Assembly: GCA_964036295.1 (NCBI GenBank)
Contig: OZ038462.1
Location: 29,784,855 to 29,848,854, forward strand
DNA from: Plumapathes pennacea
Taxonomy: Eukaryota > Cnidaria > Anthozoa > Antipatharia > Myriopathidae
Length of the DNA: 64,000 bases
Reading direction: 5' to 3'
The stretch's first letter is position 1; the number at the start of each line of letters is the position of its first letter. Positions 1 to 64,000 of the stretch are shown here, one piece after another. The notes beneath the pieces were generated by a model. It was not told where the DNA came from and ran no database searches. It saw only the letters and a list, made by a program, of their open reading frames with translations. The translations under genes were made by a program, and so were the position numbers.

Positions 1-1070
1 GCCCATCTCATTAGGTCAATAAAATGTTCCCCCTCTAAGTAGCAAAAACTACTGAGGGGGGAGGGGCATGAAGTGTTATCCATATAAAAGCCGCCGTGGT
101 ACAGGTCCTGTGAAAACTTTTGTCTTTTATTATCTACTTAACACAAAGAATGCACAGAGAGATTTTCAGTAAAGGGTTTCCGTGCTAATGTTATAACTTG
201 GCGAAAGAATGTCAGAAGCTAAATTACCTCTCCAGGAGGGGTTTTCTAAATATAATTGGCTCTCTCGCACGTGGAGAATCAAGGCATTATTTAATGGCAG
301 CTGCGAGTGTTGCCGATTCTTTGGTTGTATGTGGAAATTTGCTCCCCCTTCAGCCCCTGGCTGACATATCCAGTAGTTCCTGGCAAACAGGCGACACAGA
401 TTCACATTTGGAGTGACATTTCTGGACACATTTGCGAATATACGCTCCGCTCACAAAAGAAGAAACACAGCACAGGCAGCCCATGCTCCGGGAGTCTGTC
501 TGTCTGTCACAACTCTGAGTGCGATTTTACTGATAAAATAAAATTACGAAAACTATCACGCTTTTACGTCTACTAATTGTGTCCTGGATCTCTTTTGAAC
601 GCTTTGGAGCCGTTTTAGAGCTAAAATAAAGAAGTTTTAAACTATGCTCTTTCGCCCGCAGAAATTTACAGAACGACTTCAAATATTTTGGCAATCTATA
701 CTTTGCTCCTTTTATGTCGATCAGCTCAAATTAATCATATAATAAACTGTCATGTTTGTGCATTTGTGTTTGGTTATGCATAGTACGTAGTTGGCACAGT
801 TTATAACCCCGATCAAACGGTGATAATATTCGACGATAGTTCGAACTCTCACCCCCGTTTCAACACGAACTATCATAGACTATCATCAACTAGCAAATAG
901 CTTCACGTACGCTTTGCGGACCTATGTTTCGCAATGTTTGCAGTGCTGCAACGCGTTGCACAACACAATGGAAAGTAGAATTTTCGTACTGTATAAGGAC
1001 TGCTCTATACAGTGTATTTTGAAGACGTAAACAATTATAGTGTTTTGGGTTTTGTTTCCTTTGCTTGAAA
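1..1070. other. Intergenic, no supported gene
   Basis: No ORF here has recognisable domains or splice context. The segment at about 955-1070 is a dispersed repeat: it matches 26516-26640 closely. The short string at 473-484 resembles the terminus of the MITE at 1071-1541. Confidence 0.5.
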
Positions 1071-1541
1071 CACAGGCAGCCCACAAGGTGTTACTAAGTC
1101 ACGCCTGATCGGTCAAGGTCTGATGACGTCACGGCCGATCAGTTAATAAGGATTTGTATGGGGAGATTTTCAAATCACATTTTATGCGTGAAAATAAAAA
1201 AATCTTTCTCCTGAAATTGGTCAGATAACATTACGAGTCCTTATTTACCGCTTAAGGTGACTTTCGAGGCGATTTGGCGCTGATTTAGTGATTCTTTTTT
1301 AATCACCACAAAAAACAAAATCGCTAAATCGGCGCCAAATCGCCTCGAAAGGCACCTTAAACGGTAAATAAGAACTCGTAATGTTATCTGACGAACTTCA
1401 GGAGTAAGATTTTTTTATTTTTACGCATAAAATGTGATTTGAAAATCTCCCCATACAAATCCTTATTAACCGATCGGCCATGACGTCATCAGACCTTGAC
1501 CGATCAGGCGTGACTTAGTAACACCTTGTGGGCTGCCTGTG
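1071..1541. mobile_element. Long-palindrome MITE (foldback DNA transposon)
   Basis: The whole 471 bp is one imperfect palindrome: the left half (from CACAGGCAGCCC) returns as its reverse complement in the right half (to GGGCTGCCTGTG), with a short loop near 1290-1320. It is flanked by CTTGAAA on both sides (1064-1070 and 1542-1548), a 7-8 bp target duplication of the hAT size. A paralogous copy of the flanking sequence at 26516-26650 lacks the element and has a single target copy, so insertion is directly supported. There is no coding capacity. Superfamily assignment (hAT-like) is inferred from target-site length only. Confidence 0.85.
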
Positions 1542-1769
1542 CTTGAAAAGAGCAGGGGCGTAGCTACCATATACGCACATACGCACGGGCGTACAGCTGA
1601 AATCTGGAGAATATTTCTTAATCTGACAAAAATACAATTTTCTATTGCCTGAGACGTTTTTATCATTAAATTGGTTGATTTTGAATTGATTTCATATATT
1701 TTTTAGTATTATAGTGTACGTTACGCGAAAAAACGCATCCCATTCACGTATTCCTCCATCCAGACGTTA

Positions 1770-2610
1770 GGCCTGGTTCAAATGTCGCACCAGCGTCGTG
1801 TCGAACTCAATTGATCCATTAAGGTCGACACTTAGCGCGACTCTAGCTCGACGTTTGAATCAAACGTCGCGCCAGAGTCGGGTAGCACGACAGCCTGTGT
1901 CGCGCTACCCGTCTCTGGCGCGACGTTGATTCAAACGTCGAGCTACAGTCGCGCTAGTGTCGTGCTAATTGGGAATTAAGTTCGACATTGGCGCGATGTT
2001 TGATTCAAACATCGTGCTAAATTGGTTTCATAATGTGACCGTGAGCACTATCGCAGCCAATCTCGTACCCAGACTCTTCCGCTGTCTAACGGCACATGCT
2101 CGACGAAAACGAAAGACTCTGGAACAGACCGATTTTTAGGCGATCCTGATTGGTTATTTCAAACAATGCAACTACGACCGGAATATCAGCCGGAATTACC
2201 AGCGGGCAAACACGGCGGAGTATTTTTCACCGGGAACGATGAAGTTTGCAGGCACCCAGCTGATTGCATCTGCATCAGGAAGCGAATATAACCAGATACA
2301 GCAGTTAACTAGAGTGCAACTTGACCCAATGATGGCTTTGCAACCAAATTCTGGCCTTGTTGTACTTAAACGTCACATTCGCGATCGAGCGCTGTTTGAC
2401 AGCAATCGCTTCTCTGATTTTTAAACGAAGGAAGGATCCTTCTTGTCGGTACATTATGTCTTCAGGTAACTGTACGAGTCACGAGAGTATTTTACGGCCC
2501 GATGGAATTTAGAGCAACGTTTAAATCAGTTGTTGTGCCACAGTCGTGCTGCAGTTGAACTTAATATAATTGAGTTCGACACGACGCTGGCGCGACGTTT
2601 GAACCTGGCC
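1770..2610. mobile_element. PIF/Harbinger-like non-autonomous element
   Basis: Terminal inverted repeats begin GGCCTGGTTCAAA and end TTTGAACCTGGCC, extending over about 40 bp. They are flanked by direct TTA trinucleotides (1767-1769 and 2611-2613), the target duplication typical of PIF/Harbinger. The left 220 bp contains nested palindromes built from CGACGTTTGAATCAAACGTCG-type blocks. The centre (about 2040-2500) is unrelated sequence with a 61-codon ORF at 2239-2424 that has no recognisable domain. No DDE transposase is present, so mobility would depend on enzyme supplied in trans. Confidence 0.75.
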
Positions 2611-2613
2611 TTA

Positions 2614-3013
2614 TTTAATCTTTATCTGTGAAGGAGAGGTTACCCCGCCGTACGGCTTCAGAACTGAACGAAATTGCCTTTAACTGAGAATAGGAATTAG
2701 GGAATATGTAATGCGTGTGAAGTCAGAGTGAAGTCCAAGAGGTCTGAGGGTCCGAAGAAACTGCTAGAGAACGCCTTTAAAATCTCTGTGAGGTGAAAGA
2801 GCGTAATTACTTGCTTGTGTTTACACTTATTAAAAAGTGACACCGACCGCTAACATCACTGTGAATTTGTAATGGCTCGTTTTACTGAAGTATTTATTTA
2901 TTGAAATATCCCACGGAAAATGCAGGAAATGGCATTTCCGAGAGCCAAAATTTTAAAATTTTCGGGGGGAGCATGCCCCCAGACCCTCCTAGCGAGGAGC
3001 GCCTTCGGCGCTT
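2614..3013. other. Intergenic, nothing recognised
   Basis: No ORF or RNA gene is supported. A GC-rich stretch with CCTAGCGAGG and GCGCCTTCGGCGC hairpins lies just before the inverted-repeat arm that starts at 3014. Confidence 0.4.
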
Positions 3014-4369
3014 AAAGTGCACATAAGCCTTCAGAGGATACATTTTTATACGAAATTAGGAAGTAATCTAAGCAACTTATGCCCAAAAGAAAGCCTTTCC
3101 GAAGCGTTCTTATATTTTTTTCACGCGTTTGAAATCGATATAAAATCCAGGCCGCGCAAAGTAGGAGACTGGGACCTGTGACGTCAGAGGAGTGGCGCGT
3201 TTCGGCTCGGCACCTCTTCATAGCTCTTATTTATCAGGTTTGTCTACGTTTTTCTCGTCGTTTTCCCGTGTTTTTGGACTCATACGGCAATGGCGAGCTC
3301 TAGAAGCGATGAAGAAAGCGTTATATATGATATATGAATTATATTACATTGATTCCGCGTGTATACTGTACGATATCCACTATGAAGCCCAACCCGTGCG
3401 TTGATCGACAAGAGCTACTTGCTGATCAAAAATGGCATGAAGCGTGACAGAAAGGAAAGGGAGGGAAAAGAACAAGAACCATAACACTGCAAGATCGCTC
3501 GGAAGAAATTTTGGAGCCAGTAGTTGGTAAGCGTAAAATATATCCGAGTTTTGGATTTGTTTAAGTGGTACATCTGTAATTTCTTTTCTGTGTTTTACTC
3601 ATATTTTAGGTGTTCGTGTGGGAATTGCAATGTTGATGTGCTACGGCAGCATCGTCATTCACAAGCATTGAGATTCTGCGGATGTCTCGCGATAACTCTC
3701 GCTCGGGATTTCGACTGAGAGCAGTTGCGTAATTACTATAACCCCCTTCCCCACCCTACAGAAACAACGACTACGAAACTCCCTTTCCCGTTTCCAAATA
3801 CAAATGTGTTTCACAAACAATTTCCCCCTCAAACAACTTTCTACAGCCAACACCCCCCCCCCCCCCCCCCCCCACAGAGTGAAAGTTGCGTTTTCAAATT
3901 TATCCGGCGTAGTGTGGACGGGGCCTTATTGTCAATTCCATGCCGATCCGGGATTGATCGTCAGCTCCCATTTCACACGTTTGGCCTTGACAAACTGGAC
4001 CATTTTCTCTTTCGCTTCCTCGCTTCACCTCTTTGGTCATTCGGAAACTGAATCATATAAAATGAGAACCCTTGCTTATGATCTGGCTCCCTGGAGTAGC
4101 CTCCAACAACACATCTATAAGGCATTTCGGAGAAAAATCGGTAAAAACTCTGTTCGGACGAGTCGAGACGCCACAGCCCAGGCCCTTGATCGATCATCTT
4201 ACGCGGACAAAATCTAAACCGGAAGTCAAAATGGCGCTTTTTCGCATGTTTACCGGGCGAAAAAAAAAAAAAAAGAACGCTTCAGAAGGGCCTCCTTTTG
4301 GCATAAGTTGCTTAGATTACTTCCTAATTTCGTATAAAAATGTATCCTCTGAAGGCTTATGTGCACTTT
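3014..4369. repeat. Composite element bounded by inverted arms
   Basis: About 97 bp at 3014-3111 is repeated as its reverse complement at 4273-4369 (arm ends AAAGTGCAC and GTGCACTTT). The 1.2-kb interior holds a poly-C run (3848-3872), half of the GGCCCCGTCCACAC-type MITE (3878-3930, ending GGCC|TTA) and short ORFs without domains. It may be two opposed insertions of one repeat or a single foldback element; no clear target duplication is visible. Confidence 0.5.
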
Positions 4370-4487
4370 AAAATAGTCTCTTTGTGCGTACAGTTACAAA
4401 ATCGCTAGCTACGCCCCTGAAGAGCTATCAGCTAAACGGCTTTCAGGAACCGGTGAGTTTTGAGAAATTACATCAATTAATTTATTA

Positions 4488-5945
4488 TCCCCGAACGAAG
4501 TGAGGGAAATATTTACGACGCTTATGCATCATAGTCGGCTCATTTGAAGACTCCAAGCGCGTCGCCATCTCGAAATCTAATGTTCGTGTGTTTGTTTGTT
4601 TGTGTGTTTGTCCGATGCGACCTTTTTAGGCCAGGTGCCTAAGGCAATGTCCAAATAAGGCTATCGACTAGCGTCACCGCCATGTTTTTAAGAAAGATTT
4701 GAACAAAGCAACAATTGTACGTAACTGCGCTCACGAAAATGAATTTGAAAACTAGAAAACTTGAAACAGAACGGTCTCGCGAAGCTCGTCTTCAAAAGAG
4801 AAGGGAACAGGCACTTCAAGAGCAAAAGCGGACCGAAGAAAAGACTCCGCAGAGAAAACAGCGCATGAATGCCGATCGAAAGCGACATGAAGAGAAGCGG
4901 GTAACACAGACAACTCCGCAAAGAGAACAGCGCTTGAAAGCGAATCGAGACCTTCAGGAGAAAAAGCGGGCCGAAAAGACTCCGCAAAGACAACAGCGCA
5001 TGAATGCCGACCAAAAGCGACATGAACAGAAGCGGGTAACACAGACAACTCCGCAAAGGGAACAGCGCTTGAAAGCAAATCGGGAGCTTCAGACGCCGTT
5101 TTGTGTTAAACTCAGATACTTATTTAGAAAGGACAAGCAACAAAGGTTAGTCAGTGAAAATCGAACAATCACCGTGACAAATATATTCTATCCCGTATAG
5201 CTTGTAACTCGGTCACTTCAAGAATGTATTAAAATCTGTATGCTGATCATTTTCCTTCGAAGTATTGTTTTACTACGCTTCTGTCGCCAGTTTCGGCTAC
5301 CGTATTCGCTCAGAGCAATCGGAACTTGGAGCCTTGAATGATTTAGTCAGATGTCTTATTTTTCTGTAATCTGACACGCGGTGATTGCAGCGAGAATCGT
5401 TCACAAGCCCTTAGAAGTATTACTGGGTTTGAAGCCCGTGTATAATTTGAAGTAAACTGTTCAAGTTTTGCTTTGATTCTGGGAGAAATCTTGCTGTTTT
5501 GAGTGGGTTCACATGCAAAACAATTCGAGCCTATTAAATATGCATGCCTGAGTCTGGTGAATGCCTTCCAGAATAAAATCAGATCGCACAGGAAGCTATT
5601 TAATTGTACTGCCTATGAATTCAAAATTAGAAAATCAGTGTTCCTTTTTTACCAACTTCAAACTTTGAGTATTAAATTTTGAGAACGTGCTTGGCAGACT
5701 GTATGAATTAATTTGACGTGCCGACCGTGGGAAATACGTACTTCGTCACGCAATCGATTCTTTTTTCAACGCAAAAGTATGACACACCATTCTTTTTCTC
5801 CTTCCTTTGCGTGTAGCACTTGAGTTCGAAGAAAAGATTGAGTCGACATTTCGGTAAAACAAAGGCTACTCTTGTTGGGAGTTACCAAAGTAAAAGTCCC
5901 ATCAATGGCAGAGTGAGGGGGTATCTGCGATTATCGTATTTCTAG
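4488..5945 (+). mobile_element. Helitron-like element A
   Basis: The element starts TCCCCGAACGAAGTGAGG and ends ATCGTATTTCTAG. It sits exactly between an A (4487) and a T (5946), the insertion signature of Helitrons, whose ends are 5'-TC and CTRR-3'. Related copies with the same ends lie at 25985-27733 and, as a 3' fragment, near 6330-7371. It carries an ORF of charged repeats (4739-5200) of the kind seen in Helitron-associated proteins. No Rep/helicase is encoded, so it is non-autonomous. Classification rests on termini and ORF style. Confidence 0.55.
4739..5200 (+). CDS. Charged-repeat ORF inside Helitron-like element
   Basis: The ORF of about 150 codons is rich in Lys, Arg, Glu and Gln, with a 135-bp (45-residue) tandem unit present nearly twice (units start near 4843 and 4978). 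Each unit contains two TPQR.QR blocks separated by basic linkers. The composition predicts a highly charged helical or coiled-coil peptide. Similar 'TPEQR' repeats occur at the N-terminal side of Helitron-type proteins in invertebrates, so this is probably a remnant of the element's own gene rather than a host gene. Start codon uncertain (ATG at 4739 or upstream 4715); no splice evidence. Expression is unknown. Confidence 0.35.
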   Translation: MNLKTRKLETERSREARLQKRREQALQEQKRTEEKTPQRKQRMNADRKRHEEKRVTQTTPQREQRLKANRDLQEKKRAEKTPQRQQRMNADQKRHEQKRVTQTTPQREQRLKANRELQTPFCVKLRYLFRKDKQQRLVSENRTITVTNIFYPV

Positions 5946-6143
5946 TATACATACTGAGACATACTCACGAAAAAGCCATATCGTAAAATTTCGTACGCAA
6001 ATGAGTTCTAGCCAATGAGAGGCCGCGAACGACACTTTTCACACGTGAAAAAAATCGTTCGTCCAATCACAAGCTGCGAACGACGATTTTTCACTACTAT
6101 TAAAGGGTTTCCCGGTCCCGTGATAAATGTCTCAGTATGTATA
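5946..6143. mobile_element. MITE with 16-bp terminal inverted repeats
   Basis: The ends TATACATACTGAGACA and TGTCTCAGTATGTATA are perfect reverse complements. The element is about 198 bp, has no ORF, and has TA at both edges, so a Tc1/mariner-type TA target is plausible. It abuts the 3' end of Helitron-like element A. Confidence 0.65.
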
Positions 6144-6158
6144 TAATAAACAGAAAAC

Positions 6159-6299
6159 ATCATGGAAAGTGCTTTGTACAGTTTTTATTCACTCGTTGTT
6201 CCGTATCATAAAACTCACTCGCTCGCAAAGCCTCGCTCGTTCGTTTTATGATACTTCACAAACTCGTGAATAAAAACCGTACGCGCGCACTTTCCATGA
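6159..6299. repeat. Foldback repeat about 140 bp
   Basis: Opposed arms start CATGGAAAGTGC and end GCACTTTCCATG, with a second matched block (TATCATAAAAC / GTTTTATGATA) around a central loop of CGCTCG-type repeats. No coding capacity. Confidence 0.6.
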
Positions 6300-6329
6300 A
6301 GTAATCTCTATGTACAGTACGCTTATGCT

Positions 6330-7371
6330 ATCTTAAAGTCGTCTTATCATTATGGTATTTCAACAATCGCCATATATTTTGTCGTTTGATGCCCCGGGAA
6401 CTGTGATGAAGGCCAAGTAGGATTATATTGTATAAATCTTTTCTCTAGTTTTCAAAGCTATTTCAGAGTGCTTTCGTGCAAGATTGTATCAACCGAATCC
6501 TGACATATTTGCATATAAATTTCGCTGACAGTCTGACACATGCTGTGAAGTTTTCTCGCCGTGTTTGTTGACACACTGTATTTAAGAATGAAATGTAACC
6601 GGGTTGAAGGGCTTTTGCTTTCTGAAGGCTATTAAAGTAGAAAATACCCGGCCAGGGGCCACTGCTTTCCAAATTAAACAATTACAGTCTATTGTATATT
6701 ATTGCCTATGGGTGGCCGAATTTGCACGCTCAACACAATCGGACCTTGTAGTATTTAGTGACCGGGCTTGTTCGCTCAATACAATCGGACCTTTTTATTA
6801 TTTGGTGACTTGGTTTATTTTTTCTGTCAAAGAATGTAAAATCGTCAAACGCGGTTTGAAATGTTGTGTTCAAAATTGAATCCTTGCCAAAATTCACACG
6901 GTTCCGAGACTTTCGAAAGCGTGTAAAGCTTTGTCCTCACTAGCGCATAAGCATAAGCATAAGCATAAGAGAGCGACAGTGGCGACATAAGCATAAGGAA
7001 CGAACATGTTTATGCTTATGCTTATGCTTATGCGCTAGTGAGGACAAGGCTTAATGCTTATGCTTATGCTTATGCTTATGTTTATGTCGCTGCTGTCCTC
7101 ACTGGCTTGTGCGCGCCTTATGCTTATGCTTATGCTTATGCTTATGCGCTAGTGAAAACCAGCCTTAAGAGAGCGACAGTTTGATCCTTATGCTTAGTCC
7201 CAGCTGTCGCTCTCTTATTCTTTTTTTAGCGACCGACTGGTGACATCTCTACACAGCCGTGGTTTGCAAAAAAAATTTAAATAATCTCCGAATGGAAAAT
7301 AAACAAGAATCCCGCTTTCCGAAATACCACTATACAGAGCGAGGGGATATCTGGGATTATCGTATTTCTAG
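6330..7371 (+). mobile_element. 3' fragment of Helitron-like family (copy C)
   Basis: This stretch aligns with 26720-27733 over most of its length, including the shared terminal string ending ATCGTATTTCTAG before a T. It lacks the 5' TCCCC terminus. It is interrupted at about 6932-7205 by a CATAAG-hexamer foldback element that is absent from the related copy. Confidence 0.55.
6932..7205. repeat. (CATAAG)n foldback element
   Basis: Runs of GCATAA and its complement TTATGC form a palindrome: the left edge has CCTCACTAGCGCATAAGC and matching GCGCTAGTGAGGAC strings follow at about 7030-7045. Two further GCTTATG blocks follow (7060-7150). The related Helitron-like copy at 27280 lacks this segment, so it is an insertion or local expansion. 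Confidence 0.6.
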
Positions 7372-7862
7372 TTTAATGTTCCGTAATCCCCCCCTACAGT
7401 TACAGATCAAGTTATCCCTTAAATTCTGCTTGCATTACAAAATCTTTGGTGCATCGGTCTTGGGAATCGAGAGTTGTACAGTTTTGCCTTCCGTGCATGG
7501 ATTTTCGATTGTTTATAGCCGTTTTGTAAATTTCTCTAAAAGAGCAAACCAACCACGTCACATTTATATACACTTACTGAAAAAGCTGCCATAATAGGCA
7601 ATGTATATATGAGCAATTTTTTGCGTTAGGCCATTGTAAGTTAAACGTTTCGCCAAATATTTTATTGCCTCCCATTCTATTTAAATATATCCTGATAGCA
7701 TCAGGCAAAATCTTTCCCAAACATCACACGATGATTTTATGTTTGGCAAACACTAGTAGCAGCGGAAAACGGGGCACAGTGTTCGACTCGAATGGTCAGA
7801 AATATACATACATACATACATACATACATGATGCCTACTTTATTACAAAGTTTAACAGAGCT
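7372..7862. other. Intergenic or possible downstream exons of EGF gene
   Basis: A (ACAT)n microsatellite occurs at 7801-7829. Downstream minus-strand exons of the EGF gene should lie here or further left, but I could not identify one with confidence. Confidence 0.4.
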
Positions 7863-8109
7863 ACTTACTGCGTTTTTCTTCGCAGTTTACTCCAATAAAG
7901 GGAAATGGACAGTCGCACTTGTAGCGCTCTTCGTCGCCAGTCGGGGTGCATTTGCCTCCATTTTTACACGGTTTCAACTCTTCGCAAACTTTTTGACGGT
8001 CAACACAACGGGCGCTGATGCTAATAACTCTGGGTTTACATTGCTGGTCAGAAAGGACGGACACCACAAGGTAAATGATGCACAAAACTAAGACATTAAG
8101 CAGCGTCAT
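7863..8109 (-). CDS. Small secreted EGF-like domain protein, first coding exon
   Basis: Translation from the ATG at 8107-8109 gives a signal peptide (MTLLNVLVLCIIYLVVSVLS), a short Cys-containing linker, then an EGF-like domain with the pattern C..LKPCKNGGKC...Y.C.CPFPFIGVNC. An upstream in-frame ATG (8166) exists but would bury the signal peptide, so 8109 is preferred. The exon runs into a textbook donor (A|GTAAGT, about 7864-7869), so the gene continues to the left and the in-frame stop at 7861 is probably intronic. The domain predicts an extracellular protein; single-EGF secreted proteins in cnidarians include growth-factor-like and nematocyst-associated proteins. Which of these it is cannot be told here. 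Confidence 0.6.
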
Positions 8110-8169
8110 GACTTCGTGCAAGAGGTTTATACATCCAACTTGTTTGAAACATAAACCAAACCCCATCTG

Positions 8170-9250
8170 TTCAAAGGCGAAAAATATAGATTAGACGATT
8201 GACAGCATTGACGTCATTCGTCCTGATAGGCAGTCGTTGTTGTAGTAGTCGTTGTTTTTTAAGATAAGGTAATAAACATAAGTTAAAACATTACTGGTCA
8301 TCGGTATATCGTACAACATTTATTCTCGCTTTTTCGCTCTTGATCTGCGCTTTGGTTGTTTCAATTTAGTGTCCGGACTGTATGTCATTTTGATGCGCAT
8401 CATTTCTCGCAGCCAAAGAGTGACAAGTTCTTATCTTCACAGCTGTCCGTACCATGGTTTGCTGACGGCACTTGCACGTACCAAAACTCCAACGCAATAT
8501 TTAGAGCACGAACACTGTAAAAACTGATCAGTCAAAACAACCCCCAAAAAATTGGTTAAGAATGCATCTGAGAGAACCCATTTTATAGCTTTTATTTCAA
8601 CCTGTTTGTTTTGGTAACTTTGACCATTTTTTCAAGTTCATTCGACTATTCCTTACAGTTAAAACTACTGTTTGTAAATGGTTATAACTACTTTAAAATT
8701 GGTTACTTTAAACATTTATTTGTGGTTATGTGCATGCATCTGAGAGAACCTATTTTTAAAGGTCAAACGTAGTTCATTTTTACTAAAAAGAAATGGTTAA
8801 AAATTAATGGTTAATTTAACCTATTTAAACTGGTCACAACAACTTTATCAAACAGTACTTTCAACCCTCCTATTGTGGTCATATTGATCAAGACAACTCA
8901 TTCAAATCATGCACTTTATTCACAAACACATAAACAAGGCCCTTTTAGTTATATAAAAAATATAAACATTCATTCAAACCATAAAAATCTCTACAATAAT
9001 ATCTAATGATAACAGTAGCAAGACATTTGAAGTGAATATTACAGTAAATGCCAGCCATACAAGCCTACAAGAAAGTTCCAAAAAAAAAAAACATTCTTAT
9101 ATCTTCTTGCTTGCAGGATATGGCATTGAGTCATATACAAAATTGTCAATGACATAATAACTTTCACACTAATTAAATGTGGACCAGGTAAATTTAATTC
9201 ACCTGACTCAAAAATGTCAACAGAAATTAGCATAAATGAACAAGTCTTAT
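8170..9250. other. Intergenic, AT-rich
   Basis: No gene is supported. A string TGCATCTGAGAGAACC is repeated near 8562 and 8734, within an AT-rich repeat with TGGTTA-type motifs. Confidence 0.4.
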
Positions 9251-9494
9251 CACAGGCAGCCCACAAGGTGTTACTAAGTCACGCCTGATCGGTCAAGGTC
9301 TGATGACGTCACGGCCGATCGGTTAATAAGGATTTGTATGGGGAGATTTTCAAATCACATTTTATGTGTGAAAATAGAACAATCTTTCTCCTAAAATTCG
9401 TCAAATAACATTACGAGTCCTTATTTACCGTTTAAGATGACTTTCGAGGCGATTTGGCGCCGATTTAGCGATTTTTTTTTTTGTGCTGCCTGTG
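9251..9494. mobile_element. Half copy of the 1071-1541 palindromic MITE
   Basis: This matches the left arm of the element at 1071-1541 almost throughout, then jumps after a poly-T to the terminal GCTGCCTGTG. It therefore keeps both terminal repeats but has lost most of one palindrome arm. Confidence 0.8.
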
Positions 9495-9548
9495 TATGTA
9501 CTGATATTTTGGGAAGGCAGGAGGGTGTCTAGAAAACTCAGACCTCAG

Positions 9549-9905
9549 ACCTCAGACCTCAGATCTGGAAAACTCAGACCCCCCAAAATACGCTAAATGA
9601 TTCGACCATTCCTTCTCGTAATTACTTTAATCGGAAGCTGCTCGAGCGAGACATCAAACAATGCGGTATTTTTAGCCATTTCGCAAACATTCGGCAGGGT
9701 CTGAGTTTTCCAGATCTGGAAAACTCAGACCCCCCCAAATACGCGAAACGATTCGACCATTCCTTCTCGTGATTACTTTAATCGAAAGCTGCTCGAGCGA
9801 GACATCAAACAATGCGGTATTTTTAGCCATTTCGTAAACATTCGGCAGGGTCTGAGTTTTCCAGATCTGGAAAACTAAGACCCCCCAAAATACGCGAAAC
9901 GATTT
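9549..9905. repeat. 151-bp tandem repeat with palindromic junctions
   Basis: About 2.4 copies of a 151-bp unit: the AGATCTGG core recurs at 9561, 9712 and 9863. The last two junctions carry a perfect 28-bp palindrome centred on AGATCT (CTGAGTTTTCC and its complement on each side). Short GACCTCA repeats precede the array. Confidence 0.8.
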
Positions 9906-11089
9906 GACCATGCAGGAAGCCAAATGCCTAAAATCCCCGACTCGCTCTTACATAATCGCCGATTTCTCCCCGAAATCATCGCTTAAACGCCATCCGGCTC
10001 CGGCACAGAACAGAACGATGACTAGACTTCTCAGACACATCGACATGCAGCCGATAAACGCTGTTTCTCCATGCGAAAATACTAGCGAAAGCTCGGCAAC
10101 TTCGATTCCTAGATCATCGGACAGTTATGCATGGACCAGAAAAAAACCGTTGGCGTCAATTTGAACCCCCACCACCCCTCCCATTAATGTTGAGCACAGC
10201 TGTACTGTATCAACAATTTCTTTTTTATTAGTGCTTCAACAGTAATTCCTCGCACATATGCCACAACCATTTTTTTTTTTCTAATCACTATATTTATACA
10301 TATTCTTGCAATCATAAATCCACATATTTATACATCTGAATATTCCACATAAAAGCACACAACGCTTTGACTTACCAACACAATTTTCCAAAACAGGTCA
10401 CCCAGGGTAATACTTCACCAACTCTTGTACAAAAAGCTAGTGTCATGTAGGAAAAGATTTCTGAAGAATAATAATGATGATAACAATATTGGGTATTTCA
10501 CTGCTGAGAAGAAACAACAGAATTGACAAAATACTTATAAACTTGTTAAATATGTATCTTCTACATGTATTCTTTGGTTTCTACATTACTTTTCTTGACT
10601 TAGCACCTTGTAATGTTCTACAGTAGCAGTTGAACACATGTCATGTATTCAAAATGAAGCTGGATTATCAGCAATGAGCACCTGGCAAGGCTAGCATAAG
10701 AGATAGCCTCAGCCAGGCATCTGTCCGAAGGCAAACACTTACGTCTTGCCTAGACAAATCAGTGGCCCTTGTTGACAATACAATTTCATCCAAATACATG
10801 AAGTGCACAGCCACAGTGTACAGGAATTCTAAAAGCCACTCAAAGTTCTCCGGTTAGAACAGTCAAAGAACAGTCAACAGTATAAATATTATACCATATC
10901 AGTTGATCACTTGCAATGAAATTAAGAGTACTCACCGTTTTTTATACTATTCCAATCCACATTTCATAATTCTGAATTGACACCCACCAAAACCATGTGA
11001 GCCAAAATTAAATAATTTACTGTCAGCGGTCATGACGTCAAGTCTAAGCAACATGGCGGTAGAGGCGCCCCGGTCTCAGAATCATTGTC
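9906..11089. other. Intergenic, no supported gene
   Basis: A + strand ORF at 9904-10164 has no recognisable domain and no splice context. The rest is AT-rich with nothing I can name. Confidence 0.4.
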
Positions 11090-11470
11090 AAACCATGGTC
11101 AACCATGTTTGAAACATGGTTTGACCATGGTTCTTGACCATGGTTCTTGACCATGGTTTACCATGTTTTGTCAATGATATGACCATGGTGGATCATAGTC
11201 AACCATAAATGTTAAATTGCCCAAATGTCAACCATGGCTGACCATGGTCAAACATGACCATGATAGAACATGGTAAAACATGTTACCTAAGAAACAAATC
11301 CAGCATAGTAACCATGGTAGAACATGGTCAAACATGTTTTCTAACCATGAAAGAACATGGTCAAACTTGCTACTAAAGAAACAAATCCAGCGCACTAACC
11401 ATGGTAGAACATGGTCAAACATGTTTTCTAACCATGACTGAGAACATATAGTAGTCAAACATGTTTTAAG
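11090..11470. repeat. CATGGTC-type palindromic repeat array
   Basis: This is a dense series of short palindromic words (ACCATGGT, AACATGTT, GACCATGGTC). It includes an 87-bp direct repeat (GAAACAAATCCAGC at 11291 and 11378). It probably represents a foldback MITE with internal amplification. Confidence 0.6.
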
Positions 11471-12157
11471 ATTGTTTCAGAACAAACAAACTAATAACAG
11501 TAAAAACAATTTGTTACATTTAATCACAATTTCTCAGTAGACTTTACAAGCAGATGGAATATGTCATTTCATTTGCATTTTCATTGTATGCTTAGCCACA
11601 AAAAAATTTCCTTTTCATAAGAGCCCCGAGAAGTTTGGATCAGGTGGAATGGCTTCAACATTATGACACAGTGCACTAGTACTACCTATATTAGATCCAA
11701 TTTCATTGGTTTTGTGACAATAATCACCATTATTATCCCACAGTAACATACAAAATATAGAGCCATATTTGTATTGTTTGCCAAAATACTGTACGACTCG
11801 AAAAAGATATAGCTGTACTACACACTAATAAAATATATAGTATATACAGCTGTTTACAAAAATTGAGCCCTCGATATATCATGTATACAAATATCAAGTG
11901 CATCGTGGGAAGGCATTTGTTCTAAAATGCACAAAAGATCGCACGACTCAGCCAATTTTATCACCAGAAAGCTATTTAAGTGCCAAATACAATGACTACT
12001 GCATGTTTCTTCACATTATATGGCTAGGAAACAGATTTTCCCAATTGAACTCCTCCCACAATGCACTTAATAATTGTATATATTTATGTATATCAAGGGC
12101 TCAAAAGTTTTGCAAATGGCTGTATATTGTATATTGCTATATAATGTAGAGCAAAAA
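11471..12157. other. Intergenic, AT-rich
   Basis: No gene is supported; probably downstream of the decayed BEN-domain gene on the minus strand. Confidence 0.4.
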
Positions 12158-13362
12158 CTAACTGACCTTGTCCAAGTTCTCCTCAGGATTTTTTGTGGAC
12201 TCTCTTTTGACAGCTTTTTGGACTGCCTGGATTTTCAAAGTAATGGCTGTCTGACTAAATCCATTATCAGAGCCATGTTTGTCAGTTGCTATTGTTCTGA
12301 GCAGTTCTAATCTTTTAGTTTCAAACTTTGGTTTTGCTGGATGTTTGGAATTTCTTGCCTTCCCTGACACTGAATGAGTTAATATCTCCTCGTCAGTAAA
12401 ACGTTTATGGAGAAGGAGATTTACTGTGCTGTAGAGTGCAAGGTTATTTCTTTGCATGATTTTTCAACTGTGGAGCAAGGATCTGCCTCTGCTACAGGTT
12501 CATCTGCACCTGTCCCCTGCTTTGACTGCTTGCGGAGTTTACAGAGCTGTCTTGTTACATACTGCTACATCCTCTTGCAGGTAAACAATCTCCGACTTTA
12601 ATGTTGACAGCTGGTCACTGCATTGCTGACAACATACCTAAAACCAATCATTACACAATTTGTTAAGAATACAGATTTCACTAATTATAATTATTATGAA
12701 AATAGGGGGGAGGGGGTTTAGGGTTATTAGAGGGGGGCTTATTTCAAAAATTTACCTTATAGAGATTTACAGGGCATTTACATTACTCCATAATATTTTC
12801 TTTATGTTCTACTGGTAGAAGACACCAAGCAGACATGCTCATTTAATTTTGTATAGTTATCCTGTACCTGCTCGTTCATTTCAGTAGGTGAAGGTACATG
12901 TAGGCTCATCACATCTGTGCTTTCTTCAGGTTCCTCAGAAACTGAGTAGCAGCTGAGGAGAAAAAAGATGTGGCATTTTCAATAAGTCATCATTACTGAT
13001 CAAATAATGTTAACTTGAGATCAAACATGTTACAACACAACTAAACAAAATAGCTTGAAACATACCAGTACAACAGGTCAAACATGTGAATAAATAATCC
13101 ATCTGCCATGAATAATCACATGGCAGATCTGAACAATATTATCCAAATGCTAAAGTAAATGTTATAGATGCCTCACCATTCATCTTCAAAATCTTGGCCA
13201 CAGGGTAGTTTCTTCTCCTCTCTTCCAGATGGCATCGACACTTTTTCCAACCACGATGTCTTCTGGATTGGCATCAATTTGGGTGGTTTTGATGACTTAC
13301 CAGTACTCTGGCTTTTCATCTCCAATCCACTCAACCAGGGCAAAAGACGGTGGGCCCGCCAT
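12158..13362 (-). pseudogene. Decayed BEN-domain protein gene
   Basis: Reading right to left, a first exon (ATG at 13362-13360) starts MAGPPSFALVEWIGDEKPEYW. It then meets an in-frame stop, although the following residues (VIKTTQIDANPEDIVVGKSV, then YPVAKILKMN after a frameshift) continue the same family pattern. A short exon at 12952-12868 reads SCYSVSEEPEE...SPTEMNEQ between good splice sites. The next block (12637-12540) gives a coiled-coil-like CQQCSDQLSTLKSEI, followed by a stop. Finally 12457-12158 encodes a C-terminal BEN-like segment (LHKRFTDEEILTHSVSGK, KFETKRLELLRTI). BEN domains bind DNA or chromatin factors. At least two frame breaks suggest a pseudogene; unseen introns could rescue part of it. 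Confidence 0.5.
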
Positions 13363-13399
13363 AGGTTTAAATTCGAGGAATAAAAATGAGGCTAGCGCT

Positions 13400-13967
13400 T
13401 GTTGTGTGTAGAAGCACAAACGGTTCAAAACCGGGGAAACGATGTGAACTCTGCATCAGTCGTACTCGTCCTATTTTATGCTGCGACAGTTTTAATATGC
13501 AACAAATCATTGTATCTTACGACATTACAGCACGTTTTAGAACTGAATCTAGCAGACAAATAATGGTGCTAAAGTTCTTCCCCCTGTGTTGAAATAGAAT
13601 TGAGTCAGCGTCTCCGGCTTCAGCTGTAAATTAAACTGTCGTAGTCCACCTGAGAAAAACACTCTTATGAAAGCTAAAGGGACGTGAAAATTACAGGATC
13701 TCGGTTTAGTCGTTTGTAGAAATTAACTGAGACGTATATATTCAACTAGACTGGCCTTGCCAGTGAGCTCGCGGCGTGAGTTGGGTCGAGACCAGAATAT
13801 AAAATGAAAGTAGGGGACAAGAGCGGAACTCCCAAGAGAGACTTCCAATTTCTCACCATAAAAATATCACACAGTATAGAGAACTTGGCTTTTGACACTT
13901 TGCTCTTTTGACACCTTGATTAAACTAAAAATTATTATTGCTCGCGGACAGCGCAGCTGCGGCGAGC
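13400..13967. other. Intergenic
   Basis: Upstream of the decayed BEN gene and left of the Kolobok-like element. No supported ORF. Confidence 0.4.
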
Positions 13968-14139
13968 TTAAAGGGCAACTGCCACCAAAAAATATGTCAT
14001 ATTTTGCACTTTCAATATATCCTTTATGACGAATATGTTCAATTTGCGGTATAAATTTAATAGAAGAAGGTCCATTAAATTATCCAAAGGAGTTTTTGTA
14101 CACTCATTTGGCGGCCATTTTGAAAACGAGCTGTTTTGT

Positions 14140-14180
14140 GGTCACGTGGTATGATACGTCACACGTGTGTAAAGCGAACT
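14140..14180. promoter_or_regulatory. Left subterminal inverted block with CRE/E-box-like sites
   Basis: TACGTCACACGTGTG upstream of the THAP gene is mirrored at about 17185-17210 upstream of the P2X7-domain gene. Both blocks include TGACGT (CRE-like) and CACGTG (E-box) words, suggesting shared promoter or transposase-binding sites. Confidence 0.4.
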
Positions 14181-14582
14181 GGTGTTGTGACCGAGCAGGG
14201 AGAAACTGGCAAAAGATGTTGGGTCACGATTCACGATTGGTTATCTTATGACGTTGGTAACCACACTAAGATTGATCAAAAAGAGCTTGAAAACAACGTG
14301 CAAGAATTTCATAAACCTTGGGCTCCTCTTTTCCGGTGAGACAGCTGGACGTAGCAAACGGATTTAGGTCAGAGGAAGATGGCCTCCCTTCCGGAGAAAA
14401 CACCCAAGAACTTAGTTACATTACAGGAAACCCACACACCTAAAACTTACTGTATACATTATATAAACCGTGTAATTGTCTGAAATAAATCAGTTCAATC
14501 TTGGAGTGTTGTCCTTAGCTTCTTTCTGTACGCATTTGTGAACCTGACCTTTGACTGGCCTTCGACACATTACACGTATTAC

Positions 14583-16207
14583 ATGGCTTCGGAGAAGAAG
14601 AAAAGACCACCTGGAAAGCGCTGTGTTGTAATGTTTTGCGACAAAACTAATGCCGATGGCGTGAGTCTTCATCAGTTTCCAAAGGAGACAAATTTAAGTC
14701 GGAAATGGACAGCTTTTGTCCACCAAAAACGAGACCCGAAGACTTGGACTCCCGGTACCGGGCACGTTTGCAGCGACCATTTTTTAACAAATGATTACGA
14801 AGGATATGGTGCAAAACTTGCCGGGTTCTCATCTAAGCTTGTGCTGAAGAAGGGGTCGGTTCCATCAATTCATCCAGTTCCAACTCCTGATCAAATCGCT
14901 GCTGCACGGAGTGTTATAAACCGGAAACGACGTTCAGCCGACGATAAACAAACTGCAGCTAGCACAAGTACGACCACTGGCAATGTACAGCCCGAGGATA
15001 GGACACCAAAGAGACGTAGCCGAGCTGTGTCCAAACTTACTTCAAACCGGGTAAGGACGGTGCACATAAAATAACTTTCGACTCTCCTAGTTAGGGAATG
15101 TTATTGACATGAATATTGACAAGACAGAATAAATTATTGAAAAATGGAAGATTCTTTCACTTCACATACAGAATATTCACTTCAATGCTCACAGTGAACT
15201 GTACCATGAATGCGGCCATGGAGAACTGGATGAAGATGCAAGAGACCGACTTTGGCTTGCACCTGGTATGATGATAACAATAATGTCAGAAGTAAAACAA
15301 TCCCCCACAACAATAAAAAAATGTATATATTCTAGCATTTTGGGTTACAATAATAATGGTACTATGTTTATATTCCACACAGGCACTACAGCAGCGGTAA
15401 AATTGGAGGAGCTTTTAACCAACAAATATTTGCTGAATGACGTTGCAAAGCTGTCTCCAAAATATCAGACATCAACACTTGAAGCAAAGCACAGCCTCGA
15501 CATTCAGTTTGTTCCTAAGCACACAGCTTACTCATACTGGGGGATGTACACACGGTATGTCTAGACATCATGCAGCTTAGTCCCTTTTATTGGACACTTT
15601 TCCTTCTATTTTTCTGTACATCTTACAACTTATTATTGCCAGTCACTCTTGTGCTAAATGATATGACAGACATACTGTGTACAGTGGTTTCCTTAACTTT
15701 GTACTACATTGTATTCTTTTACCTAACAGGTTGTGCCTTTCAGCATTACATTACAATGAAAATGCTGACAGGATGCAGGCAGTAACAGTCAATGGAAGGC
15801 CAAAATATGTCATTAGGTTTCCTAAGGCCAAACATGGAGGGCACTCAGTGAGAGCCATTAAAACAAAAGCCACATATGGTAAGTAGCAGGTGCTACTAGG
15901 AGAATGATTAATGCAGCCATGAACATGAAGAACCCATTCATCTTTGAAAACATTTTCCAGTGACCAGGATTGTTTACTATGTTTATCAAGCTAACATAGC
16001 ATATCAAAATTGACAGGTTACTGTTCTGAGGCACTGGAAAGAGTAGTTACTGACTATGTAGGAAATGCAAGAGGATTGAAACAGTACATGGCCAACCTTG
16101 AAGTGAACACTCCACCACCCCTTGCTGCAACAGCAAACAGGCCTGACAGAGAAGAGGCCATCAGAAATTATGTCAGTCGATATGATCGAACAGAACTTGT
16201 GCACTAA
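14583..16207 (+). CDS. THAP-domain transposase-like protein lacking the catalytic core
   Basis: Exons 14583-15050, 15172-15265, 15383-15554, 15730-15878 and 16017-16207 join in frame to give 357 aa. Residues 1-100 form a THAP zinc-finger: CVVMFC, a conserved Trp in RKWTAF, CSDHF and the SVPSIH tail. Residues from about 157 match the C-terminal region of THAP-type (Kolobok-like) transposases, for example LWLAPG, LEAKHSL, LSALHYNENADR and YVIRFPKAK. The DDE nuclease core expected between them (roughly 300 aa in relatives) is absent: the intron that joins the halves is only 121 bp, yet splice sites and phase fit. It could act as a DNA-binding regulator or repressor. AATAAA at 16385-16390. Confidence 0.75.
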
Positions 16208-16432
16208 GTTATATATTGCAAAACTACAGAATACCCCACATCTTATTTTATAACAATTAGAAAACCTTTTGTCTTTTTCCTCATTTACAAAGCACTTGAC
16301 AATCTGTGGCAATTAGGTGCCAGGTATTCTTAGTTGCTAACATGCATTACATAAAAAGGAAGGGGAAAATAGAGCATCATGTTCAATAAACATAGCATAC
16401 TTGTATATACAATAATAATAATAAAATAATAC

Positions 16433-17177
16433 CTATTCATCTTCATCTGGATACAAGAAACCGGTAAATTCAAAGTTTTCCTCCAGACCCGGCGGTGGAA
16501 AATGGGCACGTATGCAAGACACTGCACACGATGGCAGAACAACTCTGATTTCCCTCCCCAAAACTCCCCAACACCACCTAACGAGTTGCCGGTACGCTAT
16601 GTGCCGGTTCCTCCTATGCTCCAACCCTTCGTGCGCCCTCCCCCCATATTGCTGCTTAAACTGCAGCCAAGCGGTCTGCAGTACCCAGAAATTAAGGCAC
16701 ACCGCACGAAAACCCGGGTGATCGGTGATACACCCAGGCGCCTGCTCCAGCCCTTCCACTTCGACAGCCTCAAGGTTTTTGTGTGCGATCTGATTAATTT
16801 CGCAACAACAAATGCACTCTTCAACTCTGTCCATGATTTGGCAGTGGCCACACGAACACCTGAAAGCCACAATTAAAAAGAAAATCTTCACAACTGAATA
16901 AAGCGCAACATGGTAATTTTAAGACTAAAGGAAACAATACATCAATTAAAACTCACCAGTCGTTGTTGTCGAGTCGATTGCGGTTGTCGTGTTCAGCAAC
17001 GGGTTCAACTTCTTCGTGCCGTGCTTCTCTGGGACGGCCCCGTGGTTCAAATCGCCACGGCTGAATCCCTTGAAATAGCTCTTCCTCTGAAGATAGCTCA
17101 TTTGCAGCAGAATCTTCAGAGGAAGAGCTGTTAGACGAATAGGAAATCTCCGACGCACTATCACTGCTCTCTGCCAT
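16433..17177 (-). CDS. P2X7 C-terminal ('ballast') domain protein
   Basis: Two exons, 17177-16957 and 16859-16433, splice in phase (GTGAGT donor, TTTCAG acceptor) to give 215 aa. Exon 1 encodes an acidic Ser/Glu-rich leader. Exon 2 encodes the Cys-rich cytosolic domain known from the P2X7 receptor C-terminus: WCSCGHCQIM, ECICCCEI, CITDHPGF, VCLN, YRQLVRW and LPSCAVSCIRAHFP in that order. No transmembrane segments or P2X channel body are present, so it is a free-standing domain, as in many invertebrate proteins. It lies convergent to the THAP gene (stops 225 bp apart) inside the same TTAA-flanked transposon and starts next to the right inverted block. The domain binds zinc in P2X7; its role here is unknown. 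Confidence 0.8.
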
Positions 17178-17477
17178 GATGCTTTACACACGTGTGACGT
17201 ATTTGATCACGTGATCAAAAATCGAGTCGTTTTGGCCGGAAACGGCAAGGATGCGACTTTATGGTCAAAAATGCACACCTAAATTGCAAAGTCAGACGGA
17301 TTTAACGATCGAAACGTGTTTAGTAGTCCAAGATAAAACGTTTGTCGAAAAACACCCCCCCAGGTGGCAGTTGCCCTTTAAAAATGGAGGTTTTTTTTGT
17401 TTTCCTTTTTCTGGGTCGAGAATCAGCACACGGTGATTGGTTCATATTATCACGTGATATGCGATGACGCAAATCGC

Positions 17478-17840
17478 CGCCCGGTTGGCTCAGTTGGTTG
17501 AGTGCCGGTCTTTCGTGCGAGATGTCGCGGGTTCGAACCCCGGCCGGACCAGCACTCGGGGTCTTACAATAACGAAGGAGAAGATGCTGCCTTTGTTTTT
17601 ATCAGAAAATGGTAAGATCTTCACGTGGCTCGGATGACTACGTAAAATGGCGGTACCGTCTCCCTATACTTCTATACTTGATTACAGGGGGACGTAAAAG
17701 AACCACTGAGGACGTAAACAAATTTCTGGTAGTGACCACTCTCAGTGCCTGTACTCCACAGTAATGTGGCGAAGCCAAATTGTTGCTAAAAAGCCCCTTG
17801 AGGGGAGCATCAATAAAAATATGTATGTAATGTATGTAAT
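17478..17840 (+). mobile_element. tRNA-derived SINE
   Basis: The 5' part is tRNA-like, with an A box (TGGCTCAGTTGG) and B box (GGTTCGAACCC). The acceptor stem does not pair properly and a long unrelated body follows (GGGACGTAAAAGAACC, then a TATGTA-rich tail). This is the layout of a SINE, not a functional tRNA gene. It lies about 100 bp to the right of the Kolobok-like element. Confidence 0.8.
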
Positions 17841-20800
17841 TGACTTCGCTAAACAACTCGAGATGTGGCCAGTGAATTTGCTCGTTACTTGTGTGTAAAA
17901 GTTAACTGCACCCTATCCAAACTCAAAACCATTCGAAACCGCTCGGGGATTGCAAATTTCTCTGTCGCCGCTAAAAATTTAATCCCGACGAAACTTTCTG
18001 TGGCGGCACGAAATACTTCTGGGAAGATAACAGGCCGAAAACGGAAACCAAAGCTACGATGAGCTTTAGCCGCAAAACAATGACGATTTATGCTTTACTC
18101 TGTGCATGACATCTGTTGCCTCATAACATTCTTCAAAAGTTACGTATGTTGTGTAATATGGAAAATCTGAGAACCGCGTAGCGATTTTTCTTTCCAAAAG
18201 TGTAATGTAGTTAATCCGTCTTTCTGTAGCCTATTGACTTCAAAGTTGGGCTCCGATAAAGAAAAAAATTGCATCTAAAGGTCCAAGAAGCACGCTTGTT
18301 TAGCAAATAATAAAATTATAGGCTGCTTTGTTTCTCGCGCACGGAGTTTGAATCATACATAAAAAGCTAATCTCCTCACCTTGAAGATGTCGTCCCCCTT
18401 TCGTGATCCACTTCATTGTCTCTAAGGATTAAAAATATCTTCAGTGAGTAAAAGTATACTGTGGACGACTCAAAAGGATGAATATTTCTTAGCTTACCCT
18501 TCAGTTTGCTCCGACATCGTGCACCATGCGATGATGAAACGAAAGACAGGCGTAATGAGCGGTCACTGGCTTCGCGATTCCCGGTTCCCGGTTCCCAGGT
18601 TCCCGGTTTCCCGTTCCCGGATTTCCAGTTCCCCGTTCCCGGTTCCCCGTTCCCGGTTCCCGGGTTCCCGGTTCCGGGTTTTAAACATAGCCACTTTTAC
18701 CTTTTCAATTGCGTTTAGTAACTTGACAGCCGGATACACTAATTATTCAGTGGTGGACGAGAAACAGGTACTCCAAACGTTAATATTTCACGTTCAAACG
18801 TTACCCTGTACAGAATGTCATTGAAGTCGTTTGTTTCTAAATACAACGGCAAATATTTATTTGGTCTTTGTTGAAATACATTTCCAGTTAAGTGGGAAAA
18901 GCACAAGTTGCGACCCTTAATATGATTATTGTACTTTGATTAGCAATTGTAACTTGACATATTCTGTCGGATACAATTGACTTATCATAGGCGAAAGCCA
19001 GATTGTCCAAAACGGCACACATTTGTAACGCTTGCCGAGGGCACGGAGCAGAACGAACTCACAGGTCACTAACATAACACTTTAATTACAAACGGCCTGA
19101 ACGCTACGAAGAACCTCAGAAATCCCCTTCTCAAGTCTAAAGTACACGTACAGTCATACAGTAGAACAAAGGCTATACAAAAAAGCGAAACAATAAAGAA
19201 AGGCTAGTTCACAATAATAATCAAGTATTGTACTAAACGGATATTCCAAAGATATCTGAGTTGTGACTCAATAGATTCAGACACGTACTGTATTGTAATC
19301 ACTAACTAAACGCAACACAGTGATCAGTGTTGGTTACAATATGATTAAACAAAATAAAAGAACGAACTTTTTAAATAATAGCTTGCCCGAAAGACTATCA
19401 AAACAGCAATTTGAAATTTGCTGTCGAAGATAACAAAGGTTTTGCCCTCGGAAATGCCAAGACAATCAACGACAGAGAAATCGCAGGCAGCTCACAATTT
19501 ATTTTAGAAAAGTTTCAAAGCAAAATGGAAGGGAAAGAACATACAAAAGTGAGGAGGGTAGTACCCTCCTTCTCCCTCTTCCCTGAGTTCTATATATATA
19601 TATATTTTTTTTTTTTTTGCGTGTTTTCTTTTCTCTCCATTGGCCCTCCCCTTCCGTTTGAGGAGATGTTAAACAGACGCCGTGGTCAACCAGCGTGACG
19701 CGCGTCACGGAAGATGCACGCTCCCTGTGGTGTAAGATAAGAAAGTCCGGAATCGGTGTCACATTTTGGCGCAACTGAATAATTCTCTTTTATGACGCCT
19801 TAGAAGAGTCCTGGTATTGTGCTAACCTTTTTGAATATGCCTTTGTTTGTATTTAAGTATCCTTGTTTGGCTAGAGTTATTAGCAACTATTGAAACGACC
19901 TTTCTGAACGCCGGGCATTTTAGCCCAGGGGGGAAAACTTTAGCTAGAGCATTTTTGCCTGGGCGGAAATGCCCGGAGGGCATTATCGCCTGGGATGAAA
20001 TGCCCGGGGAGGCAAAATATTGGGGGGGCATTTTTGCCCACTACACCGGCAAAAACCTAGATTTCACAGTAAATCCAGCAAGTTTTTTCTTTTCCTCGTG
20101 CTGGCGTCTCTTGCATTCTGCACTTGACGCTGATGTCTTTTGTACTTGCACTTGCGTTTCTCATGAAAACCAAGCTTAACTTCCGGGGCGGGGGCCGGGG
20201 GCTGAAAGAGCCTGGGAACGAGGTTGAACTTGCCCCACCTAATTGCTTAGTAGTAACAAGTTTTTTTAGCTTGAGTCAGCGTTAGCACGTGGATTTTTGT
20301 GTTGGGAGAACTTACAGAGTTTCACAAATTAATCTCCTAAAGGTTACCTGTTAAAGCTTGTGATCTTTCGGTTTGCTACTTCCGGTAACGTCGGTAATAA
20401 ATTTACGGCTTTTCGAGACGTAAATTTATGATACGTAAATCATAAATAAGAAACTTGCGTAGAGCAAATGTTATGATATGTAACTACCATGACTACTCCG
20501 GCAGTCATTATAAGATCATAGAATTCACTCGGCGCGGCAAATTCACGACATAAATCATAGAAAGCGCGGCATGTAACTATTAATGATATGTAAATCATGA
20601 AATTATGCTCACACTTTCAGTTTCATTACTATAAATATAATAGCACTGGCAGAGTTATATCATTTGTATGTCTGAGCATACATTTCACAACTATTTACAT
20701 AGGCATGCAATAATTAAGTACTTTTCCTTCTAATTATAAATCAAAGTTTACACATTTATAATTATTTATAAATAAGGTAAAAACGACACAATTCTGATAA

Positions 20801-20889
20801 TTTATAAACTATTTATTTCTGTAAATTATAAATTTAAATTTGGCGCCCTGGGGGCAAGGTCTACCGCATCGGGGGTTTCCCGATCCAAA
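17841..20889. other. Intergenic region upstream of the sulfatase gene
   Basis: Contains a TTCCCGGT minisatellite (18580-18682), a (TA)n/poly-T run (19593-19617), a small palindromic region of GCCCGGG/GCCTGGG words (19906-20034) and an AT-rich 20380-20870 stretch with repeated ATGATATGTAA words immediately upstream of the sulfatase start. No gene is supported. Confidence 0.5.
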
Positions 20890-21737
20890 ATGTTGTGCCG
20901 TTTATACTTGCAAGTTTTTCTGTCTTCAATACTCATATTTGTGGTGAGCAGTGAGGTAGGAAGTCGCTTAAAGCCTCACATACTATTCGTTTTAGTCGAT
21001 GACTTGGGCTGGAGCGATGTCGGATTTCACGGATCAAAAATTCGCACTCCGAACGTGGACTCGTTGGCAAAGGACGGCGTTATTTTAGAGAATTATTATG
21101 TCCAGGCGTACTGTACACCGACCAGAGGTGCCTTGCTTACCGGAAGGTATCCTATTCATACAGGTGAGGGGTCATAAAATGTTGCGTTTTAGGTGCAGCC
21201 TCATGGGAGCCTCATTGGCACGCTACCCATCACGATCAGACTAAACGATCACTGCGACGACACCTCGCGCCTTGGTATCTCCCAAGTCTCACTTCCATCT
21301 CCTTAACAGTGTTTAACTAATTGTATTGCAGGGTATTTGATTTGGAAAAGGAGTGATTGCAAACTTTCGTTTCATTACTCCGTTTCAATACTCAATCGTG
21401 AAAACGGGAATGATTTGAATAAGTAGTTTGACATTGAATAAACGCTGCCTCGGGTGTCTTATGAATATTGTATTGATGCAATCTCACTAAGTCGAATTAC
21501 TCGCTGTTTTGACGCCGCGATTTGTACTAGTTCCGCGCGCCATCTTCAGGTTAGTCTACCAACATGGTTGTTCACTTGATTATTTCTATATACGTAGTAA
21601 GTTGTATTTCGTTTTTTTTTCTTGGGAGAGAGATTTGGATGTAATGGAATGCTAGTCCCTGTCAGTTGATTGGTTTTCTCGCCTGACAACAGTCTTAGGT
21701 TGCAAAATTATTCATTTTACTGAAATCTCCTAATATA

Positions 21738-21771
<34 letters not shown>

Positions 21772-24700
21772 TTTTGAAGGCTTGCAACACGGACCTATCC
21801 TGCCAGCAACACTATTTGGACTGCCGTTGAATTTTGAGACCCTGCCAGAAAAATTGAAGGATGTTGGTACTGTTGCATTTACTTTACATCAATATATCTA
21901 AATGGCAACCCAGGTTTCAATATTTGTGTGGGAAAGCATAGCCCCCGGACCCCCTGAAAGCTTACATCTGTAGCGCTCATATCATATTCATCTGCACTCA
22001 TTTATTTAGGAGTTCACCCAATCCTGCCTTCTATTTCTCCTCCAGGATACAATACCCATTTAGTTGGCAAGTGGCACTTGGGACACTACACCTCTGTCAG
22101 CACCCCTACCCACAGGGGCTTTGATTCATTCTTTGGTTTGCATCAGGGTATGATAGATCACTTCGCTCACACATGTCTGGGATTCCTTGATTCCTGGGAA
22201 AATGAGAAAATTGTGCGGGAACACATTGGTGACTACCCAACACATTTGTACACAGAGGTATTGATGCAGACACTTGGATCTTGCCAAGTATTGTTTTTAC
22301 TTATGGCTTCTCTTTTCTGTGTGCTTTGTCTGTTCCTCGAGTTCTGTCATTTGCCTCTCTGCGTCTTTTAGTGTCTAATTTAGTCTACAGTGTCTTTATC
22401 AGTCTCTGTCTCGTGCTCAATCTACATAAAGGTTTGTATTTTTCATTTTTTTCTGGTTGCCTTTCAGCGAGCCCAAAAAATCATAGAAGAGCATGACTCC
22501 TCTAATCCACTGTTCTTGTACATGGCATATGAGAACCTCCATCGTCCCCTCCAGGCACCGCGTGAATATGTGGACAGGTATAATTTTATTGAAGACCCAA
22601 AGAGAAGAACCTATGCTGCCATGATGGAAATTGTGGATGAGTCCATAGGCAACATCACCAGGGCATTCGAACAGAAGGGGTATGACTACCAACCAGTATG
22701 TTACAGTACAGACAGGTGCAATTAAAAGAAAACATCAAGATTAATTCTGAGTCAAACATTTGGATTTTTCATGCTTTCATTTCCTCTGTCCAAGTCTGAA
22801 CTTAAAACAAAAAATCAATCATTAATTCTATTGTTATTACAACGGCTTGAACAATAGAATGTACTCATGGGTGGTTTAGACCTTACTTTTTGCTTGTGAC
22901 GTCACAAGCTATAAAATGCAGCGATTTTTTATTTTTTTTTATTTTTCTGGGTTAGAGATCTGCATGCGATGATTGGTTGATATTATCATGTGATTTGTGA
23001 TGACGTTGTGATCACGTGACTTGTCGAGCAAGCAGTTTCGCCATTTTGAAGACAGCAAGTTGCTTGCCTTAGTTGGCTCTGTGGATTATTTTATGGACCG
23101 CTCATCTTACTTACAAACGCATACGCCGGCTGCGGTAGACCCATACTAAATTTCATTGAGCGGTTTTGGCTTGGGTCGGTCCGTTCAGCCTCAAAAGCCA
23201 CATTGAAAGCCATGAAAGCAAATGCAATGAATTTATCAATGAACTGCATAACTATGCACAACTGTACAGAAATGTACGAAGAATCTAATATCCAGAACCT
23301 TGAGAACTTGAAGGAACAAGCTGAACGAAGGCGCTCGAGATACAAAGACGAGAACCTGTGTAAAGACGGCGATTCTTGACAAGCGCTTGATAGCGGATTA
23401 TATGGAACTGTTTAGTATGAGGGTGAACTTGAAGGTACTTTGTATTCTTTTACTTTGTATTATTCTTGCTGATACAAGTAAAGCGTCAGAAAATCTGACT
23501 TTTGTTTGGAATCAAAATTTCACTCTGCGTGCATTTATGTTGTTGTTGCGAGATTTTGGCTCGGTGCCATGAAGGTCAAACAATCAGTGGAACAGATGGC
23601 GTTATTATTTGAAAATTAGGAAATGGCTGAGGAAAAAGTGACCGTTGGTAGATCTTGCTTCGCTCAGTTTTATTGTATTCCCATAAATGTTTATGTGAAA
23701 GAAAACCGAAGTCCTCCAAGACGAAGTCGTGAGCCAAGCCACGTACCATTGAATTACCTTTCACGCATTTTGAACAAGAGTAGAAAAAGCAGGCGACTAA
23801 TACAAGAATACATTTCAAAGAATGTCCCAAAGTCGTCAAAAGTTCATGATTATACCCGAGCTTACGTACTTCACAATGCTAATGCGTTCCGTGAACGTGC
23901 ATGTAAACAACATGGAAACAATAAAAAGCCACAGATGGAAATGGAAAGAGAAAATTAGGATCAATAAACCATCGCTGCGAGAAAGCTAGAAGCTCAAAAA
24001 GAAGATTGCCAAAAGTAACCGAGGTGCTAAGATACGTTTGTATTTTAAAATGTGTTAAAACACAGGCATTGCAAGATCAGACGTATTCAGAGATCAAAAT
24101 CACAGAACCAAGTACAATGGGTTTTCTCTGTCAAGGGATATAGAAAAAAATTCCGGTCCTTCAGTTGTTGATCCAAACAAAACGATCATCGGTTGGCTTT
24201 CTGGATGCACGGAAGCCATACTTTAGGAGCGATTTTGGCTTGCATTGTTTTTAAGCGTCGGAAGACTTGAAAATAGCCGTACCCAAATGCTTGATGTGTT
24301 ACCAGCGGGACCCCCGTAAAGTACGAAGGGTTGTGTTTTGCAAATGCTCGATTATAGATACCGCTTCAACCAATGTATCTGTGTTCTGAGCAATATTTGT
24401 GTGAAAGAACATCGAATAAGTAGTAGAAGACGTGTCGAAACTTGATAGAACTTGAACTTTTCCCTGCCGGCAGAGCGTCTCCCTTTGTCGGAAACTCTGC
24501 GGCTTTGTGTAACGCGCGGCGTATACGAACAGTCGGCGTTTAACTTCGTTTTGCGTGCAGTAAAGGTTCTTTGTTTATTGTCTGAGGATATTGAATTACT
24601 AATAGGATTGAGGCAAATATCACGCGAGATTAAGATACAAGATCTGTCAATGAAATGTCACGAGCATAATATCATAGAACGGGGAATCCCGAATCATCAG

Positions 24701-27317
24701 CTACTTAGCTTTCACTCACGCCGCTTTAACAAAAGCAGGAAAGACCGGCAGGCGATTACATCGAGAATATTTGTCACTGAATACCTCGAAGTCTTCAAGG
24801 TTGATATCCGACTATCCGAGCCGTAATGTTCGCTCCACAAGCCCGTGATGCACGCCTTTGTTGTCACGGTATTCAAACGTCTGCAGCTTCCGATAGAGAT
24901 TAATTTCGTATCGACCCAGAATTTTGCGTTAAAGCTTAATGCATAGCAGTCTTGAACATATTAGTGATCAGACTTGTACATGTAGGATGCGTAACGTCTG
25001 AGATGGCTTTTTCATACGAAGTAATTTCATCATGGGAAGTGTCATGTTTTAGGCCCCGTCCACACTACGCCGGATAAATTTGAAAACGCAACTTTATTCT
25101 TACGGTTAGGAAAACGCTCTTCAAAGTGGATAAATTTGAAAGCGCCGGCTTTGCGTTTTGGTGTGGACGAAAAACATTTTGAAAACGGAACTTTTCGAAA
25201 ACCCTGACTCACGTGGCCACGTCAAGTGGTTTCAAAGATTGTCAGGGACGTTTGTAGAGCAATAACAATACATTTGGGCCCGGAAACATTTTATCCGTTT
25301 TCCAGTGTGGACGGAAAACATTTCTTGCGTTTTCAGAGTGAAAGTTGCGTTTTCAAATTTATCCGGCGTAGTGTGGACGGGGCCTTAATGTGCTACAGCT
25401 ACTTGAACATGATGCACACGCTGGGAAGATGAGATAAGGCTATTACGCTGTCTTACAGCTACTTAAGATGTCGGGTATTCCCCAGTCAATCCCATTACAA
25501 AATGACAACACAGTTCCTCCACAAAACATGTCAGCTTGAAAATTCACTCAACAAGGTTGTCAGGTTGTATAGAAAGCGTCACAAGTACTGTCACGTGCAT
25601 CGGAAAGCAATGAAAACTGGGTTGTTGCAAACGAAGAATATTCCTACGGGGCCTTCGATAATTGTTTTCTCTCAATTATTATAATACACTTTTTCGTGAA
25701 TATCTGTTTGACCAAAATTAGAAGAAAAGAGGGCAAGAAAAATAAAGGGAGCTCTTGGATCCGTCATTTGCAAAAACTGACTCGGCTATAATATCTTTTG
25801 CATATAAACGCACGACAAAAGTTCCTCTCCCGGGACCCCGCGTGTCTCTATTCATTGTACTAATGACGTCACAAGCGCACTGGCCACGGGCCTGTCTTGT
25901 CTTCTTACAGTTATAAGGGGTTGAGAATTCACTTCATTGCGTTATCAATCTCACCTTTAGCAGTCATGGGTTAACTCGTGATTGTCCCCGAACGAAGTGA
26001 GGGAAATATTTACGACGCTAATGCAGTAGTATTATCGCCTTATCGGAGACTCCAAGCGTGTCGCCATCTCGAAATCTAATGTTCGTGTGTTTGTTTGTGC
26101 CATACGACCTCGTCCCAAGGCCCTCCGCGTCGAGCGATCACAGCAGGCGAGGTTACATCGGCAGCTTAACTGTAAACCGCCATTTTCTTGGAGACATGCG
26201 ATAGAGTACGAACTGAAGTGATTTTGTACAACAAGATGCAGATACAAGGCCAAGCAGTTCGACGGACGGCTGTAAATTGCCCGGATATTTTGCCAGTGCA
26301 TGGGAGGCAAGCTTTACTAGACGTAAAGCGGATTCTTTAAGGCCCAACTGGTCGACCTGAACACAATCCTAGACGCCAGTATTGTGTTAAAACGCAGACA
26401 CTTCTTCAGAAAGGAATTAGCAAAATACAGTCGGTGGAAATCGAACAATCACTGTGGCAAATTTCACCTTTCGCAATAACAGGAATGCAGTTTTCAGAAT
26501 CCAAGTTTGACAAGATGACAACACAATACAATGGAAAGTGGAATTTTCGTACTGTATGAGGACTGCTCTATACAGTGTATTTTGAAATCATTGAAGACGT
26601 AAACAATAGTGTTTTGGGTTTTGTTTCCTTTGCTGGAAAAGAGCTAAAGCTATGGCTTTCAGGAAGCGGTGAGTTTTGAAACTTTAATTCAATTAACGTT
26701 AAATACACTTTTGTTAAACGACGGTCGTGTTATCATTGGTATTTCAACAATTGCCGTATATTTTGTCGTTTGATGCCCCGGTAACTGTGATGAAGGCCAA
26801 TTAGGATTATACTGTGATCTTTTCCCTGGTTTTCAAGGCTATTTCAGAGTCCCTTCGTGCAAGATTGTGTCATCCGATTCCTGACATGTTTGCATAATTT
26901 CATTGACAGTCTGACACATGCTGTGAAGTTTTGTCGCCGCGTTTGTTGGCACACTGTATTCAAGGATAAAATGTAACCGGGTTAAAATGCTTTTGCTTTT
27001 TGAAGGCTATTAAAGTAGAAAATATCCGGCCACTGCTTTCCAAATTAAACAATGTGTCTACTAGCGGGACCCCCGTAAGATACTCGCTCAACACAATCGC
27101 ACTTTGTATTATTTAGTGACCGGGTTTCCTCGCTCAATAAAATCGGACCTTCTATTATTTAGTGACTTGATTTCTTTTTTCTGTCAAAGATTTTAAAATC
27201 GTCAAACGCAGTTTGAAAAGTTGTTGTGTTGAAAATTGAATCCCTGCCAAAATTCACACGATTCCGAGACTTCGAAAGCGTGTAAACAAGCGACTCGCTT
27301 TGACGGTTCTAAATTTG

Positions 27318-27354
<37 letters not shown>

Positions 27355-28976
27355 ACACACGTATGTGGTTAGGATAAAGCATTGGCTGGAGAAATCGCGG
27401 CTTTTCTTGAAATTCATAAAAACTTCGGTGTCCAAGATCGACTTTGCTTGGCTTTCAAGCCTCGGGAGTATTCTGTAGTTGCGTGTAAATGTTTTCTCAG
27501 CGAATTTTGAAGTTCAGCTAGTGTCTACGAAAATTGCAGACTGTGCACGTTGTCTGAACTAAACCAGACTTCGTGTGACAAAGATTTTTTTTAACGGCCG
27601 ACTGGTGACGTCGCTACACAGCCGTGGTTTGCAAAAAAATTTAAATAATCTCCGAACGGAAAATAAGCAAGAATCCCGCTTTCCGAAAACCCACTACTGA
27701 GCGAGGGGATATCTGCGATTATCGTATTTCTAGTAGTCAAAATATTTTTTGAATTTTGGGTGTTCATTTAATTATTTTTCGTGCATCATAGTCCCTTCTG
27801 GTACCTTTTTGCCTGTATGTCTCTCTATTTCTTTCTTTATTCTCTCGGGTCTTTTAACAGGATCTGGAATAACACCATTATGGTGTTCAGCTCAGACAAT
27901 GGCGGAAATCCAATCGCTTACGGCTTCAATTACCCTCTGCGGGGATACAAGAAGACCCTGTGGGAGGGAGGGGTGAAGGCTATTGGGTTTGTTCACAGCG
28001 CGTTGCTGCAGCAGAAAGGCGTTCGTCACACGGGACTGCTCCACGTGACCGACTGGTACCCGACATTCATCGGATTAGCAGGTGAGGTTCAATGAAATTT
28101 TGGTGTTGAAGTTGTCGCAATTTCGCAATGAGCGAATGGCCGAGTTTCTGAGAGTTTCGTGCGTATTCATGCATGGCAGAAAGAGAGGAATAGGTCACTT
28201 TCGGCAGTCATCTAAAAGGCTCGGTGTTCGTTACACTTTTCTTCCGCCTTTTTTCCCTGTGCTTTTATAGGGGGCGTCATTGATCAGAACCCAATTCCAG
28301 TAGATGGCTTTGACGTGTGGGACTCTATCTCTAGAGGCGCACCCTCCCCCAGGACGGAGATTCTCCTGAACATTGACTTTGCTAGACAAGGGCGGGGTCT
28401 TGTAGTAGCTTGGGACACGTGGTTTCAGGGCGCGGCCCTCCGACGAGAAGACATGAAACTTCTGTTAAAAGTTCCCAACAGCACGTGGTACGTGCCGACT
28501 GAAGATGGAGGTGTCTCTCCGCGTAAGGACGAAATTTGGGTAAGGCAGTTACTGATTACGGGAGCTTCTAAACTGTATCCAGTATATGATGGTTTTTATC
28601 GTGAATCACAATTCACAACTTCTTTGCTTTGAAGAGAAGCAGCAGCTAGTGCGGGCATCCCTTGCACGGTTGATAACATGAGTTGCCTTTACAGTGTTCT
28701 AATATTATATTTTTTCCGGATTCTTTTTTTTCCCTCAAGGATGAAAAAACTAACGTTTTGGAAAAGGTTCTTTATAATATAACCGCTGATCCGTCTGAGC
28801 GACATGATTTATTGACAAAGTTCCCGGATGTCGTGCGCCAGCTCGAGGCTCGTGTTAAAGAGTACATGAAGAGCGCCGTGGAGCCTGTGAATAGACCGCG
28901 CGACATCATGGCGGTCGTCTCGGCGATTAAGCACAAGTCATGGTTTCCATGGAAAGACACGTGCAATCCAGCATAA
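20890..28976 (+). CDS. ARSB: Arylsulfatase B/I/J-family sulfatase
   Basis: Seven exons (20890-21163, 21780-21866, 22046-22257, 22468-22715, 27861-28081, 28271-28539, 28740-28976) splice in frame to 515 aa, close to human ARSB. A signal peptide leads into the sulfatase fold: metal-binding VDD (Asp37-Asp38), the formylglycine motif CTPTR (Cys75), GKWHLG (Lys129, His131), and SSDNGG (Asp286, Asn287). The Cys is converted to formylglycine in the ER. Relatives remove sulfate from N-acetylgalactosamine-4-sulfate (ARSB) or aryl substrates in lysosomes or outside the cell; ARSB versus ARSI/J orthology is unresolved. Intron 4 is 5.1 kb and full of repeats. AATAAA at 29090-29095 probably ends the transcript. 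Confidence 0.88.
25052..25384. mobile_element. PIF/Harbinger-type MITE
   Basis: About 45-bp inverted termini begin GGCCCCGTCCACACTACG and end as the exact complement. TTA flanks both sides (25049-25051 and 25385-25387). A half copy ending GGCC|TTA is at about 3878-3930. No ORF. Confidence 0.85.
25985..27733 (+). mobile_element. Helitron-like element B
   Basis: It shares the TCCCCGAACGAAGTGAGG start and ATCGTATTTCTAG end (followed by T) with element A, and its 3' kilobase aligns with copy C at 6330-7371. It contains the empty-site version of the repeat interrupted by the palindromic MITE at 1071-1541. The charged-repeat ORF is not kept. Confidence 0.55.
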
Positions 28977-29089
28977 AACATGTTCAAATTTTCATGTAAG
29001 TCGACGCAAGTCTTTCACCGTTTGGCCACCCAACGCAAGTCAGTGCAAGTTGACGCAAGTTTTTCTGTTGTTCAGGAAGCGTTATAACC

Positions 29090-29095
29090 AATAAA
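29090..29095 (+). terminator. Poly(A) signal of the sulfatase gene
   Basis: AATAAA 114 bp after the stop codon. Confidence 0.6.
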
Positions 29096-29112
29096 ATGCC
29101 TTAATTTAACTG

Positions 29113-29194
29113 TGAACGTGGACTCATTGGCAAAGGACGGTGTTGTTTTGGAGAAGTATTATGTCCAGGCGTACTGTAGACCAACTAGAGGTGC
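29113..29194 (+). pseudogene. Duplicated fragment of sulfatase exon 1
   Basis: 82 bp nearly identical to 21051-21132 of the sulfatase first exon. It still reads in frame as [20 protein letters not shown] followed by CRPTRG, so it keeps the catalytic Cys motif with a Thr-to-Arg change. It lies just after the gene's poly(A) signal, with no sulfatase sequence on either side. Confidence 0.8.
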
Positions 29195-29545
29195 ATTCTG
29201 TTTACACAAAAACTACAAGAATCTGTAAGAATGCATGGCTGGGTTGCCACGAAAAAGGACCCGATGGCGTCGATCATAGAGCACATGCCCCTCCCCTCAC
29301 CCACCCCCCCCCCCCCCCCCCCCAAATTTTCGGTAATTTGCAAAGTCTAATATGCTCTTTCGATTTATAGACTCTGTTTGTTTACAGGGAGCGTTTTATT
29401 TAGACTTTCGACACGTATGAAACAAAGCAGACAAAAACAAACAAACAAACAAACGAACGAACGAAACCATCAAACAACAACGAAACAATGACAGCGGACA
29501 TTTTGAAAGTTGAGGGTCCCTGGGAACGAGTATTTGTCAATCAAC

Positions 29546-32500
29546 ATGGCGTCTTTGAGGAATGATACTTTGAAAAAACTGACCGGACTCCCGCCTCTTC
29601 CCAACAGACCCGCCGGGCCAACAGGGTAGGATATGCCGCAAATCATACTCTTCCTTCATAAATATTTCACTAACTGAGAGAAATTGTCGTCTGTGAAACA
29701 CAGCGGCTCTAACCTGGCCAGACGTCGCCGAGACTACAGCCCGCTGTCATGGGACAAGTACTTTGAGAGCTCGGACGATGTTAAAGTGGGAGACAAAAAC
29801 GTATCCTATCAGCATTATGCAACTTAAGTGTGAAGCAAGTGATTCACAACAAGAAATTGTACAGCTAGTAACAAAAGAGTACTGAAGAATAATTTTCAAC
29901 AAATACTCTTTTCTTGCTGGCTGTACAGTTTGTGTTTTTAAAACATGACATTGCTGATCAGCATATCCTGAGCCCCTGAATTCGATCCAGGGGAGATCCA
30001 AAATAAAAGCAGTGTGGCTGGGTTAGGAAGGTAGAGTAAACATGAGACATCCATTGAGGGTATACCATTCATGGCAAGGAGTACAAAGAAAGGTATGGTG
30101 CAGGTGATGGGGGAGAAATTTATAGAGAACGTCATTTATACATGGTGGCCTGGAAGTGATGAGTGAACATGTAAGAGATATCATTAACACAACAAGAGTA
30201 GACTTGTAGAATGATATATTTCTAGTTTCTTTTAAATTATTTGTCCACCCTCCTCGGAACCTCTCTCTGAGCCAAAGGGTACCTCGTAAGTGAAGTGCTT
30301 TGCTATTAACTTATGCTTAGGAGCAAAAGCCAGCGTGACAAGCCATGTTCAGTAGCCTAGGGCTACCAGATTTTCCCATTGGGCCAGTAGATTTTCCTGA
30401 CAACTTGCTCAGATTAACATACTTGAATTGGATTTCATTTGGGCTGAATCATGAATGCTACAGCATGCCCTTGGTACAGTAGCTGTAATTTTTTTTTTTT
30501 TTTTTTTTTTTTTTTTGCATCGTGCCCCTGAACATGGATTCTATCATCTGTCTCAACATGTTTCAAGAAATAAAGCTCTGCAGAAGAGTAATTTTATTGC
30601 CCTTAACTTTTATGTGTATACAATTAGACATTCAGGGTTTACAGATCAGGAAGTAAAGGTCCTCTATTACTGCTTCTTCATGGGGGAGGCCACTCAGCTT
30701 TGTCTTGGGCAGTTTGCATGGTACGTTTACATCCTCAATGCTGTCTACACTACTGGAACTTTTGTTTCCATTTATCTTGATGTTCCCTGCAAACCCTTTT
30801 TAAAAGGCTGTGTCACATGACGTGTAACAAATGCAAGCGCAAAAGTCTTTTTTTTTCTCTTTTTACACAGTATTCTTCATAAATTTGATGTGTGAACATT
30901 GCTTGCATTTGTGCAATGCTCTACAAATATGTCTGTGCATGCACTTGCTTCATAAACTTGACATGCGAACATGCTTCATAAATTTGATGTGTGAACCTTG
31001 CTTGCTGCTTTAACAGCCTGTAGTGCATAATCATCAGCAAATAATTTTCAATAATATTCACAGTTAGTTATAAAACAGTATTGTTCATTAATATTGTGGA
31101 AAAAATGGCATGCATGCCATTCAGGTGCACCGAACAATATATAATTAGTGCTGTGACAATGTTTCTGTTCTTCATATTTCTGCAATCATTTGGTGTTCAC
31201 TTGCAGGCTGCAGTGTCCAGGTTATGCCACTGTCAAGTTTTAGCTTTTGATTTGAGGGGACATGGTATGTGACATATTTACACCTCTGAATCTTATCTTG
31301 ACTCTTACAATACATGTTTTTGTACATCTGGGCCCGGTTTTTCAAAGCACGATTAGGCTAATCCTGGATTAGGTCTAAACTTTCTTGTCATTTTTTAGCC
31401 TAAATACGTAAAAGTTTCGTACACAACGACTTTCTTGATAACGTTTTAAGCTGGAATAAGCTTTCTAATCCATCTTCGAACAAAACCAAGCAGTTTATTG
31501 GCACAGAGGTCGAGAGAAAGAATTTGTTAATCCTGGATTAGCTTAATCGACTTTCGAAAAACCGGGTCCTGATGATCAGGATTGCACCTATTCTCACCTG
31601 CACATTCTATTTGTTGTATTTAGGAGACACAAGGACAGAGGATGACGAGGATCTGTCTGCAGACACACTTTGCCAGTTAGTCAAAACAAATTACAGTCAA
31701 CTCCCTCTGAGACGGACACCCTCGGGACCAATTCTGACTGTCCATTTTAGAGAAGTGTCCGTCTTATAGATAGTTCAGTTATCTAGAGTTAAATGACCAA
31801 AGAACAGACAGGGACCACTCCTACCAGGTGTCTGTCTTAGAGAGGTGTCCATCTTGGAGAGGTGTCTGTCAAGGGTGTCCATTAAGAGGGAGTTGATTAT
31901 AACTCTATACCAGATATTCTTAAATCTTCCAACTTCAGGGCCACCAAAATTCAATTGTTGGTATTCCATTTCAATCGGACTTGCTTGAGAAGTGTATTAA
32001 TTCCATTTGGGCCAACAGTGCATTTTTAACCTACTTTACCCTCAATTTGTTCTGGTTTATTGTAACCAGCCTTAGTTTTCTTACACATTTCTTGATATAA
32101 AACAAAGTGAAGAAACAATTATGGGTGACCCAAGAGAACTTCTAGTTGGATCTCATCAGCTGTTTACTGTGCAAGTGATCAGATGCTAATTTATCCACAC
32201 CATACAGTACTGCATCTTCTTTCTCTGAGATAGTAAGGAGAAAAACTATTTTAAATGTTGCCAGGACTCAAAAAAGTCCTAAAGGTGTCACACGTTTGCT
32301 GTTTTAATAAATATGTGTTGTGCTGTTTATCACAGGGATGTGGCTGATTTGGTGGAAACACTTTATGGTGAAACTCACCCACAAATTCTAATGGTGGGAC
32401 ACAGGTAGGGTGGTCACAAAACTTGCTTTTGTCTCTGTCTTTGTTCTAGATGATAGAGCAGTTTTCACATGATTGTGGAAAACTAAAACCAAAGTAATAT

Positions 32501-35500
32501 TACTCTGCCAAGCACAGAGGCTGTGATAATAAGGAAACACTTTCAACTAAACAGAAATTAGTATAGGTAATCACATGATTTTGAATGCAGTTTGGAATAA
32601 ATTAGCATGAGTAAATTTTTCAAAGACGACAAAATTGCACGCGCGCCGCACGAGTGCAGTTTGCGGTTTTTGAAAACTCTACAAGTGCTCATTTATTTCA
32701 AAATTGCACCAGAAATCATGTGATTACTTGTTAATAACATGCATACAATAATTTACGTCGTGAATTTTTTTTCAATTTCGTTGCAATTCACAAGTGTCTC
32801 AAGAACTTTATCTTCTTGTAAACAGAATCGGAATCGTTCTGAGGACTGAAAACATGCTTTCTGTTTTGTTTGGCTTTGCAAATACGCATGCCAGCTGTTG
32901 GCAATTTTTAATTTCAAATTTCTGCACTGTTAATTTCACATTTCTGCACTGTTAATGACACATTTTTGCACTGTTTGGGATAAATTGACGTGCGCTCAGC
33001 CAATCAGAATGCAGAAATTATTGTGTGCATGTTATTAAGCTAGTAATAGTTAAGTTTGGTTTAACTTTGAAGAAAAAAACTAATCAGCAATGTTATCACA
33101 ACTTGCTTGTGTGCATGAGAAGATTGTGATCATGTTTTTGCTTGTGTTCCTGAATAAACCAAAAATAGTCCTCAACTTGCTTGGACCAATCTAACAAATG
33201 TAACAAACATAAAACTAAAGCAATTTCATGATTACTTTTGACAATCATCCAAGAACGACTGTATAACGTCATAACTTGTAAATGTTTCATATCATAAGAG
33301 GGAAGTGCTCATGTCCCGTTTTATCTACCTCCCATAATGATTACTTGCCGTGTACAGCATGGGCGGAGCTATTGCTGTTCATGTTGCTGTCAAGAACCTC
33401 TTACCATCGCTGATTGGATTAGCTGTCATTGATGTTGTTGAAGGTAGTGTGTGAGCAATTTTACTCATACAGTTTTATTCTGATGTGGTAGTCCGATTAG
33501 ACATGAATGAACACACCACCTACCAACACATCAATGAAAACGCGCGCACACACGCAGACGTAGACACGCGCACGCACGCACACACACAAGACACAACTGC
33601 CAACCAACATACATGCACACATTTCATAGACGCAGACACACACACACACACCAACAGTTGTGTCCTTTCATATGTCTCGTCAATTGATAAAAACTGTCTT
33701 GACTTTTAATAGTATCCTTGTCTGTTGTTTGTGAACTAGTCGCATATATGTTTACTTTTGTTTCTCGCTCTTTAGGAACTGCACTAGATTCGCTGTCTTC
33801 TATGCAGAGTTTTCTTCGAGGTCGGCCACAGACCTTCGAGACGTTAGACAAAGGTATCGAGTGGAGGTTAGTAGTGATGAATCAGTTAGTTGAACTAATA
33901 ACAACCTTTAGGCCCCGTCTATAGGGAGAAAAGTTGTCCCGGGGACCCTAGACTCTCCATGAGTCCTGCACCTTGCGCACGCAACTATTCAATCCCCATA
34001 CATTTCTTGATCAATTGAAGCAAGCCGTTTAAATGAGGTGTTTCTGCCCTCCCAAGACAAGTTCCGCTTTCTCAAATAAACGGCTCGTTTCGATTTATAA
34101 GAAATGTATGAACAGTTGGCGCTCCTAGGGTGACTCATGGAGGAGGGTGTGACTCCGTTGTCTCCAGGACAACTTTTCTCTGTGGTGGGATACTTCGTCG
34201 TTGTCTGGTTACACTAATCACAAAGGCTGTAAGAAGAAGACGACACAGATTGCATTCAAGTTTTGGTTTTGCTCCTTGGCCAAGAATGTGCTGCCAAACT
34301 TGTTTGGACCAATCCAAAATCGTATCAAACGCAAAATCAAAGCAAATACACGATTACTTTTCACTGATAGTCGTCCGAAAACCGCCTTACTTGGCGTGTC
34401 ACAGTTTGTGAGCGTTAACTGCTGTAGAATTTATCCATTTGTTCGAATCTGTGGGTAAGCTGCGAGTGCTCTTGGATAAGCGATTTCTAAATGCATTAAT
34501 ACTTTTGAATTTCAGCGTCAGAACTGGTCATATTCACAATGTAGAATCCGCCAGGATCTCAATGACTGGGCAACTAAAACGGTACAGTGATCATTTGTTT
34601 CTCAATAGTAGTAACTTTCGTCGCAGCCGAACTAAACTGTTTAGTTTGGATGCGACGCAGGCTAAATAGTAGCGGACATTTTCCTTTTCAACTTCATGAT
34701 CTCCCTTTTTCCCCATCAGATGTCTCAAAACCGACGTTAAAGATAACAAATCGTCCTCACCGAACCCTCCACCAGTACAACAGTTGTCGGACGCAATCCC
34801 AGAAGAGTCCGAGCAGCAGCCTGGGCCAAGTGTGGCGCGGGAGTCAGGAGATGCGTCTACTCCGTTATCAGTGAGTGCAACTTGAATCTGATTTCAGCAA
34901 CGTGTCATCGTGTGATTGTCTTGCTGTTGTTCCTGTTTTAGACCATGTGGTTTAATGTGCGTTAGAAAAACCTTTACTCAAACTTGACACTAGACCCGGT
35001 GTCCTAGCGGATTTGGACCTCCCGGTCCAAATCCGCTGTGACACCGGCAAGATATTTCTAGTATTGCTAGATGTATGTCCCATGTACCCCTTGCATTTTA
35101 TCTTATGCTTGCTGTTGCCGTACACGTGTCTTTCTAACGATTCCCGAAGCATTTGTGGCACTTCTTATTAATCTTATTTTCATCGCAGCCCATCACAACT
35201 TGTCAAGCTGCTCGCGAGTTTAACCGCTCCAATAGTGATCACAACTGATAAATGACTCGGTTCTCCTTGCAAAAAGCAAATGCCAGATGATCTTTTGTTT
35301 GGACTCAAGCTGGTCAGACGATTATAATTGTCTCAACACTGTTCATACAGTACATTCTATACTTGGGTCGGGAAGTTTGTGGCTTTTACTGAGCTAAGGA
35401 TTGTTGAGCATAGGGACAGTGAACGTGATCACTACATCGTTATTGTAGCTGTTATAGTAAATGCCGTTTACGTCGTTTATCTTTTCGACAGAGTAACGAG

Positions 35501-37692
35501 TGCTTTACATGGAGAATAGACTTATCCAAGACGGAGCGATTTTGGGAAGGTACTGTAAGTGGACGAACGTGTAAGTCTGTTATCAGAGTTTCCTCTAACT
35601 TTTCCTCTAACTTATAATGCCTTTGTCAACCAAACCCTTGTATGAAACATGGCATGCATTTACTGGTTCGTAATGTCTTCCCAGGCTGGTTTAGTGGTAT
35701 GTCCGGTCTTTTCTTGTCCTGTCCAGTGCCCAAGTTACTTCTTATAGCAGGTAAAGCGACTTTCACAGTATACTATAACTATAAATCAAATAAATATTAA
35801 TTATAAATATTGTAATGATTACAGCCTGTATTGCGTTGCCGGGCGTTCCCCTCTTCGTCTCCCCAGTTTTATCCACCACCCACTTCCCTCCATAGGATTT
35901 TTGCTCTTTCCAATTCATATTATCAGAGCAAAATTGAGCCGAAAAGTTACAAAGTAATTGTTGCGATTTAGAAGCAAAATTTAATTTCCTCTACAGGTGT
36001 TGACCGTTTGGATAGAGAGCTGACAGTGGGTCAAATGCAAGGTGAGAGACAGAGGGACACAAACAAACAAACAAACAAACAGACAGACAGACAAACAGAC
36101 AGACAAACAGATAGACAAACAATGAAATATCGAGGGGTAGTACCAAAACTTAAGTTGTTTCTGATGCGAGAGAAAGAGTCGGAGTTCAACTTATTCCTTG
36201 ATTTTGTTCATTCACGGACCGGCACGTTATTTTCTCAGTGGATTGATGCCGTATGATAAATATCTTATCAATCTTGTTTGCTTGGTCTGTAGTGAAAGTT
36301 ATAGAACCTTGTTTGTAGGCGAGGAGAAATCTCGGACCATAACTTATTGTACGGACTGCGCACTCGATTAATACGATATAGTCTTGATGAATTCTCGATA
36401 TATTTTATTATCCCACTGTTTAGGTACAGTACATCACATTACGTCCAGTTTACTGGACGGAATTTACTCCTGTGCATGTTCAGATTTGTTGCAGCATGCA
36501 TGATTACATAATGTTTCAGCCTTTTCCCTCTAATTTCCAAAGGCAAGTTTCAGATGCAAGTTCTACCACAGTGTGGTCATGCTGTCCATGAAGACGCTCC
36601 AGACCGGGTCAGTTGCTCTGTGTCTCCTTGAGTCTACAACCACTATCATACAATTCTATCACTCTTATCGTTACCATCGCATCACCCAACCTGCTAGCAT
36701 CATAACCATAGCCATCACCATGTTATTATCAATATCAACTTGAACCATTCTCTGATGACTATCGAAAGTAGTTGTGCGATTGTTTTGGTTTTGCGTTTGC
36801 TACGCTTTCGGAAAGATGTTTGGCAGCATTTTTTTTTTTTTTTTTACCAATAAGAGTCAAAAGCAAAGCCTCATTGCGATCTGTTCACGTAAGCAAGTTA
36901 GTGTCGATGGCGACGGTATTGACTACTCTTTTGTGCTATGTAATGTGTGTAATTCTCTTTTTGTTCCTCTTTACTCACACAGGTTGCTGAAGTCCTTGTC
37001 TCTTTCTTGCTACGGCTTAAAGTCGTGGAGACGAAGGAAAGTTTTAAAAGGTTAGTCAGTCCGTCTTCTATATTCGACTAACGTGTATAAAGCAACAAAG
37101 GCCGCACATATAATAAAGATGTCACTCTCCTTATTATGGTACGTCGCAGATGTGTGCGGTTCACGGTTAATAGCATCCTCGGAGACCCAGGGACAGATCG
37201 TGGGAGAGGGGGGAAAAAAGCGGAAGGGTCTCCAAAGGAGGGTTAATAGTTACTGAAACGGTCCGCACTTGCTCCCATGACTCAGAAATAGCTAGGGGGG
37301 GGGGAGGGGGGTACTCCCATATATAAGTCATATAGGTATTTGCCGCCCCAAAGGGTATCATTTTAAGCATTTTAGTCTGAAATAGGGTATCGATTTTGAG
37401 CCTTTAGTCTGGAATAGGGTAGGAGATTTTGATATTTGGTCTGAAATAGAGTCAAAAATTGCAAATTTTGGTCTGAAAACGGTCGAAAATTGCACATTTT
37501 GGTCCGAAATAGGGTCGAAAAACGCACATTTTGGTACGACATGGGGTAAGGCTTTTCAGTCCCGGGCGGCACACTCCCACTCAAAATTTTGAGGAGTAAC
37601 CCCCCCCCCCCCCCATGGGATTTTCGAGAACTAACAGCTTTGATCCGCTTGTTTCTTCTTTCTCTCGATTCAGGCACATGCCGGCCTGCTGA
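29546..37692 (+). CDS. PPME1: Protein phosphatase methylesterase 1
   Basis: Sixteen exons: 29546-29625, 29704-29800, 30628-30720, 31207-31264, 31624-31675, 32336-32404, 33358-33443, 33776-33866, 34516-34581, 34720-34870, 35492-35549, 35685-35750, 35997-36041, 36543-36607, 36983-37050, 37674-37692. Phase is continuous and gives 387 aa (human is 386). The alpha/beta-hydrolase has the oxyanion loop HGGGHSALSW (77-86), nucleophile Ser150 in GHSMGG, Asp175 in IDVVEG and His350 in CGHAVHEDAP. It demethylates the C-terminal Leu of the PP2A catalytic subunit. The acidic insert of vertebrates is replaced by a Pro/Ser/Glu-rich loop encoded by exon 10. The last exon has only six codons plus the stop. 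AATAAA at 37806-37811. Confidence 0.95.
31330..31569. mobile_element. MITE with GGGCCCGGTTTTTC-type ends, PPME1 intron 4
   Basis: Inverted termini (GGCCCGGTTTTTCAAAG on the left; CTTTCGAAAAACCGGGTCC on the right) enclose a second inverted block with TAATCCTGGATTAG. No ORF. Confidence 0.7.
31693..31898. mobile_element. Mariner-type MITE, PPME1 intron 5
   Basis: Termini CAGTCAACTCCCTCT and AGAGGGAGTTGATT are inverted, with TA next to each end. The interior has repeated GTGTCCGTCTTA-type words in both orientations. Confidence 0.6.
33100..33285. repeat. Dispersed intronic repeat, copy 1 (PPME1 intron 6)
   Basis: Diverged member of a family with a GGACCAATC...ACAAA...AAAGCAAT core and a GACAATCATCC end. 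Related copies at 34255, 36757, 54690 and 59545. Confidence 0.5.
33913..34184. mobile_element. Probable MITE, PPME1 intron 8
   Basis: GAGAAAAGTTGTCC near the left end faces GGACAACTTTTCTC near the right end. The left terminus GGCCCCGTCTATAGGG is only partly mirrored. Confidence 0.45.
34255..34390. repeat. Dispersed intronic repeat, copy 2 (PPME1 intron 8)
   Basis: Shares GGCCAAGAATG.TGCCAAACTTG, CGCAAAATCAAAGC and the GTCGTCCGAAAAC end with the copy at 59545. Confidence 0.6.
36061..36121 (+). repeat. ACAA/ACAG microsatellite, PPME1 intron 13
   Basis: Simple tandem AAAC then AGAC/AAAC units. The short ORF through it is a repeat artefact. Confidence 0.85.
36757..36880. repeat. Dispersed intronic repeat, copy 3 (PPME1 intron 14)
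   Basis: Opposite orientation to the copies at 34255 and 59545: GATGACTATCGAAAG, then TGGTTTTGCGTTTGCTACGC and TTTGGCAGCATT. Confidence 0.6.
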
Positions 37693-39004
37693 TATGAATG
37701 ACGTCAGTGGATTCCTTGTAAAACCTAAGGCAAAGAGAAGCAACAGAGGATACTATAAATTTCAACGTCTATTTATTTTTGTTTTAAGTCATTGTACGTT
37801 TTGAGAATAAACTTAGCGATGGTGCGACAAGGCTTACTTATTTTTCAAGAATTTAAGTGAGGTGTAATTAGGATGCAGATTGTGGTATATGGTGTTTTGG
37901 TTTATTGAGTTTGTCACACGCATTGTGACGGGAGGATAGGAGCAGGATTTTTGTCCCATTGACACCCATCTCCCCTGTTATATGAGCTTAGGTCCGATCA
38001 CAACACCGGGGAAATTCTCCTGCTCTTTTCGAGAAGTGTGCGAGGTCTTTTAAGTCCTCCATATGTTGGGTTATTGAAGGTTTGAGAGACTAGGTTAACG
38101 GCTTAACGTCCCCTCCCAAGGACGGTGAGAAAGGACAGGAGAGAAAGCCTTCTCACTTACGGGGCTTAGATTAGATTCCCAGGCCGGGAATTGACCCGCA
38201 GTGGTGAAAGACCGGTGTGCTAACCACTGACATGAACACCTTGCGTCGAATGTAACCAGCTGCAGTCAAAGCGGCCCTGTATTAAATGGACAGTTGTCAA
38301 AGTCCCGAAAATCGAACTCCCCAGTAGGATACTCTGCCTGTATTAAGCGGGCACCCTGTATTAAGTGGACAATTCACAATTTCCCAAGGATGTCCGCTCA
38401 ATATAGGTTTGACTCTACATAATGGTAATCACGAGGGTGGTCATGGTAGTGTGAGTGATGATGGCCAATGATGACGATTACAGGAACCTGAACTCTTTTT
38501 ATATATCGTGCTCAAGTTACGTGATCAACTTCAATTTTCTCTTCTCTAGACATCTAAGGTTGGCTTTGATAGCTTGCTGAGATGAAACCTGATTAAACTG
38601 TCAGTTCCCACTACATCGCTTATAAATTTTCCTAAAAGGCTGGAATAACTCCCTTCATTTTAAGCTTGTGAGTGAAACGGCAAAACTCTTATATTCAGCA
38701 GGGGTTCGCGCATTCATTGAGCGAATGAGAGTGTTTTGTCTACTGACCCCTCTGATGTCCAAAGAGGGAAACTTCGCCATTGCAATTCTCACTATAAGCT
38801 TCCATTAGTTTATACCTTACAGTTCACAATTATGGCTTTCACTAACACCATCATTTCCCTCACCATATTTAACATCGGCACTTATCATCACTTTCACTGA
38901 CTGGGCAAACGTCTGATCATCCGGCACCAGCCCTCAACACCGCCATTGTAAACAGCAAGAAGACTGGGGCGGGCCAGAAAATTGGCGCTGAATCTGAAAA
39001 CAAG
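37693..39004. other. PPME1-BRCA2 intergenic region
   Basis: Holds the PPME1 poly(A) signal (37806), a mariner-like MITE (38262-38418) and the presumed BRCA2 promoter. No TATA box is obvious near 38950; a CpG-rich 5'-UTR with ATGGCG precedes the start. Confidence 0.5.
38262..38418. mobile_element. Mariner-like MITE
   Basis: GCAGTCAAAGCGGCCCTGT faces AATATAGGTTTGACTCTAC in inverted, imperfect orientation. Repeated TGTATTAA.GGACA words lie inside. Confidence 0.5.
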
Positions 39005-39022
39005 ATGGCGGATCCGGGGTGA
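39005..39022 (+). promoter_or_regulatory. Upstream ORF in the BRCA2 5' leader
   Basis: ATG GCG GAT CCG GGG TGA (five codons plus stop) ends three bases before the BRCA2 start codon. If it is in the mature leader it could damp translation by favouring reinitiation. Confidence 0.45.
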
Positions 39023-39025
39023 GAA

Positions 39026-42000
39026 ATGTCTGGCGAAATAAAGCTAAAGTGTTGGCAAAGATGTCCTAAAACAACCCTTGAAAAGCAGAAAACATCATTT
39101 ATTGCAAGCGGAAAGCTGCCTGATAACTTTTGGGTGGATCTCTTCGAAAGGAAATGCCCCGAAGGTGCGTATATGTACTAGATCAATATCTTGTGATCTC
39201 TCTCTGATTTCGTGAATGAATGAATTATAGACAAGTGAAACATCTGTAGTTGGCTTAGCTAATGTGCTGCGCTCAAAGGTCGTTGATTTGTCCCTCCGTG
39301 CACTGTTCCTCAAACAATGTACTGGCAGTCAAGTCCTCCTTATTGTATATTTTTAAATAATTTTAAGTATACTGAAAGAGAATACTGAAGTTGATCACTT
39401 TTGAGAGTTAAAAAGGGTAATGTGGAATTTTCTCCAAAGGGCTAACACTTGAAATGCAGCCATAACACTTTTTCAGCAGATCCATGTCAACCCAACGTTG
39501 ATGCATACAGCATTGTTTTACCAGAATGCTGACATATACCAAAACTATAGCTCTCGCTCAGAAACCAGCATTCTAATGTTTTTGTCGGTTCACAAGCCTT
39601 TGTGTAACCTTATTTGCTACATTCTCCTTCATCATGTTCCAGGATTGGGAGCAGTCAGTGAAAACCTCAAGAATGGTGGTTTCCTCACGGCAGAAGATTT
39701 TTTAGACCCTGACCAAAACACTACACAAATCCAGGAAGCCAATTCTGGAAAGAAAACCTTATACTCATGTAGTGGAGGTCAACAGGCCGATGAAAGTGTA
39801 GGTTTTAAAACTCCTTGTGCTAAAAGGAGGCAGAGTGTAATTGGGACACCATCTCTGTTTTCACAAGTGGAAGGATCTCAGTGTTCTCAAAATGTTGGTA
39901 CGTATCAGGCACCAATCAATTTTGAAACAGCAACATTCCCCACCCCACCCAGGGTGCAATGAAAAATATATATTTGGCAGCTAGCCCAATTCAACAGATT
40001 ACTAGCCATGACCATTGTCCGGAAAATTTGCCAGCCCAACAGGAAAGTCTGATAGTCCTCTATAGCAGAAGTGGATTTTCATTGCACCCCACCATCCCTC
40101 CCTGACTTACTATAAAGGTGTGACCACCCAAATGAAAGCTATCAGGAACACTCACATTATTGTAAATGTTGGGAGCTTAAACTTTTACCATGAGCTGCTA
40201 GAGGAACTTTTTTCAGGAGAAGCATTTATTTGTCCAATCAGATGCCATGAGGTATAGTGTACTGGCAGTACTGACTGCACACAATGCAACAGATACTGGA
40301 GATCATTTTTATGTTTTGCACTCTGTAGAACTCTGCTAATACAGAGCACTTCTTTCCTATTGACAACCAGATATTAGTAGTCTAATATCATTGGCTTTCA
40401 TGTGAGCAACATACATATGAAAGGAGAAATCAATGTTGATCACTCTCAGGAGTATAATAATATTATTATAATATTATTATAAGTTTTTAAACTTATAATA
40501 ATTAAAAGTTATTTATCCCTTGAAGATGAGGATGTCACAGACACATCAGATGTGTTCGACACTCCAGCTTCTCTGCTCAAAGCATCTGGCCATCACTTTG
40601 TTGGGTTTAACAAACTCAGCAGCCTCAATCCAGTTTCCCCTGATGATGGACCATGCACATCAAGTCCACAAAGATACACGAATGAAAAGTCAATGCTGCT
40701 GAGGACACCCACCCCAGATATTTTGGCAATGATGGTATATCTATGCAGTCAGTTTTTAAAGTTTATATGAATAATATGGCTTCCAGGAGACTATATTGAG
40801 ATGTTATACTGACCTATTAGCATGATATGATGCAAATGGTTATTTTTACACATTGTAGGAGTACTGTACTTTCCTGGAACCAATGTGCACTTTTGTAATG
40901 TTACATTGTTCCTTTTTTCTTGACTGTTTGGAAGTTTAGGGAAAATATTATGCCAGTATTTTCCAGACTTAACTGACTGAGCCATATTTTGGGTTTAGTC
41001 TTCACATAGGCCTTCTGTGAAGAGCTTGTCATACCTGTTGGCCGAGGATCTCAACGACGACACAACTGAATGGTCTGAGTCGATGGCCACACCGCCTCTG
41101 GAGTGGGACAATGATGCCAATGAAGTGGCTAAGGATGCAGAATGTGATGATAGCAAGGAACAAGCTCACAGTAAGGTCTGTCAACACTGATGTGTTCTTT
41201 CCAGTAAACGGAAGAAGAGGGGCAGGGATGTTTTAAAACATTTACAGTTGTATAAACGGCTTATGGTGGCCTAACGTTGTTCCTTTTTCTTTGACTCATT
41301 TTCTCAGCAGCATATTTTTGAGGTCTATACCCAGAGGTTGTTTCACTTGATGAAAATTCAACCGCCTTTATTCTCAACAGCCTGTTGCAAGGGTCTTGTT
41401 TTCTCGGGGCACGACCCGTGATTCTGTGAGCGACCTATCCATGACGTCACTGAAAACTCTGGAGGATACTGACGTTACTGGAATAGAAACCTGCAACCCG
41501 CTTTTTGATTCGCTCTACCGACTAGAAAACACTACAAAAGAAGAGGCTACCCTGAACCAAGAACAGCCGGAACTCCAAAGTGTTACTCCTAAAGAGACTT
41601 CCAGATTCATGCACACCTTAGCCCAGTCAACTCCCAAACCCGGCCCCGCACAACTAGACAGCAATCCTCTGCTCACAACGCCCCTCACTCGACCCAAGTC
41701 CTCGCCAGTTATTTTTAAGAAACGCCGCGGGACTGGTCACGACAGAGAGATTGACGTTTCCTTGGAAACTTTGTTGACGCCTTCGACCGAGAGGAGCTTG
41801 GTTCGAGCCGCCGAGGAGTTGTCCAACAGCAATGGTCACGTGGACGCGTGTGACGTAATGTTTGGGTCTCCTTGCCAGTCCTTCGAGCAAGCCATGGCTC
41901 TGGAGGCAGAAAAAGTGAACCAGGCGGAAGTGCCTGACTTAGGTTGGTGGTTGTGGTGTTGAAATAGAGTGTTCAGAGCCAAATAGGAATGGCTGGACTG

Positions 42001-45000
42001 ATCAGTAAAGTGTATGATGAATCGCCTAAGGGTAGATATGTGAAAGCTGGACGCCATTAAGATGTTTGAGCTGACGCTTCGAGCGCTAGCCCTTCGTCTG
42101 AGCAGGTTTTCCAGCTAACGCTCGAAACGTACAGTAAGCTTAAACATCATAAAGGCGTTCAGCTTTCACACATCGACCATTCCGAGTCGATTCATCATAC
42201 GTCTTTACTCCACGTCAACGCAGCCAAAAACCAGTTTTCTCAAATATAGCTTTCCATTGACCAGTAAAATGTTTCGGTTCAGGGAAGATATTTAGTCTCT
42301 CAAAGTTCATAGAGTTCTCACGAGAAAGTGTGAATATTTGCTCGTCTTTGATATTTCTGGTGTTTTCTTAACTTGTAGAATTCGGCTGGCAAAGGTGATC
42401 ATCTCCGGCCGCATAGGGATTTTTATTCCGAACAAGCATAATGACGAAGTAACCGATAGATACATTCTAGATACATTCGGATTTGTACTCCGAAGGTGTG
42501 GGTGAACGGTGGGTGTGGAGGTAGTAATAACAATGAAGAAACCTATTAAACGGCCAAGCAAAAGACACCAACCAGAGGCATTTACAAGGTAATCTTTATT
42601 GAAATAGTTATTTTACCTTTTAGCCTCCCCGGGGGATGTGATTTCACTGCAGCTCAGTAAAGAAACCACCGGACAAAGTAACGTACTGGTTCCGTCACTC
42701 TACAAAGGCGAGAATGCTTTCCCGGAGTGCAGAGAACAGCCGCTGGAGGAGACTTCACTGCGACGACCAAGTTCTCCTTGGAAGGCACCCGGACTGAGAC
42801 TGTCAAAAACGAAGCGATTCTCATATCCTGTCTTAAGTCGGGTCTACAAAGATGACGACAAGCGCTCACTGCAACTGTCTCTAGTGAATGAGAATGCGCT
42901 TGAAGTAGCCAGGACGACAAAGAGCGCGAGTTCGACTGTAGATTGCCATCAACAGAGCAAAGGCGGAAACGTTGTGAGTCAAGTATTGCAAACGTCTTAC
43001 GACCAAGATTCGGAGCCTGATGTGATACCCGCCGCGGTCAAGGAGTTAAGTGCATCTGGAGATCTCATGGAAAAGGAGATATCTACTTCTAAAAGGGACG
43101 ATAAAGGCAGCAGTTCCGTGGATGGTGAACGGTACTTCATGTCTAATCAGGAGGATCGAAGTCTAAGTCTAAAAGCGCGGAGAAAACTATCAACAGAGGA
43201 CGTTCCTCAGCCGAAAAGGCCAAAGATGGAGCGACAAGTTGAAATTCCTGGATGGAATCCGACAGAGATTCTCCAGAAGACGCGTGCAAGTCCAGCAAAC
43301 GATGGAAATCATTCCGCGGTTTCAGTTTTGGTCAAGGAAGAAACGTCAAATAATAGACCAGGGTCCGCAGTGTTGAGTACTACGGAAAATACATCTTGCG
43401 TGGGTTTTCGCACTGGGTCTGGCAACTTAATCACAGTTTCCGAAGAATCCTTAGAGAAAGCACGTAGTATCCTAATTGCAGCGCTTGAAGATGATGATGG
43501 AGGCGCTTCAGGTTGTTTTCCGATTAACTCCAGCAGCGCTAAAGACAAAAGAGCAGTGGAGCACGTGAACTTAGTCGATATGGATGATCTTACTCAGTTC
43601 CCAGATGAGTGTATGTCGCCCTCAAACACGTCTCATTTGACAAAAACAACAGTTTCCACATATAAAGCAAATTTACAAGCGCCACTAGAAGGCACTGTAG
43701 GACACTCTGGGGAACCCAGTAAGATTCATTATTCAGCTCGTGGAGGCGGGATGGTGCATGGACAAGGTGCACCGTCAGCAGATTTTAGCGAGAAACGTAC
43801 GGAGCACCTTCGACCCATTTCAAGGCGAGAATGCTGGACAGAAAGGTCTGGTCAAGAGGAGCACTATTTTACAAGTTCTTTCCAGGATGGTCTGACTCAA
43901 GTTGAAGTAAGCCCAACTCTGGCTGTCAATTTTGTTGGGTTCCACACTGCTGCGGGTAAAACCGTGCAGATCTCGGAGAAATCTCTCAAAAAAGCTAGAG
44001 GATTACTTCAGGATATTGAAGCTGATTTAGACAACAGAAATGTCGTTGGCAGCGAGAAGCAACAAAGTAGAACAATATCTGCTAAGGTCACGGATGCTAA
44101 CCCTGATGAAAACACTGCGAATGATGGCCGGTGTGAACAAGCCATCACTAGATGTGTTCATGTCGCGTCAGTGAATGATGAAAGTTGCAGTAGTAATGGA
44201 GGATATTCTCGCGAAGATGGCGTCCCAGACGTTTGCGGCTTTCAAACAGCGAATGGAAGAAAGATAGAGCTGTCCGAAGAAGCTTTAAAGAAAGCAACAG
44301 CAACCATGAAAGAGATGGGCGTTTCGTTAGGTCTTGATAATAGTGGTGATTCAGAGCTTTCCAAGCAAGTAGGGGCCGAAGTAAGCCGTACAACAGCAAC
44401 GAAATGGAAATCAGATTCGCCAGGAGTGCCTGAGGGGCGTAGGCATAGTGGAATTCCTTTTCAAGGTTTTCAAACCGCCAGTGGAAAGACAGTCAGAGTT
44501 TCAGAGAAAGCCCTGCAGAAAGCAAGAAAAACTATCAGTGAGATAGACCGGGAAATTATGCATTTACAACCAACTACCACTGAGACTCTTGTAAAGATGA
44601 AGAGGAAAGAGAGTAAAGAAACTGAAGAAGCTGTGGAGAATTTGACGATAAAACCCGAGAACGGCGACAACAAGCTGCGTCGGGGTGGTGCCAATAGGAG
44701 TGTCGTTACGGTAAGTTTGTCGTTGAGCCTCGAAGAGTAAATGTGTTTCTTGGCAACCAGTATTAACTTCCCGTATTATAACGTGCAGTTTCTTCAAGGA
44801 TGGAACGTTATCTACACGAGAGAAAGTAACACAGTGTCTCGGCTTGGTCAGTGAAAACTTTGTCGCTTTCTTTATTTCAGGAATGTAGGCCTGGTGGTGA
44901 AAGGAAAGAAGAAATACCGACAGAGACACTGGAAAAAGCAAATTTCATTGTCGATGCTACTGGAAGGATCTCTGATGGAGATAAAAAAACAAAGGGTTTC

Positions 45001-48000
45001 CATGGAACTCCTGGTACAGATGCGGATACGGCCGGTGTTGTTGAAGACGTGGAAGCCTTGACAGAGAGAATACAGCCTATGGAGGGTGTTGTGAATCAAG
45101 TAGTCAAAGCCACTGAAAAAGAGGGTGGAGATTACGACATAAAAGGGTTTTCTGTTGTTCAAACTACCAGAAGTACGGAAATTGATACTTTGGAAGAAGC
45201 TCTTATGGCTATGGATGGAATTGAACAAGAACTCTGCTGTGGTACACAAGACGTTTCGAAATATGGAAATACGGGCCTTGCACAGTCTGAAACTTCCAGC
45301 TGGAGGGAGGTTGGTGTTTCTGAAGGAAACAAAGGGAGAATGACAATGGGTAAGAATGAAGTTCAGGACGCTACACGACGTAAATATTTTCAAGGGGACG
45401 ACGTTGGAAGTGGTGACAAGATCGAAATTTCGAAAGATATGAAAGCTATATCAGCCATACATCAAAATATCAGAGACGTCCAAGGTGTTTCTGGCAAGAC
45501 AAATCACCAAGGAGGATGCGCAGGATTTGTGGGGTTTTACACTGCAAGTGGGAATCAAGTCAATATTTCTGAAGAAGCTTTCAAGAAAGCAAACGTGACG
45601 ATGCATGAAATTTACCAAGACCTTCAGAGCGTTAGACACGATGAGAGCACGCGGGAGGACAATTCTCTCTGCGCAGGTTTTCAGGCGGTGAGTGGCAAGA
45701 AGGTTGATATTTCTGAGATGGCGTTGAAGGAAGCAAAGACTGCTTTGAGTGAGATTGACTTGCATCTTCAGAACGAGCAGAAAATGGAGAAAGCAAGTAA
45801 GACTATGGATCGAATTGACGAGGAATTCCAATCTGGTGTCCAAAACGTTGAAGACAGAGGAACAGGCTTCACGGGATTTCAAGCTGCTAATGGGAAGAAA
45901 GTCGGCGTTTCCGAGGAAGCGTTAAAGAAAGCGAGGATAACTATCGACCAAATCGATCAAGATCTCCGTTCTGGCGTACAAAAGGCTGGAAATAAAGGCG
46001 ATTCGAGTTTCGCAGGATTTCAAACTACTAGTGGGAAGGAAGTCAGCGTTTCTGAAGAAGCGTTGAAGAAAGCGAGGATGACTATGGACCAAATTGACCA
46101 AAATCTTCATTCTGGCATACAAAAGGCTGGAAATAAAGGAGAATTGCATGGTTTCGCAGGGTTTCAAACTGCTAGTGGAAAGAAAGTAAACGTTTCTGAC
46201 GAAGCTTTAAAGAAAGCGAGGATAACTATGGACCGAATCGATCAAGATCTCCGTTCTGGCGTACAAAAGGTTGGAAATAAAGGCGATTCGAGTTTCGCAG
46301 GATTTCAAACTGCTAGTGGGAAGAAAGTCAGCGTTTCTGAAGAAGCGTTGAAGAAAGCGAGGATGACTATGGACCAAATTGACCAAAATCTTCATTCTGG
46401 CATACAAAAGGCTGGAAATAAAGGAGAATTGCATGGTTTCGCAGGGTTTCAAACTGCTAGTGGAAAAAAAGTAAGCGTTTCTGACGAAGCGTTAAAGAAA
46501 GCGAGGATGACTATGGATCGAATTGACCAAGATCTCCATTCTGGCGTACAAAACGCTGGAAATAAAAACGATTTGAATTTCGCAGGATTTCAAACTGCTA
46601 GTGGAAAGAATGTCAGAGTTTCTGAAGAAGCATTGAAGAAAGCGATGATGACCATGGATCAAATTGACCAAGATCTCCATTCTGGCGTACAAAAGGCTGG
46701 AAATAAAGGAGAATTGGGTTTTGCAAGATTTCAAACTGCTAGTGGAAAGAAAGTCAGCGTTTCTGACGAAGCATTGAAGAAAGCGATGATGACCATGGAT
46801 CAAATTGACCAAGATCTCCATTCTGGCGTACAAAAGGCTGGAAATAAAGGAGAATTGGGTTTTGCAGGATTTCAAGCTGCTAATGGAAAGAAAGTCAGTG
46901 TTTCTGAAGAAGCGTTAAAGAAAGCGATGATGACTATGGATCAAATTGACCAAGATCTCCATTCTGGCGTACAAAACGCTGGAAATAAAAACGATTTGAA
47001 TTTCGCAGGATTTCAAACTGCTAGTGGAAAGAAAGTCAGAGTTTCTGAAGAAGCATTGAAGAAAGCGAGGATGACTATGGATCAAATTGATCAAGACCTT
47101 CAATCTGGCGTACAAAAGGCTGGAAATAAAGGCGATTCGGGTTTCGCAGGATTTCAAACTGCTGGTGGGAAGAAAGTCAGCGTTTCTGAAGAAGCGTTAA
47201 AGAAAGCGAGGATGACTATGGACCAAATTGACCAAGATCTCCATTCTGGCGTACAAAATGCTGGAAATAAAGAAGAATTAGGTTTCGCAGGATTTCAAAC
47301 TGCTGGTGGGAAGAAAGTCAGCGTTTCTGAAGTAGCGTTAAAGAAAGCGAGGATGACTATGGATCAAATTGACCAAGATCTTCAATCTGGCGTACAAAAG
47401 GTTGGAAATAAAGGCGATTCGAGTTTCGCAGGGTTCCAAACTGCTAGCGGGAAGAAAGTCAGCGTTTTTGAAGAATCGTTACAGAAAGCGAGGATGACTA
47501 TGGACCAAATTGACCAAGATCTCCATTCTGGCGTACAAAAGGCTGCAAACAAAGGAGAATTGCATGATTTCGCAGGATTTCAAACTGCTGATGGGAAGAA
47601 AATCAGCGTTTCTGAAGAAGCATTGAAAAAAGCGAGGATGGCTATGGACCAAATTGACCAAGATCTCCATTCTGGCTTACGAAAGAATGGAAGTAAAGGA
47701 GAATTAGGTTTCACAGGATTTCAAACTGCTGGCGGGAAGAAGGTCAGCATTTCTGAGGAAGCATTGAAGAAGGCAAGGACGACCATGGATCAAATTGACC
47801 AAGATCTTCGTCGTTGTCGCGATAACGACGGAAATGCAGTCACTGTAGTTTGTCAGACTGAAGGTGAACAGAAGACAGATAGTTCTTTCAAGAAATCCAA
47901 CAGCAAAGTACAGGAGGTAGAGGTCAATTTCTCAGAAGACACTCCTCCAAGAAAGCAATTTACAACTTACCAGCAGAAGAACTCGAAAGTGACAAGTGAA

Positions 48001-51000
48001 AACTATGGTGCGTTTCAAACTGGAAGTGGACGCACGGTTCAAGTATCTGAAAAAGCACTCGAAAAGGCACGAGCCACATTAGATGAGATAGACAGATCTC
48101 TCGGCGAAGTAAACACATCAACTGACAACATACGTTTCGAGTGTAAGTCTTCACGTCTGGACAACTGCGAATCTGAAACGGCAGGCGACGTTACTCTTCA
48201 AGTCACACCAACTCCCTCCATGGCGCTCAGTATCAGTGACGATGTCGTGTCTAGAGAGATCCTCGAGAGCTCCAAAGCCTTGCTTGCTGATGAGTCTTTC
48301 CAGGAGTTTCTATCTACAAATAACTGCATCACTTCAACGCCCTGTTCTGCTGCAAAAACACCCCAGGCCGAAAGAACAAGTCGCAGCGAAGTTCATCTCC
48401 AAGCGCTGCCAACAGGTTGGTCTTGAATGTGATTGATTTTGATCCCGTTTACACCAGAGGGAATTGTACTGGATTTATGGTGCAGTAGGTTTTGGTGAAT
48501 CCGGGAAGGAAATTAATGCAGAAGCGAAACTCAAAATTTGAATACGAAAACCTCCTGTGTTCAAGATGGCTTTCAATTCTAAACGCACGAATTCAAAATA
48601 ATTCGCCCGAATGTGAACGTCAATTAATCCAGGGGCCATTTCAATAAAACATGTACAAGTGTATTTTACAAGTTGGGCCACTCTTTGCTCCAATACAATA
48701 GTCAATTACTGTTCAGTGCTGCTATCCATTTGAGACACGTATCTGTAACTTTTTACAGACTTTTGTCAGATCAAAGTCTAGAATAATGGCTCAATTTATA
48801 AAATACACGAGTAAATGTTTATGTAGAGGTGTAGACGTGTTGTTTTTCTTGCGAATCTGGAACTATTAAAGAAATGCAGCGCAACTCTAGCCTCTTGCGC
48901 ATATGCTCTGAGCTCGTCACACAAAGATTTCTCCCTCACGAACGTTTGTGGGGGAGGAATCTTTGTGTGACGAGCTCAGAGCGTCTGTGCAGGAGGCTAG
49001 CGCTACTCATGTTAGTGTAAAATTTGCCTTATGTGGCTGTTTGCTTTGTCGTGTCATGCCATGCTGTGCCATGCTGTGCTGTGCTTGTCTTATATTTCTT
49101 ATCCTGTCTTGTCCTCCGTTGTTTTGGTTTATTCCTTTATGTCTTATTCTAAGTTATGTTTGATTGACATTGTAAAATTCTGCTGATGTCCCAACTGATC
49201 CATCTGCATTGGTCTTTAGTAAGAACACCCCATGCGAGGAACATCCTACAGAGAAACTCAACACCGGTGAGTCGGGTGTCGTACTTTGTGAATCATATTC
49301 AAATCACTAGAGAGGTGTATTTTTTTTTTTTTTATTTAAACATATTTGGGCGTTTACCCCAAGAACTCATGGCTCATCGAGGGGGCTTACGTAGAGAGGT
49401 GTATGTCCTGTTCGCTTAATTTTGTTCGTCTCTTCATTTTGAGTACAATGTTTGAAATCATTCTGACACTCGCTTTGGTTTTGTGCGTCTAAAATCGCGA
49501 AGTTTCATCCCAAGGTGCAATAAGGTACTCTGGACATATCGCTGTATATGATGACTATCACTAGATTTCCGAGAAACCAATTGAAAATAACTGTGATCTT
49601 TATGGAGTTATACTGTACGTCTCATTTTCCCTGTTTGTTTGTTTTGTCAGTTCATAAGCCACGACGACACTTCTCGGGGTCAAGTCAAGCAAAGGTCGGA
49701 CATGAAAGCTATGAAGTCAACACCATCAGGTATTGATGACGCCCTGCTCTAATTCGTTCTCCATTTTCCCTGTTCTTGAAATGTCCTTTTCCTCCTTTTG
49801 CTCGTTTCCCTTTAATATATTTACCTCATTTTTTCCTCTTCCAGTTTTTTACTGTTTTTTTTTATGCCCTTGTGCTCCGCCCTGTCTCTTGTGGCTGCTT
49901 ATATTCCTTCGTGTTTCTTCATTCCTACCTCCTTATCATTCCTTTTCCTTTTTCTCCATCTTGTTAGTTTGTCTTCTGTAACCTCTTTCCCTTCGAATGG
50001 TTGTACTTCTTTACTCGCTTTCAAGTTCTTTAGAAATTCTTTTAAACACATCCGGACTGCAGGAGTACTGTATGACCGCCGTTCGTCAAGATTAAGTCTG
50101 CCTTTGACACCCCAGACCATCAACTCCGATACCAACGCAGGGCGCCCTTCAGCACGCACGTAAGTTACTCAACAAGAAACAATAATCACCGCTTGTTTGA
50201 ACGTGTCTACCTATGCATACTGAATGTATAATTTATCACAATATGATTATAAACCAAGGCAAACGGAACTGAATCGTACAGTAGTTGCGGTCCGCATAAT
50301 CACTTTTCGTATTATTATGGTTGATGGAAAATGTTCTATTTCAAACCATGAAAATTCAGCTCAAGATGACTGACGCAAAATCGTCCAAAAATAAAATAAA
50401 AAAGTCTGGTTACTTCCCGCTTCAAGGTGGAGTATCGGAACGTGTAGCAGGACTTGTCCTTATCTAAGTCTCCTCTTTTAGAGGGATCATCACCGGGAGC
50501 CGCGTCAGTAACGGATTCAGCAGAATGCACAGGAGCTCACGTCACGTGAGCGCAGGCCCCAGTCCTCGAGCGATCTCTCCTATCCAGACCTCGACATCAC
50601 GGAGCCCAGATATTCCTCGCAATGCAGTTCCACTCCCGAGAAGAGGTGTAACGCCATTCAGCAGCACCGCTGGGCGAAACGTTGGGATCCCGCGACCGCA
50701 TTTCTCAACTCCATATCGCAACAGTGAGAGGGGTAACCGGATGAATGGAGAAGTTTCGTCCGAGAGCGTTTCCCCCTCCGCAAAGAAGCCCAGACTCTCA
50801 GGGCCTCCTGGATTAATGTCGAGTGAGCATGGTGGTACATCTAATCACAAGTTAAAGGCAAGTCTATACCTATACCACTGAAGTCATTGCATTAATTATT
50901 AATTAATTATTAATTATTAAGAATTATTCTTACTTATATGTTGCTTTTATTCTATTACCAGATTCTTCTTAAATCGTACAACAGGTTTTAGCAACACCGC

Positions 51001-54000
51001 GGAAATTTAATAAATTTCCACTGGTTTGCCGTGGTGTGGACTCTTATTTACCACGGTTAATCGACCAATCAGAGGGCGAGAAACTAGTGTGTTGTGGTAA
51101 AAACATTTTTTTTTTCGGCCGAGCAGTCATATTATGTTTGAGTCAGCGGTCATTGCACAAAAACTATGGATTCAACTACATATTTTGAAATTCATAGTAA
51201 TGTTCATAAAACTTCAAAACTTAGCCAAGAAGCTCAATACTAGGTAGGACTCGATATTCAACTATAAGTTAGTTTAATGTATTTTGTGTAACATAAGGTA
51301 TGCACAAGAAGCTTGCACACGAGGTGAAATTTTACCTCGAGTTATAAGAAGTTAGATATTAATGTTGACGAACGCTGAACAACGGAGTGACGTCAGGAAC
51401 TTAGCACTGTACATTTCGACCAATGATATCAATGCTTTTCAGGGGTCGAGCAAAGTTAAGCCTCAGTTGGGCTTCCTGTTCAAATTACGTCAGCATCAAG
51501 GTCGGACTAGCCTACGCCAATACGTTGGAAATACTAAACCAGCGAGATACAGTAAAGAAGAAGTAAGTTATAAAGCCTATAGCCTATATGTGAACCATCG
51601 TTACTGATAGTTGAACATTGACGTTATCCTGGGTTGTATCTATACTTGCTGACGTGTATCTTCGTTCTTGCTTGGTGGCTTTTTAGCTCCGACACTCTCT
51701 CTACACACACAACATAAAAAGAAGCAGAACAAACAGTGACACAATATACACGTACTATGAACAACACATACTCCTCATTGCTCTGGATTATTTCACCCGG
51801 TTATCCATCCTCTTATCCGTCAGGCAGTCACTCACTCACTCACTCGATCACTCACCCACCCATTTAGTCATTTAGTCATTTCATCAAAATGTAGTCCATT
51901 ATTGTACTCTCTGAATTTCATTTATTTCTTTGTTTTTATTTTTTGTGTTTTTATTTTTTGTAAGCTTTATAATTTAGGGGTGAACAAGGAAGTGGTGGCT
52001 GTCACGTGTTCCAATGCAGCCTCGTTTCGGTTTGACGGAGCGAAGTACTTCAGTGACGATGTGCGCTCCACCAATCAGGGCACGAGGACTGAGGACGGGG
52101 GGCTGCTGCGGCTCGCTGCGGATGGCTGGCTTGGGCTGAACGAGATCCAGAGGTCAGAACTGCATGATAGCTCATTTCTTCAATTTCCAAACTTCCCGAC
52201 CCCTCCCCTGGTAAGTTCACTAATGACACGTCCTATCCCTTCCTTAGCGCCTTCCTCAGCACCCCAGGAGTGGAGCGCGGTCTCATAAGCGACGAATGGA
52301 TCGAGAATCACTACCGCTGGATTGTGTGGAAGCTGGCGGCAATGGAGGTCTCGTTCCCTTCGCATTTTGCTGGAAGGTAAAGTAGTAAGAGGAAACAGAG
52401 CTAAGACAAACATGAGTGACAGAGGCCCACAATGCGTGTACCCTAATGCCAACCGTTTTCCTACTATATAGGAAAACTGAATTCAAACTTCCATTTCCGT
52501 TTTTCGTTTTCCTCAAAAATCGGAAAACGAATTGAACTTCCCGATTCTCGTTTTCAATTTCTGATTTTTTTTTTTTGAGATTTTCGTTTCTCGCCAACCG
52601 GAAGAATGTTGGCACTTCCTGTCGCTTGAGAAGAAGATTAGTTTCTTTTGACCCAAAAGTGCTACTTACCTTTTTCATCGCGTGTGCTACAGCCGGCCGG
52701 CTTTGATTTGTTACCGGTATCATTTGCAAGTCCCAAAACATCAGATTAACTCTGTCTTAGTCTACTCTCGCCTGCAGCTATGAAGTGGCTTGTGTCCTCC
52801 ATTTGTGCAGGTGTCTTACGCCACACTGGATTCTGTGTCAGCTGAAGTATAGATATGACAGAGAAGTTGACCACAGTCACAGGTACCTTGCTGTCTTCTG
52901 TTTGTGTGTTTTCTTTCTGTTGATTCTAGTTTTGTCTCATTTGTTAGATGTCAAAACAGCAATGGGTTTATTCACCGCGTCATCCATTCTATCAGTCCGT
53001 CGGTCGCGCACTCACTGAATCACGCACGTACACACTCCCTCACTCCACTCACTCACTGCAGTACTTACTCGATCACTCACTTGCTCACCCAATCACTCAG
53101 TCACTCAGTCACTCCACTCAGTCACTCATTACTCACTCGGTTACTCACTTGCTCACTCACTCACTCACCCAAATTGCTCAGTCAGTCACTCGATCACTCG
53201 CTCATTCGTTCACTCACTCGATCATCGGTCACTCACTCCCGCCTTTAGTCACATTTGCCTTTCATAAACAGATCGTCTCTGAAGAAGATCCTAGAGCGCG
53301 ATGACGTGTCCACACGTACCATGGTGCTGTGCGTGTCTGGTGTGTGTGTTACAGAAGATACAAAGGAAGAGAGCGTGTCATCTGACGGCCAAACTGCTTC
53401 CAAACAAGAAGAGTTAGCGGGCGAGGTAAGAGGGGATACTCTGTGCCATAGTCCATCAATAGTTACTTATCACAATAAGCCACTTCTATGCTTATGCAGC
53501 GCAGTTGAGGTCACGGGACGATCAAACTTGGCAGGCAGAGTGAATATTAGTATGCATTATGTCCCTGGCAGAAACCGGCCGTTATTCAAGTCACTGACGG
53601 ATGGTATGACACGCGTGCTCTGTTGGACAAACCGCTGACAAGACTTTTGACTCAAGGCCGAATTCAAGTTGGACAAAAACTGTGTGTTTATGGGGCGGAT
53701 CTTGTTGGGTCGGACCAAGCTGTGTCCCCTTTGGAGGTAGAATGTACCGTTTTGTTGTTGTTGTTGTTGTTGTTTTGGGGGAGGGGGAGAGGGGAGTGTA
53801 TTTTGTGTACTGACATTAACCTGTAAGAGAAGCCCAAGCAGTACACATTGGCACAAACAAAATTTCCACATCTGAGGTGTACATTGCCTTTTTTTTATCT
53901 GCGTGTTTTAGCCTTTTAGCATAATGAACTCCAGTGCAATCCTTTCTTTTTTAGCAGCTTTTGCTTTCATCATGAGCAATCGAGACCGTATCTCTGATCA

Positions 54001-57000
54001 TTTTGGGCGAGGGAACATGTACGAATATCGCATTTCTAGTTTGTGCATAATCTTGAGACCTTTTTTGTTCCTACTTACATATGCATCCTGTGTTGTGGAT
54101 TCAGGCCCCGAGTTCACTGATGTTACGTTTTCACGCTAACTCCACTCGCCGTGCACGATGGGACGCCAGGCTGGGTCTACAGCGCCATGCGCATGCCTTC
54201 CCACTGAAACTGGCTTCTCTGTTTCCTGACGGTGGGCTCATTGGTTGCATTGATGTTATTGTTCTCAGGCAGTATCCACTTCAGGTAATGCAGTCAACGC
54301 ACAGCATTACTATCGATTTGTGACTTTCTCGTACAATCCTTTCTTCGTCAAGCATGGCTTTGTGGTCCAAATCACACATAAAACGTAAAAATTCGTGAAC
54401 TCTGCTCAATATCAACGTGGAGACTGCTATTGGAATGTACTCATTTAGAGCTTTCGTTTGAGTGGTCACACCTTTAGGTTTCATTTGAACGTTTAGGAGT
54501 TGCAAGTAAACACTGATGTTGCAAAAGTACTCATTGGGAGCTTTCATTTGAGTGGTCACACCTAAAGGTTTCACTTGACAGTTCAAGAGTTGGAAGTGAA
54601 CACTGCTATTACAATGGGCTTAGTTAGAGGTTTCGTTTGAACGATCACACGATTTTAGGGTGATCTATGAACGTAATAGAACAGTGTCTGGATGACTTTG
54701 TAAACCAAAACCAAACATAAACAACAGCGCACATCATGAAGGCTGCAAGAAAATACTTTCAATCCAACCAGAAACCAACGTAATTTGCGATTGGTTTTAC
54801 CTTGAAGAAGAGACCAATCAGCAGTTCGAGGACATGCCATCACTCAAAGAGCGTAGCAAACACAAAACCAAAGCAATCACACGATTTCTTTGGACAGTCA
54901 TCTGAAGAACGTTCTATCATAATGCAATGTAATGTAATAACATCTTGGGATAATTGCGTCTTTCTCACAGTGGATGGAGAAGATGCCTGACGGCTCGAAT
55001 GTGTTCAGGAGCCCGCGTGTCGAGGAGAGAGAAGCACAGCGGTTTGATCGTGAGCGACAGCGGAGAAGGGAGGCACTGTTCATGCGCGTTGAGCGGGAAT
55101 TTGAGAAAGAAAGCTCCCAGCCAGGTACGAAGTGGGTTACAAGATTACCATGTCATTTTTGCTATTTATTCTTTTGTAAGTTTATTGTTGTTTTTGTGAC
55201 AATGTCAAAATTATATGCAATCCTTGACCTTTAATTCAAAGAACCTGGGACTTATTATCCCAACACAGAATTGATAGTCTGACATTTTGAACCCAAGCGA
55301 AAGATCACTCAAATACTTCGCGTAACTGTAGAGCCCCCCACTGCTGGAGATAGGGGTGTTGGGGGGGGGGGGGGGGGGGGGGGCGATCTTGTTCTCCTGG
55401 GACTACCTTCTCGTCCTGGTGATTTTTTAAAGGAAACTTTGCGCTTACAGTTGCATTCCACGTTGCGAAATTTTGTGATGAGGGCACAGGAGTAATGTGA
55501 GATGTTTTGTTGTTGTTGTTGTTGTTGTTTTCAGAACTAGATAAGAAGAGAAAACGCAAAGGAGGTCAGCGGTCTTTTAACGCCAGTCAGATGGAAACCT
55601 TACGTGACGGCAGAGATATTCATGATGCTTTGAGCATGGCTTCCGACCCTGATGCGTTCATGGTAAGTTGGTTGAGTTGTATGATGTAAACTACTGATTT
55701 TTTTTTCTGTATTTTGTTCGTGACTTTCAGGGTTCTTTTCTGATGCGTTCATGATTTTTGGATCTGCTTAACTGCTGTGGCTTCATTTTGTCCATGGTTT
55801 GAGGGTTTTGTTTCTTATGCGTTGTTTTGCTTTTAACTTTTAGAGTGCTCTGGACGACGAGCAGCGAAAACTTTTGGACTGTTACACTTGCTCATTTCAT
55901 GAGAGTAGGCGCATGGAACTGCAGGCCAAGTTTGAGCAAGCGTGGAGCGAGCAGGAGGAGGTACTCAGAAGTGGAATAGAACGGTTTTCGATCGACTGCC
56001 GAAATAACTTGAGTATCAGGCCCTCCTCAAGGATAAAGGGGAGAGGGGACGGAAAACGAGCAAAAAACGAATTAGGGGGAGAGGGAAAAGGAGGGCTTCT
56101 CCTTTCCCCCTCCCCCATTTTGTTTTTCTTTTTTCCCCTCCCCTTCCCCTTAAAAGCCGGACACTCAGAGTACTGTCAAAAGTAATAGTGTGACTGCTTC
56201 GGTTAGGTGTTTACTGTGCTGTTTGATTGAATTGATTCAAACAAGTTTAGAAGCATTCTTGGCCAATCACGCAATCAAGCAAGTGGAGATGGCATTGTCT
56301 TGCACTGCTGATTTGTTTCTTCTTCGTGTTGTAATAGCAGTCGCAAATCACTTTGTTTTATGGTTTGTTAAGAGTGATTATTCGCAAATCACTTTGTTTT
56401 ATGGTTTGTTAAGAGTGATTATTCGCAAATCACTTTGTTTTATGGTTTGTTAAGAGTGATTATTCGCAAATCACTTTGTTTTATGGTTTGTTAAGAGTGA
56501 TTATTCGCAAATCACTTTGTTTTGTGGTTTGTTAAGAGTGATTATTCGCAAATCACTTTGTTTTGTGGTTTGTTAAGAGTGATTATTCGCAAATCACTTT
56601 GTTTTGTGGTTTGTTAAGAGTGATTATTCGCAAATTACTTAGTTTTATGGCTTGTTAAGAGTGATTATTCGCAAATCACTTTGTTTTGTGGTTTGTTAAG
56701 AGTGATTGTTTAGTGACTGAGGCTGTTATCTCTTTGGTTTTGGTTTCCAACTTCTGAAAGACGAACGAAAACCGCTATAAATCCAGAATAAGTGTAGTCA
56801 TTACCTCTGATTGATGCAGGAATTATGCAGGGATTTACCTTACGTTTTTGTTCTGTCTATATATGTTTGAATTGTGTCTGTGTTTACAGCACCAAACCGA
56901 GAGAAACGTTGTGGCGTTACTGAAAGTTCGGGTCGCTGACTATTGTAAAGACAGCGAAGAGCCAAAGAGTAAGTTTTTTATGACCCCCTCAGTTCCTCTC

Positions 57001-60000
57001 ACTGAATTTTGCTTGTGTCTTGTGCGTGGCCTACAGTCCGAGCGAGTGAATGGGTTTGTCTGTATTGATAGATTGTGGTTGTAATATAACGAATTCTCTT
57101 GCCAGTTGCGGTGTTAAGTGTGTGGCGGCCCAGTAAGGAAGTCATGTCGCTTCTGAGCGAGGGAGCCCGTTTGAAGATCTACCACGCGACAGCATCTGCC
57201 AGCAGGTAAAACCTCAATAACAGACAAAACTCTTGCTCTTATGTGATTTCAAAAGCTGGATTGGTTTATACTGCACAGAGGGCGGGGGCGGAAGAGGAGC
57301 TTTGGGCGCCCATATTCGAGAGAGGCGACTAAAGAGTTTGATAAACTATCAATGACTTTCTGAGATCCAAGATATTCTTCAGAGCCAAAGTTATGTGACT
57401 GGGAGGACATTGATTTACTGTACGGTGACTACATGACTATGTATACAAGGGGGAAGTTTCAGCCAATCCGATGTGGGGTGTGGTTTTGGTAGCAGAATTT
57501 TTACTGTATCTACAAGCGCGTTTTGGTGCATTGTGAACATTACGTCAACACGTTTTACGCTACTGTCTCTTACAACCGATCACCCGCCGTTGATATCATC
57601 TTGAGTATGACTAACCTTTCGCTGTCTTCCCTCACTTTCAAGGCACAGGCAGGGCACAGAGATACAGGTTAGTGTATCTCGCCATCTAGTGATGTAATCG
57701 TGTTACTCGTTCTTTGTTTGTGTTTATTGCTGTTGTTTTGTCAGCAAGGGACCGCATGAACTGAGTGTTTGCAGATCAGTGTTGTGATTAAATCGTCGCA
57801 CTCTGTCTTCCTGTAACATCTCTTTAAATGTATACCATTAGCTGTCGGGGACAAGAACGACTCGCTACCAAACTTTGCCAGTTGACCCGGGAGTGAAATG
57901 CAGGGTTTACAGCGAGAGAAAGGTGTGTTAATCACTTTACGCTGTACAGATATTTGTGTTGCATTATTCCACCTGGTCTGCACTTCGTGCCCAATATTTT
58001 TCTCGTTCATTCGCATCAAGTGAGGACTGGGGAGAGTATGCGAGCAACGAGCAACGAGAGGGTGTGAGAGTTTGTAGAAAGCGCAATGTTGCAATCCTGT
58101 GGATATCCGATACATTTAGGGACTGAGAGCGTGTTGGTCTGCGGCACTATTTTGTTTCTATATCCTGAGTTTTTACAACCAGTCACATCACGACTAAACC
58201 GACCAATCACATCACGACTGAACTGACCAATCACAGCAGCCGCCTGACCAGAGACGAAAATACCATCTTCACTTGACTCTGAAGACAACTACATCGTTTA
58301 GGTGGTCGAAACGTCAGTCACCAACAACAGCATTCATTCTGAAGACTACTGTCACCCGAAAGACAACACCAGACGGACAATATCCTGTTTTTGGTCCAAG
58401 TACTTCAGTTATTTATACTCATCTGTTTTTAGGTGAATTTTCAACAATAGGTCACGTGACCCAAAATTAACTACGTTAACGAGAATTCGTTTTTGAGTAC
58501 CATAAACGGAAAGAACATTTTAAAAAAAATATGTAGGATTTTAGGTATATAGCAGTAAATCACCAATCATTGGCAGCATTTTGAAGTTCAGAAAATTAAG
58601 AAGATTTGTATTGGAGAAGTTACTGGAGGGCAAGGCCTTGCACGTGATGTAAGCGGGATCTTTTTTAATTGCGGATTGGAAGAATTAATATGTTGTTAGT
58701 TGGAGCATTCTTTGATGCTAATCATAATATAGTCTTCTGCAACAATGTATCCAGAGCGCCTCATTACGTTTCTTACTTTCGTGCATTCTCTCCCAACCGG
58801 CAGACTACGTCATTCGGGATACTGACCCAGAAACTCCTCAGTCCTTATACGGAAGTCGATTTGGTCGGCGTCGTTGTCTTCTGTAGTCCTCAGACGCATT
58901 CAAGGTAAAGGCTACAGATTCCTGTCGAACATCATGTGGTTTACGTGTGGCTCTGAAATGGCCAATCATGCTACTTGGTTTTTATGACGTGATTTTATGT
59001 AGAAACAAAACCAAGCTCAGCAAAGAGATTTACTCGACAGACACTCGTTTATACGGAGCTAAAAGGACAGAACTATTTGATACTTACACTTGAAGTCACT
59101 AAACGGACTTTGAATTGACGAAAGTTTGTAAAATGTTACGGATACAAGTCTCAAGTACATAGCTGCAACAGTATTTGGCCAAGTGTGTTTTAACGTGCAG
59201 GGGACTGGTACAACTTGTAACATACACTTGGTAACGGAAGAATAGCTTCATGACAGATTGATTGGAATTTTCCATCGTTGAACGATCAAGGTCCAGTTGC
59301 ATAAAAGATTAACGCCCGGAACCAGACGTAAATAACAATAGAAGTATATTAATTTTCATTGTTATAAACGCCTAGTCCCGAGCGTTAATATTTTATGCAA
59401 CTGGGCCCAGGCTCCCTCAGATCTCCATGATAACAATATGTGTTCGTTTCTGCTCGCGTCCTTTTAGTGTGCAAACAGTGTATCTTGCTGACGAGGAACA
59501 GAACTTAGTCACCATCAAGTTTTGGGGAGGACTTAAGGTATGTGAAGATTGCAAATCAAGGTTTGCTTTTGTTCCTGATTGGCCAAGAATGCTGCCAAAC
59601 TTGGGCCAATCCAAAAGCGTAGCAAACGCAAAACCAAAGCGATCACACGATTCCTCTCGGCAGTCATCCGAAAACGGCTCTATGGAAACTAGTTTGTTGG
59701 TCTTGTTGTGCAAGTTATTTTCTCGATTTTACCTTTTTAAGGCGCATGCTCTGGAGGGTCTTGTGAAGCCGCGGTGCCTCGTGGCCAGCAGCAATCTCCT
59801 TGTGCGACCAGATGATCACGTGACGTACGCGTGCCTGACGTTTGGTGATCTGTCATGCCTCACCCTGAAACCACGTGATAGTCACCTACGCAGAGCACTT
59901 GAGACTTTACAGAGCTCCATTAAGGTACGTGCGCGGCGTATCCATTCAACGCACGTGGCTTATTCCACACCTATCTAATTCTGTTCGTTTCTTTAGAGTA

Positions 60001-60368
60001 TGGATGTCTTTATGGCTGAAATACAAGAAAAGCTGAATTCCGTCCTGCCAAAGGGCTTTCCTTTCGGGACAAAACAAACTGGCAGCCGTTCTCATGCTGT
60101 ATCACCGGAGACCCCAAAATTGGACCAGGAGGACTCCCCAGCGTCGAAAACGCTCAACTCTTCACGTGATACGGCTAAACTCACAGCCTCAGGCTCCCTC
60201 TCCCGCGGTATGAAATCGAGGCAGTGTAAGCGGAAGTTGTTGGAGGGCATTCCTGAGCCACCACCACTTTCACCGCTGACTTGCACTGTTTCAGCTGGCG
60301 CAAGGAAAGAATTTAAACGACCGAAGCGAGAGAGCGATGTGCATAAACATGAGGAGGACTTGGAGTGA
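39026..60368 (+). CDS. BRCA2: BRCA2 homologous-recombination mediator
   Basis: 29 exons: 39026-39164, 39643-39897, 40526-40734, 40999-41175, 41381-41942, 42624-44710, 44881-48415, 49220-49266, 49651-49729, 50063-50159, 50482-50857, 51443-51562, 51965-52152, 52248-52376, 52811-52882, 53272-53425, 53572-53736, 54105-54284, 54971-55124, 55535-55662, 55844-55960, 56890-56968, 57106-57205, 57643-57667, 57842-57924, 58755-58904, 59468-59537, 59742-59924, 59997-60368; about 3343 aa. The N-terminus has a PALB2-binding-like NFWVDLFE. Residues about 705-2220 hold 21 BRC repeats that bind RAD51. About 2520-3220 is the DNA-binding domain: helical ([13 protein letters not shown]), OB1, tower, OB2, OB3. 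The exon 25/26 junction is ambiguous and exon 11 uses a GC donor. The tail keeps PPPLSP but ends early. Confidence 0.95.
42012..42200. repeat. Inverted repeat with CTCGAAACGT motifs, BRCA2 intron 5
   Basis: GTATGATGAATCG at the left faces CGATTCATCATAC at the right, with a middle of two opposed GACGAAGGGCTAGCGCTCGAA-type strings. Such strings are typical of Penelope-like/retroelement tails, so this looks like two opposed tail copies. Confidence 0.5.
43392..44560 (+). repeat. BRCA2: BRC repeats 1-4 of BRCA2 (exon 6)
   Basis: Four divergent, well-spaced BRC units: [16 protein letters not shown] (about 43398), [16 protein letters not shown] (about 43932), [16 protein letters not shown] (about 44238) and [16 protein letters not shown] (about 44464). 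Each has the F-x-x-A/G, G-[KNR] and SEE/SEK-x-L..A layout of RAD51-binding repeats. Their divergence suggests they are older than the exon 7 array. Confidence 0.9.
45525..45768 (+). repeat. BRCA2: BRC repeats 5-6 of BRCA2 (exon 7)
   Basis: Units [16 protein letters not shown] (about 45534) and [16 protein letters not shown] (about 45678). The second has Val in place of the FxxA alanine. A further, badly degenerate unit may precede them near 45144. Confidence 0.85.
45868..47830 (+). repeat. BRCA2: Homogenised array of 14 BRC repeats (BRC 7-20)
   Basis: Units begin at 45868, 46009, 46153, 46294, 46438, 46579, 46720, 46861, 47002, 47143, 47284, 47425, 47569 and 47710, so spacing is always 141 or 144 bp (47 or 48 residues). 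Consensus core: [20 protein letters not shown], then [10 protein letters not shown] and a SGVQ.AGNK linker. Units are nearly identical at DNA level. The three 144-bp units differ by one extra codon in the linker (GELHG/GELHD). A two-unit 285-bp higher-order repeat is visible (46009-46293 resembles 46294-46578). Confidence 0.93.
48000..48105 (+). repeat. BRCA2: BRC repeat 21 of BRCA2
   Basis: A single divergent unit after the array: [19 protein letters not shown] then [11 protein letters not shown]. Gly replaces the FxxA alanine. Confidence 0.85.
48887..49000. repeat. Foldback MITE, BRCA2 intron 7
   Basis: Arms CTAGCCTC...CTCTGAGCTCGTCACACAAAGATT and their complement form a hairpin of about 50 bp per arm. 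No ORF. Confidence 0.75.
52978..53235 (+). repeat. TCAC-rich simple repeat, BRCA2 intron 15
   Basis: Degenerate (TCAC)n with CTCACTCACTCGATCACT words; ORFs through it are artefacts. A smaller tract is at 51832-51860 in intron 12. Confidence 0.85.
54690..54915. repeat. Dispersed intronic repeat, copy 4 (BRCA2 intron 18)
   Basis: AGAGCGTAGCAAACACAAAA, CCAAAGCAATCACACGATT and CAGTCATCTGAAGAAC match the family copies at 34255 and 59545. A left part in the opposite sense (GGATGACTTTG) suggests a foldback form. Confidence 0.6.
56341..56710 (+). repeat. 41-bp minisatellite, 9 copies, BRCA2 intron 21
   Basis: The unit TCGCAAATCACTTTG... recurs every 41 bp from 56341 to 56669 with few substitutions. 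Copies are directly adjacent with no spacers. Confidence 0.92.
58190..58385 (+). mobile_element. Penelope-like retroelement tail fragment, BRCA2 intron 25
   Basis: Contains CTGAAGA (58279-58285) and GTCGAAACGTCAGTC (58305-58319) followed by CACCCG, preceded by repeated GACCAATCACA words. These strings recur in Penelope-like element termini of cnidarians and resemble the conserved core of hammerhead ribozymes (CUGANGA...GAAAC). Assigned from memory of family patterns. Confidence 0.5.
59545..59670. repeat. Dispersed intronic repeat, copy 5 (BRCA2 intron 27)
   Basis: The cleanest copy: TTGGCCAAGAATGCTGCCAA, GGGCCAATCCAAAAGCG and AGCAAACGCAAAACCAAAGC, ending with CAGTCATCCGAAAAC. Confidence 0.65.
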
Positions 60369-60885
60369 TGAAGGCTTTCAAGAAACAGTGGGTACTGGTG
60401 TGCGGGAGATGTGGAAGATTTTACATATAACTATAAAGAAATTTTGAAATAGGAAGAACTTTTCCATTGCGAAAAGACCTCCACAAATGCTATCTTTTTT
60501 GCAGGGTTCTACACAAAATTGTTGAGGTTTTTACCAGCGGCAGTGGTCATCTTTAAGCGCGCTTTGGCGTCTTGTCAGAAGTTAAAATTAATATTTTGGG
60601 TGCCACCTGACTATCAACCCTAACTATCAAAGTGTTGCAAGCCACACAAAAAGTACAGTCTAAAAAAGTAAAAGAATAATCAAATATAATTGTTCCAGTT
60701 ATTAGGTATTTCGATTTGAAATCGAACTCGTTACTGTTTTAGTCATGTCCTGGTTCAGACATTAAACAAATTACTAAAAGAATTTGTCCGAAAGTTTTTT
60801 GGAATGCTTGCTCGCGGTCAAGAGGTCTGAGCTCCACTGTATTGCACCTGTCATCTCTTGCCTCTGATTGGTGGATATATTCAAG
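60369..60885. other. BRCA2 3' region and intergenic space
   Basis: Only a variant poly(A) signal, ATTAAA at 60761-60766, is visible. The ankyrin gene starts soon after, at 60886-61018. Confidence 0.4.
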
Positions 60886-62280
60886 ATGGCGACTGTTGAT
60901 TTGTTCGCCCGCACACATCACAGCTGGCGGCAGCTGGCGGTTCATTTCTTGTTGCTGTTTACGTTTTCTGGGACGTTCGGTCGGCTGAGAAACATGATTT
61001 GTAAGAATGGAAGAGCGATGCCGAATCTTCACGAAGCAGGTAAGACTTTACTTTTCACATACAGACAATCGCAATTTATTTAAATGCCTTCGAAGAAAAA
61101 GATGTTGTGCCCACAAGATTCGCTGCTTTATATTTTGTTGATCTGCATTGTAAGACTGTCATGAAAAACCACGGACGGACATCTTCATTCGTGAAATCGT
61201 GCCCTTAACTCTAAGCGTGCTCGTGTTATAAATCGGTTTGTTTAATTTGATATTGTACTATTAAAATGAATGTTTCTATAATATTTAAAATTTTTCCTTG
61301 CAGCCTTCGTTGGGGACATTCGCGAAGCCACTCAGGCGCTGGAAAATGGTCAAGTATGCATCCCAGCTATTGCACTGATCTGTACACAAGATAATGCAAA
61401 CCGCTTAATTTTACATACTTCAACGGGGGCAGGAAAAAGACGACTAACAGATCTTGTAGTTTAACTTAGATCATGTATAAAAGAACACGAAACCCACCCT
61501 TGAAGTCAGAATATAAATTCTCCCAACCACTCGAGAAGAAAATATGTACATAGCAATCATCTTATTTCTTGAGTCAACTCTCCCCATTTGTACTGTGTAA
61601 ATACTGAAGAAAAGAGAACACTGTTGACTTGATCACTAGCAGGATTTAAAGAATTTAAAGGGTAAACCAAAAGTCGTGTAAAAGTTAAATCAAAAGCCAT
61701 TTTAGTTTCCAGCACATTAAATGTCTTTATATGATTTAGATATGATAAAACACACATATATGATTTTCACAATTTATCTTTTTTGAGAATATAGCCATTG
61801 TCATCGTATTTGAAGAGGTACTGCATGCTCTAAGCGAGCTTATGCTTTTGTTTTGGTTAAAAATTTCCTCCCAGGGTGCAACATCACTTGATGACACCGG
61901 TACAACAGCCATGCACAAGGCTGCAGCTAATGGTCACCTGGACATCATTAAACTTCTCATCCAGCATGGAGGTGATCTCGATCAAGTGGATGTGACTGGA
62001 TGTTCACCGCTCCATGCGGGAGCTAGGAATGGCCACCTTGCATGTGTGACATACCTCGTGGAGCAGGGTGCCAACTTCAGGTTGAAGTCAAACAAAGGCA
62101 ACTCACCCATGAATGTGGCAAAGACAAATGCACAGCAGAAGGTTGCTGAATATCTGACTAACTGTGGTGAGTCTTTGAGAAAAATTAGGAAAGTGAATGA
62201 TTGAATTTTCACACATTCTGACATTGTGTTTGGAATTGTATTTTTCAGATAGAGAGAAGTTTGCTTGGGAAGTTGTGTGA
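60886..62280 (+). CDS. Small ankyrin-repeat protein
   Basis: Exons end/begin 61039, 61304-61353, 61875-62166 and 62249-62280, all in phase; 175 aa from the ATG at 60886. Ankyrin-like helices begin at MPNLHEAAFVGDI (ATG 61018), continue with TAMHKAAANGHLDIIKLLIQ and SPLHAGARNGHLACVTYLVE, and end with a partial repeat (SPMNVAKTNAQQKVAEYL). About three to four repeats fill the whole protein, so it is a scaffold or interaction protein of unknown partner. The stretch before 61018 is hydrophobic and ends with RLRNMICKNGRA; the start could instead be 60994 or 61018. AATAAA at 62353-62358. Confidence 0.8.
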
Positions 62281-64000
62281 TTGCACACAGATCACTTACA
62301 AGAGACAAATAGAGTCCTGATCTCCTGCATGAAGTGAACAATATACTAATATAATAAATATGTTATACAGGTACACCATAAATATAAAAATAATGTGACA
62401 ATATGATAAGTTACCATGCTGATGGCAGAAATTAGAATTAAAAAGTGCTGTAGTTGCAGTCAGTGACCAGTGATACTTTGGAGGGGAGCTTGTATGGTAG
62501 CTTTAGACAGTACATTCCTATTGATCAGTTTATGTAAATGTGCAGGTTGCAAGTTAAGATGTTATTATTTTATCTGTGAAAATTAATGTAGTCAAGCTGT
62601 ACCTCTTGCTACCTTCAACCATGTGCAGAGATGCCAACTCTCCTGCTTTATGCGGGAGATGCCTTCATGAACATCTCATCTCCTGCTCACTATGAACTCA
62701 TGTTGATCTCCCACATGAATTTGAAATCTCCTGCTTCCCATGATCAAGAACATATTTTCACGAATCTGCCTCCCTTTAAATAAAGTTGATTGCAACAAAA
62801 AGTCTTGGAAGAAGTGTTCAAACACATAATTTCAGCTTACTTTGTTGGTTAAAGTTCCTGGGCTTGAAGCAGTTGACTTTTCACCTCTCCTATCCCACCC
62901 CACCCCCTACCACAGAGACACACCATTTGACCAAGTGGGCCCCAGACCCCCAGCCAAAATCTCACAACCTGAAAATGTTTGGGGGTTGGCATCTCTCCAA
63001 GTGTGAAATGACAAAGTTGTTGTGTGACATTAACTGTGAGCTGTAAATAAACTGTTACCTTGTCTTTATGTCCATTTATTTTGAAATTTTATACAATGTG
63101 GCAAAATCACCTTTGATATGTGACATGGTAAAAGGGGTGAATTTGTACCTTTCAGTGGAAGTCACAGATATATGTATTTAGCACACCTAGGAGAGAATGA
63201 CCCCCCCCCCCCCCTCAAAAAAAAAAGGTGGTTGAAAGACCTTGTTTCGTAAAGCAAGGTTAGCAGCAAGCAGAGTGATAAATGTACATACATTTTATTT
63301 CAATCACAAAACTATTGCTTGAATCATGTTGATGTCAAATATAACATTCAAAAACTTATTTGCATACCTCTTTGACCAGGTAGTGAAGAAACACCAATTT
63401 GTTCTCTTGATATTTACTACAAGGTAATCACAAAACTATGTTATAAATCTCTCAAATATTCTTACTGTTCTTGCAGCTACAGTGGTGCATAAATGTACAT
63501 GTACTGTTATTTAATATTATAATAGTATATAATTTTAAAAGTAGAGGTTTGCAGATACAGCAGATTTCATGTACTAATCACTTCGACACAACACTGAGAT
63601 CAATGTCAGTACCTCTGAAGCTACTTCTAAAAATTATTGAGGATTTGCTTCCATTTTTTTCATATATAACCAGAAAAGTTGCATGCCCTGAACAAAACCA
63701 GTATTTAAATTCATACAGGAAACATTATCATTACGCCAATTTCTGATCCTATAACAGATCACTACAGCATACTTTAGGTAACCCTGGTCAAAAGTCAAAA
63801 GTCTTGGAATGACCAGAAATCCTTCAGCTTAACATTGATTGGTTTAAAGCTGCTATAAATACTCCTGCATCAGGATCCACTCACCAGCTGCAGCACTGAA
63901 TGCAGGAAGCTGCTTAACAAGAAAAATTCCTCGAGATAACAGGCTGGTACTGTTTAAAGTGTCAAAAGTGTTTCCATCCTTCACTACTGAAACCTCATTA
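62281..64000. other. Right-end intergenic region
   Basis: Contains the ankyrin-gene poly(A) signal (62353), a MITE (62627-62996), a poly-C/poly-A tract (63201-63226) and otherwise AT-rich sequence. No further gene is supported. Confidence 0.45.
62627..62996. mobile_element. Probable MITE with AGAGATGCCAAC ends
   Basis: AGAGATGCCAAC at the left faces GTTGGCATCTCT at the right, about 370 bp apart. The interior repeats CTCCTGC/GCGGGAGAT words. No target duplication could be assigned. Confidence 0.55.

Follow-up and report, generated by a model that had tools for sequence, protein, structure and literature searches.

Does a BRCA2 gene with 21 BRC units load RAD51 differently from one with few, or has its BRC region simply grown? 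Human BRCA2 has 8 BRC repeats, and the gene considered here lies in the window, i.e., the whole 64,000-nt stretch of DNA that was analysed. As a whole explanation of the locus, we favour with a probability of about 0.6 the combination of orthologue identity, tandem growth and a multivalent-chaperone mechanism.

Gene model and identity

Exon bounds were predicted from splice sites, with the boundaries picked by eye. The resulting model comprises the following parts.

39026..60368, + strand: complete BRCA2 coding sequence for 3326 aa in 29 exons, from the start to the stop codon
42624..44710, + strand: exon 6 with BRC units 1-4 (4 PF00634 stretches)
44881..48415, + strand: exon 7, 3535 bp, with BRC units 5-21 (PF00634 stretches: 16 at E<=1e-3, 17 at E<=1)
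51965..52882, + strand: exons 13-15, encoding the helical part of the DNA-binding domain (PF09169, 3 matches at 51962-52877)
53272..54284, + strand: exons 16-18, OB1 (PF09103, 3 matches at 53273-54185)
54971..59924, + strand: exons 19-28, Tower, OB2 and OB3 region (PF09104 (OB3) at 59736-59930; 1miu_A alignment)

In this splice-site model, 27 introns are of GT-AG type and one, after exon 11, is GC-AG. No internal stop is present and every junction is phase-consistent, including both sides of exons 6 and 7, which upholds the earlier view of an open array frame with matching phases rather than a pseudogene. The BRCA2 identity given in the preliminary description is likewise borne out, i.e., by Pfam matches to the BRC repeats and the DNA-binding domain and by the alignment of the spliced 658-aa DNA-binding domain with 1miu_A along positions 1-655 (E 4.1e-155). 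Here, the helical, OB1 and OB3 parts are recognised by Pfam and the Tower/OB2 part by the 1miu_A alignment. We also searched the genome (290 Mb, 24 contigs) with PF00634, PF09169, PF09103 and PF09104. All matches lie in the BRCA2 locus, at least 20 of them for PF00634 at E<=1e-3, and this four-family search of the 290-Mb, 24-contig genome found no second BRCA2 locus.

With regard to relationship, the DNA-binding domain shares 57-59% identity with four records of species that we take, by their names, to be stony corals and with one JGI contig; identity drops to 50% for a partial Stylophora record and to 44% for an octocoral, which fits the anthozoan relationship proposed before. Judged from these data, the locus almost certainly encodes a functional orthologue of BRCA2 in a coral-like (hexacoral) animal, and its BRC region grew as a 47-aa unit was duplicated in tandem and in frame.

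Number of BRC units

We count 21 BRC units between 43403 and 48102. Exon 6 holds four, while exon 7 holds two, a tandem array of 14 and a final one. The units and their remnants are as follows.

43403..43495, + strand: BRC unit 1 (FRTG), Pfam and unit table
43937..44029, + strand: BRC unit 2 (FHTA), Pfam and unit table
44237..44329, + strand: BRC unit 3 (FQTA), Pfam and unit table
44465..44557, + strand: BRC unit 4 (FQTA), Pfam and unit table
45187..45279, + strand: decayed BRC unit without usable FxxA half (47-aa array-unit profile, score 16.4; best of 200 shuffles 2.3)
45532..45624, + strand: BRC unit 5 (FYTA), Pfam and unit table
45676..45768, + strand: BRC unit 6 (FQAV), Pfam at E<=1 and unit table
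45775..45861, + strand: headless BRC unit reduced to its second half and linker (score 24.3; best of 200 shuffles 2.3)
45874..47808, + strand: tandem array, BRC units 7-20 (14 units), TRF and unit table, 141/144-bp steps
48010..48102, + strand: BRC unit 21 (FQTG), Pfam and unit table

With PF00634, the exon-6 ORF has 4 stretches and the exon-7 ORF has 17 at E<=1 (total 21), or 4 and 16 at E<=1e-3 (total 20). An in-house BRC profile, seeded with the units of this BRCA2 itself, also yields 21 here and none in reversed copies of 338 proteins. The roughly 21 units (4 + 2 + 14 + 1) named in the preliminary description are thus recovered by both profiles, and the span it assigned, 43392-48105, encloses them all. 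The 21 units, combined into a profile, match BRC4 of 1n0w_B over positions 1-26 (E 3.5e-06). The strict FxxA motif is present in 17/21 units, the alanine being replaced by G, V, T or G in the other four; 13/14 array units keep it, unit 8 (FQTT) being the sole one without the alanine.

By eye, the decayed unit at 45187..45279 reaches back to 45145 (GFSVVQ...). The stretch 45292-45351 was dropped as a BRC unit (score 3.1, near the shuffle maximum of 2.3). Matches of DUF421, DUF6468, SOAR and SNRNP27 on exon 7 were set aside as low-scoring echoes of the repeats, with 0 stretches of their own at E<=1e-3.

The count had been thought exceptional, with about 15 in trypanosomes as the highest number in print. 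The latter holds in the literature seen, where a T. brucei study gives 15 predicted repeats, but the former does not. More than 21 units are found in 19/337 homologues among the matches listed (in-house profile; 6 of the 19 are amphioxus records) and in 5/15 homologues scanned with Pfam, which rules out 21 as a record. These 337 homologues headed the lists of three similarity searches and are not an animal sample; their gene models were taken as deposited. In-house counts (e.g., Owenia 38, amphioxus up to 30, Rhopilema 23) lie above those of Pfam in most proteins compared (Owenia 38 vs 25, Mercenaria 24 vs 13, Stylophora 13 vs 3). Among cnidarians, Rhopilema (23) exceeds this BRCA2 by profile, while in the Pfam scan of 9 cnidarian-like proteins the BRCA2 studied here ranks first (Rhopilema 19, Hydra 15). 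The wider animal count corrects the impression of about 15 as a ceiling.

Growth of the array and selection on its units

TRF reports the array at 45874-47807 with period 141, 13.7 copies and 87% matches. Each of the 13 steps between its 14 units measures 141 or 144 bp, and the reading frame is therefore kept in all array units. A repeat unit of 47 aa consists of a 31-aa BRC core and a linker of roughly 16 aa. At the DNA level the units are 80-98% alike, the last one excepted, and similarity peaks at lag 2 (mean 90.8%, vs 87.9% at lag 1). Within the protein, 17/21 units are nearer to another unit of their own than to any in the proteins of 14 other species; the 14 array units show 87-97% self vs 58-65% other, in a comparison set that holds no close relative and with a large pS (0.25). 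The array probably grew via unequal crossing-over, partly in a two-unit register. Cores show more silent divergence than linkers do (p 0.0058), an excess that simple duplication does not explain.

Across the 14 array units, pN/pS is 0.20 for the BRC core (column bootstrap 0.12-0.34) and 1.30 for the linker (0.55-5.8), with the odd tail of unit 20 dropped; kept as linker, the tail changes these values to 0.16 and 1.07. Core and linker differ in pN with a permutation p of 0.0078, although such column tests, like the Fisher test below, overstate the independent evidence since the array units share ancestry. The ratios indicate that the BRC cores are under purifying selection and that the linkers are without such constraint.

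The second (LFDE-type) motif and the RAD51 pocket

At the position of LFDE in human BRC4, the array units carry TMDQ-like residues. The fourth position is acidic in 0/14 array units and in 6/7 of the others (Fisher p 1.3e-4). Over all 21 units, the first hydrophobic residue is found in 2/21, the second in 21/21 and the acid at the last position in 6/21; in their LFDE part the array units, although BRC repeats, thus depart from the BRC4 type. The RAD51 of the same genome has Leu at human Tyr205 and Thr at human Met251 and is otherwise nearly identical to human (163 aa). In the structural literature, both human residues line the LFDE pocket, Leishmania RAD51 has Leu and Ser at the matching positions and a shallower pocket, and Leishmania BRC1 binds RAD51 without the LFDE contact. 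The new detail is that the array keeps FxxA and loses the LFDE-like tetrad, alongside a change of the RAD51 pocket. Leu205/Thr251 may be ordinary in invertebrates, the comparison here being with human.

The change at the LFDE position is not tied to repeat number, because the named stony corals with few repeats are also poor in acids there (3/10, 3/9 and 2/15). Acids are found in 0/23 units of Rhopilema and 16/16 of Hydra, i.e., large arrays exist with either state. We consider it unlikely that the BRCA2-RAD51 contact was rebuilt on both sides, such that the pocket changed, the array lost the tetrad and many serial FxxA-only sites took the place of a few strong two-point sites. If true, the kinetoplastid binding mode would have a parallel in an animal, with affinity traded for avidity. 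The paired change of RAD51 pocket and BRC tetrad offers a concrete co-evolution hypothesis.

RAD51 loading and alternative explanations

We lean slightly towards BRCA2 acting as a multivalent RAD51 chaperone with FxxA-led, avidity-based loading, where we infer binding, affinity, cluster size and loading from sequence. Each unit would hold one RAD51 monomer, mainly via an FxxA hairpin that would mimic RAD51's own FTTA contact (the RAD51 of this genome has the FTTA motif). The second contact of the array units would be weak, with the matching pocket altered, such that loading would rely on many moderate, close sites, i.e., avidity, rather than on few strong ones. The DNA-binding domain would then carry the RAD51 cluster to single-stranded DNA. 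A human BRCA2 paper describes the repeat number as overspecified, which counts against an avidity mechanism.

As an alternative, duplication may act as a neutral ratchet that adds units while selection only prevents harmful or misfolded cores and unit number barely affects RAD51 loading. Animals repeatedly show arrays that differ in the length and number of their units, linkers are unconstrained, decayed units flank the array, and a mouse with one BRC repeat is reportedly viable. The core pN/pS of 0.20 over 14 units nevertheless implies that most units were kept working, and fewer repeats reportedly impaired recombination and RAD51 localisation in T. brucei. On the earlier suggestion that so many units would alter RAD51 loading stoichiometry, the mouse and T. 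brucei results lean in opposite directions. We regard the ratchet as possible but less probable than the multivalent chaperone.

A second alternative is that only part of the array is translated, exon 7 or its array being skipped or internally spliced in most transcripts. Joint skipping of exons 6 and 7 (5622 bp, a multiple of 3) would keep the frame, but skipping of exon 7 (3535 bp, remainder 1) or exon 6 (2087 bp, remainder 2) alone breaks it, and the fully open frame and constrained cores of the array make such partial translation very improbable. Least probable of all is an array inflated by the assembly: tandem arrays are a known risk, and in T. brucei mapping found 11 repeats against 15 expected from the genome sequence, but here no two units are identical (at most 98%), misassembly is unlikely because the longest exact repeat is only 142 bp, short for long reads, and the 24-contig genome suggests that long reads were used.

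Comparison with known systems

Expanded BRC arrays are already known as a kind, and this BRCA2 adds another case. A 2026 preprint describes the reason why BRCA2 needs several BRC repeats as unresolved. Animals with long, core-constrained arrays and relatives with 6-12 repeats are natural material on repeat number vs RAD51 cluster size. Our literature search returned nothing on BRC repeats in cnidarians, amphioxus, or Hydra plus sponge, and for coral only an unrelated match.

The stony-coral BRCA2 proteins (Montipora, Acropora, Porites, Oculina) share the domain order and have DNA-binding domains 57-58% identical to the one studied here; likewise, their FxxA units have few acids at the fourth LFDE position. 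Their unit counts are lower, with 10 in Montipora, 9 in Acropora and 15 in Porites by profile (7, 6 and 12 by Pfam), the Oculina record being partial (3 units). Tandem BRC arrays together with helical and OB domains are also found in Owenia fusiformis, Branchiostoma, Strongylocentrotus purpuratus, Macrosteles, Rhopilema and Hydra, with profile counts of 38, 28-30, 27, 26, 23 and 16, respectively. Unit length differs as well: Owenia and Macrosteles have units of 33 aa, the sea urchin of 38 and both Rhopilema and Hydra of 41, compared to 47 here.

In the D. pseudoobscura group, Drosophila brca2 varies within and between species from 3 to 11 repeats, in contrast to 21 here, and unequal crossing-over has been proposed. 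In T. brucei BRCA2, near-identical BRC repeats likewise stand in tandem, and their array has been described as a recent expansion that matters for recombination. The paper that predicted 15 virtually identical units put the mapped number at 11 for each allele of that strain and at no more than 12 elsewhere, while the array here brings the count to 21, in an animal. As in the RAD51 of this genome, the LFDE pocket is reportedly altered in kinetoplastid (Leishmania) RAD51.

Gene structure and repeat layout

The window holds the following features (forward-strand coordinates).

14484-15071, THAP-domain open frame (PF05485)
20776-22722, sulfatase gene exons (PF00884)
39026-60368, + strand, predicted BRCA2 model
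42608-44737 and 44830-48423, the two long open frames of the BRC region
45187-45279, decayed BRC unit (score 16.4, the best of 200 shuffles reaching 2.3)
45775-45861, decayed BRC unit (score 24.3, the best of 200 shuffles again reaching 2.3)
45874-47808, array of 14 BRC units
61764-62201, ankyrin-repeat open frame, closely downstream of BRCA2

The BRCA2 model comprises 29 exons encoding a 3326-aa product. It contains no internal stop and phases agree at every exon junction, i.e., the open frame and matching phases of the preliminary description hold. Introns are GT-AG (27) or GC-AG (one, after exon 11, 50857-50858). Exon by exon, the gene matches the helical, OB1 and OB3 families, and its spliced DNA-binding domain aligns to 1miu_A over residues 1-655 of 658 (E 4.1e-155). 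Within the whole 290-Mb, 24-contig genome, we found neither a second locus for these three families nor BRC repeats outside the BRCA2 locus. The intron between exons 21 and 22 carries 9.0 tandem copies of a 41-bp unit (97% matches, 56341-56707), and the one following exon 7 a long near-perfect inverted repeat identified by eye (48910-48985), perhaps a foldback element.

The PF00634 search proposed earlier yields 21 BRC repeats at E<=1 (4 and 17 in the first and second long frame, respectively) and 20 at E<=1e-3 (4 and 16); our in-house profile also reports 21. The layout described before is recovered in the unit table, i.e., four dispersed units in exon 6 and, in exon 7, two units followed by the 14-unit array and a final one. 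Array units are spaced by 141 or 144 bp, none are identical (closest pair 98%), and the longest exact repeat spans 142 bp. Skipping exon 7 alone (3535 bp, remainder 1) would shift the frame, while joint skipping of exons 6 and 7 would keep it. The BRC array is real, intact and long.

Origin and constraint of the array

The closest unit lies within the same protein for 17/21 units when compared with the proteins of 14 other species; the best self match of array units is 87-97% vs. 58-65% to those species. Identity peaks at lag 2 (90.8% vs. 87.9% at lag 1), which suggests two-unit steps. Both decayed units are located closely upstream of the array, such that BRC units were lost as well as gained.

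Among the 14 array units, pN/pS is 0.20 for the BRC cores (bootstrap 0.12-0.34) and 1.30 for the linkers (0.55-5.8), intervals that are optimistic because the units share kinship. The pN difference between both is significant (permutation p 0.0078). Silent divergence is higher in cores than in linkers (pS 0.33 vs. 0.11, permutation p 0.0058).

Comparison with other BRCA2 proteins

The DNA-binding domain shows 57-58% identity to Montipora, Acropora, Porites and Oculina, which we take to be stony corals, 59% to a JGI contig record, 50% to an incomplete Stylophora record and 44% to Dendronephthya, an octocoral. The four former share 64-75% pairwise identity in the comparisons made. Judged by sequence, this BRCA2 would belong to a hexacoral that falls outside the sampled stony corals.

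The repeat number had been considered exceptional, which does not hold: by the in-house profile, 19 of the 337 fetched homologues (similarity-ranked top lists) exceed 21 units and four equal it.

Homologues with more than 21 BRC units (in-house profile)
Owenia fusiformis: 38
Amphioxus, six records: 22-30
Strongylocentrotus purpuratus: 27
Macrosteles: 26
Lytechinus pictus: 24
Mercenaria: 24
Ruditapes, Mactra, Rhopilema: 23 each
Five further records: 22-29

This is also reflected by Pfam (E<=1e-3), where 5/15 homologues, picked for high counts or as cnidarians, surpass the window's 20 (27, 25, 25, 25, 24), the other ten showing 3-19. The Owenia (P0123, 2293-3316) and Macrosteles (P0149, 289-914) arrays have a period of 33 aa, i.e., BRC cores with almost no linker. 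Long BRC arrays are widespread among animals and little noted. Published work lists 15 predicted (11-12 mapped) repeats for T. brucei, 14 for Trichomonas, 10 for Anopheles and up to 11 for Drosophila; the literature on BRC repeats, as far as searched, gave no report of these animal arrays.

RAD51 contact

According to published work, BRC4 contacts RAD51 via FxxA and LFDE, and human BRCA2 is proposed to use its BRC repeats to hand over an already assembled RAD51 nucleus, the repeat number being called overspecified. Aligned to BRC4, 13/14 array units keep FxxA, while the LFDE positions read TMDQ in 10/14; an acid at the fourth position is found in none of the 14 vs. 6/7 units outside the array. 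Hydra (P0304) and Hydractinia (P0326) arrays show FQTG or FQTC where FxxA is expected (strict FxxA 0/16 in Hydra), and sea urchin (P0126) has strict FxxA in 10/27, its array units being FQTG. For Leishmania BRC1, an about threefold affinity loss is reported upon an A-to-G change.

RAD51 is encoded elsewhere in this genome (C8, at about 3.33 Mb) and carries its own FTTA motif. Over 163 aa it is nearly identical to human RAD51, but Leu stands in place of human Tyr205 and Thr in place of human Met251. From these sequences, RAD51 binding may be FxxA-led, through many moderate sites. This reading is weakened because few-repeat stony corals also rarely have an acid at the fourth LFDE position and because large arrays exist both without (Rhopilema) and with acids (Hydra). 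The array is noteworthy for its constrained cores and for a RAD51 change paired with a BRC change. Our pocket comparison covers this genome, human and Leishmania. For the latter, published work describes a shallower pocket and a BRC1 that binds tightly without the LFDE contact; both its RAD51 and the one found here have Leu at human position 205, while position 251 is Ser in Leishmania and Thr here.
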